This document shows positions 1 to 64,000 of a stretch of DNA of 64,000 nucleotides, one piece after another. This DNA is from Citrifermentans bemidjiense Bem. GTDB taxonomy: Bacteria > Desulfobacterota > Desulfuromonadia > Geobacterales > Geobacteraceae. The stretch spans positions 2,045,501-2,109,500 of the forward strand of contig NC_011146.1 of the NCBI RefSeq assembly GCF_000020725.1, read 5' to 3'. Position 1 is the stretch's first letter. Every line of letters begins with the position of its first letter. The position numbers were made by a program, and so were the translations under genes. Under the pieces are notes generated by a model. That model saw only the letters and a list, made by a program, of their open reading frames with translations, was not told the origin of the DNA and made no database searches.

Positions 1-288
1 AGCAGCGCCCCGGACAGGAAGAAGGCATACCTAAACGGCTTCTTGCGTTACGAGCTGGCCCCGCGCCTGAGCGGCTCATTTGTGCTGCTCCTGGACAAGG
101 TGAGCCGCCGGGCCGCGACCGATTATGCCTGCCACCTAAGCGGCACTGCAGGGGTGAGTTATGCCTTCAACGACGACTTCTCCGCCTCGCTCAGCTACAG
201 CTACACCGACTACCGTCGCGACTGGGAGAGCGCGGCCGATGCCAGGGCGACCAACCGGCTGATCCTGGCGCTGAAGAAGCTGTTCTGA
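1..288 (+). CDS. C-terminal end of an outer-membrane beta-barrel protein (5' truncated by the window)
   Basis: The frame is open from base 1 and ends at a TGA, giving the last 95 residues. They show alternating hydrophobic/polar strands with aromatic residues and end in a C-terminal phenylalanine (LKKLF), the usual signature of an outer-membrane beta-barrel. In exosortase EPS loci a barrel protein of the TIGR03016 type commonly sits just before the DUF3473 deacetylase, which is the next gene here. The identification rests on that context plus the barrel-like end. The true start lies outside the window, and a TTG at 43 is only an internal codon. Confidence 0.7.
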   Translation, partial: SSAPDRKKAYLNGFLRYELAPRLSGSFVLLLDKVSRRAATDYACHLSGTAGVSYAFNDDFSASLSYSYTDYRRDWESAADARATNRLILALKKLF

Positions 289-367
289 GGCCCGTGACAA
301 TTCGACCGAAGTTTCCTGCCGGATCCGATCAACAGACCGCGCCCTTTTGGCGCCCGGGAGGTGAAGA

Positions 368-1207
368 GTGTTAAACGCCCTCACCATAGACGTCGAGGAC
401 TACTTCCAGGTAAACGCCTTTGAGCATTACATCCCCCGTGAGAACTGGGACCGCTATCCCCTGCGCGTAGCCGGCAACGTCGCGCGCCTGCTCGACCTTC
501 TGGATGAGTACCAGGTGAAGGCGACCTTCTTCGTGCTGGGGTGGGTTGCGGAGCGCGTACCTGGCACGGTGCGCGAGATCCAGGCTCGCGGCCACGAGGT
601 GGCTTGCCACGGCTACGGCCACCAGCTCATCTTCCGGATCGGCCCGCAGCTTTTCCGCGACGACATCCGCAGGGCCAAAGCGGTGCTCGAGGACATCACC
701 GGTACGGCCGTCCGTGGGTACCGCGCTCCCACCTACTCCATCACCAGGGAATCGCTATGGGCCTTCGACCTGTTGCTGGAGGAAGGTTTCAGCTTCGATT
801 CCAGCGTCTTCCCGGTCTATCACGACACCTACGGGATTCCCGACGCGCCCAGGTTCCCGTACCTGGTGCGGCGCGCGGCAGGGACACTGCAGGAGTTCCC
901 GCTCACCACGCTCCCCTTGAAGCTGGCGGGAAAAAGCGTGCAGCTCCCCATAGCGGGTGGGGGGTACCTGAGGCTTTTGCCGGTAGCGCTCATCAAGTGG
1001 GGCATCGACCGGGTCAATCAGGTGGAGGGAAAGCCGTGCGTCCTCTATCTGCACCCCTGGGAGATCGACCCGGACCAGCCTCGCATCCAGGCAGGGTGGA
1101 AGTCGCGCTTTCGGCACTACAACAACCTCGCAAAGACCGAGGACAAGCTTCGCTACCTGCTCAAGGGGGTCCGCTACGGCACCATGAGCCAGGCGCTGGG
1201 GCTCTAA
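368..1207 (+). CDS. Exosortase-system polysaccharide deacetylase (DUF3473/TIGR03006 type)
   Basis: 279 aa NodB-fold carbohydrate esterase, predicted to remove acetyl groups from the nascent polysaccharide. The N-terminus reads TIDVEDYFQVNAFE, the hallmark of the exosortase-associated subfamily. It supplies the catalytic/metal aspartates, and a CHGYGH zinc-binding motif lies near residue 80. A later RAPTYS motif and a YLHPWEID segment near the C-terminus also fit. The start is GTG at 368, preceded by a strong GGGAGGTGA ribosome site. It sits between a barrel protein and a FemAB-like gene, the normal order in such loci. Family assignment is secure; the substrate is not known. Confidence 0.9.
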   Translation: MLNALTIDVEDYFQVNAFEHYIPRENWDRYPLRVAGNVARLLDLLDEYQVKATFFVLGWVAERVPGTVREIQARGHEVACHGYGHQLIFRIGPQLFRDDIRRAKAVLEDITGTAVRGYRAPTYSITRESLWAFDLLLEEGFSFDSSVFPVYHDTYGIPDAPRFPYLVRRAAGTLQEFPLTTLPLKLAGKSVQLPIAGGGYLRLLPVALIKWGIDRVNQVEGKPCVLYLHPWEIDPDQPRIQAGWKSRFRHYNNLAKTEDKLRYLLKGVRYGTMSQALGL

Positions 1208-1218
1208 AGGAAGGGAGC

Positions 1219-2253
1219 ATGCCAGGGTACCGTGTCATACAAGAACTCGAACCTTCCCGCTGGGACGCCTACGTCGACTCCATGCCGGCTGCGACCTCCT
1301 ACCATTTGAGCGCCTGGGGGAAGATCATAGGTGAGAGCTTCGGGCACCGGACCTATTACCTGGCGGCAGTGGACCAGGCTGGCGAGGTAGCGGGGGTGCT
1401 CCCCCTGGTGCACATGAAGAGCGCTCTCTTTGGCAGCTTCCTGGTCTCCGTCCCCTTCGTGAACTACGGGGGGCTTTTGTGTCGGGACCGCGGCTGCGAA
1501 CAGGCGCTCTTGCGCGAGGCGGAAGAGTTGCGCCAAAGCTGCGGCGCCGAGCATGTGGAGCTGCGCCACCTAGGCGCCGGCATCGAGGGACTACCTTCGC
1601 GGGAGCACAAGGTCACCATGATGCTCCAGTTAAGCAAGGACCCCGTCGAGCAGTGGGCGCTTTTCAACGCGAAACTCAGGAACCAGATCCGCAAGGCTCA
1701 AAAAAGCGGCATCTCCTTCCGGACCGGCGGAGTCGAACTCTTGGATGACTTCTACGACGTCTTTGCCCGCAACATGCGCGACCTGGGGACGCCGGTCTAC
1801 GGCAAGGAATTTTTCGCCAACGTCCTTGGCGCCCTCCCCAGGACCACACGCATCGCGGCGGTGCAGTTGGAGGGGAAGGCGGTCGCCGCCGGGATCCTGT
1901 CGCGCTACAAAAAAAGCATGGAGATGCCCTGGGCCTCCTCCATCGCCGAATACAAGACGCTTTGTCCCAACAACCTCCTCTACTGGGAGTCGATCCGTTT
2001 CGCCATAGCCGAGGGGTGCGCCTCCTTCGACTTCGGGCGCTCCACCCCCAACGAGGGGACCTACAACTTTAAGAAGCAGTGGGGGGCGGAGCCGGTACAG
2101 CTTTACTGGCAGTATCTGCTGGAAAAGGGGAAGGCACTGCCGGAGCTCAATCCCAAGAACCCGAAGTTCCAGGCCGCTATCAGCATTTGGAAACGGCTGC
2201 CGGTGGGTCTGACCAGGCTGATCGGCCCAGCGATCGTGCGCAACATCCCGTGA
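1219..2253 (+). CDS. FemAB-like acyltransferase, exosortase/PEP-CTERM system-associated
   Basis: 344 aa protein of the FemAB/GNAT superfamily, matching the type that accompanies exosortase loci (TIGR03019). Recognisable parts are the N-terminal YHLSAWGKIIGESFGH segment, the central KLRNQIRKAQKSGI block and the C-terminal DFGRSTPNEGTYNFKKQWGA block, typical of these peptidoglycan-bridge-enzyme relatives. The frame is open far upstream, but the ATG at 1219, just after the deacetylase stop and preceded by AAGGAAGGGAG, is the likely start. It probably adds an amino-acid or acyl group to the polysaccharide or its lipid-linked precursor. The acceptor is unknown. Confidence 0.88.
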   Translation: MPGYRVIQELEPSRWDAYVDSMPAATSYHLSAWGKIIGESFGHRTYYLAAVDQAGEVAGVLPLVHMKSALFGSFLVSVPFVNYGGLLCRDRGCEQALLREAEELRQSCGAEHVELRHLGAGIEGLPSREHKVTMMLQLSKDPVEQWALFNAKLRNQIRKAQKSGISFRTGGVELLDDFYDVFARNMRDLGTPVYGKEFFANVLGALPRTTRIAAVQLEGKAVAAGILSRYKKSMEMPWASSIAEYKTLCPNNLLYWESIRFAIAEGCASFDFGRSTPNEGTYNFKKQWGAEPVQLYWQYLLEKGKALPELNPKNPKFQAAISIWKRLPVGLTRLIGPAIVRNIP

Positions 2254-2259
2254 GGACCC

Positions 2260-3195
2260 ATGCACTTTTCCGTGATCATACCGGCAAAAAATGAAAGGGA
2301 GAACATCGGGCGCTGCCTCGACTCCATCTTCCAGGTCGACTGGGACCCGGAGGAGTACGAGGTCATCGTGATCGATAACGGCTCCAGCGACGACACACCG
2401 CTGCTCGCCGCCCAGAAAGGTGCCAAGGTCTACCTGCAGCCGGATCTCACCATTTCCGGCTTGCGTAACTTCGGGGCTTCCATGGCCAAGGGTGAACTCC
2501 TTGCCTTCATGGACGCAGACTGCACCGTGGAGCCCTCGTGGCTGCGTGCGGCCTCGAGATATCTAGGCACCGAGGATATCGTCTGCTTCGGCAGCCCCCC
2601 GCAGGTCCCTCCAGAAGCGACCTGGGTACAACAGGCCTGGTACCAGGTGCGCAGGAAGAAGGAAGAGGTAGGGGAAACCGCGTGGCTTGAGTCGATGAAC
2701 ATGTTCGTGCGCCGGGTGGCCTTTTCCCGCTGCCAAGGCTTCGACGAGCATCTTGCCACTTGCGAGGATTACGACATCTCGCTGAGGCTAAAGGCGCTGG
2801 GGAAGGTGATAACCGATTCACGTGTGGTGGCCTACCATTACGGGGAAGCCCGTACTATCTCCCATTTTTTCCGCAAGGAGAGGTGGCGGGGTATAGGGAA
2901 TCTCAAGGGCGTTCTTCGTCACGGGGTGAAGGCCGGGGAACTCCCCAGCATCCTTTTGCCGGTGCTGCACTGCCTGGCGCTTTTTTTCCTGCCGCTGGCA
3001 CTTTTGCTTCCGGCTTCCCTAGGGGCGGCAACCCCCGCTTTTCTAGCCGTGTTTTTCATAGGCTGGCAGGCGTTCTTGCTCTTTGTCTCTTTTGTCAGGT
3101 ATTACCGCATGGCTCCGCGCCACGTCCACCAGATATACGTGCTTTTGAACGTCTACTACCTGGCCCGTGGCATCGCGATGTTGAGGCAACCGTAA
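2260..3195 (+). CDS. Family 2 glycosyltransferase with C-terminal membrane segments
   Basis: 311 aa. The N-terminal GT-A domain opens with SVIIPAKNERENIGRC, has a VIVIDNGSSDDT nucleotide-binding loop and a metal-binding FMDADCTVE (DxD) motif near residue 85. An ED acid pair (CEDYDISLRLKALG) follows near residue 168. From about residue 225 there are two to three hydrophobic segments, so the protein is anchored in the inner membrane with the catalytic domain in the cytoplasm. Its stop codon overlaps the ATG of the next gene (taATG), indicating translational coupling. It resembles the GT2 at 26208-27155 in architecture. Confidence 0.9.
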   Translation: MHFSVIIPAKNERENIGRCLDSIFQVDWDPEEYEVIVIDNGSSDDTPLLAAQKGAKVYLQPDLTISGLRNFGASMAKGELLAFMDADCTVEPSWLRAASRYLGTEDIVCFGSPPQVPPEATWVQQAWYQVRRKKEEVGETAWLESMNMFVRRVAFSRCQGFDEHLATCEDYDISLRLKALGKVITDSRVVAYHYGEARTISHFFRKERWRGIGNLKGVLRHGVKAGELPSILLPVLHCLALFFLPLALLLPASLGAATPAFLAVFFIGWQAFLLFVSFVRYYRMAPRHVHQIYVLLNVYYLARGIAMLRQP

Positions 3196-5603
3196 TGGTA
3201 TGGACCGAAATCACCATGATTGCGCTGCTTTTGCTCCTGGCCTACATATACCTGGGGTACCCGCTACTTCTTTGCCTGCTGGCGCGCCTCATCCCCACGA
3301 CCCACCGTACCGATGACGGTTTTCTTCCCACGGTCACTCTGGTCATTTCCGCCTACAACGAAAAAGGGGTTATCAGGGCGAAACTGGAAAATTCGCTGGC
3401 CCTTGACTACCCGCAGGAAAGGCTCTCCATCTTGGTCGTGTCCGACTGCTCCAGCGACGGGACTGACACGGAGGTGCTCTCTTTCTCGGACAAAGGGGTG
3501 AAGCTCATGAGGGCAGAGGAGCGCCGGGGGAAGACGTCGGCCATCAACACGGCGCTTGCCTGTGTCGATAGTGAGATGGTGGTCTTCTCCGACGCCAACG
3601 CCATCTACGACGCAACGGCCATCCGCCGGTTGGTGCGGCATTTCGTCGATCCAAGCATTGGTTACGTCGTCGGATGCGCCCGATACGTGGAGGAGACCGT
3701 CAGCGCCGCCGGCGGCAGCGAAAGTACTTACTGGGACCTCGAGGTGATGCTGAAACGGTGGGAATCGCGCCTTTCATCAGTGGTTGGAGGGGACGGAGCC
3801 ATCTATGCGATTCGCCGCTCGCTATACGAGCCACTTAAGGAAGAGGACATCAACGACTTCGTCAACCCCCTTCAGATCGTCGCCAAGGGGTACCGCGGCG
3901 TCTTCGACGAGGAGGCGTGGTGCGTGGAGCGTCCCGCCGGTGAATTCCATAAGGAGTTTTCCCGAAAGGTGCGTATCGTGAACCGCAGTTTCAGCGGGTT
4001 TTTGCGGGTGCCCCGGGCGGCGAACCCAATGGTCACTGGAGCCTTTGCCTGGCAGCTCGTTTCCCACAAGCTCCTGCGCTGGTTTTCCCCCTGTTTTCTC
4101 GGCCTGTTTTTTGTCTTCCTGGTGCTGAACCGGCTGCTGTATTCTGCCTCCCTCACTGGAGAGGTTTTGCTGACCTTGACTGCGATGGGTGCGTTCATCT
4201 CCATGCTCGGCGCGCTCCTGAACCGTTTCTGGCGGGTCCCCCTGCCGCTGCTCCTTCCTTACTACTTCGTACTGGTGAATACGGCCTCCGCCCTCGGGGT
4301 GTTTTATCGCCTGTTGGGCCGGACCATAGTGACCTGGAGCACTGTAAGGGAGGGGGAGGCTGCTCCCCCGCCAGCGCCGCTTTTGCCGCGCTTGGCCCTT
4401 CTCTGCGTCGCGGTGCTGCTCGTGGTTACGGCAAGCGGGGTGGCGCTGGATGAGGATGCCCTCGGCGCGGCTGCCATTCTGCTGATGCTCCTGCTGGTTC
4501 ACACATTCGTCGGTTACCAGTTACTTTTGCTGCCGCTGTCGCGTCTCTCACGCAGAAAACCAGCTCGGGACGAAAGCTACACCCCCATGGTCACTCTGCT
4601 GGTTGTCGCCTATAACGAGGCGAAGGTGATCGAGAAAAAGCTCTTGAACTCTCTGGAACTGGAGTATCCCAGCGACCGGCTGCGCATCCTTGTCGCCTCG
4701 GACGGCTCCAAGGATGGCACCGACGAGATTGTCTCCCGATTCCTGGACAGGGGGGTCGAGCTCATCTCCTTTCCGGGAAACCGCGGGAAGATTTCCGCCC
4801 TGAACGACGCCATGCGGCAGATCAACTCTGACATCGTCGTTCTATCCGACGCAAACGTCTACTACATGCCCAACGCCATCAGGAAACTAGTGCGAAACTT
4901 CGCCGACCCGGAGGTCGGCGCGGTTTCGGGTAGGGTGGTGCTCATAAATGACAGCCTGAGTTATAGCGCAGCCGAGAAGTCCTATTACTCCATCGAGCAC
5001 CTGATACAGGAACTGGAGGGAAGTCTCGGTGCTCTCATCGGCGCGGACGGCGCCATGTACGCTATCCGCAGGCAGCTCTTCACCCCCCCAAGCCCCGATA
5101 CCATCCTCGACGATTTGGTAATCGCGATGGGCATTGCCCGGCAAGGGCACTTGGTCATGCACGAAAAAGAGGCGCTTGGATTCGAGGAGAACCTGTTGGA
5201 GATAGTGGGGGAGTTCCGCCGCAAAGTGAGGATCATTGCCGGCGGCTACCAATGCCTCTTGCGCGGGGACGTGATTCCCAGGCTGTCCCAGCCGCTGCTC
5301 ATGTTCTGCTTCACCTCCCATAAACTGCTGCGCTGGGTGAGCGGTTACCTGCTCGTTGCTTTGGTTGGAGTGCTGGTGCAGATCCAACTGCGCCATTCAT
5401 CATCCAAATATGCGCTGGTGTTGGCAGCACTGCTTGTCGCCCTCGTCCTGGCTTTGCTGGTGCAACTGTTTCCGAGGATGAAGTCGCTCAAGATCGCATC
5501 CCTTTGCCACTACTTCTATATGCTGATGGCCGCCTCGCTGCTCGGGGGGTACCGCGGTGTTACCGGTAGACAGAAGGTGACCTGGCGTGGGGGGACGGCC
5601 TGA
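3195..5603 (+). CDS. Tandem (fused) two-domain family 2 glycosyltransferase, membrane protein
   Basis: 802 aa protein made of two homologous halves. Half 1 has an N-terminal TM helix, then a GT2 domain (VTLVISAYNEKGVI, VSDCSSDGTD, FSDANAIYD, GGDGAIYAIRR), then TM segments. Half 2 repeats the plan from about residue 420: TM segment, GT2 domain (VTLLVVAYNEAKVI, ASDGSKDGTD, LSDANVYYM, GADGAMYAIRR) and C-terminal TM helices. Both halves keep the nucleotide-binding and catalytic motifs, so two transfers, or a processive alternating activity, are possible. The frame is open from 2760, but the ATG at 3195, overlapping the preceding stop, fits the operon. Most family members carry one such unit, so this looks like an in-frame duplication and fusion. 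Confidence 0.88.
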   Translation: MVWTEITMIALLLLLAYIYLGYPLLLCLLARLIPTTHRTDDGFLPTVTLVISAYNEKGVIRAKLENSLALDYPQERLSILVVSDCSSDGTDTEVLSFSDKGVKLMRAEERRGKTSAINTALACVDSEMVVFSDANAIYDATAIRRLVRHFVDPSIGYVVGCARYVEETVSAAGGSESTYWDLEVMLKRWESRLSSVVGGDGAIYAIRRSLYEPLKEEDINDFVNPLQIVAKGYRGVFDEEAWCVERPAGEFHKEFSRKVRIVNRSFSGFLRVPRAANPMVTGAFAWQLVSHKLLRWFSPCFLGLFFVFLVLNRLLYSASLTGEVLLTLTAMGAFISMLGALLNRFWRVPLPLLLPYYFVLVNTASALGVFYRLLGRTIVTWSTVREGEAAPPPAPLLPRLALLCVAVLLVVTASGVALDEDALGAAAILLMLLLVHTFVGYQLLLLPLSRLSRRKPARDESYTPMVTLLVVAYNEAKVIEKKLLNSLELEYPSDRLRILVASDGSKDGTDEIVSRFLDRGVELISFPGNRGKISALNDAMRQINSDIVVLSDANVYYMPNAIRKLVRNFADPEVGAVSGRVVLINDSLSYSAAEKSYYSIEHLIQELEGSLGALIGADGAMYAIRRQLFTPPSPDTILDDLVIAMGIARQGHLVMHEKEALGFEENLLEIVGEFRRKVRIIAGGYQCLLRGDVIPRLSQPLLMFCFTSHKLLRWVSGYLLVALVGVLVQIQLRHSSSKYALVLAALLVALVLALLVQLFPRMKSLKIASLCHYFYMLMAASLLGGYRGVTGRQKVTWRGGTA

Positions 5604-7492
5604 TGTGTGGCATAGCCGGCTTCTTCAGAACCCTCTGTCCGGAGGGGGACACGCGCCTTTTGCGGCGGATGGGGGAGGTGATCAGCCACCGCGGTCCCGA
5701 CGCCTCCGGCGAATTCCTCGATGAAGAGGTGGGGCTTTCCCACAGAAGGCTAAGCATCCTGGACCTTTCCCCCCTGGGGAACCAGCCGATGCACTCCCTG
5801 GACGGAAGGTACGTCATCGTCTTCAACGGCGAGATCTACAACTTCCTGGAATTGCGCGGGGAACTGGAGCGCGAAGGGGTCTCGTTCAGGAGCAGGACCG
5901 ATACCGAGGTGATACTTGCCCTCTACGCCAGGGAAGGGGTGGCGTGCTTGAAGCGCCTGAACGGCATGTTCGCTTTCGCCCTTTGGGACCGGGACACAAA
6001 GACGCTCCTTTTGGCTCGGGACCGGATCGGCAAGAAGCCTTTGTACTACTACCATGCCGGCGGGGATCGGATCGCCTTCGCCTCGGAGATAAAGTCGCTC
6101 CTCGAGGTCCCGGGGGTGGAGCGGCAGGTTGAGCCGACGGCGGTGGCGGACTACCTGAAGTACCTCTACATCCCGGCTCCGAAGACCATCTACCGGCGTC
6201 TCTACAAGCTCCCCCCCGCCCACTGCCTGGAACTCAAGGCGGGAGAAGAGCCACGGATCCGCGAGTATTGGGATGTGGAGTTCAAGGCCGACTACGGGCT
6301 GACCCCCGAGGCGGCGGAAGAAGAGCTTTTGGACCTGCTGCAAAAGGCGACCGCCTGCCGCATGATCGCCGACGTGCCGCTGGGGGCCTTTCTTTCCGGC
6401 GGGGTCGACTCCAGCGCCGTGGTGGCGCTCATGGCGCGCGCGGCGCAGGAGCCGGTGAAAACCTGCTCCATAGGCTTCGACGACAAGCGCCACGACGAGA
6501 CCCCCTACGCCCGCGAGGTGGCACGGCTTTTTGCAACCGAGCACAAGGAGTACCGGGTCAGCGCCGACCTGGCCGGGACGGTGGCCCTCTTGCCTCGCTT
6601 CTTCGATGAGCCGTTCGCCGACTCTTCGGCGCTTCCCACCTACCACGTCTCGCGCCTGGCGCGGCAGTCGGTGACGGTGGCGCTCGCTGGAGACGGCGGC
6701 GACGAGAGCTTCGCTGGGTACCAGAAGTACGCCATCGAGCTGAAGGAGGATCTGGCGCGGCGCGCGGTCCCCAGGGCGCTTCTTTCCCTGATCGGCAAGG
6801 CGGCAGGCGCCGCGTCGCACCCGCTTTTGAGAAAGGTGCGCTCCCTCACCACGAGCGCCCTTATGGAGCCGGCCGCAGCCTACTACCGGACCAACACCTT
6901 CGTGGAGGACGACCTTCTGGCGGAACTTTTGTCGGAGCCTTTCCGGCGGGCCTGCGCCGGTTACGACCCCGCCGAGCAGACCACGCGCTACTTCAGCCGG
7001 ATGCAGGGGGCGGATCACGTGACCGCCATGCTCTACACCGACCTGAAGAGCTACCTCCCGGGGGACATCCTGGTCAAGGTGGACCGGATGAGCATGGCGC
7101 ACTCGCTCGAGGTGAGGGCCCCCTTTCTGGACTACCGGATCGTCGAGTTCGCCGCGAGGCTTCCCTCCAGCTGGAAGATCTCCGGCGGCGAGAAGAAGAT
7201 CATCCTCAGGAAGGCCTTCGGGCGCCTGCTCCCGGACAGCGTGCTGAACCGCCCCAAGCAGGGGTTCACCGTGCCGCTGGACACCTGGTTCAAAAAGGAG
7301 CTCAGGGAATTCGCCGGCAGCCGGCTTTTGGACGACCCGACGCTGTCGCAGTACCTCTCCCTGAACGTGGTGAGGCGGGTCTGGGAGGAGCACCAGCAGG
7401 ACAGGGCCCGGCACGGCACGCTCCTTTGGAGCCTGTTGATGCTGGCGCTCTGGCACCAGGAGTACCAGGGAGGCGCACCATGTTCGAAGTGA
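5603..7492 (+). CDS. Asparagine-synthase-like amidotransferase, exosortase-associated
   Basis: 629 aa. It starts MCGIAGFF, with Cys2 as the class II glutaminase nucleophile. The N-terminal glutaminase domain runs to about residue 210. The C-terminal synthetase domain has the ATP-pyrophosphatase loop LSGGVDSSAVVALM near residue 263 and a later LAGDGGDESFAGY motif. Length and context fit the exosortase-A-associated amidotransferase subfamily rather than housekeeping AsnB. It presumably amidates a uronic acid or other carboxyl group of the EPS repeat unit, using glutamine-derived ammonia. Its start overlaps the last base of the tandem GT gene. Confidence 0.9.
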   Translation: MCGIAGFFRTLCPEGDTRLLRRMGEVISHRGPDASGEFLDEEVGLSHRRLSILDLSPLGNQPMHSLDGRYVIVFNGEIYNFLELRGELEREGVSFRSRTDTEVILALYAREGVACLKRLNGMFAFALWDRDTKTLLLARDRIGKKPLYYYHAGGDRIAFASEIKSLLEVPGVERQVEPTAVADYLKYLYIPAPKTIYRRLYKLPPAHCLELKAGEEPRIREYWDVEFKADYGLTPEAAEEELLDLLQKATACRMIADVPLGAFLSGGVDSSAVVALMARAAQEPVKTCSIGFDDKRHDETPYAREVARLFATEHKEYRVSADLAGTVALLPRFFDEPFADSSALPTYHVSRLARQSVTVALAGDGGDESFAGYQKYAIELKEDLARRAVPRALLSLIGKAAGAASHPLLRKVRSLTTSALMEPAAAYYRTNTFVEDDLLAELLSEPFRRACAGYDPAEQTTRYFSRMQGADHVTAMLYTDLKSYLPGDILVKVDRMSMAHSLEVRAPFLDYRIVEFAARLPSSWKISGGEKKIILRKAFGRLLPDSVLNRPKQGFTVPLDTWFKKELREFAGSRLLDDPTLSQYLSLNVVRRVWEEHQQDRARHGTLLWSLLMLALWHQEYQGGAPCSK

Positions 7493-8007
7493 TCAGAAAG
7501 GACCTGTCCCGGCTCGACCCTGAGGGCAGCGCCTCGCCGAGGACGCTCGTAGCGGGGCTTCTCTCCCAGGGGTTCCAGGCCATCCTCGTCTACCGCTTTT
7601 TCCACTGGCTGCAGCAAAAAGGGTGGTCCGGGCAGCCGCTGCGCTTTTTCTGCGAGCGCTTCATCGAGATCACCGGGGGGATCTCGATACCGGCCAGCTG
7701 CCGCATCGGGGAGGGGTTCCGGATCCACCACTTCGGCGGGATCATCTTCCACCCCACGGTACAGATAGGGCACAACTGCACCCTGTACCAGGGTGTGACC
7801 ATCGGCGACCGCGGGGGGACAGGTGGCGCCGCGAAGATCGGGGACAACGTCCTGATCGGCGCGGGGGCCAAGATCATCGGCGCCATAGAGATAGGTGACA
7901 ACTGCGTGGTGGGCGCGAACGCCGTGGTCACCAGGAGCATGCCGGCGGGGACCACGGCCCTGGGCGCCCCCTGCCGCCTCAAGCACCCGGACGGAAGGAT
8001 CGAATGA
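7480..8007 (+). CDS. Serine-acetyltransferase-like hexapeptide-repeat acyltransferase
   Basis: 175 aa. After an alpha-helical N-terminal part (MFEVIRKDLSRLDPEG) there is a left-handed beta-helix built from hexapeptide repeats (ISIPASCRIGEGFRIHHFGG, VQIGHNCTLYQGVTIGDRGG, AKIGDNVLIGAGAKIIGA). The pattern matches CysE/colanic-acid-type O-acetyltransferases, with the expected HHFGGIIFHP histidine segment. The ATG at 7480 lies inside the end of the amidotransferase gene, and the stop overlaps the next start (ATGA). Given its neighbours it more likely O-acetylates an EPS sugar than serine. Confidence 0.85.
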   Translation: MFEVIRKDLSRLDPEGSASPRTLVAGLLSQGFQAILVYRFFHWLQQKGWSGQPLRFFCERFIEITGGISIPASCRIGEGFRIHHFGGIIFHPTVQIGHNCTLYQGVTIGDRGGTGGAAKIGDNVLIGAGAKIIGAIEIGDNCVVGANAVVTRSMPAGTTALGAPCRLKHPDGRIE

Positions 8008-9245
8008 TGGAGCCGAGACCGACACAAGGGGTGCCGCGGGTGATGGACCTGCGGGGAACCTACAAGGGAGGGGGGGGGCCGGACAAGACGGTCCTGAACT
8101 CGGCGGCGCAGCACGACCCGGTGCGGGTCTACGTGCTGGTGACCTACTTGCACCAGCCCAACGACCACGAGTTCCAGATCCCGGAGATGGCCAAAAAGCT
8201 CGGCATCGACTACGTCGACCTCTGCGACGGGAGCACGCTCGACCTCGCCTGCCTGCGCGGGCTCGCGGCGCTTTTGGACCGGCATCGGCTGGAGGTCGTG
8301 CACGCCCACGACGACAAGACGCTCCTCTATGCCTACATCCTGAGGTTGATGCGCCCGGGGCTGCGCATCCTCTATACCTGCCACTCCCACGCCATCCTCA
8401 AGCGCGAGGATTTCGCCTCTCCTGCCGCCTACCTCAAGTTCCGGGCGCGCCAGAGGCTGCAGATCTGGCTGATGGGTCAATACCTGAAGCCGGTCATCGC
8501 CGTCTCCAACGACACCCGCGACCGGCTGGTGCGAAACGGGCTGGACGAGGCAGGCGTAGCCGTGCTGCATAACGGCATCGACACAGCGGTCTGGCAGCGC
8601 GCCGGGAGCACTCCCGTCCTGCGCCGGGAGCTAGGGATAGGCGAGGGGGGGATGCTGGTGGGGACCGTGGCGCGCATCACCCCGGAAAAAGATCTCGGCA
8701 CCTTCTATCAAGTGGCGCGGCGCGTGGCCTTGGAGCTTCCCGGTGTGCGCTTCGCCATCGTGGGGGACGGCTACGGCGACGAACTGGAGCGGGCGCGGCG
8801 CGAAGTGGCGCGCCTGGGGCTCGAAGAGGTGGTGCATTTCACCGGTCACAGGAATGACCTGCGCGACGTCTACGTCTCCTTCGACGTCTTCCTGATGACC
8901 TCCGTCACCGAAGGACTCCCCAACACGCTCCTGGAGGCGATGGCCCTCGGGGTTCCCTCCGTTTCCACCGACGTGGGCGGGATACCGGAGCTGCTCTACG
9001 ACGGGGAGGGAGGGTACCTGGCACCGGCCGGCGACGCGGAGCGACTGGCGCTGCGGGTGCTCGAGCTTTTGGCCTCGGTTGAGCTGCGTGAGCGCTTCTC
9101 GCGGGAGTGCCGTCAGCGGATCGAGCGGCATTTCTCCTTCGGGCGCCGGGTCCGCTTCATGGAGGATTACTACCACTGGTTTGCCGGCAACGGGGGACTC
9201 CCCGATCCGGCCGCCGCGATGGGGGAGCCAGGACATGCAGGCTAA
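8004..9245 (+). CDS. Family 4 glycosyltransferase (GT-B fold)
   Basis: 413 aa. The N-terminal half has the acceptor-side Rossmann fold, beginning with a glycine-rich loop (YKGGGGPDKTV) encoded across a nine-G tract at 8070-8078. The C-terminal half holds the donor site: GTVARITPEKDLGTFYQVAR, FTGHRNDLRDVYVSFDVFLM and the ExxxxxE-type motif TSVTEGLPNTLLEAMALGVP. Cytoplasmic and retaining by family. It overlaps the acyltransferase gene by four bases, and its end overlaps the next gene by 11 bases. Confidence 0.9.
   Translation: MMEPRPTQGVPRVMDLRGTYKGGGGPDKTVLNSAAQHDPVRVYVLVTYLHQPNDHEFQIPEMAKKLGIDYVDLCDGSTLDLACLRGLAALLDRHRLEVVHAHDDKTLLYAYILRLMRPGLRILYTCHSHAILKREDFASPAAYLKFRARQRLQIWLMGQYLKPVIAVSNDTRDRLVRNGLDEAGVAVLHNGIDTAVWQRAGSTPVLRRELGIGEGGMLVGTVARITPEKDLGTFYQVARRVALELPGVRFAIVGDGYGDELERARREVARLGLEEVVHFTGHRNDLRDVYVSFDVFLMTSVTEGLPNTLLEAMALGVPSVSTDVGGIPELLYDGEGGYLAPAGDAERLALRVLELLASVELRERFSRECRQRIERHFSFGRRVRFMEDYYHWFAGNGGLPDPAAAMGEPGHAG
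8070..8078 (+). repeat. Nine-G homopolymer in a GT4 gene
   Basis: In frame here, inside the glycine loop near the N-terminus; a one-base change would abolish the enzyme. Confidence 0.8.
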
Positions 9246-11742
9246 GGAGATTCTCGTCAGGGAGAGAGCTGGAGTGGCCCGAAAGGCCGAGCCGGTGCGG
9301 GTCTCTGTCCCCTTTGCCAAAGGGGAGCTGCCCGACCTTGACGCTCTGTGCCTGCAAGATGGGGCAGGGGAGCCGGTCCTTTCGCAATTGCAGGTGCTCA
9401 GCCGCTGGAAAGACGGCTCCGTGCAGTGGCTGCACTGCGACTTCGCGGCCGACGCACCGGCGTCTGCCGAGCTCCGCTACCGCCTGGCCCCGGGCGACTT
9501 TGCGGCTCCCGAGGCAGCCGGCGAGCTGCGCGTGACCCCGGGAAAGGATAGCTGGCAGGTAGATACCGGCGCCGCTCGTTTCCAGCTCGACGCGAGGATA
9601 CTCCGCCCATTTCTCCAGGTGCAAGGGGGAGAGGAACCGGCATCAGGCGCCGGGCTTTGCCGCCTGAAAAACTGCGCCGGGAAGGAGCTTCAGGGGACGG
9701 TCGAGCAGATCGCGCTGGAGAACTTCGGGGCGCTGCGTGCTACGCTACGACTGGAAGGGGCTTTCGCCGCGGCGGCACGCTTTTGCTGCCGGCTCCATTT
9801 CTTCGCCGGCAAAAGCCGCTGCCGCATCGAGCTCACCCTGCACAACCCGCGCAGGGCCCGCCACGCCGGCGGGCTGTGGGATTTGGGGGACCCGGGCTCG
9901 CTCCTTTTCCGTGGCCTGCGCTTCGAGCTTCCCCTGGAGCAGCCGGGGGAGCAACTGGTTATCCCTGAGCCGGGGGCGGAGCGGGTAATGCCGATACGCG
10001 GCGGGTCGCTGTCGCTTTTGCAGCAATCAAGCGGAGGAAGTTCCGCCCAGGGCGCGGGGTATCGACTGCTGGAGGGGGGCGAGCTGTTGCTGGAAGGGAA
10101 AAGGGCCACCCCGCTCATCTGGTGCGGCGTCGGCGCCCGGGGGGTGGGGGCGCTCCTTCCACGCTTCTGGCAGGAATTCCCCAAGGAAGTCGCGGCAGGG
10201 CCCGCGGCGCTTTGCCTCTCGCTCTTCCCCGAGGGCCTTGAGCCGCACGAGTTGCAGGGGGGGGAGCGCAGCACCAGCTCCTTATGGCTCGACTTCTGCT
10301 GCCGCCCCGAGGATATGGCGCCGCTCGCAGCGCCGCTGTCGCTCTCTCCCGCACCCGAGGCGGTGCGCGCCTCCGGCGTGCTGGGGGACCTGCCGCCAGT
10401 CGCCGGCGACTTCGTGGACCGTTTCCTCCCCGGCCCGCAGGCGCTCTTCGAGCGGCGCGAGGCTATCGACGAATACGGCTGGCGCAATTTCGGCGACATC
10501 TACGCCGACCATGAGGCTGTTTATCACCACGGATCCGACCCCTTCGTCTCCCATTACAACAACCAGTACGACGTCTGCGCCGGGCTTTACCGCAAGTTCC
10601 TCGCCACGGGCGACCCGTGCTGGGGGGAGCTCGCCTCGGACTTGGCCCGTCACGTGCTCGACATCGACATCTACCATACCCGTGAGGACCGGGAGGAGTA
10701 CAACGGTGGGCTCTTCTGGCACACGGACCACTACATCAGCGCCGGAAACGCGACCCACCGCACCTATTCCAAGCTGCACCTGGGGGTGAAGGATCCCCGC
10801 TACTGGGGTGGGGGGCCGGACGCGGAGCACTGCTATACCACGGGGCTCCTGCTGCACTACTTCCTCACCGGGAACCCCGACTTCCGGGATGCAGTCTTGA
10901 CCCTTGCCGACTGGTGCTACGGCGCTCTCGACGGATCCAGGCTGCTGCTGGCCACCGCTAAGAAGTCGCTTCGTTACATGTCGCTGCTACGCTACGGCAA
11001 GGGGAGCCTCTTCCCGCGCTATCCCTTCGACAGGGGGACGGGAAACGCGCTTACCGCCTGCCTGGACGCCTTCCAGCTTTCTGGAGACCGGACTTATCTA
11101 GCGCGGGCCGAGGAGCTGATACGGGGCGCGCTGCACCCGATGGACGACATCGAGGCGCGTGGGCTGGGAAACCCGGAGCTCGCATGGTCCTACACGGTGC
11201 TCCTGGGGGCGGTGGCAAAGTTCTTGGACAAAAAGAGCGAGCTCAAGGAGTGGGACGAAGCCTTCGCCCTAGCCCGGGCCGGGCTTTTGGCCTACGCGGA
11301 CTGGATGGAGCGGCACGAGTTCCCCTACCTGAGGAAGACGGAGCTTCTTGAGTACCCGAACGAGACCTGGGCGGCGCAGGAGCTGCGCAAGTGCGTCGTC
11401 TTGTACCGCGCCGCCCGCTACGCTCCGCAGGACCGGCGCCTGGCCTTACTGGAGAAGGCGCGGCAACTGCTTAAGGAAGCCCGTGTCGACCTAGAGCGCT
11501 TCCCCACCAGCAACTGCACGCGGCCGGTAGCGCTCATGCTGCAAAACGGCTGGATTGCCGCCGCGCTCGAAAACGAGCTTCCCGCGCACTGTTTCGGCGG
11601 GGAGCCCGTTTTCACCGCTGGCGCAGGCACACCAAAGCTATCGGGAGCGACTGTCGTCGCCAGGATAGTCCGGGAGTTGTGGGACGCAATTAGGGAAACG
11701 ACGCTCAAAAGGGAGCTGGCCTGGCTAAGGTCGCGGCTTTAG
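9235..11742 (+). CDS. Exo-rhamnogalacturonan-lyase-like protein (RIFT barrel plus alpha/alpha barrel)
   Basis: 835 aa. The N-terminal region (about 1-90; KAEPVRVSVPFAKGELPD, LSRWKDGSVQWLHCDF) resembles the RIFT-barrel domain of PcRGLX/YetA-like proteins. The middle and C-terminal part, from about residue 400 (YGWRNFGDIYADHEAVYHHG, SHYNNQYDVCAGLYRKFLATGD, NGGLFWHTDHYISAGNATHR), resembles their alpha/alpha toroid catalytic domain. No signal peptide is seen, so the product appears cytoplasmic, which is unusual for a polysaccharide-degrading enzyme. The ATG at 9235 overlaps the preceding GT4 gene. It may trim or edit lipid-linked or misassembled repeat units. The family call is moderate, from recalled motif resemblance. 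Confidence 0.7.
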   Translation: MQAKEILVRERAGVARKAEPVRVSVPFAKGELPDLDALCLQDGAGEPVLSQLQVLSRWKDGSVQWLHCDFAADAPASAELRYRLAPGDFAAPEAAGELRVTPGKDSWQVDTGAARFQLDARILRPFLQVQGGEEPASGAGLCRLKNCAGKELQGTVEQIALENFGALRATLRLEGAFAAAARFCCRLHFFAGKSRCRIELTLHNPRRARHAGGLWDLGDPGSLLFRGLRFELPLEQPGEQLVIPEPGAERVMPIRGGSLSLLQQSSGGSSAQGAGYRLLEGGELLLEGKRATPLIWCGVGARGVGALLPRFWQEFPKEVAAGPAALCLSLFPEGLEPHELQGGERSTSSLWLDFCCRPEDMAPLAAPLSLSPAPEAVRASGVLGDLPPVAGDFVDRFLPGPQALFERREAIDEYGWRNFGDIYADHEAVYHHGSDPFVSHYNNQYDVCAGLYRKFLATGDPCWGELASDLARHVLDIDIYHTREDREEYNGGLFWHTDHYISAGNATHRTYSKLHLGVKDPRYWGGGPDAEHCYTTGLLLHYFLTGNPDFRDAVLTLADWCYGALDGSRLLLATAKKSLRYMSLLRYGKGSLFPRYPFDRGTGNALTACLDAFQLSGDRTYLARAEELIRGALHPMDDIEARGLGNPELAWSYTVLLGAVAKFLDKKSELKEWDEAFALARAGLLAYADWMERHEFPYLRKTELLEYPNETWAAQELRKCVVLYRAARYAPQDRRLALLEKARQLLKEARVDLERFPTSNCTRPVALMLQNGWIAAALENELPAHCFGGEPVFTAGAGTPKLSGATVVARIVRELWDAIRETTLKRELAWLRSRL

Positions 11743-11759
11743 CCGGCTCAGGGTGAGAC

Positions 11760-12816
11760 ATGGATGCTGTCCGGGAAATGGTTAAGAAAATATTGGCCAA
11801 GGCGCTAGTCCTTTCCTGTGCCGACGTACTTTTTCGCCATTTGAACCGAGAGCGGCTCCTGGTGGTCATGTACCACGGCGTGACCACGGAAAGCTATACG
11901 CCAGCGGTCTGGACCCAGCTCCCCCTGCCGATGTTCCGCAGCCAACTCGAGTTTTTGAGCAAGCACTACCGGTTCGTCACCCTGCAGCAGGTGATACGGG
12001 CGCTGGACAGGGGGGAGCCCCTGCCGGAGCGCGCCGCGCTGATCACCTTCGACGACGGGTTGAAGAACAACTACTCGGTCGCCTACCCGGTACTCAAGGA
12101 GCTGGGGATTCCCGCCGCCATCTTCCTCACCGTCAACATGATCGGGGGGGGGCGAGATGTTCTGGTTCGACGAGCTCTACCTGCTGATCCGCGAGGGGGT
12201 GGCGCTTGGCGTGGCGCTGGAGCTGCCCTGCCCCGAGGCCCAGCGGCACTACCGGGAGGGGGACGTCTGGAAGTCCTACTTCGCCTGTGTCGAGGCTGCC
12301 AAGCGCTGCGGCAGCGAACGGCGCCACAGGCTCCTGGAGGATCTGCGCCAGAGGGTCCCCTTGGAGCGCGAGCGGCACCTAGACGATTTCGGCCTACTCG
12401 ATTGGGATCAGGTGCGTGAGATGGAGCGCTCAGGGCTGGTCGGCTTCGGCGTGCACACCGCGACGCACCGGATCCTCTCGGAATTGAAGGAGCACGAACT
12501 GGAGGAGGAGGTTCTGGCCCCCCGTAAGAGGTTCACCGAGCAACTGGGGGTGGAGGCGGAGAGTTTCTGCTTCCCCAACGGGCGCCCGGGAGTCGACTTC
12601 TACCCAAGCCACGAGGAGTACCTCCGCTTGCGCGGCTACGTCTGTGCCTTTAGCACCGGCGACGAGCTTTTCGACCGCAGCGTGGGAAACCGGATGGCGA
12701 TAGCGAGGATTCCGGCTGGAAACGACGGGAGCTCCCATCCCGACTACTTCAGGCTCAACACGGCGGGCGTGCTGAGCCCGTTCCGGAAATGGCGCTGCAT
12801 GGACCGCCAGCAGTAA
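11760..12816 (+). pseudogene. Polysaccharide deacetylase interrupted by a +1 frameshift in a nine-G tract
   Basis: Two overlapping frames together encode one deacetylase of about 350 aa. Frame A (from ATG 11760) gives VVMYHGVTTE, a SQLEFLSKHYRFVTLQQVI segment, the NodB motif LITFDDGLKNNYSVAYPVL and FLTVNMIGGG. It then runs out of frame after the G-run at 12144-12152. Frame B picks up immediately with EMFWFDELYLLIREG and continues through GFGVHTATHRIL and ESFCFPNGRPG to the stop at 12816. Removing one G restores a continuous protein. Either the gene is inactive here, or it switches by slipped-strand mispairing, or the base call is wrong. The gene lies in line with its EPS neighbours. Confidence 0.82.
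12144..12152 (+). repeat. Nine-G homopolymer at the deacetylase frameshift
   Basis: An uninterrupted run of nine guanines (12144-12152) sits exactly where the two halves of the deacetylase change frame; eight would keep it open. Confidence 0.9.
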
Positions 12817-12843
12817 CAAGGCCCCTGACGCGGAGGAAGCGAT

Positions 12844-13974
12844 TTGGCTGCATCTGCGATCGACATAGAGGTGGTTTCCGACCACGGCCGTTTCCTGGAG
12901 CTAAAGCCTGAGTGGGACCTGCTCCTGGCGCAGCTAGGCGACCAGGCCTCCGTGTTCCTGAGTCACTACTGGCTTGACTGCTGGTGGCGGCACTTCGGCG
13001 GCGACGCCAAGCTGCACCTGCTGGTGCTGCGCCGCGAGGGGAGGATGATCGCCATCGCCCCGCTGATGCGGCGGCGCCTTTCCCTGTACGGCCTTCCGGT
13101 TCGCTGCCTCTGTTTTCCGGAAAACGGCAACACCCTGCACAGCGACCTCCTGGTCGGCGAGGCCGAGCGCGGAGAGTCTCTGACGGAGCTTCTATCCTAT
13201 CTGGACCGGAACCGGCGGGAGTGGGACCTGGTCCACCTGCACCGGATGCCGGGGGACTCTCCCAATCTGGCGGTCGCCCTGAACCTGCTCCGGGAGACGG
13301 GGGTGAAGCACCACCTGCGCAGCGTCTACGCCTCGCCCTACCTCAAAGTGGCGGGGGGGTGGCAGGCGTTCCATGCGGGGCGGAGCGTAAGGGTTCGCAA
13401 GACCCTGCGCAACGTAAGGAACAGCCTGGAGCGCGCTGCATGCCCAGACCTCGTGCGGGTGGCGACCTGGGAGGAATTTCTGGAGCAACGGGAAGCCATC
13501 TGCCGGATCGCCAGCCACAGCTGGACCGAGGAGGAGGGGGACTCCCTGGCCACCCCGGTCAACCGCGCCTTCTTCGAGGACCTGGCCCGGGAGGCGGCCC
13601 GGGAAGGAGGGCTGCGGGTTTGGCTCCTCCTTCTGGACGGTCGCCCCGCCGCCTTCGAGTTCCACCTGCGCGGCTTCGGCAAGCAGCATGCGCTGAGAGC
13701 CTCGTTCGACGAGGAGTTTGCCTCCCTTTCTCCCGGCGCGTTCCTGGAGATGGAGCTGCTCAGGGAGATTTACGATGAACCGCAGGGGGTTGCGCACTTC
13801 GATTTCGGTGGGAGCACCGACCCCTACAAGAAGCGCTGGAGCGATCAGGCCCGGGAACTGGTCCTGTTACAGTTGTTCAACGCGGAGCCTTATTCCAGGC
13901 TTTGCTCGCTTTACGCCACGTTGCTGATACCGCTTCTGCGCCAGGTGCGCGACCTGTTAAGGAGAAAGGGATGA
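12844..13974 (+). CDS. CelD/FemAB-like GNAT-fold acyltransferase
   Basis: 376 aa protein of the Acetyltransf_6 (CelD-like) group. It has the N-terminal LKPEWDLLLAQLGDQASVFL and FLSHYWLDCWWRHFGGDAKL motifs, and a C-terminal ESFDFGGSTDPYKKRWS-like block (DFGGSTDPYKKRW). Such proteins occur in cellulose and EPS operons and are thought to acylate or aminoacylate the glycan. The start is TTG at 12844, chosen because a GGAGG ribosome site lies just upstream; no ATG gives a better fit. It overlaps the next gene by four bases. It is a second, divergent FemAB-type protein beside the one at 1219-2253. Confidence 0.82.
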   Translation: MAASAIDIEVVSDHGRFLELKPEWDLLLAQLGDQASVFLSHYWLDCWWRHFGGDAKLHLLVLRREGRMIAIAPLMRRRLSLYGLPVRCLCFPENGNTLHSDLLVGEAERGESLTELLSYLDRNRREWDLVHLHRMPGDSPNLAVALNLLRETGVKHHLRSVYASPYLKVAGGWQAFHAGRSVRVRKTLRNVRNSLERAACPDLVRVATWEEFLEQREAICRIASHSWTEEEGDSLATPVNRAFFEDLAREAAREGGLRVWLLLLDGRPAAFEFHLRGFGKQHALRASFDEEFASLSPGAFLEMELLREIYDEPQGVAHFDFGGSTDPYKKRWSDQARELVLLQLFNAEPYSRLCSLYATLLIPLLRQVRDLLRRKG

Positions 13975-14849
13975 AAGATTTGCGGGTGGTACTGGTGGTG
14001 TCGACGGATCCCTCCGACCTCTTCTTCGCAAACCAGCTGGCCAGGCGCCTTTGCGCCGTTGCGGTAGTGGTGGAGGACCAGGCGGCTGCGCCGCTTGGCC
14101 CCCGCCTGCGCAGGACGGTGCGCCGGCTGCTTAGCCCTTGGAAGCTCCCGGAGCACTTGCGGGGACAGCGGATCATCGCGGAGCATGTACGCAGGACCGC
14201 CCTCATCGACCGGGATGGTTTCGGCGACGAGGGGTACCAGCTGCAACTTCCGGAGGAGTGCCAACTGGTCGAGCTCTCCGGAAAAGGGGTGCTGAACCGC
14301 CTGGAGACTGTCGAGCGGGTGCGGCAGCTCGAGCCTGACCTCCTGGTGCTCTGCGGCTGCTCCATCATCAAGAAGGAGCTCCTTTCGGTGCCGCGCCTGG
14401 GCACCCTCAACCTGCACGGTGGGCTGGCGCAGCGCTACCGCGGGGTGTGGACCACCCTCTGGGCGGTGGTGAACCGGGAGCCGGAGTACGTGGGGGCCAC
14501 GGTGCATTTCGTCACCCCGGACATCGACGACGGCGACATCGTGCTCCAGGGGCGCCCCGAACTGGGCCCGGACGACAACCCCGAGTCGCTTTACGTCAAG
14601 GTGGTCCGCCTCGGGGTAGAAATGATGGCTAGCGCCGTGGCAGGGATCGCTGCCGGGCAGGTGCAGCGTTATCCCCTGGAGCAGCGCGGCCAGCTCTACC
14701 TCTCGTCCATGGTCACCCCGGAAGTGCTGACAAAGGCATGGCGGGTTACCGAGGAGGGGGTGATGCAGGAGTACCTCTCCGACCGCGAAAGGCGGGACGC
14801 AGCGGTGCTCCCCTTGATGCGGGGGGTGTTCCCTCCGCAGGGGAGGTAG
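13971..14849 (+). CDS. Formyltransferase-family protein (Fmt/ArnA-N-like), probably acting on an amino sugar
   Basis: 292 aa. The recognisable core is LGTLNLHGGLAQRYRGVW, carrying the family's Asn and His, followed by GATVHFVTPDIDDGDIVLQG with the catalytic aspartate. These are the 10-formyl-THF-dependent formyltransferase motifs. The first 100 residues are divergent (MKDLRVVLVVSTDPSDLFFA), and no C-terminal tRNA-binding domain is evident, arguing against a second methionyl-tRNA formyltransferase. With its EPS neighbours an N-formylated sugar is the best guess. The ATG overlaps the preceding stop (ATGA). Confidence 0.8.
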   Translation: MKDLRVVLVVSTDPSDLFFANQLARRLCAVAVVVEDQAAAPLGPRLRRTVRRLLSPWKLPEHLRGQRIIAEHVRRTALIDRDGFGDEGYQLQLPEECQLVELSGKGVLNRLETVERVRQLEPDLLVLCGCSIIKKELLSVPRLGTLNLHGGLAQRYRGVWTTLWAVVNREPEYVGATVHFVTPDIDDGDIVLQGRPELGPDDNPESLYVKVVRLGVEMMASAVAGIAAGQVQRYPLEQRGQLYLSSMVTPEVLTKAWRVTEEGVMQEYLSDRERRDAAVLPLMRGVFPPQGR

Positions 14850-14850
14850 C

Positions 14851-15921
14851 ATGTTCCGGATCTCCGTAAGGCGTCGCACTTTCCTGAAGGTTTTGGCGGC
14901 CATGCTCGTCCTCGTGGCGTGGGGAAGGAAGGGCGTCTCCCACGCCGCCCAGGCCGGTAAAAGGAGCAGGGTGGTGGTGGTGCACGATGCCGGGGCCGCC
15001 CCGGGGCCGGGGCTCGACAATGCGGACCTGGACCCGGAGACGGTAAAGCGGATGGTGAACCAGGGGGTCGTTGCCCTTACCGGCGCCGCCGATCTCAAAA
15101 GCGCCTGGAGAAAGGTCATCCCCGACCCCTCCAAGCGGGTCGCCGTCAAGGTCAACTGCCAGATACGCGGGATCTACACCAAGGCGAAGGTGGTGCAACC
15201 GGTGTTGGAGGGGCTGATGCTCGCCGGCGTCTCCGCAGACAACATCCTGGTCTACGACATGACCGACAACGCCTTCGAACTGGCGGGCTTCAAGCGCAAC
15301 CTGGGAGCCGGGGTCAAGGTGGGGAAGGTGGCGGATTTCGGCGGCTATTCCAGGATCCTGTACCACCGGCTGGCGAACCTCCTCACCGGGGGGCACCCGT
15401 ATTCCGTCGCGAACCTCGTCACCAACACCCTGCACGCGCCCGCGGGGCGCTGGGACTGCGACTACCTGATCAACGTTCCCGTGCTGAAGGCGCTGGACGG
15501 CTACTGCGGGGTGACCCTCAGCATGAAGAACCATTACGGCTCCATCGGCAACCCCGGTGACCACCACAAGGACATCATGGATCACATACCGCTCATCAAC
15601 TCGCAGCCGGAGATCAAGGACAAGACGAGGCTCATCGTGATGGACGCTATCTTCGGAGAGTACCAGTGGGTGAACGGCCGCGACCAAAGCCATGTGGTAC
15701 GGGTGAACAAGGTCCTGGTGGCTTGCGACACCGTGGCGATCGACGCCACCGGCTGGCGCATGATCGACGCGCTGAGAAAGGAGCACGACCTCCCTCCGGT
15801 GGCGCCGAGGCCCCAGTACATAGCGAAGGCGGCGGCCCTTGGGCTTGGGGTTGCCGATCCGTCGCAGATCGAACTGCTTCAGCTTGAGACCGGCAAGGGA
15901 TCCGGGGGGAGGGGACGGTGA
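14851..15921 (+). CDS. DUF362 protein with a twin-arginine signal
   Basis: 356 aa. The N-terminus MFRISVRRRTFLKVLAAMLV is a Tat signal (RRxFLK followed by a hydrophobic stretch, probable cleavage near AAQA), so the protein is exported folded. The body shows DUF362 features: KRVAVKVNCQIRGIYTKAKV, VYDMTDNAFELAGF, YLINVPVLKALDGYCGVTLS and SMKNHYGSIGNPGDHHKDIM. There is no ferredoxin-type cysteine cluster, unlike many relatives. The function of the family is unsettled. It lies one base after the formyltransferase gene and overlaps the radical SAM gene, suggesting a functional trio. Confidence 0.85.
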   Translation: MFRISVRRRTFLKVLAAMLVLVAWGRKGVSHAAQAGKRSRVVVVHDAGAAPGPGLDNADLDPETVKRMVNQGVVALTGAADLKSAWRKVIPDPSKRVAVKVNCQIRGIYTKAKVVQPVLEGLMLAGVSADNILVYDMTDNAFELAGFKRNLGAGVKVGKVADFGGYSRILYHRLANLLTGGHPYSVANLVTNTLHAPAGRWDCDYLINVPVLKALDGYCGVTLSMKNHYGSIGNPGDHHKDIMDHIPLINSQPEIKDKTRLIVMDAIFGEYQWVNGRDQSHVVRVNKVLVACDTVAIDATGWRMIDALRKEHDLPPVAPRPQYIAKAAALGLGVADPSQIELLQLETGKGSGGRGR

Positions 15922-17051
15922 AGCTTCTCGTCGGAGCCTATCGCGAGCTCTCCGCGGAGCTGTTGCGGGAGCGCCACCACAGGCGGGTTCAGGCGCTGGA
16001 TTGCATCGCCTTTCTTACCTATCGCTGCACCAGCTGCTGCAGGACCTGCACCATCTGGCAGCGGGAGGGAAGCGGCATGGCGGAGCTTACCCGCGAGCAG
16101 TGGCTGGAGCTGGTGCCGGGGCTAGCGCAGTACGGCATCCGCTCCTTCGAGATCTTCGGCGGCGACGCGCTGTTGCGCAAAGAGGTCATCTTCGACCTTA
16201 CCGAACGCCTCACCGAAAGAGGGATCGCCTCCTATTTTCCGACCAACGCGAACCTCTGCGACCGCGATGCCGTGGAGCGTCTGGTCGGCGCTGGGTTGGG
16301 CACGGTCTACCTCTCCATCGACGACGTCGACGAGATGCACGACCGGGTCCGCGGGGTGCCGGGTGGTTTTTCCAAGGTGGCGCAGGCATTGGAGCATTTC
16401 TCTGCGGTGCGCGGCTGTGGGGAGCGCCCCTACATCGTGATCTGCACCACCCTGTCCAGCCTCAACTTCAGGAACTTCCCGAAGCTGCTCGATTTCCTGT
16501 CCGGCTACCCGGTGCAGGCGGTCTACCCGCGGCCGCTGGGGGAGTTCTCGGCTGCCAACGTGGCCGCTTCTAGGCTGGACGGCAAGCTCCCCGAGCCCTA
16601 CTTCGCCTCCTCCGACGGCAGCTCCCACCTCATGTCGCCCGAGGATCTGGTCGAGATGCGGGAGATGATCCGGGAGGTGAGAAGCCGCAGCTACCCCTTC
16701 TACGTAAACTGGCGCACCTACTACAGCACCACCGATCGCACCTTTCTCTGCGGCGAATATCCCCTTTGCCATTGCCGGGTCGCGAGCACCGTGCTCACCA
16801 TCAACCCCAACGGCGACGTGGTTCCCTGCCCCTTTTTCCGCAGCTACGTCTTAGGCAACCTGACGCGCGAGAGCCTCGGCGCCATCTGGGGCAATCCGCA
16901 CCACCGAGAATTCCTGGCGGCGCAGCGCCAGGGGCGGCTGGCCATCTGCCGCAACTGCAACACGAGGGCCTACTATACCTCCCTTACCGAGACGCTCGGC
17001 TACTACGCCAAGCGGGCCCTGGAGCGTACGGGGCTGTACCATGCCCTCTAG
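15918..17051 (+). CDS. Radical SAM/SPASM-domain enzyme
   Basis: 377 aa. The radical SAM 4Fe-4S motif is CTSCCRTC (Cx3Cx2C spacing) near residue 36, followed by a GGDALLRKEV glycine-rich SAM-binding segment. The C-terminus (from about residue 270) is a SPASM-type auxiliary cluster region: CGEYPLCHC, TINPNGDVVPCPFF, LGAIWGNPHHREFL and CRNCNTRAYY. Such enzymes modify peptides or small metabolites by radical chemistry. There is no obvious precursor peptide beside it, and the setting suggests a sugar or lipid-linked substrate. Its start overlaps the DUF362 stop. Confidence 0.87.
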   Translation: MKLLVGAYRELSAELLRERHHRRVQALDCIAFLTYRCTSCCRTCTIWQREGSGMAELTREQWLELVPGLAQYGIRSFEIFGGDALLRKEVIFDLTERLTERGIASYFPTNANLCDRDAVERLVGAGLGTVYLSIDDVDEMHDRVRGVPGGFSKVAQALEHFSAVRGCGERPYIVICTTLSSLNFRNFPKLLDFLSGYPVQAVYPRPLGEFSAANVAASRLDGKLPEPYFASSDGSSHLMSPEDLVEMREMIREVRSRSYPFYVNWRTYYSTTDRTFLCGEYPLCHCRVASTVLTINPNGDVVPCPFFRSYVLGNLTRESLGAIWGNPHHREFLAAQRQGRLAICRNCNTRAYYTSLTETLGYYAKRALERTGLYHAL

Positions 17052-17066
17052 GAGAAGGCCGCAGCT

Positions 17067-18218
17067 ATGGATCTGATCATCCCCAAGGTAATGCACGTCA
17101 TCCTCTCGCTCGATGCAGGCGGAGGCGCCGAGAGGCTGGTCTATGACCTCGTGCGTGACGCCGTTTTTTCCCCCGCCCCCCCGGTCGTCTGCTGTCTCTA
17201 CCATCCCGGCAAACTGGGAGTCCTGCTGCAACAGGAGGGTTTTCGGGTGTACTCGCCAGCCACCAAACCGGGTGGGCTCCAGTGGTCCCTCGTCCCCTGG
17301 CTCGCCCGGATCATCCGAAAGGAAGGTGTCGATGTGGTGCACGCCCACCAGTACACCCCCATGTTCTACAGCGTCCCGGCGGCGCTCGCGGCGGGCCGCA
17401 AGCGGGTCATCTACACCGAACACGGCAGGCTCTACCCGGACCTTCCCAAGTGGAAACGGCGCCTTTGCAACCCGCTTTTATCGTGGGGGATCGACCAGAT
17501 CGTCTCCATCTCGGACGGCACCAAGGAGGCGATGGTGGCGGTCGACAACTTCGCCGGGGATCGCATCGCCGTGGTGCACAACGGCGTCCTCTTCGCCAAG
17601 CCCGGCTCCGATTTCGACCCCGCAGAAAAGAGGCGCTCGCTCGGCATCCCCCCCTCGCACCGGATCATCGGGACCGCGGCGCGGCTGGAGCGGATCAAGA
17701 ACCTCCCCATGATGCTGCGCGGTTTCCAGCGCGTGCTGGAAAAGATGCCCGATACCTCGCTCCTGATCGCGGGGAGGGGGTCGCGCGAAAGGGCCCTGAA
17801 GCAGTACGCCCAGGAACTCGGCATAGCGGATAAGGTGCGTTTCCTCGGGCTGCGGGACGATCTCCCCGAGATCTACCCGCTTTTCGAGCTCTTCCTGCTC
17901 ACCTCCTTTTCGGAAGGGATCTCCGTCACCCTGCTGGAGGCGATGTCTCACGGCGTGGCGCCCATCGCCACCCGGGTGGGGGGCAACCCGGAGGTGGTCC
18001 TCGAGGGCGAGACCGGCCTCCTGGTGGGGGATGACGATTACATCGAGCTCGGCGAGAAGATCCTGGAGCTCATGGCGGTTCCTGAGCGCGCCAGGCGCAT
18101 GGGGGAGGCCGCCCACGGCTGGGTCGGGAATCATTTTTCCTTCGAAAAGATGGTCCAGGACTATCTGCGGCTCTACCGGGGAGCCGAGGCTAACCCCGAT
18201 GATCAGGTAAGGGAATAG
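17067..18218 (+). CDS. Family 4 glycosyltransferase
   Basis: 383 aa GT-B enzyme. The N-terminal acceptor domain begins with VMHVILSLDAGGGAERLVYD and contains VVHAHQYTPMFYSVPAALAA. The donor-binding half has IIGTAARLERIKNLPMMLRG, VRFLGLRDDLPEIYPLFELF and the TSFSEGISVTLLEAMSHGVA motif with its two glutamates. It is predicted to add one sugar to the lipid-linked repeat unit at the cytoplasmic face. The ATG at 17067 has an AGGAG ribosome site. It is followed after seven bases by the polymerase/ligase gene. Confidence 0.9.
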   Translation: MDLIIPKVMHVILSLDAGGGAERLVYDLVRDAVFSPAPPVVCCLYHPGKLGVLLQQEGFRVYSPATKPGGLQWSLVPWLARIIRKEGVDVVHAHQYTPMFYSVPAALAAGRKRVIYTEHGRLYPDLPKWKRRLCNPLLSWGIDQIVSISDGTKEAMVAVDNFAGDRIAVVHNGVLFAKPGSDFDPAEKRRSLGIPPSHRIIGTAARLERIKNLPMMLRGFQRVLEKMPDTSLLIAGRGSRERALKQYAQELGIADKVRFLGLRDDLPEIYPLFELFLLTSFSEGISVTLLEAMSHGVAPIATRVGGNPEVVLEGETGLLVGDDDYIELGEKILELMAVPERARRMGEAAHGWVGNHFSFEKMVQDYLRLYRGAEANPDDQVRE

Positions 18219-18225
18219 GTGGAAC

Positions 18226-19566
18226 ATGCGTGAGATAGTCCTTTACATCCTGATCGCAATGTCGGCTCCGGCTGTCCTGCGTCGTCCCTTCTTGGGCGTG
18301 GTGATCTACCTCGGCGCCAACATCGTGCGGCCCGAGATGCTTTTCTGGGGCGGCGAGGGGGGGAGTTTCGTCTTCGTCACCTACTACATCCTGATACTGG
18401 CGGGGTGCCTGCTGCGGGGCGAATTGTCCGGTCTGGGCCAGGTTTTCCAGCGGGAGTACCTCCTCATGCTCTGGATGCTGGCGGCGATCTACCTCTCCAT
18501 CATGCTGGCCCAGTTCCAGGTGCCGTTGGCCGGCTACTTCGCCACTGACATCGCAAAAACCCTGGGGTTGTGCGGGCTGCTGTACCTGCTGGTCAAGAAG
18601 CTCGCGGATATCGAACTTCTGGAGTCGACCCTGCTCGGCTGCCTGACCTTCCTCGGCATCTGGGGCATCGAACAGCAGATGCTGGGAAACGAGCGTCTGG
18701 AAGGGCTCGGAGGGGCGGCCTGGGGGGATTCCAACGGCGTAGCTTCGGTGTACGTCCTCTTCCTGCCGGTCGCCCTGGCCTTCGCCTACGCCGCCGGCAA
18801 ACGCCGGAGGTTCTGGATCTTCATGGGGGTCGCCGCCGTGATGGTCGCCCTCATCGTCTGCACCAAATCGCGCGGGGGGCTCTTGGGGATGGTCGCCTGC
18901 CTCTTCTGTTTCGCCATCTATGCCAGGAAAACCGCCGCGACCTTCAAGATCGCGCTCCTGCTCGCCCTGCTGGTGACCCCCTTTGCCACCGATGCCTACT
19001 TGGAGAGGATGAAGACCTTGCAGGGGGTAAGCGACACCGAGAACTTCGAGGGTTCCGCCCGCTCGCGCTTCATCCTGTGGCAGGCGGGACTCATGGTCTT
19101 CACCAGGAACCCGGTGGTGGGCACCGGCTTTCTCACCTATCCGGAAGCGAAGATGGAGTTCGAGGAGAACTTCTATCATCTTGAGGATCACTTCCGCGAG
19201 TGGGTCTTCAGGAAGGAATCCAAGAAGGTGACGCACAACACCTACATTCAGATGCTTTCCGACTGCGGGGTGTTCGGGGCGCTCCCCTTCTTTCTCCTTA
19301 TGGCAGGAGGGATACGGAGCGGTTTCAGGGCCCGCAGCAGGCTGAAACAGGAGCAGCGCGAGGCACCGAGCCTGTGGCTTGCGGGATGCAGCGCCGGCCT
19401 CACCGGGTTCTCCGTCTGCATCATCACCATCGACTCCGTCACCATGCCCTTCATCTACGTGCAGTTGGTGGTGATCGGCATCCTTTCCAGGACCTTGAGC
19501 GGTTCTCCCGCAGGACTTCCGCTGGCCGTGGAACCGGAGCTTGCGGTCGCGGAGCAGCCACTATGA
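18226..19566 (+). CDS. O-antigen ligase/polymerase-like membrane protein (exosortase-associated O-glycosylation ligase type)
   Basis: 446 aa with about ten hydrophobic segments. The N-terminus (MREIVLYILIAMSAPAVLRR, then PFLGVVIYLGANIVRPEM) resembles the TIGR03097 group associated with exosortases. A large periplasmic loop before the last helices contains RSRFILWQAGLMVFTRNPVV and THNTYIQMLSDCGVFG, which match the Wzy_C/WaaL functional loop. It could polymerise EPS units or transfer glycan onto sorted proteins; sequence alone does not separate these. It overlaps the kinase-like gene by four bases. Confidence 0.85.
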   Translation: MREIVLYILIAMSAPAVLRRPFLGVVIYLGANIVRPEMLFWGGEGGSFVFVTYYILILAGCLLRGELSGLGQVFQREYLLMLWMLAAIYLSIMLAQFQVPLAGYFATDIAKTLGLCGLLYLLVKKLADIELLESTLLGCLTFLGIWGIEQQMLGNERLEGLGGAAWGDSNGVASVYVLFLPVALAFAYAAGKRRRFWIFMGVAAVMVALIVCTKSRGGLLGMVACLFCFAIYARKTAATFKIALLLALLVTPFATDAYLERMKTLQGVSDTENFEGSARSRFILWQAGLMVFTRNPVVGTGFLTYPEAKMEFEENFYHLEDHFREWVFRKESKKVTHNTYIQMLSDCGVFGALPFFLLMAGGIRSGFRARSRLKQEQREAPSLWLAGCSAGLTGFSVCIITIDSVTMPFIYVQLVVIGILSRTLSGSPAGLPLAVEPELAVAEQPL

Positions 19567-20987
19567 ACCGGTGCGAGATCGACCCCAATCTCCTTCTTTT
19601 CATCGATCCTGCGGCGGTCCGCAGCGAGGAGAAATGGCTCTTCTTCGAGGGATGTCCGAAGGATATTCTGCAACTACTGATGGAGGGCAGCAATGTCATT
19701 TGCCATTTCCCGCGCAGGCGGCTGCTGCACCAGTTTAAAGTCGCGGCGGCACTCTGGCTAAAGGGGGTCGCGGCTTCGAGGGTGCTCTTTATCAACGACG
19801 GGCTTCTTTCCTGTTTCCTCCACGCAAGGAGCAAAAAAGCATATCGCCTGTACCTGAGACGCTACCTCCCAAAAACGATGTCACTGCGCCTGCGGATGGT
19901 GTACAGGCTGCCGCTATTGCTACGTTGTGAGTCGACATTTTTGGTCCTTTTGTGCAACAAGGGCTCCAGCTACTCCGGCGACGCTGACCAAGCCCTTGTC
20001 GAGGCAACCGAGCTCATGCTTTTCTCCAACCGGCTGGGCAAACTACTGCTGCTGGACGCCCGCAATATAACGAGCGAACACGGGGAGATCATGAAGACCA
20101 CGGCTCATTGTGGATATCTCCCGGTTATGGAGAAGGAATTCGCCACATTGTCGGATATTTCAGCGAAAATGACGGATTGCCGCTCGCTGCCGCAGCTGGG
20201 GAGGCATTTCGTGCTGAACGGGAGGCACTTCTTTACCGAAAAATACATCTTCGGGGAGAGCCTGCGCCATGTGTTGCAACGCTACGGGACTCATCGTGAG
20301 CCGGCAAAGGCCTGCTACGTTCTGCACCTGCTCGACCAATGGTACGCCTCGTACCTGGATGTCTTCACCGGCAGTCCCAGGCCCTTTTCCACGTTGACCA
20401 CTCACCTTCTCCCGCTGTTTTCCGCGTGCTATCCCAGCGGCAGCCCGGAACTGGTAGAGGTGGCGCGCCGGCACCTGGCCGATCTCGACTGCTGCCTTCC
20501 GGGGCTGGTCCCCGTGGTGAGCCACAACGACCTGTGGCCAGGAAACTTCCTAAGCACCCGCCAAGGGCTGGTAGTGCTAGATTGGGAACGGGCGACCCCT
20601 GAAAGGGCACCATTCTTCGACTATTTCTGGATGATCATCTCCGCAGTGCTCGAATATCTCGCCGGTGCCAAAAGCTTACGACGCTACTCCAACAAGATGG
20701 ACATTTTCTTGGAGGCTGAAGATGAGGTGGCCCTTGAAGGGCACCGCCTGCTCCGGCTTTTTCTCAAACGCCTCGGTGTACCGGATCAGCACTTTCAGGC
20801 GTTGCTTTTCCTGTTTTTGATGGAAGGCTCGGTGCAGGGATTCCAGTCCTTGGGAAGACAGACCGAGATGGACGCCGAGATCTTCAGTCAGCTGCTGAAG
20901 TTCACAGACCGGGAAGCCGCTGACGGCACCCGTTATATCAGGCAGGGTGCAGACGAGCCAGAGCAGGAGGATGAACTTGGTAAGTAA
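19563..20987 (+). CDS. Aminoglycoside-phosphotransferase-like (protein-kinase-fold) protein
   Basis: 474 aa. The C-terminal half carries the APH/choline-kinase catalytic signature VVSHNDLWPGNFL near residue 320 (catalytic Asp, metal-binding Asn), followed by VVLDWERATPERAPFFDYFW near residue 338. The first 200 residues are divergent and not recognised; they include SNVICHFPRRRLLHQFKVAA. The ATG at 19563 overlaps the preceding stop. It probably phosphorylates a small-molecule or lipid/sugar substrate of this pathway, since resistance is not suggested by the setting. Its last bases overlap the next GT4 gene. Catalytic-domain call firm, substrate unknown. Confidence 0.75.
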   Translation: MNRCEIDPNLLLFIDPAAVRSEEKWLFFEGCPKDILQLLMEGSNVICHFPRRRLLHQFKVAAALWLKGVAASRVLFINDGLLSCFLHARSKKAYRLYLRRYLPKTMSLRLRMVYRLPLLLRCESTFLVLLCNKGSSYSGDADQALVEATELMLFSNRLGKLLLLDARNITSEHGEIMKTTAHCGYLPVMEKEFATLSDISAKMTDCRSLPQLGRHFVLNGRHFFTEKYIFGESLRHVLQRYGTHREPAKACYVLHLLDQWYASYLDVFTGSPRPFSTLTTHLLPLFSACYPSGSPELVEVARRHLADLDCCLPGLVPVVSHNDLWPGNFLSTRQGLVVLDWERATPERAPFFDYFWMIISAVLEYLAGAKSLRRYSNKMDIFLEAEDEVALEGHRLLRLFLKRLGVPDQHFQALLFLFLMEGSVQGFQSLGRQTEMDAEIFSQLLKFTDREAADGTRYIRQGADEPEQEDELGK

Positions 20988-22119
20988 TGAAGCGAAAAAA
21001 GCGGTCGGCGGCGCAGCCACCCCCGTCCGCGTGGCCTTCACCGAGAGGCACGGCATGGCCAAAGAGCTGGCCGAGTTCCCCCCTTCCGGGGTCAGCTACT
21101 CCTTTCTCAACCCCTTGCCCAAGAAGAACCTCCTGGTGAGAAGCGGCATCAAGGGGTACCTGGGGCACTACGACAGCGCGGATCATGACCTGATAGAGGC
21201 GATCTTGAGCCCGATCATCACCCGGAACCGGTGGATCTACTCCATCGCCAACTTTCAGGAAGCGACCACCTTTAACCTGCTGGGGTGCCCGCTCCCCCGC
21301 TCCGCGAGGGTGGCCTACCTGCGCTACCTCATGTCCAAGAAGAACTTCAAGAAGCTGATTTTCTGGAGCAACTCCGGAAGGGAGACCCTGCAAAGCTACG
21401 GCGGACTGGGTGAGGGGTGGATGCAGGAAAAGGTAGCCGTGGTCTACCCGGCGATCCGCGAGGTACCCAACGAGCTGATCCGCTTCAGTTCGCTGCACGT
21501 CAACATCCTTTTCAGCGGCGATTTCTTCAGGAAAGGCGGGGCCAACGTCGTCGACGCCTTCGTACAGGCGCAGAAGATTTATCCCGGCATCAGGCTGAGG
21601 CTTTGCTGCGACGAGCAGGACTTCTGCACGATGAACGACGCGTTGCGCCAGGAGTACCTTGACAAGGTGAGGAGCAACTCTGCCATCATCTGCGGCCGCG
21701 TGCCGCGCGAGAAACTGATCGAGGAGATCCTCCCCGAAACGGACATCTACCTTTTGCCGACCTACACCGAGGCTTTCGGCTTCGCCATCCTGGAGGCGAT
21801 GGCCTACGGCATTCCGGTGATATCGACCAACTACTTCGCCATCCCCGAGATGATAAGCCACGGCGCCACCGGCTTCCTGATCGACACCAGGGCCTTCGAT
21901 TGCGACAAGCTGTTCAGGGGGTACCTGGTGAACGAGATCCCCGAAGATTTCAGCCGGCACGTGACGCAGAACCTTTTTACCTACCTCTGCCAGCTGATCG
22001 AATCTCCGGAGCTACGGACCGAGTTCGGCAGGGAGGCGATGGCCGTCGCCAGGAGCAAATTCTCCTTTGCCGCGAGGAACCGCGCCATGCAGCAAATCTA
22101 CCGTGAGGCGCTGGGCTGA
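20971..22119 (+). CDS. Family 4 glycosyltransferase
   Basis: 382 aa with a GT-B donor domain: VNILFSGDFFRKGGANVVDA, IICGRVPREKLIEEILPETD and LLPTYTEAFGFAILEAMAYG, with the conserved glutamates. The start is uncertain. GTG 20947, ATG 20971 and TTG 20977 are in frame; the AGGAGG abuts the ATG, so TTG 20977 has the better spacing. The N-terminal 80 residues are unusual for a GT4. The gene overlaps the preceding kinase-like gene and its TGA overlaps the flippase ATG. Confidence 0.85.
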   Translation: MNLVSNEAKKAVGGAATPVRVAFTERHGMAKELAEFPPSGVSYSFLNPLPKKNLLVRSGIKGYLGHYDSADHDLIEAILSPIITRNRWIYSIANFQEATTFNLLGCPLPRSARVAYLRYLMSKKNFKKLIFWSNSGRETLQSYGGLGEGWMQEKVAVVYPAIREVPNELIRFSSLHVNILFSGDFFRKGGANVVDAFVQAQKIYPGIRLRLCCDEQDFCTMNDALRQEYLDKVRSNSAIICGRVPREKLIEEILPETDIYLLPTYTEAFGFAILEAMAYGIPVISTNYFAIPEMISHGATGFLIDTRAFDCDKLFRGYLVNEIPEDFSRHVTQNLFTYLCQLIESPELRTEFGREAMAVARSKFSFAARNRAMQQIYREALG

Positions 22120-23633
22120 TGCACTTGCGCAAAGTAATAGAAAACATCCTCTCCAACTGGGTCAACCTGGTGGTGACCATCGCCATAGCCTTCGTCGTGA
22201 GCCCGGTAGTGGTGCAGACACTGGGCAAGGAACTGTACGGCGTATGGACCCTCGTGGTGTCGGTCACCGGGTATTTCACCGTGCTCGATTTCGGGGTCAA
22301 CACGGCGATCGTGCGCTATATCTCCAGCAGCGCCGCCCGGAACGATGACGACCGTGCGCGCTCCGTCTACTCCACCTCGATGGCGATCTTCGGGATAACC
22401 TCCTCCGTGGTGCTCGCCTTCTCGCTGGTTTTCGGCTACTTCTTCCAGGATCTGTTCCAGCTCTATCACATCCCCAGGTCCTACCTTTACGCCGTATTCC
22501 TGATCTCAGCCCTGGATCTTGCGGGGGGGCTCGTCTGCTCCGTGTTCCTCGGTGCGCTGGCAGGGCTGCAGGAATTCAAGTTCATAAACGGCACCTCCCT
22601 CTCGATCAACATCGTCAAGAGCGTGGTCCTGGTGCTGATGCTCAAAAGCGGCTACACCCTCCTTGCCCTTGCCTTGCTGCAACTGGTGGCGAGTGTCGCG
22701 CGGGCGCTATGCCAGTACGCCCTCCTGCGCCGGAAGTACGGGCATCTCCGCTTCGACCGGCAGGCGGTGAACCGGGACACGGTGAAGCTCATCTACAACT
22801 ACAGCGTGTACAGCTTCGTCATCGCCGTCGCCCTAAAGCTCCTTTTCTACACCGACTCGGTGGTGATAGGCGCCCTGATCGGGGTCTCCCAGGTCGCCTT
22901 CTACGCCATTCCTTCGTCCTTGCTGGACTACCTAGAGAAGTTCGTCTGGGCCATAATCTCGGTGCTGATACCGATGATCAGCGCCAACGAGGCTACCGGG
23001 GCGGGGGGCGCCAACGAGAGGCTCTACGTCACCGGCACCCGCTATACGCTTCTTCTCAGCATGCCGGTGGTGATCTCGCTCTACTGCTACGGGGGGGATT
23101 TCATCACCCTCTGGATGGGCCCGGAGTTCGGCGAGCGCTCCCTTTGGGTATTGAGGCTCCTGCTGATCGGTTTCGGCTTCTCCTTCTCGCAGCTGATAGC
23201 CCACGGGATCCTGAAGGGGATCAGCAGGCATCGGGTGCTGGCTTACATTCTGGCCTTCGAGGCACTAGCCAATTTCGGGATGAGCGTCGCGCTCGCCAAG
23301 CCCTACGGCATCGAGGGAGTCGCCGTGGGGACGTTGGTCCCCTTGGTGCTGGCGTCGGCCTGCATCGTCTGCTACAGCTGCCGCCTGCTCAACATCGGCA
23401 TCTGGCGCTACCTCGCCAGGGCCTATAGCGCGGCGCTCGCCGGGACCCTGGCCGCGCTCCTCTTCATCGCCTGGAACCCGTACCGGATTACCGGCTTTTT
23501 TTCGCTTTTCGCCACCTGTGCCGTGGTTGCCGCCGTTTTCCTGGCGGTCGCTTTCCCGGCGTCCTTGGAAAGGGAGCACAGGGATCTTTTGCTCAAGAAG
23601 CTTTTCGGCAGGGCGGCCGTTTCGGGGAGCTGA
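22119..23633 (+). CDS. Wzx-type polysaccharide flippase (MOP superfamily)
   Basis: 504 aa with roughly 12-14 hydrophobic segments. The N-terminus (NILSNWVNLVVTIAIAFVVS, then a GKELYGVWTLV motif) matches Wzx/RfbX-type flippases, which move undecaprenyl-linked repeat units across the inner membrane. The later ALIGVSQVAFYAIPSSLLDY also fits the family. With the polymerase-like gene at 18226 this implies a Wzx/Wzy assembly route. Translationally coupled to the upstream GT4 (TGATG). Confidence 0.9.
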   Translation: MHLRKVIENILSNWVNLVVTIAIAFVVSPVVVQTLGKELYGVWTLVVSVTGYFTVLDFGVNTAIVRYISSSAARNDDDRARSVYSTSMAIFGITSSVVLAFSLVFGYFFQDLFQLYHIPRSYLYAVFLISALDLAGGLVCSVFLGALAGLQEFKFINGTSLSINIVKSVVLVLMLKSGYTLLALALLQLVASVARALCQYALLRRKYGHLRFDRQAVNRDTVKLIYNYSVYSFVIAVALKLLFYTDSVVIGALIGVSQVAFYAIPSSLLDYLEKFVWAIISVLIPMISANEATGAGGANERLYVTGTRYTLLLSMPVVISLYCYGGDFITLWMGPEFGERSLWVLRLLLIGFGFSFSQLIAHGILKGISRHRVLAYILAFEALANFGMSVALAKPYGIEGVAVGTLVPLVLASACIVCYSCRLLNIGIWRYLARAYSAALAGTLAALLFIAWNPYRITGFFSLFATCAVVAAVFLAVAFPASLEREHRDLLLKKLFGRAAVSGS

Positions 23634-23681
23634 CCCGGAGGCCCGATCAAACGCCCCACCGGGGCGTACACGGAGTAAGCA

Positions 23682-24779
23682 GTGCAAAACGTCTTGTTTT
23701 ATTACTCGTCCCAGCAGGTGCACACCGGCTCGCCCAAGGTGCTGGCGCGCCTCATCGAGGGGCTGGACCGTACCCTTTACGTGCCTTATTTCATCGCCGG
23801 GCGTCCCGGCGACCTGTCGCGCAGGCTCGCTGCAAACGGAACCGTGATCCTTGAAGGGGAGGTGGGGCAGGTTTCCGCCACTACCCTCTTGAACAACACG
23901 GCGAACCTTTTCCGGCTGACGAGGCTTTTAAAGCGCAACAAGATCTCTCTGGTGCACATAAACCAGCTGGGGTGGAACCTCGATCTCGCCGTCGCAGCGA
24001 GGCTCCTCTCCATCCCGGTCGTGTTCCACATCCACAACCACGAGCAGATCAACCTGCGCAACCTCGACTGCCGGCTGGGATCGCGCTACCTGTTCGTTTC
24101 CCGGGCGCTCGCCGAGCAGTGCGACGCCTACCGTTTCCACCCGGTGAAGACGCAGGTGCTCTACAACCCCATCGACATCGACAGGTTCCGCGCCGGGCGC
24201 CCAATCCGGCAGGAGCTGAACCTCCCTCAAAATGCACCGGTGGTGGGGACCGTGGCCCAGATCTGCCACCGGAAGGGGATCGACATCATCGTCAACTGCG
24301 CGCAGAAGGTGCTCTCCTCGGTACCCGAGGCGGTATTCGTCATCGCCGGACCGGACGGGCTCGGGGAGGAGCGCTTCGCGCAGGAGCTCCGCGCGGAGAT
24401 TGCCGGCAATGGACTCTCGGAAAAAATCCGCCTCGTCGGCCCGCGCGACGACATCGAGGACTTCATGGCCAGCCTGGACCTCTTCTTTCTCCCCACCCGT
24501 GCGGAGCCGTTCGGCATGGTCTTTGTGGAGGCCATGGCGGCGGGGGTCCCCGTCGTGGCCAGCAACGTCGGGGGGATCCCCGAGATCATACCTGCGGAGG
24601 AGTTCGGCATCCTCTTGGACTCGGAATCCCCGCGTTATCCGGAAGTTATCGCGGGGCTCCTGGTCGACGCCGACCGGAGAAGGCGCATGGCGGCAGCTGC
24701 CTTCGAGCGCGCGCGGGACAACTTTTCACACTCGATCTTCAACCGGAAGATCGGGTCGCTCTACCGTGAACTGATCTGA
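23682..24779 (+). CDS. Family 4 glycosyltransferase
   Basis: 365 aa GT-B enzyme. The N-terminus QNVLFYYSSQQVHTGSPKVL is the acceptor-side fold. The donor half has VVGTVAQICHRKGIDIIVNC, IRLVGPRDDIEDFMASLDLF and LPTRAEPFGMVFVEAMAAGV. The start is GTG at 23682, after a weak CGGAGTAAGC ribosome site. It probably adds a sugar to the repeat unit. It is separated from its neighbours by short gaps of 48 and 64 bases, without recognisable terminators. Confidence 0.88.
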   Translation: MQNVLFYYSSQQVHTGSPKVLARLIEGLDRTLYVPYFIAGRPGDLSRRLAANGTVILEGEVGQVSATTLLNNTANLFRLTRLLKRNKISLVHINQLGWNLDLAVAARLLSIPVVFHIHNHEQINLRNLDCRLGSRYLFVSRALAEQCDAYRFHPVKTQVLYNPIDIDRFRAGRPIRQELNLPQNAPVVGTVAQICHRKGIDIIVNCAQKVLSSVPEAVFVIAGPDGLGEERFAQELRAEIAGNGLSEKIRLVGPRDDIEDFMASLDLFFLPTRAEPFGMVFVEAMAAGVPVVASNVGGIPEIIPAEEFGILLDSESPRYPEVIAGLLVDADRRRRMAAAAFERARDNFSHSIFNRKIGSLYRELI

Positions 24780-24843
24780 TCCAGCGACCGGGGGACTAAG
24801 CCGCTGCACCGTAGGCGGATAGGGTGGGCCGCCGAGAGGTCAT

Positions 24844-26169
24844 ATGAGGAACGAGATCGCGAAAAACCTGCTGTTTTACCCGGTGCACTACCTGAGAGGG
24901 GAGTACGTGGCCCCTTTGGTCCGTGAAGTCCAGGAGATCAACGCCGCTTCTTCGGAGCGGATAGCGTTGCATCAAGAAGAGGCCCTATGCCGGGTCATCG
25001 ATCGTGCGCTTTCTCTGGAGCTCTCCCTTTATCGTGACCTGCGCCGGCATCGAAAGCAGGTCCGTCCCGCCGAGGTGCTGCAGCTGCTGCAGGAGATGCC
25101 GCTGGTTTCCAAGGAGGCTATGCGGGCCGCGGTGAAAGAGGACCGCAGGAAAAAGGGAAGGGGGCTCGATTACCGCTCCACCAGTGGCTCGACCGGGATG
25201 CCCTTTCAGTTCTACAAGGACCGCCTGGCGACCGGGTACATGGACTCGGTCCAGTATGCGGCCAATGCTTGGTACGGCATCGACATGGGGGACCCGCAGG
25301 CCCGATTCTGGGGCATGCCGCTGGGCGCCAAGGGGGCCCTGGTCGCCAGGGTAAAGGACCTGCTGCGAAACCGCATCAGGTTCTCGGCCTTCGATCTGAG
25401 CCTGGAGGCGAAGGAGGCATTCTACGCCCGGCTGCGCGGCTTCGCCCCCAGCTACTTTTACGGCTACCCGAGCCTTATCGCCGAATTCTGCAGGTACGCG
25501 GCGCAGCAGGGGGTGGACCTGTCGGCGCTGCCGCTCAAGGCGGTGGTAGGTACCGGCGAGTACGTGTATCCCAGGGAAAGGGAGTTGATCTCGGCCGCGA
25601 CCGGCGCCCCCTTCGTGAGCGAATACGGCTGCACCGAGGTGGGGCTGATCGGGTTCGAATGCCGGCACGGCAGCATGCATCTCATGGCGTCGAACATCGT
25701 CCTCGAGATCATCAAGGACGGTAAAAGCGTCATAGATGAGGAGGGGGATGTCTACGTGACCGAACTGCACGCGAGCCACTTCCCCTTTATCAGGTACGGG
25801 CTGGGCGACCGCGGCAAAATCGTCGGCAAGCCCTGCAGCTGCGGCCGCAACCTCCCGGTGTTCGAGGTCATCTCCGGCAGGAAGGACGATTACGTGATCA
25901 CCCCCGAGGGGGGGAAGATCTACGACGCCATCTTCGCCTACGTGCTGAAAAAAGGGGTGGACCAGTTCAAGGCGGTGCAGACGGCGGCAGACCGTGTCGA
26001 GATAACCCTGGTCGCCAACGCGGAGTATTCCGAGGAACTGGAGAGACGCTACCTGCAGGAACTGAGTAACCGTATCTCGCCCTGCATGCAGATCGCCATC
26101 AGCAGGGTAGATCGGATCGAGCGCAGCAAGTCCGGCAAACTGAGATATTTCGAAAGGAAAATCAACTAG
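24844..26169 (+). CDS. CapK/phenylacetate-CoA-ligase-like adenylate-forming enzyme
   Basis: 441 aa member of the ANL superfamily. It shows the AMP-binding loop YRSTSGSTGMPFQFYKDR near residue 110, GYPSLIAEFCRYAAQQ, VSEYGCTEVGLIGFEC near residue 260 and FIRYGLGDRGKIVG near residue 315. A C-terminal lid follows (RSKSGKLRYFERKI). Relatives in capsule loci (CapK type) are thought to activate an acid for transfer to the polysaccharide or a sugar nucleotide. The acid is unknown. An ATP-grasp ligase two genes downstream could act in the same modification. Confidence 0.85.
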   Translation: MRNEIAKNLLFYPVHYLRGEYVAPLVREVQEINAASSERIALHQEEALCRVIDRALSLELSLYRDLRRHRKQVRPAEVLQLLQEMPLVSKEAMRAAVKEDRRKKGRGLDYRSTSGSTGMPFQFYKDRLATGYMDSVQYAANAWYGIDMGDPQARFWGMPLGAKGALVARVKDLLRNRIRFSAFDLSLEAKEAFYARLRGFAPSYFYGYPSLIAEFCRYAAQQGVDLSALPLKAVVGTGEYVYPRERELISAATGAPFVSEYGCTEVGLIGFECRHGSMHLMASNIVLEIIKDGKSVIDEEGDVYVTELHASHFPFIRYGLGDRGKIVGKPCSCGRNLPVFEVISGRKDDYVITPEGGKIYDAIFAYVLKKGVDQFKAVQTAADRVEITLVANAEYSEELERRYLQELSNRISPCMQIAISRVDRIERSKSGKLRYFERKIN

Positions 26170-26207
26170 CGCTCGCCGAGGCTTGCGAGCTGCGCAATGG
26201 GATAGCC

Positions 26208-27155
26208 ATGGAAGTTCTTTTCGTATCAGTGATAATACCGGTCTTCAATGCGCACAGAACCCTCGACTCCTGCCTGCAGAGCATCCTCGCCTGCGACTAC
26301 CTTCGCGACAGTTTCGAGGTGATCGTCGTCGACAACTGCTCAACCGACGACTCCGCCGAGATAGCCCGGCGCTACCCGGTGACGCTGACCACGAAAATCG
26401 GGGGGACCATCAGTTCGGTCAGAAACCACGGCGTAAGCCTCGCGCGGGGCTCGGTCCTGGGTTTTGTCGACAGCGACTGCATCGTCGCTTCCGACTGGCT
26501 TTCGGAGGTGGTCAAGGTCCTGCAGCTTCAAGGCGCCGGGGCGGCGGGTTCGGGTTACCTGGTCCCGGAGCGCTACACCTGGGTCGAGAAGGCCTGGCTC
26601 TACGAGCGGGGGGGGGGAACCTACCAGACCGGGCTGGTCCCCGGCGGGAACTGCGCGTTCAAGGCGGAGTTGTTCCAAGCGATCGGCGGCTTCGACGAGG
26701 GGCTCACCACCGGCGAGGACTCCGACATCTGCAGGCGCGTGATCGAGGCGGGATACAAGGTGATCGGCTCGGGTTCCATACGCTGCGTGCACCTGGGCAA
26801 CTCGAAGACGCTCAGGCAGTTCGCCAGGAAGGAGTTCTGGTACGGCATCGACATGGTGAAGGACCTGCGGGTCACCTCGTTCGACGGCACCTTTTTCATG
26901 ACTGCCGTTTTTCTGCTCGGCTTCGCGTCTTTCACCGCGGCGCTGCTGCTGACCCTGGCGACGGGGAGGCAGTCGCCGCTTTTGTACTCCCCACTGGCCA
27001 TGCTCGCCGTAAGCGCCGTCTGCTCGGGATACCGGGTCCGGCGGTCGAGGAAATACCGGTATTACTTTCACCTGGTCGTTTTGTACTTCCTTTACTTTTG
27101 CTCCCGTTCCTGCGCCGTGGTGAGCTCGGTGCTGAAGAGCTCGAGAACCACGTGA
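26208..27155 (+). CDS. Family 2 glycosyltransferase with C-terminal membrane segments
   Basis: 315 aa. The GT-A domain has VSVIIPVFNAHRTLDSC, VIVVDNCSTDDSAEIA and the metal-binding FVDSDCIVA motif, then GGFDEGLTTGEDSDICRR with the acid pair. Two to three hydrophobic segments follow from about residue 225. A ten-G tract (26608-26617) inside the coding sequence is in frame here (YERGGGTYQT) but is a potential slippage site. Architecture parallels the GT2 at 2260-3195. Confidence 0.9.
   Translation: MEVLFVSVIIPVFNAHRTLDSCLQSILACDYLRDSFEVIVVDNCSTDDSAEIARRYPVTLTTKIGGTISSVRNHGVSLARGSVLGFVDSDCIVASDWLSEVVKVLQLQGAGAAGSGYLVPERYTWVEKAWLYERGGGTYQTGLVPGGNCAFKAELFQAIGGFDEGLTTGEDSDICRRVIEAGYKVIGSGSIRCVHLGNSKTLRQFARKEFWYGIDMVKDLRVTSFDGTFFMTAVFLLGFASFTAALLLTLATGRQSPLLYSPLAMLAVSAVCSGYRVRRSRKYRYYFHLVVLYFLYFCSRSCAVVSSVLKSSRTT
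26608..26617 (+). repeat. Ten-G homopolymer in a GT2 gene
   Basis: In frame here (ERGGGT); a one-base change would truncate the glycosyltransferase at about residue 140. Confidence 0.8.
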
Positions 27156-27231
27156 AGCATGCACCTCAAACCGGGCGCCCTCCCGGATCTTTTGCCTGCT
27201 ACGGATCTTTCCGTAGCCCGAGGTCGTTTTT

Positions 27232-28401
27232 ATGAATCTGATAGAAAAAAGCGCAAGCGGCAAGGTCGATGCGATCTACACCAAGGCGATAGCTTCCGCC
27301 TCGCAACTCGGCGGGACCCTTACCCCGCATCTCAGGAGGTTCATCCGTTTCCTCGCGCTCCCCTACTACTTCTTTTGCGGCATCGATTGGAGGATCTGCC
27401 GCAAGAACAAGCTCGCCGTGTGCCTCGACCTCCTGTACATCTTCTTCGTCCTGAAGCACTACCCCGACCACTACTTCTACTGCCGCCTGTGGGAAAAGAA
27501 GAGGGAGGAATGGAAGTATTACTTCGGCTCGATATACGACGCGTACCAGCGGCGGCAGTTCAAGAAGTTCATCTACAGCAGGGAAAACTTCGTGCTCTTC
27601 GCCAACAAGCAGATCTGCTACCAGTTGTGCCACGACGCCGGTTTCCCGCTTCCCGCGCAGTTCGCTACGCTCTACCCCCACGAGGACTACCGCTCCGGGC
27701 TCGCCGCTTGTGTCGCGCAAATGCCCCCCGGGGAGCGGCTCATCGTAAAGGCCGTGGACGGGATGGGAGGGAAGGGGATCGTCGTCGCCTTCCGCGACGG
27801 CGACCGGATCAAGGTCAGACGCAACGAGGAGGTCTGCGACCTCTCCGAGTTCGAGCTCAACCACCCCGCCGTGGTGCAGCAATACGTCAGGCAGCACCAT
27901 CTGGTGCAGCAGTTTTCCATCACCACCAACACCATCAGGTTGTCCACGATGTTGAAGTCGGACTATTCAGGCGTGGTGCTGGTCTGCGCCATCATGAGGT
28001 TCGGTGTCGGCGGCTCCGTGGTCGATAACCTTTGTTCCGGCGGGCTTGCCGTTGGGGTCGACCTCGTCACCGGCAGGCTCGGCGAATTCGCCGTCGGTTT
28101 TGCCGCGACGCTGCACGCGCGGCACCCCGACTCCGGGATGCCGTTCAAGGACTTCCAGGTACCTTACTGGCCGGAGGTGGTCGACTTGGCCAAAAGGGTG
28201 CAGCAGCACTTCCACTACCACAAGTTACTGGGCCTCGACTTTTGCATCACGGAGGAAGGGCCGCTCTTGATAGAGATCAACGAGGAGCAGGACCTGGGCG
28301 GAACCGAGATGGTCTACGGTCCCGTCCTGAAAAACCGGGAGGTGCTGGAGCAGTTCAAGGCCTACAACCTACTCGTCAGCAGGGTGCAGCAGACAATGTG
28401 A
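27232..28401 (+). CDS. ATP-grasp protein of the sugar-transfer-associated type
   Basis: 389 aa. After an N-terminal region of about 110 residues with a YFFCGIDWRICRKNKLAVCL segment there is an ATP-grasp fold: SRENFVLFANKQICYQLCHD, ERLIVKAVDGMGGKGIVVAF (ATP lid), and the metal-binding end LLGLDFCITEEGPLLIEINE followed by EQDLGGTEMVYGP. This arrangement fits the 'sugar-transfer associated ATP-grasp' group (PF14397). Such enzymes join a carboxylate to an amine; here probably an amino acid or acid decoration of the EPS. It lies 40 bases before the first large secreted paralogue. Confidence 0.82.
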   Translation: MNLIEKSASGKVDAIYTKAIASASQLGGTLTPHLRRFIRFLALPYYFFCGIDWRICRKNKLAVCLDLLYIFFVLKHYPDHYFYCRLWEKKREEWKYYFGSIYDAYQRRQFKKFIYSRENFVLFANKQICYQLCHDAGFPLPAQFATLYPHEDYRSGLAACVAQMPPGERLIVKAVDGMGGKGIVVAFRDGDRIKVRRNEEVCDLSEFELNHPAVVQQYVRQHHLVQQFSITTNTIRLSTMLKSDYSGVVLVCAIMRFGVGGSVVDNLCSGGLAVGVDLVTGRLGEFAVGFAATLHARHPDSGMPFKDFQVPYWPEVVDLAKRVQQHFHYHKLLGLDFCITEEGPLLIEINEEQDLGGTEMVYGPVLKNREVLEQFKAYNLLVSRVQQTM

Positions 28402-28441
28402 GGCAGAAGCAACGATTCATGTTATGGGAATGGAGAAGATC

Positions 28442-30526
28442 ATGTTACGGAGACTAAAGAACGTCATCATTGCGGCAGCTCTCGTCCTGTTCGGGGTGCA
28501 GGGGGCAGGGGCCGCCATCCTGTTCAGCGAGGGGTTCGACACCCTGGCCAACTGGAGCCCGCCCCAGGGAGCCTCGGGCGAAGCCTGCGTCAGGGGGCAG
28601 ATCTGCACGACCGCTATCCCCAACGGCTTTTACGATTACCGCGTCGCCGGGACGGAAGCCTGCAGCAACCTGGACGGCAACCACAACACGTTGAACATAA
28701 ACGAGCTCAACGCCAGGGGAGGGTCCGGCAAGGCGGTCACGGTATGGAACGAGCCGTGCTACAGCAGAAGCGGCAGCTGGGGGTCCGACGGGCTGCTCGG
28801 GGTCGACTTCGCGCCCCAGGACGAGGTATACGTGCGCTACTGGATCAAGTTCCAGCCTGACTGGAGGTGGGACGGCGACGGCTCCGCCGGCGGGCGCGCG
28901 CTGGGCGCTGCCAACACCAGCCCGATGCAGAAATTCATGCACCTGTCGCACATGAACCCGAGCATCTCCCCGATCTGGGACTTCTTCAGCGGGGTGCAGA
29001 ACAAGCCGCGCTTTACCCCTCAGCTCGCTAAGTTCTCCGGCGGCGCGATGCGCATCCAGTTCAACCTGCCCCATTCGCCACTGACGCCCACAAGGGATAG
29101 TTCGGCCTCATTCACCCTCAACGTTTACTTAGGAGCGGCACCGCTGGACTGGAGTGTGCCGGGGACTGGCGGACTTCCGACGCCTCCCGGCGACGGGCAG
29201 TGGCACAGCTTCGAATTCTACGCGAAGATGAACAGCGCAGGGGGGATCGCCAACGGGATCTCCAAGGTGTGGTACGACGGCGCCCTGGTGAGCACTGCCT
29301 CCAACGTGGTATGGATCCCGACAGGCGACGACCCCGCCCTCTGGCGCTGGAACCATGCCTGGATCGGCGGCAACAACTCCAACACCTACCTTCCCGCCAA
29401 CGAGCAGTGGTACGCCGTCGACGACTTCGTGGTCAGTACCCATTACAGCGGGCCGCCTCCGCCTCCCGATACGCTCAGGGCCGAAGGGATAAGCACCTCG
29501 TCGATACGCCTCACCTGGCAAAGCGGCAGCAACGGTGCCACCTACTTGGTGGACGGCTACCGCATCTACTACGGGACCGACCCCGCCAATCTCAACGGCT
29601 CGGTCACCGTCGCAGCCTCGCAAAGGGAGGCCGTGGTGACTTCCCTTGCCGCCGGCACCAGGTACTATTTCGCTGCCACCGCGTTCAAGCAGGAAGCAAG
29701 CGACGCCAACGAGAATGAAAGCCTGCGCAGCGCCTCGGCCAACGCCGTCACGGTCGACCTGGTCCGGCCGGACATCACACTGGCCCCCGTCACCTCCCCC
29801 ACGCGGGTGGCCAGTCAAACCCTCTCCGGGACCGTCGCGGACGCCGGCGGCATCGCCTCGGTGCTGGTCAAGGTCGGCGCCGCGGCGCCTGTCGCCGCGA
29901 CAGTCACAGGGAACCGCTGGAGCTGCACCGTTCACAATTTGACCGAAGGGGCAAACAGCATCGTGGCGACCGCACAGGACCTCTCCGGCAACGAGTCCAC
30001 GGCAAGCGGCACCATCATGCTGGATACCCATCCTCCCGTGGTCACCGTGTCTGCCTTCATTACGCCGACCATATTCACCTCGCAGACCATATCGGGGACC
30101 GTGACCGACGTGGGCGGGATGGTCGATTCGGTTTCGGTGCAGGTGGGGAACGGCCAGAGCCAGGCCGCCCAGGTGAACGGCTACGTCTGGAGCTTTCTGG
30201 TGAAAAACCTTCAGCCCGGTGTCGCCACCGCGATCACCGTGTCGGCCCGCGACACCGCAGGAAACGAGAGCAGCCAGAACTCCGCGCTGATGTCCTCGAT
30301 AGGGGTCCTCAAAGCGGGGGATCTATCCGGAGATAACTCGGTGGGGGTGGATGACGCCCAGCTTGCCATGCAGATGGGGGTAGGGATGAAAAAGCCCGAT
30401 GCCGGCCAACTGCAGCGCGGTGACCTGGCACCGATGGTCGGGGGAATACCGCAGCCGGACGGGGTGATTGACACAGGAGATGCCTTGTTGATACTGGGCA
30501 TCGTTACCGGAATGGTGAGGTTTTAA
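28442..30526 (+). CDS. Secreted concanavalin-like/Fn3/Ig protein with a C-terminal dockerin-like module
   Basis: 694 aa. The signal peptide is about 1-24 (VLFGVQGAGA|A). Residues 25-330 form a domain shared with the two downstream paralogues (NHNTLNIN, WNEPCYSRSGSWGSDGLLG, RYWIKFQPDWRWDGDGS, QNKPRFTPQLAKF), apparently a concanavalin/jelly-roll fold. An Fn3 domain follows (SIRLTWQSGSNGATYLVDGY), then two Ig-like domains. The last 65 residues contain two calcium-loop-like repeats (GDLSGDNSVGVDDAQLAM and GVIDTGDALLILGIVTGMV), a dockerin-like pair. ATG 28442 is preferred over 28424 because GGAGA sits seven bases upstream. No riboswitch precedes it. Likely a matrix protein or glycan-active enzyme of unknown substrate. 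Confidence 0.8.
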   Translation: MLRRLKNVIIAAALVLFGVQGAGAAILFSEGFDTLANWSPPQGASGEACVRGQICTTAIPNGFYDYRVAGTEACSNLDGNHNTLNINELNARGGSGKAVTVWNEPCYSRSGSWGSDGLLGVDFAPQDEVYVRYWIKFQPDWRWDGDGSAGGRALGAANTSPMQKFMHLSHMNPSISPIWDFFSGVQNKPRFTPQLAKFSGGAMRIQFNLPHSPLTPTRDSSASFTLNVYLGAAPLDWSVPGTGGLPTPPGDGQWHSFEFYAKMNSAGGIANGISKVWYDGALVSTASNVVWIPTGDDPALWRWNHAWIGGNNSNTYLPANEQWYAVDDFVVSTHYSGPPPPPDTLRAEGISTSSIRLTWQSGSNGATYLVDGYRIYYGTDPANLNGSVTVAASQREAVVTSLAAGTRYYFAATAFKQEASDANENESLRSASANAVTVDLVRPDITLAPVTSPTRVASQTLSGTVADAGGIASVLVKVGAAAPVAATVTGNRWSCTVHNLTEGANSIVATAQDLSGNESTASGTIMLDTHPPVVTVSAFITPTIFTSQTISGTVTDVGGMVDSVSVQVGNGQSQAAQVNGYVWSFLVKNLQPGVATAITVSARDTAGNESSQNSALMSSIGVLKAGDLSGDNSVGVDDAQLAMQMGVGMKKPDAGQLQRGDLAPMVGGIPQPDGVIDTGDALLILGIVTGMVRF

Positions 30527-30530
30527 CAAC

Positions 30531-31049
30531 ATGAACAAAAAGCGAATTATGAAACTTGCTGTCTCAGCAACCTCGCTGCTGTCTTTTGTCTCGCTGCTCG
30601 CCGGTTGTGGCGGCGGCGGTGGAGAAAGCGCCCCTCCCCAGATTGCGACTCCAACCAACAGTCTCGTCATCTCGACCTCAGGCACCGCTGCCGCCCTATA
30701 TGGGGTGCAGTTCACGCTGCAACTTCCCCCCGGTGTCACCCTGGCCACCCAGGGAGGAGCACTTGCCGCCGGGGTGATCGCACCTTCGGGAGGCGCTGCC
30801 GGTGCCACTGTGACAACCAACTACGACCCTGTCCTTGCGCCGCGGACCGTCACGGTCTCACTGATAAAAGCGCCACCAGCCTTTCCTGCAGGCTTTCCTG
30901 TTGGGCCCTTCATGACCATAATTCCAGTGCTGCCTCAGGGGATGACGCTGGCTGCGGGCGACTTCACCCTCTCCAGTTTCAAGGCCTGGGATGACCTCAC
31001 CACTTATCATGAGGCCCCGCAGATCACGGGGGCGATCGCCGCGCCGTAA
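30531..31049 (+). CDS. Small lipoprotein with a possible cohesin-like beta-sandwich
   Basis: 172 aa. The signal peptide ends in a lipobox (SLLAGCGGGGGES), so Cys26 would be lipidated and the protein anchored to a membrane. The mature part (GVQFTLQLPPGVTL, TVTVSLIKAPPAF, FMTIIPVLPQGMTLAAGDFT, LSSFKAWDDL) alternates strands in a pattern reminiscent of cohesin domains. It begins four bases after the gene whose product ends in a dockerin-like module, which strengthens the suspicion. The cohesin call is an inference from pattern and context, not a firm match. Confidence 0.7.
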   Translation: MNKKRIMKLAVSATSLLSFVSLLAGCGGGGGESAPPQIATPTNSLVISTSGTAAALYGVQFTLQLPPGVTLATQGGALAAGVIAPSGGAAGATVTTNYDPVLAPRTVTVSLIKAPPAFPAGFPVGPFMTIIPVLPQGMTLAAGDFTLSSFKAWDDLTTYHEAPQITGAIAAP

Positions 31050-31245
31050 AGCACGCCGGGTAAGAGAGGTGCTCCTCCTTTGGCCGGGCCGCCCCGTGCC
31101 ACGTGCGCGGAAAATGCCGAAAAACTGCAAAAAATGTAATCTACGTCACACAATTTATCCGGAGGATGGGCAATACTCCCCCTGTCGAAGCCACTCACCC
31201 AACGGACGCAGACCGAGTGGCCGGGACAACGGATCCCTCACAGCC

Positions 31246-31332
31246 GAATAAAGCAACAACGACAATACTAAACCACCTGCGAAGGTGGGACGGAAAGCCC
31301 ACGGGTCTCCCTGAGACAGCCGGGTCGCCGAT
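31246..31332 (+). ncRNA. GEMM-I riboswitch, cyclic AMP-GMP (3',3'-cGAMP) variant
   Basis: The core reads AATACTAAACC, then a CCACCT-GCGA-AGGTGG hairpin with a GNRA loop, GGACGGAAAGCCCACGGG, and a second hairpin GTCTC-CCT-GAGAC. These are the landmarks of the GEMM-I aptamer. Aligning the AAACC to the Vibrio Vc2 c-di-GMP aptamer from memory puts an A (31267) where c-di-GMP binders have G20; this change marks the cyclic AMP-GMP class described from Geobacter. The 3' part of the aptamer forms one arm of the terminator that follows, so ligand binding should favour read-through into the gene at 31406. I saw no convincing promoter between 31050 and 31245. Confidence 0.88.
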
Positions 31333-31380
31333 TCTACGCGATGGAACCCCCATCGTAGACCGGCGACCCGGCTTTTTTTT
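31318..31380 (+). terminator. Riboswitch-controlled intrinsic terminator
   Basis: A long hairpin pairs AGCCGGGTCGCCG (31318-31330) with CGGCGACCCGGCT (31361-31373). It is extended by an inner stem (TCTACG.../...CGTAGA) and followed by a T run to 31380. Its left arm overlaps the riboswitch aptamer, making the two structures mutually exclusive. Confidence 0.92.
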
Positions 31381-31405
31381 GTATCGGGGATCAAAGGAGA
31401 GTTAA

Positions 31406-33889
31406 ATGAAGAAGTTGAAGGCAATAACGGCAACAGCGTTAGGAGTCCTGATGTACACGAGTGTCGCCTCCGCGGCAGTACTGTTCTCAGAGGATTTCAA
31501 CGCGCAACCAGACTGGAGCCCTTCACAGGGGACCTCCGGTGCTACCTGCATTCCCGGGCAAAACTGCGCCACTCCCATCCCGACCGGTTTTTACGACTAC
31601 CGCCTGGCCGGCACGGAAGCTTGCAGCAACCTCGACGGCAAGCACAACACCCTGAACATAAACGGCCTGCACCCGAGAGGGACGGGGAAGAGCTTCATGA
31701 TGTGGAACGAGCCCTGCTATAGCAGAAGCGGCAGCTGGGGCTCCGATGGCCTCCTCGGGATCGATTTCGCCCCTCAAAACGAGGTGTACGTTAGGTACTG
31801 GATCCAGTTCCAGCCCGACTGGAGGTGGGATGGCGACGGTTCGGTCGGCGGGCGCGCCGTGGGTACGGCGACCACGAGCCCGATGGAAAAGTTCATGCAC
31901 ATCTCCCACCTGAACACCGGGAACACGAACTTCTGGGACTTCTTCAGCGGCACCCAGAACAAACCCCGCTTCACCCCGCAGCTCGCCAAGTTCGGCGGCG
32001 GCAGCTATCGGCTCCAGTTCAACCTCCCTCATTCCCCTCTGACTGCGGCACGTGATAGTTCTGCCTCGTTCACTACTAATGTATTCCTTGGCGCTGCCCC
32101 CCTCGACATGAACGTACCGGGCCCCGGTGGTTTGCCGGCAGCTCCCCGGGACGGCAAGTGGCACTGCTTCGAGTTCTACGTCAAGCTGAACAGCGCAGGG
32201 GGGGTGGCCGACGGCGTCTCGAAGGTCTGGTACGATGGCGCCCTGGTCGGCTCGACCACTAACGCCGTATGGATTCCTTTAGGCGATGATCCGGCCCAGT
32301 GGAAGTGGAACCACGCCTGGCTCGGCGGCAACAACGCCAACCTCTACCTGCCCGCCAACGAGCAGTGGTACGCCATAGACGACGTTGTGGTGAGCACCAC
32401 CTACAGCGGCCCGCCGGCGCAGCCGGGGAGCGTCACCGCCACCGCCAGCGCGGCGAACACCGTGAGCCTGCGCTGGAGCCCCGGCAGCAACGGGGTCCCG
32501 TTCTCCCTGAACGGCTACCGGATTTACTACGGCAAGGACGCAACCAACCTGAACATGAAAGTGGACGTGGGGAACGTGCAGCAGTACAGCATCTCCTCCC
32601 TCGACCCCTCGACCAAGTACTACTTCGCGGTCTCCGCCTACAACAAGGGGAGCTACGACAGTAATGACAACGAAGGGATGCCCTCGGTAACGGCAAGCGC
32701 GACCACCGTTTCTAGCAGTACCACTACCACGACCACTGCAGATGCCGTCGCGCCGGTAGCTTCCATCTCCTCGCCGGCTACCGGCTCCACCGTGAGCGGC
32801 AACGTCACTATCAACGTGGCAGCCAGCGACAACGTGGCGGTCAGCAAGGTAGAGCTGTACCTGAACGGCTCCATCTTCGGCGTGGTGGGGTCGGCCCCCT
32901 ACACCCTGAGCTGGAATACGGCCAATAACCCCAACGCCACCTACACCCTGACCGCGAAGGCCTACGACGCAGCCGGCAACGTGGGGCAGGCTTCGAGCTC
33001 GGTGACCGTGAAAAACGCAGTCGCAGTAACCGACGCTTCGGCCCCTGTGATCAGCTCCTTCACCATGCCCGCGTCCGCCACATCGCTTACCGTTCCGGTT
33101 ACCGCGTTCGCCGCCACCGACGACGTCGGCGTCACCGGCTACCAGATCACCGAGAGCGCGACCGCTCCCGCGGCGGGCGCCACCACCTGGAAAGCAACCG
33201 CGCCGACCTCCTGCACCTTCTCGGCAGCAGGTATCCGCACCGCTTACGCCTGGTGCAAGGACGCCTCCGGCAAGGTATCGGCAGCAAAAACCGCCCAGGT
33301 CAACATCACCACCGCTACCACCACGACCGGGGACACGACCGCCCCGGTGGTCAGCATCGCCTCGCCGGTGACCGGTTCCACGGTCAAGGGGGCAGTGACT
33401 GTATCCGCCAACGCCACCGACAACGTCGGTGTGAAGAAGGCCGAGTTCTACGTGAACGGGGTGCTCAAGCTGACCTCCACTACCGCGCCCTACAGCGTCA
33501 CCTGGGGGACCACCAACTACCCTAACGGCTCCAACAGCGTCACCGTAAAGGCGTACGACGCAGCCGGCAACGTCGGCCAGGCAACTTCGACCGTCACCAT
33601 CATGAACGGCGACACTACTGCCCCGAAGGTTTCCATAACCTCCCCGACCTCCGGGTCCACCGCCAAGGGGGTAGTGACAGTATCCGCTAACGTCACCGAC
33701 AACGTCGGCGTAAAAAAGGTCGAGTTCTACGTGAACGGCGTGCTCAAGCTGACCTCCACCGCGGCTCCCTACACCGTCACCTGGGGCACCACGAATTACC
33801 CGAACGGCTCCAACAGCGTGACCATCAAGGGGTATGACGCGGCCGGCAACGTCGGCCAGGCCACAACGACTGTAACCGTGGCGAATTGA
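31406..33889 (+). CDS. Secreted concanavalin-like/Fn3 protein with Ig-like repeats, under riboswitch control
   Basis: 827 aa. Signal peptide about 1-23 (VLMYTSVASA|A). The concanavalin-like domain (about 24-335) is closely similar to those at 28442 and 34599. An Fn3 domain (VSLRWSPGSNGVPFSLNGYR) follows at about 340-435. Then come three Ig-like domains of the Big_9 kind (SISSPATGSTVSGNVTINVA and similar). A different module, SFTMPASATSLTVPVTAFAA, sits after the first of them. No PEP-CTERM, LPXTG or dockerin end is present, so it is presumably released or matrix-bound. ATG 31406 has an AAAGGAGAG ribosome site. Transcription is gated by the cyclic AMP-GMP riboswitch upstream. Confidence 0.85.
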   Translation: MKKLKAITATALGVLMYTSVASAAVLFSEDFNAQPDWSPSQGTSGATCIPGQNCATPIPTGFYDYRLAGTEACSNLDGKHNTLNINGLHPRGTGKSFMMWNEPCYSRSGSWGSDGLLGIDFAPQNEVYVRYWIQFQPDWRWDGDGSVGGRAVGTATTSPMEKFMHISHLNTGNTNFWDFFSGTQNKPRFTPQLAKFGGGSYRLQFNLPHSPLTAARDSSASFTTNVFLGAAPLDMNVPGPGGLPAAPRDGKWHCFEFYVKLNSAGGVADGVSKVWYDGALVGSTTNAVWIPLGDDPAQWKWNHAWLGGNNANLYLPANEQWYAIDDVVVSTTYSGPPAQPGSVTATASAANTVSLRWSPGSNGVPFSLNGYRIYYGKDATNLNMKVDVGNVQQYSISSLDPSTKYYFAVSAYNKGSYDSNDNEGMPSVTASATTVSSSTTTTTTADAVAPVASISSPATGSTVSGNVTINVAASDNVAVSKVELYLNGSIFGVVGSAPYTLSWNTANNPNATYTLTAKAYDAAGNVGQASSSVTVKNAVAVTDASAPVISSFTMPASATSLTVPVTAFAATDDVGVTGYQITESATAPAAGATTWKATAPTSCTFSAAGIRTAYAWCKDASGKVSAAKTAQVNITTATTTTGDTTAPVVSIASPVTGSTVKGAVTVSANATDNVGVKKAEFYVNGVLKLTSTTAPYSVTWGTTNYPNGSNSVTVKAYDAAGNVGQATSTVTIMNGDTTAPKVSITSPTSGSTAKGVVTVSANVTDNVGVKKVEFYVNGVLKLTSTAAPYTVTWGTTNYPNGSNSVTIKGYDAAGNVGQATTTVTVAN

Positions 33890-33990
33890 GAAGACAGCCC
33901 CGGCCATAAAGGGCTCCGTGGCAAGCAAGTCCGTGACCAGGCTGTATTGAGCTAGCTGATACCGCCTTGTATGTGGAAGCAGCAGCAAAA

Positions 33991-34025
33991 AAGGAAGGGA
34001 GCCTTAGCGCTCCCTTCCTTTTTTT
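33991..34025 (+). terminator. Intrinsic terminator after the 827-aa protein gene
   Basis: A perfect 12-bp stem, AAGGAAGGGAGC (33991-34002) with GCTCCCTTCCTT (34009-34020), a six-base loop and a T run to 34025. Confidence 0.9.
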
Positions 34026-34332
34026 AGTTTGAGGTTGCGCCTCGCGTCAACATCTCCCGCCGCTTTGCCGGCTCTTTCCGTCGAAAAAATAGGGGTTTGA
34101 CGATTTTATTTTCTTCCTGCGATCCAGGAAACGCCAAATAGCCAGCCCGCTGCTCAGGACTTGGACAGTTGTTCAACTGCTTCCAAACAAACGGCAGACT
34201 CAGTAAATACGGGCACTTGAGGTAACCGGCGCCTGGCGCTGTGCAGGTTTCATGCAGATGTGAAGCTCTTGTTTTTCAACTGCTTCCGTGAAAAAAACGC
34301 TAATTACAGTGACTTATGTGTGCTGCAGACCT
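34026..34332 (+). other. Long intergenic region with a palindrome and a 13-bp direct repeat
   Basis: There is no coding potential here. A perfect palindrome CAGTTG-TT-CAACTG lies at 34167-34180. The 13-mer TTCAACTGCTTCC, which overlaps its right half, occurs again at 34275-34287. Both copies lie upstream of the sigma-54 promoter (about 150 and 60 bases), where an enhancer-binding activator would be expected to bind. Confidence 0.55.
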
Positions 34333-34349
34333 TTGGCACTGCAGTTGCG
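34333..34349 (+). promoter_or_regulatory. Sigma-54 (-24/-12) promoter for the riboswitch/1096-aa protein transcript
   Basis: TTGGCAC-TGCAG-TTGC matches the sigma-54 consensus TGGCAC-N5-TTGC at every defined position and keeps the GG-N10-GC spacing. Transcription would start about 12 bases further on, giving a leader that carries the riboswitch. Confidence 0.8.
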
Positions 34350-34445
34350 ATGGCACAGGCTAAAGGTAATGACTGTGTACAGGATGGAGGTTGCGATGAG
34401 CAACAAGCACGGAAGCGGTTAGTAGAGATCAGTTAAAACTAAATA

Positions 34446-34524
34446 GCAACAACGACAATACTAAACCATCCGTGAGGATGGGACGGAAAGCCCACGGGTC
34501 TCCCTGAGACAGCCGGGTCGCCGA
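34446..34524 (+). ncRNA. Second GEMM-I riboswitch, cyclic AMP-GMP variant
   Basis: Nearly the same core as the first copy: AATACTAAACC, a CCATCC-GTGA-GGATGG hairpin with a GNRA loop, GGACGGAAAGCCCACGGG and the GTCTC-CCT-GAGAC hairpin. The stem bases differ from the first copy in a compensatory way, supporting a conserved structure. The discriminating base is again A (34460). It controls the gene at 34599 through the terminator that follows. Confidence 0.88.
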
Positions 34525-34573
34525 ATCTAACAGATGGTTTTTTTACATCATAGAGAAGCGACCCGGTTTTTTT
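34513..34573 (+). terminator. Riboswitch-controlled intrinsic terminator
   Basis: CCGGGTCGC (34513-34521), within the aptamer's 3' end, pairs with GCGACCCGG (34558-34566), followed by a T run to 34573. Same architecture as the first riboswitch. Confidence 0.9.
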
Positions 34574-34598
34574 GTGTCAGGGAATAAAGGAGATAGAA

Positions 34599-37500
34599 AT
34601 GAAGAAGCGTAACGCAATACTCACCGCAACCTTAGGAATCCTCTTGTACACGAACGTCGCCTCTGCCGCAGTGTTGTTCTCCGACGATTTCGATTCCCGC
34701 AGCGATTGGAGCCCGGCACAGGGGGCTTCCGGTGCTACCTGCATCCCAGGGCAGAACTGCGCCACGCCGATCCCGGATGGCTACTACGATTACCGCGTGG
34801 CGGGAACCGAGGCCTGCAGCAACACCGACGGCAACCACAATACCCTGAACATCAATGGTCAGCACCCCAGGGGGGGAGCCGGCAAGAGCTTCATGATGTG
34901 GAACGAGCCCTGCTACAGCAGGAGCGGCAGCTGGGGATCCGACGGCCTCCTGGGCATCGATTTCGCCCCGCAAAACGAGGTGTACGTCAGGTATTGGGTC
35001 CAGTTCCAGCCGGACTGGAGGTGGAATGGCGACGGCTCCATCGATGGGCTGGCCTTGGGTACGGCAAACCCGAGCCCGATGCAAAAGTTCATGCACATCT
35101 CCCACCTGGACCCGACGAACCCAAACCTCTGGGATTTCTTCAGCGGCACCCAAAACAAGCCTCGCTTCACCCCGCAGCTCGCCAAATTCGGCGGCGGCAG
35201 CTATCGGCTTCAGTTCAACCTCCCGCATTCCCCTTTGACTGCTGCACGTGATAGTTCCGCCTCTTTCACTACTAATGTATACCTCGGCGCTGCCCCTCTC
35301 GACATGAACGTACCGGGCCCCGCCGGTTTGCCGGCAGCTCCGCGCGACGGCGGGTGGCACAGCTTCGAGTTCTACGTCAAGCTGAACAGCGCAGGCGGGG
35401 TCGCCGACGGTATCTCCAAGGTCTGGTACGACGGCGCCCTGGTCGAATCGACCACGAACGTGGTGTGGGTTCCCTTAGGTGACGACCCGGCGCAGTGGAA
35501 GTGGAATCACGCCTGGCTGGGCGGCAACAACGCCAACCTCTACCTTCCGGCCAACGAGCAGTGGTACGCCATAGACGACGTGGTGGTGAGCACCACCTAC
35601 AGCGGTCCTCCGGCGCAGCCGTTGAGCCTGAGCGCCGCAGCCGTCGCGGCAAACACCGTGAGCCTGAGCTGGAGCGCCGGTAGCAACGGGGTCGCGTATA
35701 ACGTAGACGGCTACCGCATCTACTACGGCAAGGACGCCTCCAACTTGGACATGAAACTGGACGCGGGGAACGTGCAGCAATACGACATCTCTTCCCTCGA
35801 CCCCTCCACCAAGTACTACTTCGCGGTCTCCGCCTACAGCAAGGGGAGCTACGACAGCAACGACAACGAAGGTATGCGCTCGGTGACGGCAAGCGCGACC
35901 ACCGCTTCCGGTGCTGCCATCGCGGTTGCCGATGCGGTTGCACCGGTGGATTCCATCTCCTCGCCGGCTAACGGCTCCACCGTGAGCGGCAACGTGACGG
36001 TGAACGTGGCAGCCAGCGACAACGTGGCGGTCAGCAAGGTAGAGCTGTACCTGAACGGTTCCATCTTCGGCGTGGTGGGTTCGGCTCCCTACACCCTGAG
36101 CTGGAATACGGCCAACAACCCCAATGCTACCTACACCCTGACCGCGAAAGCGTATGACGCAGCCGGTAACGTGGGGCAGACAACGAGCTCCGTGGTCGTG
36201 AAAAACGCAGTCGCAGTCCTCGATGCTTCGGCCCCGGTGATCGGCTCCTTCACCATGCCCGCTTCCGCCACCTCGCTGACCGTTCCGGTTAGTGCCTTTG
36301 CCGCCAGCGACGACATCGGCGTCACCGGCTACCAGATCACCGAGAACGCGACGGCCCCGGCGGCAGACGCCACCACCTGGAAAACAAGCGCACCGACCAG
36401 CTTCACCTTCTCCGCAGCAGGTTCCCGCACCGCCTACGCCTGGTGCAAGGACGCCTCCGGCAAGGTATCGGCAGCCAAGACCGCCCTGGTCAGCATCACC
36501 ATCGCCACTGCCGACACGGCCGCCCCGGTGGTCGCCTTCACCTCTCCGGTGGACGGTTCCAAGGTCAAGGGGACGGTAACCGTGTCCGCCAACATCACCG
36601 ACAACGTCGCCGTGAGCAAGGTCGAGTACTACGTGAACGGCCTGCTCAAGCTGACTTCCACCTCCGCGCCCTACTCGGTTCCCTGGGGCACCACCAACTA
36701 CCCCGACGGCTCCAACACCATCATGATCAAGGCCTATGACGCAGCCGGCAACGTCGGTCAGTCCAGCGTCACGGTCATCGTCGCCAACGACGCGATCGCG
36801 CCGTCGGTCTCCATCGTCTCCCCGGTGGCAGGCTCCACTATCGGCGGCACGGTATCGGTATCGGCAAACGCCAGCGACAACCTGGCGGTTGAGAGGGTAG
36901 AGCTCTACCTGAACGGCGCGCTGGTGGCGACCTCCACCGCGGCTCCCTACGGCTTCAGCTGGAACACCGCGAATGCAGCAAACGGCTCCTACACGGTGAG
37001 CGCCAAGGCTTATGACGCAGCCGGCAATGTCGGCCAGGCCTCGGCAACGGTCAGCGTATTCAACGACACCACCGCCCCCTCGGTCGCCATCTCCTCCCCG
37101 GTGGCAGGTTCCACGGTGAACGGTACCGTCAGCCTGTACGCCAATGCCAGCGACAACGTTGGGGTGACCAAGGTCGAGTTCTACCTGGACGGCGCCCTGC
37201 AGGCGACCTCCACCGCGGCTCCCTACGGCTTCAGCTGGAACACCGCGAATGCAGCAAACGGCTCCTACACGGTGAGCGCCAAGGCTTATGACGCAGCCGG
37301 CAATGTCGGCCAGGCCTCGGCAACGGTCAGCGTATTCAACGACACCACCGCCCCCTCGGTCGCCATCTCCTCACCGGTGGCAGGTTCCACGGTGAACGGT
37401 ACCGTCAACCTGTACGCCAATGCCAGCGACAACGTTGGGGTGACCAAGGTCGAGTTCTACCTGGACGGCGCGCTGCAGGCGACCTCCACCGCGGCTCCCT

Positions 37501-37889
37501 ATGGTTTCAGCTGGAACACGACGACCGCAGCCAGCGGGACCCACACCCTGAGCGCCAAGGCCTACGACGCGTCCGGGAACGTCGGCCAGTCCGCCAGCGT
37601 AAGCGTCAACGTCGTGAACGACTCGGTGGCCCCGGTGATCAGCGTGAGCGCCCCGACCAAGGACTACCTAACCTCCAGCAAGCTCCCCATCTCCGCCTCC
37701 GCGACGGACAACGTGGCAGTCGTCAAGATGGAAGCTTACGTGGACAACGCCCTGGTGATATCCACCAACAACTCCTCTTTCAGCGTCAGCACCAACATTG
37801 CGAAGGGGGTCCACACCGTCACCATCAAGGCCTACGACGCCTCCAACAACGTCGCAGTGTTCAGCAAGACGGTCAACAGGTTCTTCTAA
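34599..37889 (+). CDS. Large secreted concanavalin-like/Fn3 protein with many Ig-like repeats
   Basis: 1096 aa. Signal peptide about 1-23 (ILLYTNVASA|A). Then come the shared concanavalin-like domain, an Fn3 domain, one Ig-like domain, the SFTMPASATSLTVPVSAFAA module, and five further Ig-like domains of about 92 residues (e.g. AISSPVAGSTVNGTVSLYAN). The last one is divergent and ends in NRFF. Two of the repeats are almost identical at the DNA level. The start is ATG 34599, with AAAGGAGATAG upstream, rather than the more upstream in-frame codon inside the terminator. Expression should need sigma-54, an activator and cyclic AMP-GMP. It looks like an extended stalk carrying a glycan-binding head. 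Confidence 0.87.
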   Translation: MKKRNAILTATLGILLYTNVASAAVLFSDDFDSRSDWSPAQGASGATCIPGQNCATPIPDGYYDYRVAGTEACSNTDGNHNTLNINGQHPRGGAGKSFMMWNEPCYSRSGSWGSDGLLGIDFAPQNEVYVRYWVQFQPDWRWNGDGSIDGLALGTANPSPMQKFMHISHLDPTNPNLWDFFSGTQNKPRFTPQLAKFGGGSYRLQFNLPHSPLTAARDSSASFTTNVYLGAAPLDMNVPGPAGLPAAPRDGGWHSFEFYVKLNSAGGVADGISKVWYDGALVESTTNVVWVPLGDDPAQWKWNHAWLGGNNANLYLPANEQWYAIDDVVVSTTYSGPPAQPLSLSAAAVAANTVSLSWSAGSNGVAYNVDGYRIYYGKDASNLDMKLDAGNVQQYDISSLDPSTKYYFAVSAYSKGSYDSNDNEGMRSVTASATTASGAAIAVADAVAPVDSISSPANGSTVSGNVTVNVAASDNVAVSKVELYLNGSIFGVVGSAPYTLSWNTANNPNATYTLTAKAYDAAGNVGQTTSSVVVKNAVAVLDASAPVIGSFTMPASATSLTVPVSAFAASDDIGVTGYQITENATAPAADATTWKTSAPTSFTFSAAGSRTAYAWCKDASGKVSAAKTALVSITIATADTAAPVVAFTSPVDGSKVKGTVTVSANITDNVAVSKVEYYVNGLLKLTSTSAPYSVPWGTTNYPDGSNTIMIKAYDAAGNVGQSSVTVIVANDAIAPSVSIVSPVAGSTIGGTVSVSANASDNLAVERVELYLNGALVATSTAAPYGFSWNTANAANGSYTVSAKAYDAAGNVGQASATVSVFNDTTAPSVAISSPVAGSTVNGTVSLYANASDNVGVTKVEFYLDGALQATSTAAPYGFSWNTANAANGSYTVSAKAYDAAGNVGQASATVSVFNDTTAPSVAISSPVAGSTVNGTVNLYANASDNVGVTKVEFYLDGALQATSTAAPYGFSWNTTTAASGTHTLSAKAYDASGNVGQSASVSVNVVNDSVAPVISVSAPTKDYLTSSKLPISASATDNVAVVKMEAYVDNALVISTNNSSFSVSTNIAKGVHTVTIKAYDASNNVAVFSKTVNRFF
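36927..37510 (+). repeat. Near-identical 276-bp tandem repeats encoding Ig-like domains
   Basis: The marker CCTCCACCGCGGCTCCCTA recurs at 36931 and 37207, and (with one change at its 3' end) at 37483, exactly 276 bases (92 codons) apart. The intervening sequence is almost unchanged between copies, pointing to recent duplication or gene conversion. Confidence 0.9.
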
Positions 37890-37940
37890 GCACCGAGCCG
37901 GAAACGCAAGGTCAAAGGGGAGCTTACAGGCTCCCTACAA

Positions 37941-37973
37941 AAAAATCCCCGCACCCTCGCGGGGATTTTTTTT
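37941..37973 (+). terminator. Intrinsic terminator after the 1096-aa protein gene
   Basis: Stem AAATCCCCGC/GCGGGGATTT with a short loop and T runs on either strand, so it may act in both directions. Confidence 0.88.
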
Positions 37974-38040
37974 GTCTATCACTCCGCGTAATCCGCGTAC
38001 ACGTCTTCTGTCGAGGCAGTCCGTCCCGAAATGAATGCAT

Positions 38041-38072
38041 AAAAAAAACCCGCTTCCGAAAAAGCGGGTTTC
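38041..38072 (-). terminator. Intrinsic terminator of the PEP-CTERM gene
   Basis: AAACCCGCTT (minus strand) pairs with AAGCGGGTTT around a short loop, with a U tract on the minus-strand transcript, 35-66 bases after the stop codon. Confidence 0.88.
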
Positions 38073-38106
38073 ATGACGAACCGATCAAAAGAAGCGATAT
38101 GACTCA

Positions 38107-38760
38107 TTACGCTCTGCGGCGCCATAAGCACATGCCAGCGAGTCCAGCCCCAAGAAGAAAGATGGTGGAAGGCTCCGGTACGGCATCCACCCTGACATTG
38201 TCCAGGGCGGCTCCCCATGCCTCGTCAGGGTTCAACGAGTTGGTGATGTCGCCGAAGAAGAGTTCCGCGCTGTCGCTGCTCGCTACGAAATCGAAATATT
38301 GGGTAACCCATCCCATGTTCTGATGGGTGTTGCCTGCTTGCTCGAAGGTGAAGGAATGGGTGGTGAATATCTCGCCCGTCGACACGCTGACCAACGATTT
38401 GTTATAGGGTCTGTCGGGGTTGCCGGCCATGTCGAACTGCACGCGGTATGTCTGCCCAGCTACGGTGTCGAACGCGGTCCCTACTATCAATCCGTGCTGG
38501 TAGTTGCCGGCCAGATCGATACTTTTGGTCCCTTCGCTCGCTTGCCAGTAGGTGTTGATCCAGTCGATGGAGCCATCGACGACACTCCAGCCGTCGATGA
38601 TGTTCGTGCCGGCACCAACTGTGACAAATGGTGTCGATCCGGGATAGAAACCGTCCTCGAAGCTGCCGTTCGCTATCAAGTTGGCCTGGGCTATGCCAAT
38701 ACTAGCCAAAAACACGATAGACGTGATTGCTAAGGTGACGGCCTTTCTCAAAGTATTCAT
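38107..38760 (-). CDS. PEP-CTERM-anchored secreted protein (choice-of-anchor-like domain)
   Basis: 217 aa. Signal peptide about 1-26 (ASIGIAQA|N). The mature domain begins NLIANGSFEDGFYPGSTPFV, and its pattern (IIDGWSVVDGSIDWI, DLAGNYQHGLIVGTAF, GAALDNVRVDAVPEP) resembles choice-of-anchor/DUF642-like beta-sandwich domains. The C-terminus is a textbook sorting signal: VPEPS, a hydrophobic stretch (TIFLLGAGLAGMCLW) and RRRA. It is therefore a substrate for the exosortase at 41267. A sigma-54 promoter precedes it, fitting control by the PrsK/PrsR pair. Ribosome site AGGAGAG lies just upstream of the ATG. Confidence 0.93.
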   Translation of the reverse strand: MNTLRKAVTLAITSIVFLASIGIAQANLIANGSFEDGFYPGSTPFVTVGAGTNIIDGWSVVDGSIDWINTYWQASEGTKSIDLAGNYQHGLIVGTAFDTVAGQTYRVQFDMAGNPDRPYNKSLVSVSTGEIFTTHSFTFEQAGNTHQNMGWVTQYFDFVASSDSAELFFGDITNSLNPDEAWGAALDNVRVDAVPEPSTIFLLGAGLAGMCLWRRRA

Positions 38761-38800
38761 GGCGGCTCTCCTTTTTCGGGGTGATAAAAACGGGCTATTG

Positions 38801-38817
38801 CAGCATAAATTGTGCCG
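38801..38817 (-). promoter_or_regulatory. Sigma-54 promoter of the PEP-CTERM gene
   Basis: On the minus strand CGGCAC-AATTT-ATGC keeps the GG-N10-GC spacing and matches eight of ten consensus bases. Start of transcription would be near 38791, about 30 bases before the ATG. The rest of the gap to 39013 shows nothing clear. Confidence 0.7.
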
Positions 38818-39013
38818 TAACTGTAAGTAACCGTTTTTTCTGCACTTTTGCTCTTATGGCTTCCGCGTGGTTTGTAAAGATTGCCGACAGCCGTGACCCG
38901 GTACTTGCTGCCGGGCGAGACGTTATCCATTTAAAAACCTTCACTTGTGGCGGGAAAGCCATTTAAGGCGGGATGTAAGGTAACCCGACATTAAAAGAGG
39001 CACCAGGCGTCTT

Positions 39014-40228
39014 TCAGGGAACTGCCCCCGCCCGGGCACCTTTTGCGGCACTGCGCAGGTAGAACGCCGGCGCGAGCCAGCCGGCGAGCGCCAAGAGCGC
39101 CTGGGTCAGGTCGGGGATGCGACCGGGGATCGCTAGCTGCTGCCACTCCAGCAGGAAGACGAAGCTAAAGACGGCTGCCGCTCCCGGCCAGACCGCCCCC
39201 CGCGCTTCTCCCCGCCCCAGCGGGAAGAGGAGCGACATCGCCGCGAAAGGCCACACTCCTTCCAGTATGCTCCCGAAACCGCTCAGCTCGTGAGCCAACT
39301 GCCCCTTAAACGGTATCCAGCTGATACCTGCCGCCACACTCCCCACACCCGGTTTCAACTCGTAGCAGGCGAAGCCGGCGACAAGCAGCAGACACCCCAT
39401 TAGACGCCTCGATTTCTCCCCCAAAAAACCCGCCGCTAAAAGTAGCGGAACCCCAGCGAACAACCCCGCCAAAGCCTCCAGGGAGAGCTGGTGCCCCTGG
39501 ATGAAGATCTTGGCGCAGAGAACGCCCGCCGCAAAGAACGTGAAAAGCGGGAGGGGAAGGGCGCGCCGCCGGAAGGTCTCCTGCGCCACCACCCCGAGCC
39601 CGGCGAGATAGAAAAAATAGGTGCCTGCCTGCGCCAGGTCGAAGCGCGACAGGTCGTTGGCCGTGTACCAAAGCGGCTTGAGCCCGTTCTTGATCCCTCC
39701 AAAGTCGAGCGAGGGGACGAAGGGTGCCCATTGGGAGGAAAGCCAGAGCAAAAGGACGCAAAGGCCAAGCTCCCCCCGGATTCCCGCGGCGAGAAAGCTC
39801 GCCCGCCAGCGCGACCAGGCCCCTTCGGGCACGGCCGCTTGCTGCCAGCAAAGCGCAAGGAGCGCGCCGGCGGAGGTTCCCGCGGTGTTGGTGCAGAGGT
39901 CTACGACGGAGGGGGTGCGGTCGGGGAGGAAGGCCTGGGTAAATTCCATGGCGAAGCTGAGCGCGCTCCCGCCGAATACCGCGCAGAGAAAGGGAAGGGC
40001 CAGACGCCCGTCATCCCGGCGGAACAGGCGGAAGAGAAGATAGCCCAAAGGGACGTAGGCGATGACGTTGACCAGGAGGTCGCTCTTGGAGACGTGGTCG
40101 GGAAGCTCGAAGGTGCACCAGACGAAAAGGCCGGCGCCGGGGAGGCGCCAGCCGCTGAAGGGGAAGAGGGAGGCGTAGGCGATCAAGAGGACGCAGGCCA
40201 AGGCCGGAAGCAGCGCTTTTCGGTTCAA
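39014..40228 (-). CDS. VanZ-like integral membrane protein
   Basis: 404 aa with about ten hydrophobic segments. The N-terminal part has the VanZ pattern: YASLFPFSGWRLPG, HVSKSDLLVNVIAYVPLGYL and MEFTQAFLPDRTPSVVDLCT, with a following NTAGTSAGALLALCW. The C-terminal half is an additional set of membrane helices. VanZ-like proteins are common in exosortase loci, where their role is not established. The start is TTG at 40228 after a GGGGGAG ribosome site. It lies 29 bases downstream of the Crp-like gene on the same strand and probably shares its transcript. Confidence 0.85.
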   Translation of the reverse strand: MNRKALLPALACVLLIAYASLFPFSGWRLPGAGLFVWCTFELPDHVSKSDLLVNVIAYVPLGYLLFRLFRRDDGRLALPFLCAVFGGSALSFAMEFTQAFLPDRTPSVVDLCTNTAGTSAGALLALCWQQAAVPEGAWSRWRASFLAAGIRGELGLCVLLLWLSSQWAPFVPSLDFGGIKNGLKPLWYTANDLSRFDLAQAGTYFFYLAGLGVVAQETFRRRALPLPLFTFFAAGVLCAKIFIQGHQLSLEALAGLFAGVPLLLAAGFLGEKSRRLMGCLLLVAGFACYELKPGVGSVAAGISWIPFKGQLAHELSGFGSILEGVWPFAAMSLLFPLGRGEARGAVWPGAAAVFSFVFLLEWQQLAIPGRIPDLTQALLALAGWLAPAFYLRSAAKGARAGAVP

Positions 40229-40257
40229 ATGCTCCCCCTTTGTGTCGGCGCCCGTCC

Positions 40258-40974
40258 CTAGTGCCTGGCCCGCTGCTGGTGGAAGGGGTGGTTCAGTAAA
40301 ATGGCCTTGTTCTGCAGCACGGAGATAACCCCGGACCTCTCCAGGGTCCTCAAGACCCGGCTCATGGTCTCGCGGGTGACGGACGCGTAGCTCGCCATCT
40401 GCTGGTGGGTCATCTTCACGTCGATGATGATGCCGCGGTCGTCCCGCACGCCGTAGAGTTCCCCCAGGCGGTCCAGAAGCGAGATAACGCGGTCCTGCGC
40501 GTTCTCGGCGTTGAAGGAGAGTATCCTGATCATCTCCCAGGAGTCCCTGAGCCTGCCGCAGAGCAGTTCGATGATCTTGCGGCGGATCCCCTCGTTGCTC
40601 ATCAGGTGCTTTTCGAAGTCGTCCTTGTGCAGAAGGCCTATCACCGACTCCTCGTGGGCGATGATGGTGGCGGGCGAGGTCTTGCCGTCCAGAAGCGACA
40701 TCTCTCCGAAGAAGTCGTTCTTCTTGTGGATGGTGATGATCTGCTCCTTGCCGTCTTCGTTCAGTTTGACCACCCGCACCTTCCCCGAATAGATCAGGTA
40801 CATGTAGTTGCTGGTGTCTTCCTCGTAAAGGACTATCTGTTCCTTATCGTAGTCCTGCTTCCGGAAGAGCCTTTCCACCAGTTCGATTTCGCCGGGCTCG
40901 AGGGTGGAAAAAAAGGGGATGCTGCTGATGATGCGCGCCTCTGCTTTTTGTTTTTGCCCTGCCTGCCGAGTCAT
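40258..40974 (-). CDS. Crp/Fnr-family transcription regulator
   Basis: 238 aa. An N-terminal cyclic-nucleotide-binding-type domain (FFSTLEPGEIELVERLFRKQ, YSGKVRVVKLNEDGKEQIIT, DFFGEMSLLDGKTSPATIIA) is followed by a dimerisation helix. The C-terminal winged helix has the recognition segment MTHQQMASYASVTRETMSRV. No FNR-type cysteines are seen, so an oxygen-sensing cluster is unlikely. It is divergently transcribed from the exosortase gene and is a candidate regulator of the locus. The effector is unknown. Confidence 0.9.
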   Translation of the reverse strand: MTRQAGQKQKAEARIISSIPFFSTLEPGEIELVERLFRKQDYDKEQIVLYEEDTSNYMYLIYSGKVRVVKLNEDGKEQIITIHKKNDFFGEMSLLDGKTSPATIIAHEESVIGLLHKDDFEKHLMSNEGIRRKIIELLCGRLRDSWEMIRILSFNAENAQDRVISLLDRLGELYGVRDDRGIIIDVKMTHQQMASYASVTRETMSRVLRTLERSGVISVLQNKAILLNHPFHQQRARH

Positions 40975-41131
40975 CCGGTGCCTCCTCGTTTACATCTGAA
41001 TCTTGGTGCCGGCGAGCAGAGTGAACCCGGGGTTGCAACGGCACTTCATTGGCTTTGTTCCACACATTGCCGGAAAGCGTAAGGGCGGTGTTGGCACTTG
41101 CCGACGCGTAATTGACTGTTTGCGAAATTGC

Positions 41132-41170
41132 TTCATTGTGTATTGTCAGAGTCCGGTTTAACACAATGAA
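41132..41170 (+). repeat. Perfect 10-bp inverted repeat between divergent regulator and exosortase genes
   Basis: TTCATTGTGT (41132-41141) and ACACAATGAA (41161-41170), separated by 19 bases, lie in the 292-bp gap between the Crp-like and exosortase genes. A smaller inverted repeat, ACACT-GTAA-AGTGT, lies near 41205. They could be operators. Confidence 0.6.
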
Positions 41171-41266
41171 TTAATACTTGTCAATTTGTCCTTCACACTG
41201 TAAAGTGTAGCATCCAAAATCGACCCTGTTATTAGCCCACCTGTTGCGGATTCGAGGTTATCTCCA

Positions 41267-42112
41267 ATGACAGTCGCCGAGTGTTTGAAACATCACAGGG
41301 TGCAGTTTCTTTTGGTGCTGTTGATACTGGCCGCCGTTTACTGGAGCGTTGTGCCTGAGATGGTTCAGCAGTGGTACGAGGACGAGAACTATTCCCACGG
41401 TTTCGTCGTCCCCCTGATCGCCGGGTATTTCGCCTACGAGCGCCGCAAGGATCTGGCCTCCGTGCTGGCCGAGCCTTGGTGGCCCGGGCTTTTGCTGGTG
41501 GTCGCCGGCCTTATGCAACTGGTGGTGGGTTGGCTTGGCACCGAATTTTTCACCATGCGCAGTTCCCTTGTGGTCACCCTTTGCGGGATGACCCTTTTTT
41601 TATTGGGAAAGAGGCTGTTCCGGCTCATGCTGCTGCCGCTTGCCTACCTCCTTTTCATGGTGCCGCTCCCCTACATCATCTACGACATGGTTGCCTTCCC
41701 CCTGAAACTATTCGTGACCCGCGTCTCCATAGCGACGCTGAAGCTCATGGGGGTGGTGGTGATGAGGGAGGGGAACATCATCATGCTCCCCTTCACCACG
41801 CTGGAGGTAGCCGACGCCTGCAGCGGCATCAGGTCGCTCATCTCGCTCCTCGCGCTTGCGGTCGCCTACGCCTTCTTCCTGGAGATGGGGCAGTTGCGCC
41901 GGGGCCTGCTGATCCTCGCTGCCATACCTATCGCCATATCGGCCAACGCGCTCAGGGTGATCGGTACGGGGGTCCTGGCCCAGTACTGGGGCGCCAGGGC
42001 CGCGGAAGGGTTCTTCCACGAGTTCGCGGGGCTCGCGGTCTTCGTGGTCGCCATCGCGCTCATGATCGGGCTCGGCTCTTTGCTGTCGCGCGGTAAAGGG
42101 GGTGCGGCATGA
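41267..42112 (+). CDS. Exosortase (membrane transpeptidase of the PEP-CTERM sorting system)
   Basis: 281 aa with about eight membrane helices. The catalytic triad of the family is complete: Cys185 in VADACSGIRSLISLLALA, Arg230 in ANALRVIGTG and His251 in FFHEFAGLAVFV. The early NYSHGFVVPLIAGY and the LLFMVPLPYIIYD segment are also typical. It cleaves PEP-CTERM proteins and probably transfers them to a carrier. The EpsI part is a separate gene downstream, not fused. The subtype (A-like or D-like) cannot be fixed by eye. Confidence 0.93.
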   Translation: MTVAECLKHHRVQFLLVLLILAAVYWSVVPEMVQQWYEDENYSHGFVVPLIAGYFAYERRKDLASVLAEPWWPGLLLVVAGLMQLVVGWLGTEFFTMRSSLVVTLCGMTLFLLGKRLFRLMLLPLAYLLFMVPLPYIIYDMVAFPLKLFVTRVSIATLKLMGVVVMREGNIIMLPFTTLEVADACSGIRSLISLLALAVAYAFFLEMGQLRRGLLILAAIPIAISANALRVIGTGVLAQYWGARAAEGFFHEFAGLAVFVVAIALMIGLGSLLSRGKGGAA

Positions 42113-42735
42113 AGGCGCATTTCCTGGCGATCTACCTGCTTCTCGTTGCGGCCGGTCTTTACCTGCACCTGCACAGCGACCTGAGCGTCCCCATCAACCG
42201 CCCCTTGCAGCAGTTTCCGGCCGCGGTGAACAGCTGGCGCATGACCGACGAAGGGCAGCTCTCCGGGGAGGTCCAGAACGTGCTCAAGGCCTCCGACGTC
42301 CTGATCCGGCAGTACCAGGGTCCGCAGGGGGAGAAGGTGCAGCTATACATCGGCTATCACGGCGGCGGCAAGGGGGGAGGGGAGATCCACTCGCCCAAGC
42401 ACTGCCTTCCCGGCAGCGGCTGGCTGGAGCACTCCAGTAACCGCTACACCATAAAGGCCGGAAAAGACGACCTGAACCTGGTCCAGGCGGTGTACCAGAA
42501 GGGGGAAAGCAGCGAATTCTTCCTCTACTGGTACCAGGTGCGCGGCAAGAGCCTCTCCGAGGAATTCTCGCTCAAGGGGCAGCAGATTCTGAACTCGGTA
42601 TTGCACCGGCGCCGCGACGCCTCCTTCATCAGGGTTTCCATCCCCTTCCAGGGGGATGAGCGGCAGGCCAAGGCCGTAGGGGAGCGCTTCGTAAAGGAGT
42701 TCCTCCCGGCGATACGGACCTTCCTGCCGAGCTGA
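42109..42735 (+). CDS. epsI: EpsI, exosortase-associated protein
   Basis: 208 aa. One N-terminal membrane anchor (MKAHFLAIYLLLVAAGLYLH) precedes a periplasmic domain with LQQFPAAVNSWRMTDEGQLS, VQLYIGYHGGGKGGGEIHSP and KHCLPGSGWLEHSSN, the conserved EpsI core including the cysteine/histidine pair. In many species this is fused to exosortase; here it overlaps that gene by four bases. Its biochemical role is unknown. Confidence 0.92.
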   Translation: MKAHFLAIYLLLVAAGLYLHLHSDLSVPINRPLQQFPAAVNSWRMTDEGQLSGEVQNVLKASDVLIRQYQGPQGEKVQLYIGYHGGGKGGGEIHSPKHCLPGSGWLEHSSNRYTIKAGKDDLNLVQAVYQKGESSEFFLYWYQVRGKSLSEEFSLKGQQILNSVLHRRRDASFIRVSIPFQGDERQAKAVGERFVKEFLPAIRTFLPS

Positions 42736-42856
42736 GCCTCCCGGCGCGGCTCTCCATCTGCCTCATGGCGATGGCGGCGCGGGTAGGGCGGCAATGGAAC
42801 TGCAGCGCGATAAATTCATTTTGGCGGCCTTGGTGCCGCAATTTCAGGAGGACGAC

Positions 42857-44143
42857 TTGACGGTAGAGCGCATTGTCTCAGTGGTAGGGCTAGGGTACGT
42901 GGGGCTTCCGGTAGCGGTTGCCTTCGGCAAGGTGCGCCGCGCCATAGGCTTCGACATCAATGGCACCAGGATCAAGGAGCTGTGCGAGGGGTACGACCGG
43001 ACCGCCGAGGTGGAGGCGGGGGATCTGGCTCAAGCGGACATCCTGTTCACCGACCGGGTCGAGGACCTGGCTCAGGCCAATTTCCACATCGTGGCGGTCC
43101 CGACCCCCATCGACGAGGCGAACCAGCCGGACCTGAGCCTCGTCTGCCGGGCCAGCGAGACCGTGGGGAAGGCGCTTAAAAAGGGCGACATCGTGGTCTA
43201 CGAATCCACCGTCTACCCGGGGGTAACCGAGGACGAATGCGTCCCGGTCCTGGAGCGGGTCTCCGGCCTCAAAGGCGGTATCGACTTCAAGGTGGGATAC
43301 AGCCCGGAGCGGATCAACCCCGGCGACAAGGAGCACACCTTCACCAAGATCAAGAAGGTGGTCTCCGGCCAGGACAGTGAGACCCTGGAGGTGGTGGCGG
43401 AGGTCTACAGCTCGGTGGTGACGGCGGGGGTGTTCCGCGCCTCCTCCATCAAGGTGGCGGAAGCGGCCAAGGTGATCGAGAACACCCAGCGCGACCTGAA
43501 CATCGCCCTCATGAACGAACTGGCGCTCATCTTCGACCGCCTGGGGATCGACACCTCCGAGGTGCTGGCGGCAGCCGGGAGCAAGTGGAACTTCCTCAAG
43601 TTCTCCCCCGGTCTGGTCGGCGGGCACTGCATCGGCGTCGACCCTTACTACCTCACCCACAAGGCGGAGAAGTTAGGCTACATCCCGCAGGTGATCCTGG
43701 CGGGGCGGCGCATCAACGACGGCATGGGGAAATTCGTGGCGCAGCGCGCCGTGAAGGAGATCATCAGGGCCGGGCACCCGGTGCTGAACGCGGTGGTCAC
43801 GGTGCTGGGGATCACCTTCAAGGAAAACTGCCCCGACATCAGGAACTCCAAGGTCATCGACATCGTCAAGGAGCTCAAGGATTACGGGATGCAGGTCCAG
43901 GTCTGCGATCCTATGGCCGACCCGGAGGAGACGCTGCACGAGTACGGGGTGCGGCTCACCCCGAGGGAGCAGTTAAAGCCCGCAGTGGCGGTGGTGGCCG
44001 CCGTGGCCCACGCTGAATTCGCCTCCCTCGCGGCACCTGAACTCTTGGCGCTCATGGGTCCCAACCCGGTCTTGATCGACGTGAAGAGCATGTTCGACCG
44101 GGAGCGGGTTGAAGAGGCCGGTGTCAAGGTCTGGGCGTTATAA
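42857..44143 (+). CDS. UDP-N-acetylhexosamine/UDP-glucose-type dehydrogenase (VipA/TviB-like)
   Basis: 428 aa. Rossmann motif VVGLGYVGLPVAVAFGK at the N-terminus, then VAVPTPIDEANQPDLSLV, VYESTVYPGVTEDECVPVLE, the central KVIENTQRDLNIALMNELAL helix and the catalytic-cysteine motif GGHCIGVDPYYLTHKAEKLG. A C-terminal UDP-binding domain contains GITFKENCPDIRNSKVIDIV. It oxidises a UDP-sugar at C6 to a uronate with NAD. TTG 42857, behind AGGAGG, is preferred to ATG 42794, which lacks a ribosome site. The uronic acid product could be the target of the amidotransferase at 5603. Confidence 0.88.
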   Translation: MTVERIVSVVGLGYVGLPVAVAFGKVRRAIGFDINGTRIKELCEGYDRTAEVEAGDLAQADILFTDRVEDLAQANFHIVAVPTPIDEANQPDLSLVCRASETVGKALKKGDIVVYESTVYPGVTEDECVPVLERVSGLKGGIDFKVGYSPERINPGDKEHTFTKIKKVVSGQDSETLEVVAEVYSSVVTAGVFRASSIKVAEAAKVIENTQRDLNIALMNELALIFDRLGIDTSEVLAAAGSKWNFLKFSPGLVGGHCIGVDPYYLTHKAEKLGYIPQVILAGRRINDGMGKFVAQRAVKEIIRAGHPVLNAVVTVLGITFKENCPDIRNSKVIDIVKELKDYGMQVQVCDPMADPEETLHEYGVRLTPREQLKPAVAVVAAVAHAEFASLAAPELLALMGPNPVLIDVKSMFDRERVEEAGVKVWAL

Positions 44144-44166
44144 AGGGTTGAATCCCAGAGGGGAAC

Positions 44167-46239
44167 ATGGCGCTTTCGCTTGTTGCGATCATCTTGCTTT
44201 TGTTTGCCATGCTGAGGATAATCCGGCTGGAGCGCAAAAGCGCCTGCCGCACCTTATTGGCCATCCCCTTTTGCGCCGTCGCCTTCCTGGAGTTCTTCGA
44301 CTTTGCGGCGCTGTACCAGTTCTTCCCCGAGGTGGACTGGAAGCGGTTGTCGCTTGGGGTCGAGGCGCTGCTCCCGGCGCTTTGGCTGCTGGTGAGCCTC
44401 ACCTATGCCCGGGACCTGCCCGAACGCGGGCTTTCGCGCTCGACCCGCCTGATGCTCGCCGGCGCCTTCGCTTTGGTCCTGGTCCCCGTCTTGATGCCGG
44501 GGGAGGCTCTTTACTACGCTCCCGACTTCCCTCTGGAGCGGATGCTTTTTCTCACCGACGTCGGGTACTACTTCTACGTCGCGATGCTGGTCCTTTTGGT
44601 GGTGGCGCTCATGAACCTCGAGTCCACCCTGGTGAACGCCTCCTCCGAGGCGCTTTGGCGCGTTAAGCTCGACATCGTGGCGCTGGGCTCCGTGCTCGCC
44701 GTCTGCGTCTTCTACTACACCAACGCGCTCTTGTACCGCTCGCTCAACATGGAGCTGGTTCCCCTGCGCTCGCTTGTTTCCATCATCGCCGCGCTGATGA
44801 TCGTCTACTCGCGCACCCACTGGAGGGGAACGGCGCAGGTGAAGGTCTCGCAGGCGGTCCTTTTGAAGTCCGTTGTCCTCACCGTAATCGCCGGGTATCT
44901 GTTGCTCCTGGGGTCCATCGGTGAGGGGATGAAGTACTTCGGCGCGCTCTTTCCCCGCGTGCTCGCCCTGTCGCTTGGGTTCATCGCGGGGATGCTCCTG
45001 CTCCTTTTGCTCCTCTCCGAGCGCGCCCAAAGGGAGCTGAAGGTCTTCCTCCATAAGCACTTCTACCAGAGCAAGTACGACTACCGGGCCCAGTGGCTGG
45101 GGCTCACCGAACGCCTGGCCAATTTCGAGAGCGGCGACGGGCTTTTGAGGCTGGTCCTCTCCGCCTACTGCGACATCTTCGGAGTGAGGGGGGGGGCGCT
45201 GTTCCTGCACCAGGACGGGTGCGGCTGGTTCTGCGCCACTGGGATCCAGGAGCTGGAAGAGGTCAGGGTAACCATCGCCGCCGACAACCCGCTCATCGCC
45301 TATCTGCGCGACCGCCGCTGGGTCTTTTGCAGCCGGGACGACAACCCGGAGATCCTGGAGGCCAACTGCCGCTGGCTTAGGGAACTGAAGGTGAGCTTCG
45401 CCATCCCTCTTTTCGAGGGGGAGGCGCTAACCGGTTTCATCGTTTTGGGCGAGCAGGTGGTTCCGGACGAAGAGTACCGCTACGAGGATTACGACCTGAT
45501 GAAGGCGATCGCGCGCCAGGCCTCGGTGGCGATACAGCACCAGCGCCTCTCCGAGCAACTCACCCAGGCGAAAGCGATGGAGGCGGTGGGGAATCTGGCC
45601 ACTTTCGTGGTGCACGACCTGAAAAACCTGGCGGCCACCGTATCGCTCGTGGTGGAAAACGCCCGGGAGCACCTGGACAACCCCGAGTTCCAAAAGGACA
45701 TGCTCTCAAGCCTCGGCAACACCACGAGGAAGATGCACACGCTCATAGGCCGCCTGCGAAACCTCGGCGAGAGCGAACTCTTGCACATGCGCCCCGTAGA
45801 CCTGCTGGCGTTGGCCCGGCACTCGGCGCGCCAGGTGCAGGGGAGGGCGGTCACGGTGCAGGGGACGCCGGAGAAGGTCATAGGCGACGAGGAAGAATTG
45901 GAGAAGGTGCTTTTGAACCTCTTCCTGAACGCGGTGGAGGCTTCCGAGCCGGGGACCCAGATCGTGGCGGAGGTGGGATGCGCGGACTCCCCCTACCTCA
46001 AGGTGTCGGACAGCGGCTGCGGCATGTCGCCGCTTTTCATACGGAACGAACTTTTTGCACCGTTCAAGACCACGAAGCAGGCGGGGCTCGGCATCGGGCT
46101 CTACCAGTGCCGGCAGATCGTGGCGGCGCACGGCGGCAGGATCGAGGTATGCAGCGTAGAGGGGGAGGGGACCGTGTTCACGGTATGGTTCCCGTCCCCT
46201 GCGCTAGGCGCGGAACGGGTCATCACACAGCCGGCATGA
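44167..46239 (+). CDS. prsK: PrsK, exosortase-system membrane sensor histidine kinase
   Basis: 690 aa. About eight hydrophobic segments occupy residues 1-290, followed by a GAF-like domain (about 310-450; YCDIFGVRGGALFLHQDGCG). A histidine box VVHDLKNLAATVSLVVENA lies near residue 480, with the phospho-accepting His. The ATPase domain has EEELEKVLLNLFLNAVEAS (N box), VSDSGCGMSP and KQAGLGIGLYQCRQIVAAHG (G boxes). This layout matches TIGR02916. It would phosphorylate PrsR encoded next. A nine-G tract at 45188-45196 lies in the GAF region, in frame. Confidence 0.92.
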   Translation: MALSLVAIILLLFAMLRIIRLERKSACRTLLAIPFCAVAFLEFFDFAALYQFFPEVDWKRLSLGVEALLPALWLLVSLTYARDLPERGLSRSTRLMLAGAFALVLVPVLMPGEALYYAPDFPLERMLFLTDVGYYFYVAMLVLLVVALMNLESTLVNASSEALWRVKLDIVALGSVLAVCVFYYTNALLYRSLNMELVPLRSLVSIIAALMIVYSRTHWRGTAQVKVSQAVLLKSVVLTVIAGYLLLLGSIGEGMKYFGALFPRVLALSLGFIAGMLLLLLLLSERAQRELKVFLHKHFYQSKYDYRAQWLGLTERLANFESGDGLLRLVLSAYCDIFGVRGGALFLHQDGCGWFCATGIQELEEVRVTIAADNPLIAYLRDRRWVFCSRDDNPEILEANCRWLRELKVSFAIPLFEGEALTGFIVLGEQVVPDEEYRYEDYDLMKAIARQASVAIQHQRLSEQLTQAKAMEAVGNLATFVVHDLKNLAATVSLVVENAREHLDNPEFQKDMLSSLGNTTRKMHTLIGRLRNLGESELLHMRPVDLLALARHSARQVQGRAVTVQGTPEKVIGDEEELEKVLLNLFLNAVEASEPGTQIVAEVGCADSPYLKVSDSGCGMSPLFIRNELFAPFKTTKQAGLGIGLYQCRQIVAAHGGRIEVCSVEGEGTVFTVWFPSPALGAERVITQPA
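45188..45196 (+). repeat. Nine-G homopolymer in prsK
   Basis: In frame within the GAF-like domain (VRGGALF); slippage would disconnect the sensor from its kinase domain. Confidence 0.75.
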
Positions 46240-46249
46240 GGGGGTGGTA

Positions 46250-47614
46250 GTGAAAAAACTATTGATTGTCGACGACAACGACGATATCAGGCAGCAGTTG
46301 AAGTGGGGCCTGAACCAGGAATTCCAGGTGCTTTTGGCGGCCGATGGCAGAGAGGCGCTGCAGCAGTTCAAAAGCGAGAAGCCCGACGTGGTGGTGCTCG
46401 ACCTGGGCCTTCCCCCCTACGCCGACAGTTCGGTGGAGGGGTTCCGCTGCCTGGACGAGATGCTCGGGCTGAACCCGGCGGCGAAGGTGATCATGCTGAC
46501 CGGGAACAACGAACGGGAAAACGCCTTGAAGGCGATGCGCATGGGGGCCTTCGACTTTTACGCCAAGCCCCCGGTTTTGAGCGAGCTGAAGGTGATCATC
46601 ACCCGCGCCTTTCACCTGGCCAACATCGACGAGCAGAACCTGAGGCAGGTATCGTCCCAGAGCGAGGACGGCGAGCAGTGGGGCATGGTCGGCTCCTGCC
46701 CCGAGATGCAGGCCGTCTTTCACACCATCCGCAAGGTTGCCGGCTCCAACGCCCCGATCCTCATCACCGGCGAAAGCGGCACCGGAAAGGAACTGGTGGC
46801 GGGCGCCATCCACGAGGCGAGCTCTCGCAACAAGGGGCCGCTGGTGGCCATCAACTGCGGCGCTATTCCCGAGAACCTCCTGGAGAGCGAGCTCTTCGGC
46901 CACGAGAAGGGGGCCTTCACCGGCGCCCACGCAGCGGTCAGGGGGAAGCTCCAGTTCGCCCACAAAGGGACGCTCTTTCTCGATGAAATAGGCGAGCTCC
47001 CGGTGAACCTCCAGGTGAAGCTTTTGCGCTTCTTGCAGGAGGGGACCATCCAGCGGGTCGGGGGGCGGGAGGAAATCGCCATCGACGCCCGCACCACCTG
47101 CGCCACCAACGTGGACATCGCCAAGGCGATCGAGGAAGGGCGCTTTAGGGAGGACCTCTACTACCGCATCGGGGTGATCAACATCAAGCTGCCTCCCTTG
47201 CGCGAACGCGGCGACGACATCCTCCTGATCGCGGAGAACTTCCTGCGGCTCTACTGCAAAGAGAACAAGAAGAAGACGGTCCGCTTCTCCACCGCCGCCG
47301 TCGCTTTCCTCAAGCGCCACAACTGGCCCGGCAACGTGCGCGAGCTGAAGAACCGGGTACAGCGCGCGGTGATCATGTGCGACGGCGCGAGCATAGGACC
47401 GCTCGACCTTGGCTGCGACGTGGAGCCTGCGGCGATGCCGGTTCCCTCCGGTGACGGGGTCTCGCTGAAGGCCGCCCGCGAGCGGATGGAGCGCGAGATG
47501 ATACAGCAGGCGATCGAGCGCCAGCAGGGGAATATCATGAAGGCGGCCGAGGAACTCGGGGTGAGCCGCCCGACGCTGTACGACCTGATGAAGAAGCTCT
47601 CCATCCACCCGTAG
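46250..47614 (+). CDS. prsR: PrsR, sigma-54-dependent response regulator of the PEP-CTERM system
   Basis: 454 aa. Receiver domain 1-125 with KKLLIVDDNDDIRQQL and phospho-acceptor Asp51 (VVVLDLGLPP). AAA+ domain about 140-370 has the Walker A loop GESGTGKELVAGAIHE, the sigma-54-contacting GAFTGA motif and FLDEIGELPVNLQVKLL. A Fis-type helix-turn-helix follows at the end (NIMKAAEELGVSRPTLYDLM). It matches TIGR02915. GTG 46250 is preferred over GTG 46244 by ribosome-site spacing. It is the natural activator for the sigma-54 promoters at 34333, 38801 and perhaps 57941. Confidence 0.93.
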   Translation: MKKLLIVDDNDDIRQQLKWGLNQEFQVLLAADGREALQQFKSEKPDVVVLDLGLPPYADSSVEGFRCLDEMLGLNPAAKVIMLTGNNERENALKAMRMGAFDFYAKPPVLSELKVIITRAFHLANIDEQNLRQVSSQSEDGEQWGMVGSCPEMQAVFHTIRKVAGSNAPILITGESGTGKELVAGAIHEASSRNKGPLVAINCGAIPENLLESELFGHEKGAFTGAHAAVRGKLQFAHKGTLFLDEIGELPVNLQVKLLRFLQEGTIQRVGGREEIAIDARTTCATNVDIAKAIEEGRFREDLYYRIGVINIKLPPLRERGDDILLIAENFLRLYCKENKKKTVRFSTAAVAFLKRHNWPGNVRELKNRVQRAVIMCDGASIGPLDLGCDVEPAAMPVPSGDGVSLKAARERMEREMIQQAIERQQGNIMKAAEELGVSRPTLYDLMKKLSIHP

Positions 47615-47635
47615 GCAGACGAAGAAAGGTAACGC

Positions 47636-48625
47636 ATGAGCGTCAATGGGAACCTGGCCGAGCGCGTGCAGCAGGAATCCGCTTTTCTGGCAGGCGTCGT
47701 CTCCGCGGTGGAAAACGTGGTCGTGGGGCAGCGCCCGCTCATCGAACGGATCCTGGTCGCGCTTTTGTCCAACGGCCACCTCCTGATCGAGGGGGTTCCG
47801 GGGCTCGCCAAGACCACCCTGGTCAAGACCCTCGCCTCCCTGATCGACGCCCGGTTCCAGCGCATCCAGTTCACTCCCGACCTCCTTCCCGCCGACCTTT
47901 TGGGGACCCTGGTGTACAACCCGCGCGAGGGCGATTTCACTACCCGCAAGGGGCCGATCTTCACCAACATCCTCCTCGCTGACGAGATCAACCGCGCCCC
48001 CGCCAAGGTGCACAGCGCGCTCCTGGAAGCGATGGAGGAGCGCCAGGTGACCATCAGCGACAGCTCCTACCCGCTTTCCGAGCCGTTCCTGGTCATGGCT
48101 ACCCAGAACCCCATCGAGCAGGAGGGGACCTACCCGCTCCCCGAGGCGCAGATGGACCGCTTCATGCTCAAGGCGAAGGTGGGATACCCCAGCCGCGCCG
48201 ACGAGCTGGAGATCATGCGCCGCACCGCCCGCACCTCCCGCAGCTTTTCCGCCGCACCTCTCATCCACCCCGACGACATCCTGCGCGCCCGGGCGCTGGT
48301 GGACGACATCTACCTGGACCCGAAGATCGAGAAGTACATCCTCGACCTGGTGCTCGCCACCCGCGACCCGGAAAGCTACGGCTTCGCCGATCTCGCCGGC
48401 CTCATCGCCTACGGTGCCTCGCCCAGAGCGAGCATCTACCTCTGCATCGCCTCCCGCGCCCTGGCCCTTTTGCGCGGCCGAGGCTACGTGGTGCCGCAGG
48501 ACGTGAAGGAGATAGGGCCGGATCTCTTGCGCCACCGCATCATTGTGAGCTACGAGGCGGACGCCCAGGGGGTGGGGGTGGAGGGGATCGTGGAAGAGCT
48601 CTTTTCCCGGACCGAGGTGCCATGA
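47636..48625 (+). CDS. MoxR-family AAA+ ATPase
   Basis: 329 aa. Walker A is GVPGLAKTTLVKTLASL; Walker B and sensor segments are FTNILLADEINRAPAKVHSA and LVMATQNPIEQEGTYPLPEA. The C-terminal lid includes GASPRASIYLCIASRALALL. MoxR ATPases act as chaperones for the von Willebrand-type proteins encoded with them, as here. It begins 21 bases after prsR and may be co-transcribed with it. Confidence 0.93.
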   Translation: MSVNGNLAERVQQESAFLAGVVSAVENVVVGQRPLIERILVALLSNGHLLIEGVPGLAKTTLVKTLASLIDARFQRIQFTPDLLPADLLGTLVYNPREGDFTTRKGPIFTNILLADEINRAPAKVHSALLEAMEERQVTISDSSYPLSEPFLVMATQNPIEQEGTYPLPEAQMDRFMLKAKVGYPSRADELEIMRRTARTSRSFSAAPLIHPDDILRARALVDDIYLDPKIEKYILDLVLATRDPESYGFADLAGLIAYGASPRASIYLCIASRALALLRGRGYVVPQDVKEIGPDLLRHRIIVSYEADAQGVGVEGIVEELFSRTEVP

Positions 48626-49506
48626 CCGCCCAGGCTCCCTCCCCAGACCAGCTGCGCCGCCTGCGGGTACTTTCCTCCCGCCTGGTTACCGGGCTCTTCG
48701 CCGGGGAGTACCGGAGCGTCTTTAAGGGGAGGGGGATGGAGTTCGAAGGCGTGCGGGAGTACCAGCCCGGGGACGACGTCCGCAACATCGACTGGAACGT
48801 GACGGCGCGCGCCGGTCGTCCCTTTCTGAAGCAGTTCGTCGAGGAGCGCGAGCTGAACCTGATGCTCCTGGTGGATCGTTCCGCCTCGCTTGCCTGTCCC
48901 ACACCCCGCGGCGCCAAGAGCCGCCTCGCCGCCGAGGCAGCCGCGCTTTTGGCCCTGGCCGCCGCGAAGAGCAACGACCGGGTCGGCCTAATCACCTGCA
49001 GCGACCGGGTGGAGAGCTTCATTCCCCCAGCCAAGGGGGCGCGCCAGGCGCAGCGCATCGTCGCCTCCCTTAGCTGCAACGCTTCTTCCGGCGGCGGCAC
49101 CGACCTGGCAGCCGCGCTCGATTACCTGGCGCGGGTCGCCCGCCGCGCCGGCACCCTCTGCATCGTTTCCGACTTTCTCTCCCCCGATTTCAGCCGCGAA
49201 CTCGCCGCCGTCGCTCGCCGCCACGAGGTGGTGGCGCTGGTCGTCACCGACCCCTCCGACTTCGAGCTTCCGAACGGAGGGCTCCTGGACCTCAGCGACG
49301 AGGAGAGCGGGAGGTGCAGCCTGATCGACAGCGCGAGCCCCAAGGTGCGGCGCTTCTTTCGGGAAGCCGCGCTGGAGAGGCGCGCAAGGCTCCTGGAGTC
49401 GTTCGCCTCCCTCGGCGTGAAGCACCTGGAGCTTTCCACCACTGAGCCGCCGCTGCACGCCCTGGTCCGTTTCTTCCAGGGGAACCGCCGCCAGGGGAGG
49501 CGCTGA
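48622..49506 (+). CDS. DUF58 protein of the MoxR/Bat operon
   Basis: 294 aa. The DUF58 core reads GRGMEFEGVREYQPGDDVRN, then IDWNVTARAGRPFLKQFVEE. A degenerate von Willebrand A fold follows (LMLLVDRSASLACPT, MIDAS-like DxSxS). It overlaps the MoxR gene by four bases. It is thought to act with MoxR in assembling or protecting envelope complexes. Confidence 0.92.
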   Translation: MTAQAPSPDQLRRLRVLSSRLVTGLFAGEYRSVFKGRGMEFEGVREYQPGDDVRNIDWNVTARAGRPFLKQFVEERELNLMLLVDRSASLACPTPRGAKSRLAAEAAALLALAAAKSNDRVGLITCSDRVESFIPPAKGARQAQRIVASLSCNASSGGGTDLAAALDYLARVARRAGTLCIVSDFLSPDFSRELAAVARRHEVVALVVTDPSDFELPNGGLLDLSDEESGRCSLIDSASPKVRRFFREAALERRARLLESFASLGVKHLELSTTEPPLHALVRFFQGNRRQGRR

Positions 49507-49507
49507 A

Positions 49508-50041
49508 GTGAGCGCCGGCCTCTATGCAGCGCTTGCCGCAGCGCCCCTTTCGGCGACGCTTGCCTCGCTGAGGGGGCCGCTCCCGGCGCCTGAGGCGCCC
49601 CCTTTCACGCTTACCCTTCTTTACCTCGCCCTCAGTGCGTTCATTGTCATCGCCTGGCGCCGCCGCAAAAGGCTCCCCCCCGCCGGCGCGGCTCTCCCTG
49701 CCGATGCCCCCGAGACGCTGCCGCTACTGGAGGAGGTCGCAACGCGCTTCGAAGCGGGGCAGTTCTCCCCCGAGGAACTCTGTATCATTCTCGCTTCCCT
49801 GGCCCGGGTCAGCCTTTCGCAGCGCACCGGCCTTCCCGCCAGTCGCCTGACCAGCGCGGAACTGCTGGAACAGGCTGAAGCCTCGGGGCTCCTCACCCCT
49901 ATCGAACTGGGACAGGCGGCCGAGCTCTTCCAGCTCTGCGACCGGGTGAAGTTCGCCGCCGAACTGCCCGATGATGAACGGGCGCGGCGCTCGCTGGAAC
50001 TCGCACGCCTGCTCTTTACCCCCTCCGGGAGCAAGCCATGA
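49508..50041 (+). CDS. Small single-span membrane protein of the Bat operon (DUF4381-like)
   Basis: 177 aa. One membrane helix (LTLLYLALSAFIVIAWRRRK) near residues 38-57, then a cytoplasmic helical region (ELCIILASLARVSLSQRTGL, ELGQAAELFQLCDRVKFAAE). Position and architecture fit the DUF4381-type component often found between DUF58 and BatA. The C-terminal CDRVKFAAELPDDERA resembles the end of the BatD protein here (CDRVRYGGEIPQPEQ). Starts with GTG after a one-base gap; overlaps BatA by four bases. Confidence 0.75.
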   Translation: MSAGLYAALAAAPLSATLASLRGPLPAPEAPPFTLTLLYLALSAFIVIAWRRRKRLPPAGAALPADAPETLPLLEEVATRFEAGQFSPEELCIILASLARVSLSQRTGLPASRLTSAELLEQAEASGLLTPIELGQAAELFQLCDRVKFAAELPDDERARRSLELARLLFTPSGSKP

Positions 50042-51033
50042 GGTTCCACGACCCGCAGCTGCTGTTTCTCTTGGCCCTCCTGGTCCCCTTGTTCGTCTGG
50101 ATCCGCCGCAGCGAAGGCCGCCGACCCGCTCTTCCACTGAGCGCCGCGTTTGCGGGGGAACCGCTTCCCGAAACGCTCCGCTCGCGCCTGGCACGCCTCC
50201 TTCCTTATCTCCGCCTGGCGGTTCTGGCGCTGGGGATAGTCGCCCTTGCCCGCCCCCAGGCGGTCGCTCGGGAGAGCCAGGTGCAAAGCCGAGGGATGGA
50301 CCTGGTGCTGGCGCTCGATCTCTCCACCAGCATGCTTGCCGAGGAACAGGGGCGCGAGGGGAGGGGGGAGAATCGCCTGGCTGCGGCCAAACGGGTGCTG
50401 TCGGAGTTCATCGGCGCACGCAAGCAGGACCGGATCGGCCTCGTTGCCTTCGCCGGGCGCCCCTATCCGGCGGCCCCGCTCACCTCGGACCACCAGTGGC
50501 TGCAGGGGATAGTGGAGCGGCTCGATACCAACTCGGTCGAGGACGGGACCGCTCTGGGCGACGCCATCCTCGCCGGGGTCAACCGGCTGCGCCAGCGCCC
50601 TGCCGAAGGCCGCGCCCTCATCCTCATCACCGACGGCCGCAATAACGCAGGAGCGGAGCCACAACTGGCGGCGCAGGCGGCGAAGGCCCTGGGGATAAGG
50701 GTCCACGCCATCGGCATCGGTTCGCGCGGCAGCGCCGTGATCCCCGTCCCGTCCCCCTTGGGCGGAACCATCTACCGGCGGCTCGACGCGGACCTCGACG
50801 CCGCGACCCTAAAGGGGGTGGCCGAGATCACCGGCGGCCGCTACTTCGAGGCCGGTGACGCGACGGTCCTCTCCAGGGTCTTCGCCGAAATCGACCGACT
50901 GGAGCGGACCCCCGTCAAGGAGAAGGTTTTCTTCAGCTACGCCGAACTGTTCCGGCCGCTTCTCGCCGCAGCGCTCCTCCTGTTTCTGGCCGAGATGCTC
51001 CTTCGCGGCGGGTGGCTCAGGAGGAGCTGCTGA
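50038..51033 (+). CDS. batA: BatA-like von Willebrand A membrane protein
   Basis: 331 aa. Two N-terminal helices (QLLFLLALLVPLFVWIRRSE and LRLAVLALGIVALARPQ) flank a short loop. A periplasmic or cytoplasmic vWA domain with an intact MIDAS (VLALDLSTSMLAEEQ, then LITDGRNNAG) follows, with a C-terminal helix near residue 305. It is the first of two paralogous vWA proteins, the standard Bat arrangement. Its stop overlaps the next ATG. Confidence 0.88.
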   Translation: MRFHDPQLLFLLALLVPLFVWIRRSEGRRPALPLSAAFAGEPLPETLRSRLARLLPYLRLAVLALGIVALARPQAVARESQVQSRGMDLVLALDLSTSMLAEEQGREGRGENRLAAAKRVLSEFIGARKQDRIGLVAFAGRPYPAAPLTSDHQWLQGIVERLDTNSVEDGTALGDAILAGVNRLRQRPAEGRALILITDGRNNAGAEPQLAAQAAKALGIRVHAIGIGSRGSAVIPVPSPLGGTIYRRLDADLDAATLKGVAEITGGRYFEAGDATVLSRVFAEIDRLERTPVKEKVFFSYAELFRPLLAAALLLFLAEMLLRGGWLRRSC

Positions 51034-51989
51034 TGGAATGGGGCGCACCGGGATACCTCTGGCTGCTGCTCGCCGGAGCGCCGCTTTCCTTGCTCGCGCT
51101 TGGCTCCGCGCGGCGGGCGCGCCTTTTGCGGCAGGAGCTGACCGGCGGCCGTCAGGAGAAGGTGGTTGATTTTCTCCCCTGGGGCGTCGCTGCCGCCGCC
51201 ATGATGCTCCTGGTCGCGGCCCTGGCCGGTCCCCGTTTCGGCGAGGAACCGCGCGAGCGGCTGGCGCAGGGAGGAGACATCCTGTTTCTCCTGGACACCT
51301 CCAAGAGCATGCTCACCCGGGATCTCGGCCAAAGCCGGCTTGCCGCCGCCAAGGAGGCGGTGCGGCAGGCTATGGCAGGGCTAAAGGGGGAGCGGGTGGG
51401 ACTTGTCGTCTTCGCCGGGAGCGCCTTCCTGGTCTGCCCGCTCACCACCGACTATGCGCTTTTCGATCAAGTGCTCAAGGAGGCGGGGGAGGAGACCCTG
51501 CCTCTTCCCGGGACCTCGCTTGCCGCAGCGCTCAAAGAGGCGCGCCGTGCATTGCAAGGTGAGGGTGATGAGCCGAAGGTCGTGGTGCTTTTAAGCGACG
51601 GCGAAGACCATGAAGGTGAATACGTTGCCGCCGCTCGCGCCCTGAACGCAGCGGGGGTGAAGCTTTACGCCGTCGCCGCCGGAACCTTGCCGGGGGGACC
51701 GATCCCGCTTCCGGGGGGCGGGGTCCAGAAGGATCGGGACGGCAGCTTCGTGCTCAGCCGGCTGCGCCCCGAAACGCTGCGGGAGGCGGCTCAAGCGGGG
51801 GGAGGGGAGATGGTCGACATCGCAGCGCTTCCCGCCCGGCTCGCCACCCTGCCGCTGCAAAAGAGCGCAGCCAAACCGGCGTCGAGCCGGCAGACCCAGC
51901 GGGAACGTTTCCAGGTCCCGCTCGCGCTCGCGCTCGCGCTCGCGCTCTTGTGCGCAGAGCCGCTTCTTCTCTTCCGGGGTAGGCCATGA
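51033..51989 (+). CDS. batB: BatB-like von Willebrand A membrane protein
   Basis: 318 aa. N-terminal helices (YLWLLLAGAPLSLLALGSAR, then VAAAAMMLLVAALAGP), a vWA domain with MIDAS-like DILFLLDTSKSMLTRDL and VVLLSDGEDHEGEY, and a final helix made of repeated Leu-Ala (VPLALALALALLCAEPLLLF). That helix is encoded by a six-base repeat. ATG 51033 is chosen because AGGAGG stands seven bases upstream; the frame is open to GTG 51012. Partner of the BatA-like protein. Confidence 0.88.
   Translation: MEWGAPGYLWLLLAGAPLSLLALGSARRARLLRQELTGGRQEKVVDFLPWGVAAAAMMLLVAALAGPRFGEEPRERLAQGGDILFLLDTSKSMLTRDLGQSRLAAAKEAVRQAMAGLKGERVGLVVFAGSAFLVCPLTTDYALFDQVLKEAGEETLPLPGTSLAAALKEARRALQGEGDEPKVVVLLSDGEDHEGEYVAAARALNAAGVKLYAVAAGTLPGGPIPLPGGGVQKDRDGSFVLSRLRPETLREAAQAGGGEMVDIAALPARLATLPLQKSAAKPASSRQTQRERFQVPLALALALALLCAEPLLLFRGRP
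51920..51949 (+). repeat. Six-base tandem repeat (GCTCGC) in the batB-like gene
   Basis: Four full copies and a partial copy of GCTCGC encode the Leu-Ala repeats of the last membrane helix. Gain or loss of a unit would keep the frame. Confidence 0.85.
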
Positions 51990-52762
51990 GACACAAACTT
52001 TCAGCCGTTCTCCTTGTTCTTATCTTCCTGACCGGGCTCTATCCCGTGCTGCGCCATGACCTCTTCCACTTCGCCTGGCGGCAAGGGAGGGAGGCGCTGT
52101 CCCGCGGCGACAACGAGCGGGGCCTAGCCGCCTTTGCCTGGGCCGAAAGGATGCGCGGGGGCGAGCCTCTTCTTGCCTACGACGCCGGCGTCGCCTTCTA
52201 CCGGGCTGGGGAGTACGCCCAAGCCTTAGAGCGTTTTTCCGCCGCTAGCGCCGCCGGCGATCCCGGCTTGAAAGAAGCCGCGCTCTACAACAGAGGGAAC
52301 GCCGCGGTCAAGGAAGCGGAAAGAAAAGGGGGCGATGCCTCTGGCGCCGCGGCGCTGCTGCGGCAGGCGGAGACGAGCTACCGTCAGGCGATGGAGTTGA
52401 ACCCGCGCGCCGTGGACGCGAAGCGCAACCTGGAACTGGTCCGCGTGCGGCTTCAAGCGCTCGACGCCGCGAAAGTCGGCGCCCCCGGGATGAAATCGCG
52501 CGGCAGTTCGGCAGAGCCGCAGGCCGCAAGCCGAGATTGGCAGGGGGGAGAGCAGGGGAAAGAACAGGGAGCAAAGAGCCGCGGCAACAGGGCCGGGGAG
52601 GAGTCGGACCAGGCGGCGCGGCACGGGCGGCGCGCGGCGGAGATGTCCCGGGAGGATGCCGAGCGCCTCTTAGCCGAGGAGCGCGGGCGTGAGACGCTGG
52701 TGCCGCAGGTTTTGGGTGCCGGCGGCAAGGGGCGCCATGCCCCCGCCGGGAAGGAGTGGTGA
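51986..52762 (+). CDS. BatC-like TPR protein
   Basis: 258 aa. One N-terminal helix (LSAVLLVLIFLTGLYPVLRH), then TPR-type helices (YDAGVAFYRAGEYAQALERF, EAALYNRGNAAVKEAERKGG, YRQAMELNPRAVDAKRNLEL). A charged, low-complexity tail follows. Fits the TPR component of Bat operons. Overlaps its upstream neighbour by four bases and ends three bases before the BatD start. Confidence 0.82.
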   Translation: MRHKLSAVLLVLIFLTGLYPVLRHDLFHFAWRQGREALSRGDNERGLAAFAWAERMRGGEPLLAYDAGVAFYRAGEYAQALERFSAASAAGDPGLKEAALYNRGNAAVKEAERKGGDASGAAALLRQAETSYRQAMELNPRAVDAKRNLELVRVRLQALDAAKVGAPGMKSRGSSAEPQAASRDWQGGEQGKEQGAKSRGNRAGEESDQAARHGRRAAEMSREDAERLLAEERGRETLVPQVLGAGGKGRHAPAGKEW

Positions 52763-52764
52763 AG

Positions 52765-54105
52765 ATGAGATTCCCGCTTCTTTCGCTCTGCCTCATGGCG
52801 CTCATGAGCCCGGCGGCGGCAGGCGCCGAGGAGGCCGGCCCCGCCGCAGAACCGCTCCGTCTCGAACTGAAGCTGGCAAGGGCGCGGGTCTACCCGCGCA
52901 TGCCGGTCCCGGTGACGGTAAGGCTCATGGTGCGGGATGCGCAGTTGCGCGGGATAGGCTACCCCCGGCTTTCCCACCGCACTTTGCAGGTGGGGGAGTT
53001 CTCGCTTCCCGCGAAGCGCGAGCTGGTTTTGGAGGGGGCCACTTACACCGCCTACGACTTCACCACCGTAGTCAGCGCCAGGCAAAGCGGGAGCTACCGT
53101 TTGGGCCCGGCCGAGCTGGAAGCCGAACTACTCTCCCCGGCGTCCGGCGCGGCGGCCTTTTTCGGCGCCACCGAATCGAAGCCGGTCGCGCTCAAGTCGC
53201 AGCCGCTTGCCCTCACCGTGCTCCCCGTCCCGATGCAGGGGCGCCCGGACGGCTTTACCGGCGCAGTCGGGCGCTTCACGGTGAGCGTATCAGCCCGCCC
53301 CCGCGAAGTGAGCGCCGGCGACCCGATCACCGTGCGCACCGTGATAAGGGGGGAAGGGGCCGAGCGCGAATTCTCCTGCCGCCCCATCGAGGCCCGCGGC
53401 TTCAGGGGGTATCCCCCTGTTCAGGAAAAAGGGGCGGGGGAGCTTGTCTGCGAACAGCTTATGGTGCCGGAGACCGGGGGCGCGGTGGAGATTCCCCCGG
53501 TCCGGATCAGCTTCTTCAACCCCTCCGCGGGGCGTTTCGGCACGGCCCAAAGCGAGGCGCTAGCGCTTAAGGTGCGCCCTGCCGCAGCCGCTGCTGCTGC
53601 CCTGTCTGACGGGTCTGACAGGTCCGACAGGTCCGACAGGTCCGACAGGTCCGACAGGTCCGACAAGTCCGACAAGTCCGACAAGTCCGACCGAACAGGC
53701 GCCTTCTGGCTGGCGCTTTCCGCTCTCGCGGCGCTCGCAGCTGCCGTCTTACTCTGCAGGAGGCTGCGCCGACAGACGCCGCCGTCCGGCGACGGCAGGC
53801 AGGGCTGGCTTGCCGCGGCCCGCTCGGCACACGCCTCCGGCGACGCGAGCGCCTTTTATAGCGCCGCCTTCAGGCTGCTGCAGCGGGTGGGGGGGGAGCG
53901 CCAGGGGCTCCCCGCGGCGGGCTGGACCGGCCCGCTGCCGGAGGGTGCGTTCGGCCGGGAGCAGCAGGAGAGCCTTGCCGCGCTCCTTGCGCGCTGCGAC
54001 CGGGTCCGTTACGGCGGAGAGATCCCGCAGCCCGAGCAGATGGCCGCGGATCTGCTTCTCCTGGAGCAAGCGGAGGGTCCTTCAACGGCATGGGAAAATA
54101 TTTGA
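52765..54105 (+). CDS. batD: BatD-like exported protein with a Ser-Asp repeat linker
   Basis: 446 aa. Signal peptide about 1-21 (LMALMSPAAAGA|E). BatD-type beta domains follow (LARARVYPRMPVPVTVRLMV, TFTTVVSARQSG-like YDFTTVVSARQSGSYRLGP, VSAGDPITVRTVIRGEG). A linker of ten Ser-Asp-X repeats (residues about 281-310) leads to a membrane helix (FWLALSALAALAAAVLL) and a helical cytoplasmic tail. ATG 52765 is chosen for the AAGGAG eight bases upstream; GTG 52756 and 52759 are also in frame. The serine-aspartate linker is not a usual part of the family. Confidence 0.83.
   Translation: MRFPLLSLCLMALMSPAAAGAEEAGPAAEPLRLELKLARARVYPRMPVPVTVRLMVRDAQLRGIGYPRLSHRTLQVGEFSLPAKRELVLEGATYTAYDFTTVVSARQSGSYRLGPAELEAELLSPASGAAAFFGATESKPVALKSQPLALTVLPVPMQGRPDGFTGAVGRFTVSVSARPREVSAGDPITVRTVIRGEGAEREFSCRPIEARGFRGYPPVQEKGAGELVCEQLMVPETGGAVEIPPVRISFFNPSAGRFGTAQSEALALKVRPAAAAAAALSDGSDRSDRSDRSDRSDRSDKSDKSDKSDRTGAFWLALSALAALAAAVLLCRRLRRQTPPSGDGRQGWLAAARSAHASGDASAFYSAAFRLLQRVGGERQGLPAAGWTGPLPEGAFGREQQESLAALLARCDRVRYGGEIPQPEQMAADLLLLEQAEGPSTAWENI
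53604..53693 (+). repeat. Nine-base tandem repeat encoding Ser-Asp-Arg/Lys/Gly
   Basis: Ten consecutive nine-base units of the form TCCGACAGG (with TCCGACAAG and TCTGACGGG variants) encode (SDx)10 just before the membrane helix of the BatD-like protein. Confidence 0.92.
53889..53896 (+). repeat. Eight-G homopolymer in the batD-like gene
   Basis: An in-frame run of eight guanines (RVGGERQG region); listed with the other poly-G tracts as a possible slippage site. Confidence 0.6.
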
Positions 54106-54130
54106 CATTGAATAATGCTTACCGTTTAAT
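54102..54130 (+). promoter_or_regulatory. Near-consensus sigma-70 promoter
   Basis: TTGACA (54102-54107, perfect -35), 17-base spacer and TTTAAT (54125-54130, five of six at -10). It overlaps the batD stop and lies about 90 bases before the gene at 54219, indicating that the following cluster is a separate transcription unit. Confidence 0.78.
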
Positions 54131-54218
54131 GTGTAACGCAGCCTTCCCTTTTTAATTGTGCCAACGCGGCGCCCTTTCTTTTTTCGGCGTATCTAGCCGT
54201 CTCGTCAGGAGGACCGTC

Positions 54219-55376
54219 ATGAAGAAACTCTCCTTGCTCATGTTGTCTGTCGTCATCGCCGCCACGGTCCTCATTCCCCCCGCTTTCGCCGCCGAAAAAC
54301 AAAAGAGTGTAGCCGTCTCCAAGCAGGACCTCTCGCTGAAGCTGGAGGTTGAGAACGCCATCGGCAAGGGGCTCTCCTGGCTCGCCTTGCGCCAGAATTC
54401 GGCGGGGCATTGGTCCCAGCCGGAATACCCGGCGCTCTCGGCCCTGGTGCTCACTTCCTTCCAGGGGGACCCGTCTGGGTTTTACAAACGGAAGTACGAG
54501 CCGCAGATCGGCAAGGGGTACCGCTACCTCCTCTCCAACGTCAGGCCCGACGGCGGCATCTACGGCAAGGATCTCGCCAACTACAACACCTCCATCTCCA
54601 TGATGGCGCTCCTTATGTCCAACAACCCCGAGTACGAGCCGGTTCTCAAAAGGGCCCGCGGCTTCCTGGTCGGGCTCCAGGACAAGAGGGGTGACCAGTT
54701 CGACGGCGGCATCGGCTATGGCGGCAGCTACAAGAACTCGGACATCGTCAACACCTCTTTCGCCCTGGAGGCGCTGCACTACACCCGCTACCTGAAGAGC
54801 GACGTGGCGGGGGAGGCCGAGGACCTGGACTGGAAGGCGGTGGTGAAGTTCATCTCCCGCACCCAGAACCTCCCCGGCTATAACGACCAGAAGTGGGTCA
54901 CCGGCGACGCCGAAAACCGCGGCGGGTTCGTCTATTTCCCCGGCGACTCGAAGGCAGGCGACAAACTCCTCCCCGACGGCCGGGTGGCGCTCCGCTCCTA
55001 CGGCAGCGGCTCCTATGCCGGGCTTTTGAGTTACATCTACGCGCAGATGGACAAGAACGACCCCCGCGTGAAAGAGGTCTACAACTGGCTCAGCGCGAAC
55101 TATACGCTTGAGGAAAATCCGGGGATGGGGCAGGAAGGGCTTTACTACTACTACCACACCATGGCCAAGGCCCTGAGCACCTACGGCGTGGACAGCATCA
55201 AGCTCAAAAACGGCAAGACCGTCAACTGGCGCACCGACCTGGCCAAGCGCTTCCTCGACCTACAGAAGGAGGACGGCTCCTGGGTGAACCCCACCGGCCG
55301 CTGGTGGGAGAGGGATCCGGTCCTGGTCACCTCCTATTCCGTGCTCACCCTGGAGATCCTGTACCGGGGACTGTGA
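54219..55376 (+). CDS. Exported protein with prenyltransferase/squalene-cyclase-type repeats
   Basis: 385 aa. Signal peptide about 1-24 (VLIPPAFA|A). The mature part is an alpha/alpha toroid of the squalene-cyclase/prenyltransferase-repeat kind: AIGKGLSWLALRQNSAGHWS, GKGYRYLLSNVRPDGGIYGK, NTSFALEALHYTRYL, and the QEDGSWVNPTGRWWE-like end (LQKEDGSWVNPTGRWWERDP). The repeats are complete, but the DxDD motif of true cyclases is not seen, so it may bind rather than cyclise. ATG 54219 has AGGAGG upstream. It heads a cluster with a dehydroquinate-synthase-like enzyme. Confidence 0.78.
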   Translation: MKKLSLLMLSVVIAATVLIPPAFAAEKQKSVAVSKQDLSLKLEVENAIGKGLSWLALRQNSAGHWSQPEYPALSALVLTSFQGDPSGFYKRKYEPQIGKGYRYLLSNVRPDGGIYGKDLANYNTSISMMALLMSNNPEYEPVLKRARGFLVGLQDKRGDQFDGGIGYGGSYKNSDIVNTSFALEALHYTRYLKSDVAGEAEDLDWKAVVKFISRTQNLPGYNDQKWVTGDAENRGGFVYFPGDSKAGDKLLPDGRVALRSYGSGSYAGLLSYIYAQMDKNDPRVKEVYNWLSANYTLEENPGMGQEGLYYYYHTMAKALSTYGVDSIKLKNGKTVNWRTDLAKRFLDLQKEDGSWVNPTGRWWERDPVLVTSYSVLTLEILYRGL

Positions 55377-55390
55377 TTGAGGGAGGGGGC

Positions 55391-56599
55391 ATGAAGACCA
55401 TCCAGCAGCATTTCACCGTCGCCTATTCCTTTCCGGTGATCTTCACCAGCGACGCCTTCGGAGCCGGCAGCGCCGCGCTTTTGCGGGTCCTGGCAGGCGA
55501 AGGGGAAAGACCCCGGGTGCTGACCGTGATCGACTCGAAGGTGCTCCGGATCAACCCGGATCTGCTGGAGAAGCTGAACCGTTTTGCGGCGGACCACTCC
55601 GCCGAAGTGGAAATCCTCGTTCCCCCGCTGGTTATGCGGGGAGGCGAGGCGTGCAAGAACGAGCCTGGGGAGGTGGAGAAGATCCACGCCCTGGTGGAGC
55701 GCCACGGCCTTTGCCGGCACTCCTTCATCCTTGCCATCGGCGGCGGCGCCGTCTTGGACGCGGCCGGGTTCGCCGCCGCCACCGCGCACCGCGGCGTCCG
55801 CCTGGTGCGGATGCCCACCACCACCCTTTCCATGAACGACGCCGGGGTGGGGGTGAAAAACGGCGTCAACGCCTTCGGGCGCAAGAACTTCACCGGCTGC
55901 TTCGCCCCCCCATTCGCCGTCGTGAACGACTTCGACTTTCTCAGGCTCCTGCCGGCCAGGGAGCTTCGGGCGGGCATCGCCGAGGCGGTGAAGGTGGCTC
56001 TCATCAGGGACCGCGCCTTTTTCGATTTCCTCTACGCCTCGCGCGCACTGCTCGCCGCCTTCGAGTCCGAGGTCATGCAGCGCATGATCGTCCGTTGCGC
56101 CGAACTGCACCTGGAGCACATCGCCACTAGCGGCGACCCCTTCGAGTTCGGCTCGTCGCGCCCTTTGGACTTCGGGCACTGGTCCGCGCACAAACTGGAG
56201 GAGCTGACCCAGGGCGAGATCAGGCACGGCGAGGCGGTCGCCATCGGCATCGCGCTCGATTCCCTCTACTCCTTCGAGCTCGGTATGATAGGGGAGCTCG
56301 ACCTGCGCCGCATCCTCGCCACCCTGGAAGGGATCGGCTTCCAGCTTTACCACCTTGCCCTGGAATGGGTCGACGTGGAAAAGTCGCTGCGGCAGTTCCA
56401 GGAGCACCTGGGAGGGGAGCTTTCCATCCCGCTTCTGGACGGCATCGGCGCCAGATCGGACCGGCACGACATAGATGCGGCTCTCTACCGCAAATGCATC
56501 AAGACACTCGCCTCGCGCAGGAATCAGACGGAGAAAAGCGATGACCGGAAAAAGCTGCAGCCTGACCTCCCAGGAGATCCTGGACACCTACTTCCTTGA
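55391..56599 (+). CDS. 3-dehydroquinate-synthase-like enzyme (Ebo-type)
   Basis: 402 aa. NAD-binding loop ILAIGGGAVLDAAGFAAATA, then MPTTTLSMNDAGVGVKNGVN and the metal-binding GIAEAVKVALIRD, DFGHWSAHKLEELTQGEIRH and GEAVAIGIALDSLYS, all as in AroB/EboD. It is not the housekeeping AroB by its divergence and setting. In Ebo clusters a homologue is proposed to help build or process a lipid-linked precursor. The start is ATG 55391. Its last 20 codons overlap the next small gene by 59 bases, an unusually long overlap that may reflect an altered C-terminus. Confidence 0.82.
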   Translation: MKTIQQHFTVAYSFPVIFTSDAFGAGSAALLRVLAGEGERPRVLTVIDSKVLRINPDLLEKLNRFAADHSAEVEILVPPLVMRGGEACKNEPGEVEKIHALVERHGLCRHSFILAIGGGAVLDAAGFAAATAHRGVRLVRMPTTTLSMNDAGVGVKNGVNAFGRKNFTGCFAPPFAVVNDFDFLRLLPARELRAGIAEAVKVALIRDRAFFDFLYASRALLAAFESEVMQRMIVRCAELHLEHIATSGDPFEFGSSRPLDFGHWSAHKLEELTQGEIRHGEAVAIGIALDSLYSFELGMIGELDLRRILATLEGIGFQLYHLALEWVDVEKSLRQFQEHLGGELSIPLLDGIGARSDRHDIDAALYRKCIKTLASRRNQTEKSDDRKKLQPDLPGDPGHLLP

Positions 56600-56850
56600 A
56601 AACCGGGCCCGCCTGCTGGAGATAGCGTCGTTTCTGGACCGCCTGGACCGCGCCGCCGATGCCGGAGAGGCGAGGGGGGAGTATCGCCGGCGCGCCTTCG
56701 AGAAAGCGTTGGCGCTTCTCTTGGAACCGGGGGGGGGGGCGCACCAAGGCGATCCAGCTCCTGTTCAGCGACCCGAGCAGCGAGCCCATCGAGAGCGCGT
56801 TGGGGCTCAAGGCGACCGGCGCCTGGGGAGGCGAAAATGCGGGTAATTGA
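56541..56850 (+). pseudogene. Small hypothetical protein gene interrupted by a +1 frameshift in an eleven-G tract
   Basis: From ATG 56541 one frame gives MTGKSCSLTSQEILDTYFLE through EKALALLLEPGGG, then loses sense after the G-run at 56729-56739. The next frame continues with RTKAIQLLFSDPSSEPIESA and ends GENAGN at 56850, overlapping the TatD start. Deleting one G yields a continuous protein of about 102 aa. I do not recognise the family. It lies exactly between the dehydroquinate-synthase-like and TatD-like genes, so it is probably a component of the same pathway. Confidence 0.72.
56729..56739 (+). repeat. Eleven-G homopolymer at the frameshift
   Basis: The longest G-run in the window. Ten guanines would restore the frame of the small gene. 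Confidence 0.9.
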
Positions 56851-57640
56851 TCCCCACATGCATCTGGTCTCCCGGACCACCGACGACTACCTGGCCCTTG
56901 CCTACGGCGGGATCCACACCGTCGCCGAACCAGCCTTCTGGCCCGGTTACGACCGCGCCTCCGCGGCGAGCTTCCACGATTACTTCAACCAGTTGACCGT
57001 GACCGAGCCCGCCCGCGCCGCCCGCTTTAAGATCGCTCACTACTGCTGGATCGGGATGAACGCGAAGGAAGCTGAGCACTTGGAGCTTGCCCGCGAGGTG
57101 ATTGCCATGCTTCCGCAGTACCTGGACCGCCCGAACGCGCTCGGCATCGGCGAGGTGGGGCTCAACAAAAACAGCCGCAACGAGATCGCCATCTTCGAGG
57201 AGCAGGTGGAACTTGCCGCCCGCCGCAACGAACTCCTGCTGATCCACACCCCGCACCTGGAGGACAAGCTCAAGGGGACCCGCATCATCATGGACATCCT
57301 CAAGAACGAGCCGCGCGTCAAACCGGAGCGGGTGCTGATCGACCACGCCGAGGAGCACACCATCGGCGAGATCAAGGACAACGGCTTCTGGTACGGCCTC
57401 ACCCTCTACCCCGACTCCAAGGGGAGCCCCGCCCGCGCCATCGATGCCGTGGAGATCTTCGGGCCGGACCGGATCTGCATCAATTCCTCGGCGGACTGGA
57501 GCGTCTCGGACCCCATCGCCACCTTGAAATGCGCCAACGAGATGCGGCGGCGCGGCCACCCTGAAGCGCTGGCCGAGCGGGTCTTCTTTGAGAATCCCCG
57601 GGATTTCCTGGGGCAGTCCCCGAAGTTCGTCCTCCCCTGA
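56837..57640 (+). CDS. TatD-like metal-dependent hydrolase (EboB type)
   Basis: 267 aa TIM-barrel amidohydrolase. Metal ligands are visible as IDPHMHLVSRTTDDYLALAY (HxH), GIGEVGL (Glu), LLIHTPHLEDKLKGT, VLIDHAEEHTIGEI and NSSADWSVSDP (Asp). The SRTTDDY and EPAFWPGYDRASAASFHDYF segments resemble the Ebo-cluster TatD subfamily as I remember it. It overlaps the preceding small gene by 14 bases. Substrate unknown. Confidence 0.85.
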   Translation: MRVIDPHMHLVSRTTDDYLALAYGGIHTVAEPAFWPGYDRASAASFHDYFNQLTVTEPARAARFKIAHYCWIGMNAKEAEHLELAREVIAMLPQYLDRPNALGIGEVGLNKNSRNEIAIFEEQVELAARRNELLLIHTPHLEDKLKGTRIIMDILKNEPRVKPERVLIDHAEEHTIGEIKDNGFWYGLTLYPDSKGSPARAIDAVEIFGPDRICINSSADWSVSDPIATLKCANEMRRRGHPEALAERVFFENPRDFLGQSPKFVLP

Positions 57641-57940
57641 TTTCGGCGCCACCTCCCTGATTTCCCACCGCAAGGGTGATCCGGGGAAAGAGTCCCCCCT
57701 CCCTTGACGGGAGGGGGACCAAGAGCGGCTTTCCCCGGAATTCTTCGACATACTTAAGCGGCGAGGCTGTCGTTTTTCTTTACACTGCGCCACAGACTCC
57801 CCCTTTGGTAAAACCCCCTTTAATCGCAGTACTTTCGCTCATGAAGCTGCACCCAGCAACTCTCCAATTCCCCGTCGGAATCCCTTACAGTACACCGGTT
57901 TAGCCCCCTTTCCCCCTCTGCGATATCAACTAGTTACCTG
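57641..57940 (+). other. Intergenic region with an imperfect inverted repeat
   Basis: No convincing gene; a 75-codon open frame here lacks a ribosome site. GTCCCC-CCTCCC and GGGAG-GGGGAC around TTGAC (57692-57719) form a stem with one bulged base, without a T run. It could be a weak terminator or a dispersed repeat. Confidence 0.5.
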
Positions 57941-57957
57941 TTGGCGTGTTTCTTGCC
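57941..57957 (+). promoter_or_regulatory. Probable sigma-54 promoter upstream of the giant PKD/VCBS gene
   Basis: TTGGCGT-GTTTC-TTGCC keeps the GG-N10-GC spacing with a perfect TTGC -12 element and a partial -24 element. It would give a leader of about 200 bases before the ATG at 58168. I see no riboswitch-like structure in that leader. Confidence 0.55.
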
Positions 57958-58167
57958 GCTAATTAACGTATTTCTTCGTCCGGGATAATGATAATCGACC
58001 ACCACTTCAGCAGGCGCCAAAGCGGTTTACTCAAAGGCGCGATACTCGCCGTCTTGCCAGAAAATGCGGTAACTCCAGCAGGTTCAACCGGAAGCCGCCT
58101 CGAAATATATCTCCGCCCAGTCCAGAACTTTAATTAACATTTATATCGCTTCAGCGGGAGGCATCTC

Positions 58168-61100
58168 ATGAGACAATCCTTGAGCAAACACGGGACCCAG
58201 GGGACCTTGCTGTTCTTTTTGTTCTTACTATGCTCAGCCCTCCCGGCGCGGGGCGAGGTTTGGACCTACGCCTGCGGCGGAGATCCGTTCGCGGACCAAA
58301 AAAGCGTCTTCGATAAAAGCGAGTTCGTCTGCGCGGCAGGGACCGGGCTCAGCGGCAGTATGTTAAACGGCTGCGGCTTTTATCCCTGCGCCGACCTTTA
58401 CGTGATGACCAACCGCACCTGGAGCGGCGGCGAGGCGCTGGCCGACGTGATGGGCTCGGAGAACAGGGTCGAGACGGAGATGATGGGCGGCGTCTTCGGG
58501 GTGGCCAATCAGGTGGTGATCGCGACGCCTGCCAAGATGTTCGTGGGCGAGTTCGACATCGTCCTCGACAACAACCTGGACCAGAAGTTCAATGGCCCCG
58601 ACCTGGTGAATGCGGCCGGCAGCGGCTTCGCCTTCAGGATCATCGACCAGGGACATCCCCCAGTCGACCCAGGCCCGATGAAGGCGGGAGCCTTGGCCAT
58701 TTCCCAGGGAGCCTCGGACGCCATCGCCAAGTGGAAGGCAGGTTGCGATCTGCTCGACGCGATGGGGGCCGCCTTGAGCCTCATGTCCGGCGATGTCGTC
58801 GGCGCCGCCATCGGGGTCTTGGGGAACATCACCGGGATCGCCACCGACTACAACGGCGCGGTCATCGCCAAGGCGACAGACCTGATCGGAGGCTTCGATC
58901 CCAAGAGCACCCCGCAGAAGGCCTCGGGGATCTACGGGAACATCGCCAAGCACTGGTACGACCTGTACGAGGACCCGGCCGATCCGCTCTACACCGAGAT
59001 GGTCGGGTTGAATTACGCCGCCATCAATGCCGAACTCGCCGCGACTTCGGTGCCCGAGTCCTATCCCTTCTACGTCAAGGGGACCGATCCCAGGGAATAC
59101 GCCCTCATCAAGATCGCCAACCGCGCCGTGGAGCAGGGGGCGCTGGTCAAGGCGCTGCGGCAGTCCTACGAGAAGTACCAGGGGGCGGTCGTCGTCTCCA
59201 ACTACGAATACGCCTACCGCCAACTGGAGCAGACCAGGACCTACTCCCTGCTGCTCCTTGCCAACCTCGCCGGGTTCAGTTCGGACCTGCAGTACCTGAA
59301 GGACGTACTGACCGCGCAGGGGGTAGCGAACACGGTCATCAAGGTGAGCGACATGCAGGGGCTGAAAGACCGGGTCGCGAGCCTGGGTCTCACCGCCGAA
59401 GAGGCGGCCTCGCTTAAGGCCGCCGGCTTCAGCGACCAGCGGATCGCGCTCCTCACCCAGTACATCGTCTCCATCTCGGTCCCGGCGGCCGACTTCACCA
59501 TGGCTTCCTCCATCGCTGATCTCGCGGCCAAGGCGGATGCCGCCTACACTGGCATCCAGAGCTTCGACCTCGGCATCCAGACCACCATGAACAACCTCTC
59601 CACCGAATTCACCCCGCACCACCCGAAAGCCGTCGCCGGCGGCCCCTACAACGGCGCTACCGGTAGCCAAGTCACCTTCGATGGCGGGGGCTCCAGCGAT
59701 CCCGACGTAGGCGACACCCTCACCTACGGCTGGGACTTCAACGGGGACGGCGTTTTCGACGACGCCTCCGGCAAGACTGTGGTCCATACCTGGAGCAAGC
59801 CCTTCAGCGGGCTGATCGGGCTCAAGGTCACCGACCCCGCCGGCAACAGCTCGATCGCCTACGCCAAGGTCGCCATCACTGCCTCGAACCTCCCGCCGGT
59901 CATCACCTCGTTCACTCCGAGCGACAAGGCGCCGAGGGCGAGCGTGAAGGTCCCGCTTTCCTTCACCGTGGCCGCGAGCGACCCCGAACAGCGGGCGCTT
60001 AGTTACCAGTGGAGCGTCGACGGCACCCCGGTCGGCACCGGGACCGGCTATCTCTATACGCCGCCGGCCGGTTTCAAGGGGACTGTCAAGGTCATGGTAG
60101 CGGTGCACGACGACCAGGCCGACAACCCGCCCGCCGTCGAGGCGCGCGCGGTCACAGCCTTCCTCGACTGCGATCCCTCGGACCCGTCCACCATGACCAA
60201 CTATTACCGCGATCTGGACGGGGACGGTTTCGGGGATCCCCTGGTGGTGACCCAGGCCTGCGCGGCGCCGGCAGGTTTCGTCACCAACAAGCTCGACTGC
60301 GACGACAGCACCGCTGCCATCGGCCAGGCGACCCTCAGGTTCTACCGCGACAGCGACGGTGACGGGCTCGGCAACGCCAACAGCTCCGTGATTGCCTGCT
60401 CGGCGCCCGCCGGTTTCGTCGCCAACAGCCTCGACTGCAACGACGCCGACGCTACGGTCGGCGCCCCCAGCATCACCTTCTACCGTGACTTCGACCATGA
60501 CGGCTTCGGCGACCCGATGAACGCGCAGGTCGCCTGTTCGGCGCCTGCCGGCTACGTCGCCAACAGCCTTGACTGCAACGACGCCGACCCCGCCGTCGGG
60601 AACACCCTGACCACCTACTACCGCGACGCCGACGGCGACGGCTATGGCACCCCGGCCCAGTCCCAGCAGGCCTGCCTGCAGCCGGCGGGATACGTCCCCA
60701 ACTCGCTTGACTGCGACGACACGAACCCATACGTGAACCCGGCGCAGAAGGAGATCGTGCATAACGGAAAAGACGACGACTGCTCCGCCGCCACCCCGGA
60801 CAACTATTCCAAGAGCTTCGTCCTCGCCATAGACGACTCCTCCTGGGTCTACTACGCGAAGAGCAACGGCGACGGCACTTTCAGCAACTACCAGAAGACC
60901 GGCTTCTACCTGGGAGGGGGAACCTCGCGCGGCATCGCCATAGGCGACTTCGACGGCGACGGCACCCTCGACTTCATCGCCGGCCGCGGCAACGGCTCCT
61001 ACTACCTCTACAACAACGACGGCAGCGACAACTTCACTTACAAAGGCATCGTCGGGACCCACAGCAACCCCGGCGGCTACGCCATGGACATGACCGTCGG

Positions 61101-64000
61101 CGATTTCAATAACGACGGCCTCCTGGACTTCGCCGGCAACGGCAACACCAGCACCTGCTCGGTTTTCCTGAACGATGGCGCCGGCGGTTTCACCCGTTCG
61201 AGCTTCAACTACAACTGGACCGGGCGCGGCCTGGATGCGGCCGACTTCAACCATGACGGCAACCTCGATCTCGCCGTCTCCTTCTACGGCACCAACGACG
61301 TCTGGGTCTACCTGGGCGACGGCACCGGGAAGTTCACCGGCTCAAAGGTAGGGACCGCCACCACCTCGGCCAGCGACAACTACGCGCTCGCGGCCGCCGA
61401 TTTCGACAACGACGGCAACACCGACATCATCGTTTCGGGAAGCTCCAACGGCGACGCCTACCTCCTCAAGGGGAAAGGGGACGGCACCTTCCTCGCCGCG
61501 GTGCCGGTTCCGTCCCTCGATATGGGGTACCACAACTCCATGGCCGCCTACGACTATAACGGCGACGGCAAGGCCGACATCGTTCTCTCCGAGTACACCG
61601 GGTACAGGATGTACTTCTATCCCGGCAACGGCGACGGCACCTTCGGCCCCCGCACCGCCATCAGCACCGCCAACTCAAGCGCCGCGCTCCTGGCCATCTC
61701 GGCGCCGCCTTCACCGCCCCCCGCTTCCTTCCCGATAGCGGACGCGCAGCCCAAGGGGCAGACGATCCAGGTGGGGCAGAGCGCCAGCTTCAACGGCTCC
61801 TTCTCCAAGAACCCCGCGACGATCGCCTCCTACCGCTGGAACTTCGGCGACGCGGGAACCGGCACCGGCGCGGTCGTCGACCACGCCTACCTGAGCGAGG
61901 GTCGCTTTACGTCGATGCTCACCGTCGCCGACCTGCAGTCGAGGACGGACCGCGATTTCGCCCAGGTCACCGTCATGGGGGCTCCCCCTGTGGCGAACGC
62001 CGGCGGCCCGTACTCCGTAGGTGAGGCTAACGCCAGCTTCGGGCGCTACACGGCCAAGCTCGACGGCTCGGCTTCCAACGACGACTTCGGGATAGCGAGC
62101 TACCAGTGGCTCCTCGGCAGCACGTTCTCGGACGACTTCGAGGACGGCAACGCCAACGGCTGGATCCCCGCCGCCGGCACCTGGACCGTCAACGGCGGCG
62201 CCTACGAACAGACCAACGCCTCGCTGGGCCGGACCGACACCCTGACCGGTGACAAGAATGCGGCCGACTACACGGTGGAAACCGACCTTAGGCTCGTCTC
62301 CGGCAGCGGACAGGAAGGAATCCTCATCTTCCGCGCCCAGGACCCGGACAACCACTACGAGTTCATCTTCAGGGGCAGAGGGATCAACGACGTTCTGCTC
62401 TACAAATGGGTTGCAGGGGGCTCCACCCAGCTGGCCCAGGCCAATATCCCCTTCACGCCGCAGCTGAACACGACCTACCGGCTCAAGGTGGAGGCGTACA
62501 AGAACAGCATCAAGTGCTACGTGGACGGCGTCCTTTATATCGACGCCACCGACAGCACCTTCTTAAACGGCAAGGTCGGCCTCACCACCTACCTTACCGA
62601 CGTTAAATTCGACAACTTCACCCAGTATTCGCTGAGGACGGGTGTGGCGCCCGAATTCACCGTGCTTGAGGGTAGCTACCCGGTGACCCTCAAGGTCACC
62701 GACAAGGTGGGACAAAGCGCCACCGCCGCCACCCAGATCACCGCTGCCAAGGGGAGCGCGCCGGTAGCCGCAGCGGGCGGCCCCTACACCTTCAGCGAAA
62801 GCTTCGCCAACGCCAACAAGTGGACCGTCACCCTCGACGGCTCCGGCTCCAGCGACGACACCGGCATCGAGACCTACGCCTGGAACTTCGGCGACGGCGG
62901 CACCGGTACCGGCGTGAAACCGACCCACGTCTACACCGGCGCCGGCACCTACAACGTCACCCTCACGGTGACCGACCGCGCCGGACTCTCCAACAGCGCC
63001 GCCACGACGGTCACCACCAAGGGCGACCTCGCGCCGGTTGCGAACCCAGGGCTTCCCTACGCCGTAGACGAGCGGGCCGCCTTGGCCGGCAAGTGGACCG
63101 TCAACTTCGACGGCCGCAGCTCTACCGACGACCACGGCATCTACGATTACCAGTGGAGGTTCGGCGACGGCGGCACCGGCAGCGGCCCCACGCCGACCTA
63201 CCAGTACTCGGCCGCAGGGGTCTACACCGTGACTTTAACGGTCCGCGACCACGCCTTTTTAAGCCACAGCGCCTCCACGAACGCCACGGTGAGCACGAAC
63301 GCCCTCCCCGTGCCGCGTCCGGGCGGCCCCTACAGCGTGGACGAGAGTGCCGCGAGCGGCGGGAACTGGACCGTAGCGCTCGACGGCAGCGCCTCCAGCG
63401 ACGACTACGGCATCTGGAAATACGATTGGAACTTCGGGGACGGGAGCACCGGCACAGGCGCCAAGCCGACCCACATCTACGCCGCGGCCGGGACCTACAA
63501 GGCGACCCTCACCGTGACCGACAACGGCAAGCAGGCCCAGTCGGCGACGGTCGATGTAGTGGTGGCCGGGAACCAGCCCCCCGTGCCTTCGGCAGGCGCA
63601 GACAAGATCACCGAGGTTGGCTTCCCTGTCACGCTGGACGCGAGCGCCTCGACCGACGACTTCGGCATCTACAGCTACAAGTGGGATCCCGGCAGCCCCT
63701 CGTGGTCCTTTACCCCCTTCGAGCGGACCCCCGATGGGGTCCTCATCACCGGCGACTACAACAACTGGAACCGGTACCTGATCAGTAACGGCAGCGCCCC
63801 CAGAAACGCCGGTGACAGCTACACCGGCCGCGTCTCGCTGCAGGCGACCAACAACGGCAGCAGATACCTGATGTGGGGGTTGAAAAGCGCCGGCGCTAGC
63901 TTCGGGATCGACCAGTACTACCACGCCCTCCACTTCAACAACGGCGCGATCCAGGTCTACGAGAGCAACATCAACCACGGCAGCTTCGGCTCCTTTGCCA
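58168..64000 (+). CDS. Giant secreted PKD/VCBS-repeat protein (3' end beyond the window)
   Basis: 1944 codons are present without a stop. Signal peptide about 1-29 (CSALPARG|E). Residues 30-485 form an unrecognised, Cys-containing region. A PKD domain follows (486-575; GWDFNGDGVFDDAS), another beta domain, and four MopE-like metal-binding units (667-860; YYRDADGDGYGTPAQSQQ, SLDCDD). FG-GAP/VCBS repeats occupy about 878-1170 (IAIGDFDGDGTLDFIAGRGN). Several PKD domains follow; two of them are interrupted by inserted beta-sandwich domains (about 1320-1490 and from about 1842). ATG 58168 has a GGGAGG ribosome site. Likely a calcium-binding matrix or adhesin protein, probably under sigma-54 control. 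Confidence 0.88.
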   Translation, partial: MRQSLSKHGTQGTLLFFLFLLCSALPARGEVWTYACGGDPFADQKSVFDKSEFVCAAGTGLSGSMLNGCGFYPCADLYVMTNRTWSGGEALADVMGSENRVETEMMGGVFGVANQVVIATPAKMFVGEFDIVLDNNLDQKFNGPDLVNAAGSGFAFRIIDQGHPPVDPGPMKAGALAISQGASDAIAKWKAGCDLLDAMGAALSLMSGDVVGAAIGVLGNITGIATDYNGAVIAKATDLIGGFDPKSTPQKASGIYGNIAKHWYDLYEDPADPLYTEMVGLNYAAINAELAATSVPESYPFYVKGTDPREYALIKIANRAVEQGALVKALRQSYEKYQGAVVVSNYEYAYRQLEQTRTYSLLLLANLAGFSSDLQYLKDVLTAQGVANTVIKVSDMQGLKDRVASLGLTAEEAASLKAAGFSDQRIALLTQYIVSISVPAADFTMASSIADLAAKADAAYTGIQSFDLGIQTTMNNLSTEFTPHHPKAVAGGPYNGATGSQVTFDGGGSSDPDVGDTLTYGWDFNGDGVFDDASGKTVVHTWSKPFSGLIGLKVTDPAGNSSIAYAKVAITASNLPPVITSFTPSDKAPRASVKVPLSFTVAASDPEQRALSYQWSVDGTPVGTGTGYLYTPPAGFKGTVKVMVAVHDDQADNPPAVEARAVTAFLDCDPSDPSTMTNYYRDLDGDGFGDPLVVTQACAAPAGFVTNKLDCDDSTAAIGQATLRFYRDSDGDGLGNANSSVIACSAPAGFVANSLDCNDADATVGAPSITFYRDFDHDGFGDPMNAQVACSAPAGYVANSLDCNDADPAVGNTLTTYYRDADGDGYGTPAQSQQACLQPAGYVPNSLDCDDTNPYVNPAQKEIVHNGKDDDCSAATPDNYSKSFVLAIDDSSWVYYAKSNGDGTFSNYQKTGFYLGGGTSRGIAIGDFDGDGTLDFIAGRGNGSYYLYNNDGSDNFTYKGIVGTHSNPGGYAMDMTVGDFNNDGLLDFAGNGNTSTCSVFLNDGAGGFTRSSFNYNWTGRGLDAADFNHDGNLDLAVSFYGTNDVWVYLGDGTGKFTGSKVGTATTSASDNYALAAADFDNDGNTDIIVSGSSNGDAYLLKGKGDGTFLAAVPVPSLDMGYHNSMAAYDYNGDGKADIVLSEYTGYRMYFYPGNGDGTFGPRTAISTANSSAALLAISAPPSPPPASFPIADAQPKGQTIQVGQSASFNGSFSKNPATIASYRWNFGDAGTGTGAVVDHAYLSEGRFTSMLTVADLQSRTDRDFAQVTVMGAPPVANAGGPYSVGEANASFGRYTAKLDGSASNDDFGIASYQWLLGSTFSDDFEDGNANGWIPAAGTWTVNGGAYEQTNASLGRTDTLTGDKNAADYTVETDLRLVSGSGQEGILIFRAQDPDNHYEFIFRGRGINDVLLYKWVAGGSTQLAQANIPFTPQLNTTYRLKVEAYKNSIKCYVDGVLYIDATDSTFLNGKVGLTTYLTDVKFDNFTQYSLRTGVAPEFTVLEGSYPVTLKVTDKVGQSATAATQITAAKGSAPVAAAGGPYTFSESFANANKWTVTLDGSGSSDDTGIETYAWNFGDGGTGTGVKPTHVYTGAGTYNVTLTVTDRAGLSNSAATTVTTKGDLAPVANPGLPYAVDERAALAGKWTVNFDGRSSTDDHGIYDYQWRFGDGGTGSGPTPTYQYSAAGVYTVTLTVRDHAFLSHSASTNATVSTNALPVPRPGGPYSVDESAASGGNWTVALDGSASSDDYGIWKYDWNFGDGSTGTGAKPTHIYAAAGTYKATLTVTDNGKQAQSATVDVVVAGNQPPVPSAGADKITEVGFPVTLDASASTDDFGIYSYKWDPGSPSWSFTPFERTPDGVLITGDYNNWNRYLISNGSAPRNAGDSYTGRVSLQATNNGSRYLMWGLKSAGASFGIDQYYHALHFNNGAIQVYESNINHGSFGSFA

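Follow-up and report, generated by a model that had tools for sequence, protein, structure and literature searches.

The pilM riboswitch of G. metallireducens is described as a GEMM-I element and a transcriptional ON switch in which aptamer and terminator are mutually exclusive (PMC9262584). Gs1761 (pgcA) of G. sulfurreducens is likewise reported as a terminator-based ON switch belonging to the cGAMP regulon (PMC6456294, PMC8835794, PMC10599522, PMC13194489), and in the passages of this literature drawn on here Geobacter cGAMP signalling is linked mainly to cytochromes, pili and polysaccharide genes. In G. bemidjiensis itself, the 2010 genome paper names Gbem_1796/1798/1799 as fn3 proteins with GEMM riboswitches near them and proposes an outer-surface location (PMC2996986); the association between switch and gene is thus already known. 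By gene order these are the same three genes as ours, and the 827-aa protein would be Gbem_1798, the 1096-aa protein Gbem_1799 and the third paralogue Gbem_1796.

The window analysed here, a stretch of 64,000 nucleotides (64 kb) from Citrifermentans bemidjiense Bem, holds two switches that gate fn3/Ig proteins, whereas the pilM switch gates a pilus operon (PMC9262584). We consider it likely that they are cGAMP ON switches gating EPS-associated matrix proteins, a proposal in which we infer the ligand, the direction of control, secretion and the matrix role. The features of the locus are collected in Table 1.

Table 1. Features of the switch-gated genes and the neighbouring EPS locus (positions within the window).
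Feature	Position	Strand	Remarks
Conserved part of XrtA/PEP-CTERM-type EPS locus	2760..23633	+	GT2, amidotransferase-like, O-ligase-like, GT4s, flippase-like (NCBIfam/Pfam; most NCBIfam matches fall below those models' cut-offs)
Variable EPS cassette	23682..28401	+	GT4 glycosyltransferase, 441-aa protein, GT2 glycosyltransferase, ATP-grasp_ST (Pfam)
Third paralogue	28442..30526	+	ATG 28442, ORF open from 28424; last in the series of EPS genes; switch absent
Gly-rich lipoprotein-like protein, 172 aa	30531..31049	+	no Pfam match
GEMM-I aptamer 1	31257..31332	+	A at 31267; GNRA loop GCGA; RF01051 47.6 bits
Terminator 1	31318..31380	+	5' arm 31318-31330 = 3' strand of aptamer 1; 3' arm 31361-31373; T run 31373-31380
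827-aa protein	31406..33889	+	signal-peptide-like start, concanavalin-like N-domain, fn3, Big_7 repeats; switch-gated
Inverted repeat, 10 bp, with T run	33993..34026	+	between gated units; terminator by eye; unlisted in consensus scan
GEMM-I aptamer 2	34450..34525	+	A at 34460; GNRA loop GUGA; RF01051 49.8 bits
Terminator 2	34511..34573	+	5' arm 34511-34521 = 3' strand of aptamer 2; 3' arm 34558-34568; T run 34567-34573
1096-aa protein	34599..37889	+	same family as 827-aa protein, more Big_7 repeats; switch-gated
PEP-CTERM protein with DUF642	38107..38760	-	
CRP-family regulator	40258..40974	-	anchor of locus in relatives
Exosortase EpsH	41267..42112	+	PF09721 7.8e-77
PrsK histidine kinase and sigma-54 response regulator, XrtA/PEP-CTERM system	44167..47614	+	TIGR02916 557.5 bits vs cut-off 300; Pfam

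An earlier note on this DNA had claimed two GEMM-I aptamers with compensatory stem differences and GNRA loops, and had suggested a covariance-model scan for GEMM. That scan bore out the claim: both aptamers match RF01051 over model positions 1-87 of 87 at 47.6 bits (E 3.3e-6) and 49.8 bits (E 9.8e-7), above the gathering cut-off of 35 bits, and they are the only gathering-level RNA matches of Rfam within the window. Aptamer 1 also scored 50.4 bits against RF03167, under the cut-off of 59 for that family, while our own covariance model R1, whose alignment includes both aptamers, gave 93.1 and 96.3 bits. Two pairs of the P2 stem differ between the aptamers by compensatory change and the P2 loops are of the GNRA type, so that both present the covarying stems and loop expected of GEMM-I. 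Over 20 aptamers (19 distinct rows), standard pairs occupy 94.7% of 323 cells, with two-sided change in 7 of 17 pairs; none of 500 shuffles reached the observed pairing and covariation, in a test biased in the structure's favour by taking the model's own structure.

Each aptamer overlaps a strong terminator upstream of its gene, again in agreement with the earlier note, and the 5' arm of the terminator sits within the aptamer, making the two structures exclusive. The combined leaders fold at -58.2 kcal/mol (z -6.34; matched by 0 of 200 shuffles) for the first and -45.2 kcal/mol (z -4.35; 1 of 200) for the second. This is the pilM-type layout: upstream of the gene, a terminator stem that borrows the aptamer's 3' strand leads into a T run. 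When the T run was picked for best pairing and the G-type aptamer 2736160 was left out of the set, 4 to 6 bases of GCCGGG paired with the terminator arm in 18 of 19 folded leaders; the single exception, G018_1872, had no T run. A consensus scan limited to loops of at most 8 returned 8 terminator-like sites against 9.5 expected, the switch terminators not being among them, and a scan for sigma-70-type promoters gave none above chance (2 promoter-like sites against 1.7 expected). The terminator-like repeat between the gated units suggests that unit 2 may be transcribed from a separate promoter.

The likeliest reading of both elements is a cGAMP-activated ON switch. Mechanistically, 3',3'-cGAMP bound during transcription would hold the 3' strand (GCCGGG...) in the GEMM-Ib aptamer, while without ligand this strand would pair with its downstream copy to form the terminator, giving control by antitermination. 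The two switches would turn on paralogous secreted-type concanavalin-like/fn3/Ig proteins at the 3' end of an XrtA/PEP-CTERM-type EPS locus, and the 827-aa and 1096-aa proteins would most likely bind or shape the exopolysaccharide of that locus.

The protein lengths given earlier proved correct, the second counted from ATG 34599 (the frame reaches 1105 aa from TTG at 34572). Pfam assigned Big_7 (1.2e-52) and fn3 (1e-9) to the 827-aa protein, and Big_7 (9.8e-113) and fn3 (1.1e-8) to the 1096-aa protein. From their description as secreted concanavalin/Ig proteins beside an EPS locus, the domains and the adjoining locus stand, and secretion is probable given signal-peptide-like starts recognised by eye. 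The third paralogue carries fn3, Ig-like domains and a tail that looks dockerin-like by eye. As had been claimed, it lacks a switch: neither Rfam at E <= 1 nor model R1 found an RNA element upstream, and a hidden aptamer was accordingly rejected. The resulting split into signal-dependent and signal-independent members holds in this genome and in that of another species (G022), and its generality beyond these two is open to doubt, given that proteins with the dockerin-like tail at the locus are switch-gated in 13 other genomes, a set pre-picked as gated. Since this tail is widespread as a module (87 matches, in 19 of 19 genus genomes), sharing it is no proof of the same gene; the idea that the missing switch is derived was withdrawn, as the tail is so common and the comparison set was gated by choice. 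Relatives of the 172-aa Gly-rich protein occur in G022 (61% over 155) and on contig C68 of genome G014 (47% over 161).

The concanavalin-like N-domain might instead be a secreted polysaccharide lyase trimming the cell's own EPS, in which case cGAMP would release cells and not build matrix. We regard this as unlikely. PL36, PL14 and PL20 lyases are among the best Foldseek matches of the N-domain, whose predicted structure is moderate (pLDDT 73), and cGAMP has been proposed to signal transient attachment (PMC6456294). The same search also returned TtX122 domains of unknown function, Cip1, the calreticulin lectin domain and further proteins with a jelly-roll fold, with TM-scores by target near 0.6 and rmsd of 6-10 Å; at 10-14% identity, the likeness to the three lyases and TtX122 is one of fold class, the concanavalin-like jelly roll. 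The Pfam match to PL14 (PF21294, Polysacc_lyase_14) is weak in the 1096-aa protein (19.5 bits against a cut-off of 27; 8.6e-4), which places it outside the family, and no PF21294 match was found in the 827-aa protein or the third paralogue.

Regarding the ligand of the switches, the A noted at 31267 and 34460 was confirmed to occupy RF01051 model position 11 in both aptamers, the mark of GEMM-Ib. G11 of Cd1 is equivalent to G20 of Vc2, the ligand-selecting nucleotide (PMC9262584), and on our own reading of the alignment model position 11 would be this same base. The likeliest reading is that both aptamers are GEMM-Ib with cGAMP as ligand, an assignment that rests on one base and on kinship because both matching Rfam models carry c-di-GMP names (c-di-GMP-I for RF01051, c-di-GMP-I-GGC for RF03167). 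Those names fit a different reading, in which the cellular ligand is c-di-GMP, alone or alongside cGAMP, and the switches place the proteins under ordinary biofilm signalling. In line with it, nucleotide 20 is presented as a selectivity factor and not a hard filter (PMC9262584), the OmcST GEMM-I switch of Geobacter is reported to answer both cGAMP and c-di-GMP, in PMC13194489 the GEMM switches of Geobacter are said to bind c-di-GMP, and the genome has 22 GGDEF matches. The selecting base, however, is A in both aptamers, as in 12 of the 14 GEMM-I aptamers of the genome, and both aptamer bodies resemble the other A-type aptamers and not the canonical G-type one. Moreover, the GGDEF matches include two putative cGAMP synthases of the Hypr type, with Ser at the position of GacA Ser348 and a GGDEF-type motif. 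One (L050) has GGDEY and an N...S spacing of 9, like GacA N339/S348; the other (L059) has GGDDF, like GSU1937, with Gly and not Asn nine residues before the Ser. Control by c-di-GMP or by both dinucleotides thus appears quite improbable, and cGAMP remains the preferred ligand.

The pairing of switches and proteins is not peculiar to this genome: at the CRP-anchored locus, at least two A-type GEMM-I switches precede fn3/Ig proteins in 15 of 17 same-genus genomes. G022 has the same layout and the same three genes. A sixteenth is G014, where the small contig C68 (3,144 bases) holds three A-type aptamers in the same gene order. Model R1 found no switch in the 51-kb stretch of its contig C5 at the locus, and our initial view that G014 lacked one was withdrawn in light of C68; the gene on C5 may have arisen in that assembly by joining of sequence across repeats. 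In the anchored genome G026 no switch was found within the 20 kb examined. Among the 31 gated proteins scanned, all have Big_7 and 28 have fn3. Chance or local duplication as the origin of the pair was rejected on its recurrence at the anchored locus. The pair is present in most same-genus genomes examined; therefore we infer that the use of such switches to control EPS-associated matrix proteins would be an old trait of the lineage. Outside the genus, the CRP search mostly matched a 45-50% relative and was excluded from the analysis. Rfam scanning of 9 of 11 related loci (L062 and L065 being left out, as partly covered by L025 and L026) found GEMM-I in L068 alone.

The neighbouring EPS genes divide into a conserved and a variable part. 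The conserved part forms one 23.7-kb alignment with G022 at 85.9% nucleotide identity, while the variable cassette reaches just 31-47% amino acid identity, and blastn gave no match reaching 150 columns; by this comparison, its four genes are replaced between the two genomes. The 441-aa cassette protein has no Pfam match and is presumably PaaK-like.

The paralogues, in turn, are mosaics, judging from their segment identities. In the four genomes with at least two copies, the N-domains are alike within the genome, while those fn3/C-terminal parts that were compared mostly find their match in another genome. Within this genome, the 827-aa and 1096-aa proteins are 87% identical in the N-domain, 80% in fn3 and 76% at the C-terminus, other within-genome C-termini sharing 28-51%; against G022, the first two pairs share 85% and 84% in fn3 and the three pairs 75%, 77% and 75% at the C-terminus. 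An exception is the fn3 of Gbem_1799, which is closer to that of 1798 (80%) than to its counterpart in G022 (47%). Slow evolution as the cause of the N-domain likeness was rejected, because between species the N-domain is saturated at synonymous sites (pS 0.74-0.89, the closest relatives lying within the genome), unlike the fn3/C-terminal segments matched across species (dS 0.43-0.73). In the N-domain tree, only 3 of 10 inner branches are well supported, and branches are long. An origin of the three genes by recent triplication within this species, with the switch copied along with two of them, would fit the identities of the gated copies and the description of the triplication as recent in PMC2996986, yet it is very improbable, as the cross-species segment matches with G022, which has the same three genes, imply that the triplication predates the split.

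The likeness of N-domains within genomes and the replaced EPS genes beside them suggest that N-domain and cassette were exchanged together. Tentatively, the N-domain may recognise the strain's own exopolysaccharide, and exchange of the cassette may swap the N-domain in all paralogues of a genome while the fn3/Ig scaffolds and cGAMP switches stay. The cassette swapped comprises the four genes at 23682-28401 here and most EPS genes in G014. If true, cGAMP would gate a strain-specific module coupling EPS to protein, and the matrix would resemble a serotype, with a protein component that is changed to fit each sugar.

Among known systems, an fn3 annotation goes together with a GEMM switch in GSU1945, one of the genes with a GEMM-Ib switch in G. 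sulfurreducens, and in KN400_1971, which are likened to ours by annotation (PMC6456294, PMC8835794, PMC10599522, PMC13194489). For the G. sulfurreducens GEMM-Ib switches, ligand and gacA dependence are reported as measured, whereas the ligand of the window's switches is predicted from sequence. Retention of the switch pair at the EPS locus across most of the genomes examined in this genus makes matrix-type proteins a likely core cGAMP output; the gated fn3/Ig genes offer clear test genes for the signal, and the mosaic proteins could show whether matrix proteins and the accompanying polysaccharide evolve in concert. The passages of the 2010 paper that deal with these genes do not touch on the cGAMP type, on which copies are gated, on terminators, on the occurrence of the pair in other species or on mosaicism (PMC2996986); beyond that paper, the present analysis adds the recurrence of the switch pair in same-genus genomes and the mosaic structure of the genes.

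The covariance-model scan suggested in the earlier note, run with Rfam over the whole window (C1:2045501–2109500 of a one-contig genome of 4,615,150 bases), reported two RNAs at gathering thresholds, both GEMM-I aptamers of family RF01051 (see table). The related model RF03167 scored 50.4 and 53.7 bits, slightly above RF01051, yet remained below its own cut-off of 59 (E ≤ 1), and no third aptamer was found in the window at E ≤ 1. The adenines that the note had placed at 31267 and 34460 are exact, both occupying model position 11; the compensatory stem differences it described are present as two compensatory pairs in P2, and the 28442 paralogue, said to lack a switch, has no aptamer upstream at E ≤ 1. 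In an alignment of 20 aptamers (14 from this genome and six from related loci in three further genomes), 94.7% of 323 cells show standard pairing and 7 of 17 pairs change on both sides. None of 500 shuffles reached the observed pairing and covariation values, in a test that tilts toward an aptamer structure because the structure is taken from the Rfam model itself. Compared with shuffles, the leader folds have z values of −6.34 (aptamer 1) and −4.35 (aptamer 2).

Coordinates of GEMM-I aptamers in the window and of the AATCGA-type aptamers at loci of related genomes
Feature	Position	Assignment
GEMM-I aptamer 1	31257-31332	RF01051 at gathering threshold (Rfam, whole window)
GEMM-I aptamer 2	34450-34525	RF01051 at gathering threshold (Rfam, whole window)
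AATCGA-type aptamer	L081 10209-10283	
AATCGA-type aptamer	L082 10307-10381	
AATCGA-type aptamer	L084 9155-9229	
AATCGA-type aptamer	L085 10463-10537	
AATCGA-type aptamer	L088 16309-16383	

The proposed overlap of each aptamer with a terminator also holds. The aptamer's 3' strand doubles as the 5' arm of the terminator (31318–31330 in switch 1, 34511–34521 in switch 2), so that the two structures are mutually exclusive in both switches. Leaders were folded with the T run that gave the best pairing, in a set that left out the G-type aptamer at 2736160; GCCGGG is paired with the terminator arm in 18 of 19 folded leaders (six bases in 16, five in one and four in one), while the 19th lacks a T run by which a terminator could be defined. 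A consensus scan found no promoters above chance. Regarding the ligand, nucleotide 20 has been described as the selectivity base, with an A-to-G change in Gmet_0970 shifting selectivity from cGAMP to c-di-GMP (PMC6456294), and as a selectivity factor that is no hard filter (PMC9262584); the OmcST switch is reported to respond to both molecules. Given the soft filter and the dual OmcST switch, we regard cGAMP as the likely, rather than certain, ligand of both window switches.

The switch pair recurs in the genus. The locus was anchored on the CRP-family gene at 40258. Of 19 same-genus genomes, this one included, 17 have a relative of that gene with 67% identity or more; the remaining two, G025 and G027, reach only 41–43%. 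The EPS side of the anchor was covered by the window, by 48–60 kb in three genomes and by 20-kb stretches elsewhere, G012 being represented by 10.1 kb and part of a second contig. Two or more GEMM-I aptamers lie on this side in 15 of the 17 genomes; with 11–27 GEMM-I in each genus genome, such clustering in about 20 kb of the same locus, seen 15 times, is not due to chance. The selecting position is A in all 30 anchored-locus aptamers read together, as well as in those of the window and of loci L024 and L025. Two switches about 1.4 kb apart, with one gene behind each, are found in 11 genomes. The gated proteins scanned, i.e. those preceded by a switch, contain Big_7 (31/31) and fn3 (28/31), and five more A-type aptamers in anchored stretches precede other protein kinds, outside the 31-protein count. 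G027, which lies outside the anchored set, carries a single switch, ahead of a second paralogue.

No GEMM-I was found in the 20 kb of G026 or in the 51 kb of contig C5 of G014 (Citrifermentans bremense R1). Another G014 contig, C68 (3,144 bases), follows the order of the window: the end of a 1796-like gene, the lipoprotein gene, three A-type aptamers and the first part of a further paralogue. It would bring the count to 16 of 17 if it belongs to this locus. The broken pieces with aptamers on C68 (L091 1–3144) and the one long switchless paralogue on the main contig (L026 5018–8335) are probably one locus, broken or collapsed in assembly. Our best-supported reading is that two cGAMP-type ON switches would act on EPS-associated secreted-type proteins in most genus genomes examined.

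A further GEMM-I type, which begins with AATCGA followed by AAACCAAACC and has A as the selecting base, was observed in or near EPS islands of five relatives, preceding proteins that by eye are concanavalin-like or beta-helix-like.

The three proteins (827, 1096 and 700 aa) have in common an N-domain, about 310 aa long, followed by fn3 and then Ig-like repeats. Structures that match the AlphaFold2 model of the N-domain (14 sequences, pLDDT 73, pTM 0.81) are the alginate lyase Aly36B (PL36), TtX122 domains, PL14, Cip1 and PL20, with a best E of 3.6e-10, TM by target about 0.6 and rmsd 6–10 Å. These matches support a jelly-roll fold of the concanavalin-like class and point to a carbohydrate as partner, with no particular enzyme indicated. 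The surrounding locus is of the XrtA/PEP-CTERM EPS type, with exosortase EpsH, PrsK, amidotransferase-like, glycosyltransferase and flippase-like proteins; PrsK is above its NCBIfam cut-off, the EPS-specific names of the others below theirs. The names Gbem_1796, Gbem_1798 and Gbem_1799 (700, 827 and 1096 aa) were assigned by order, the window gene order agreeing with the 2010 genome paper (PMC2996986), which already places GEMM riboswitches in the vicinity of these genes. N-domain relatives were also seen in a MAG labelled Bdellovibrionales, a label that may be wrong (L060 5313–6254, 64%; L061 1852–2778, 59%); by eye they are lipoprotein-like, of about 464 aa, and no GEMM-I lies nearby at E ≤ 0.1.

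Within this genome and its relative G022, the N-domains of the gated pairs are 87% and 93% identical, and 72–73% to the switchless copy; between the two genomes identity is 60–67%, with synonymous sites saturated (pS 0.74–0.89). The within-genome kinship of the switchless N-domain rests on protein identity and dN, the latter being 0.16–0.17 within genomes and 0.28–0.32 between them for pairs with a switchless copy. At synonymous sites, switchless and gated N-domains differ by pS 0.58–0.62 in this genome and 0.75–0.79 in G022, which argues against a simple story of recent conversion; with such high values, any homogenisation or replacement of the switchless N-domain together with the gated ones must have occurred long ago. 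G022 has one switch before the third gene and two before the second, the latter observed as tandem aptamers about 390 nt apart (L024 8560–9101) upstream of a paralogue of 810 aa. The last 160 nt of the leaders of its two gated genes are identical at 159/159 aligned positions, which makes joint copying of switch and N-domain probable. In G014, the two C68 N-domain pieces are 97% (end) and 73% (start) identical to the N-domain of the C5 protein versus 43% and 35% to the window N-domain, and the rest of the 1796-like piece is 57% to 1796 and 33% to the C5 protein. The two G027 N-domains form a supported pair (100/100) in a tree that is weak overall. Together, these data indicate that the copies within a genome share one N-domain type in all four genomes with at least two copies.

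The neighbouring EPS genes are variable. This genome and G022 share one alignment of 23.7 kb (85.9%) ending at 23626; the next four genes (23682–28401) are 31–47% identical in protein, with no blastn match to G022 of 150 columns or more, and orthologous similarity resumes inside the first paralogue near residue 247 (position 29184) and inside the second near residue 300 (position 32304). Against G014, most flank genes are 90–99% identical in protein and most EPS genes 30–73% or unmatched. The N-domain may recognise the EPS of the strain and be exchanged with the EPS cassette, a serious possibility if short of probable: it fits three genomes (this one, G022 and G014), and contig C68 raises its support while the synonymous divergence of the switchless copies holds it back. 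Hitch-hiking of neighbouring DNA with the cassette could account for the N-domain of the first gene, but fails to explain the same replacement in the other paralogues. A recent triplication, as the 2010 paper called it, is very improbable; the three genes also stand in this order in G022 (open frames of 717, 815 and 1010 aa), with fn3 at 85% for 1796 and 84% for 1798 (dS 0.43, 0.47) and C-terminal parts at 75%, 77% and 75% for 1796, 1798 and 1799 (dS 0.73, 0.49, 0.72), the exception being the 1799 fn3, 47% to its G022 counterpart and 80% to 1798.

In 13 other genomes, one gated protein at the locus has a C-terminus that matches the dockerin-like tail of the switchless 700-aa paralogue. The other gated type never does (0 of 12); its C-terminus matches the 1096-aa tail in 11 of 12 and the 827-aa tail in none. 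Since the compared proteins were chosen as gated, these counts are uninformative on how frequent switchless ones are. The last 70 residues of the 700-aa paralogue find 87 matches, spread over all 19 genus genomes and many in very large frames elsewhere; the tail is thus a C-terminal module common among large surface-type proteins of the genus. Frames with this tail are often of 1,500 aa or more.

The genome contains 14 GEMM-I matches, with A at the selecting position in 12 and G in two, and 22 GGDEF matches. Two of the latter are candidate Hypr-type cGAMP synthases: L050, in which the Ser stands nine positions behind the conserved Asn, matching N339/S348 in GacA, and the motif is GGDEY, and L059, with the Ser and GGDDF but without the conserved Asn seen in L050. 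Elsewhere in the genome, a tandem GEMM-I precedes a 510-aa protein with CxxCH-type repeats (L029 4926–5189; G000:C1:2178925–2179188, minus strand). Its first aptamer has A and its second G at the selecting position, so that a single leader may respond serially to cGAMP and c-di-GMP; 5/6 tested bases of the second terminator are paired. An A-type switch (L032 4972–5048; G000:C1:1255971–1256047) lies ahead of a 518-aa protein whose start resembles fn3, with a 582-aa beta-helix-looking protein next to it downstream (both by eye), and would be a second matrix-type target in this genome.

In the open-licence literature searched, we found nothing on the recurrence of the pair, the switchless copy, the mosaic or the cassette link. 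The GSU1945 transcript of G. sulfurreducens has a GEMM-Ib switch, the gene being annotated as an fn3 protein (PMC10599522), and a GEMM switch lies upstream of the fn3 protein KN400_1971 (PMC13194489). The second synthase GSU1937 is described with Ser and GGDDF (PMC8835794), as found in L059. Finally, the pilM switch is described as an ON switch with mutually exclusive aptamer and terminator (PMC9262584), an architecture that the window switches share.
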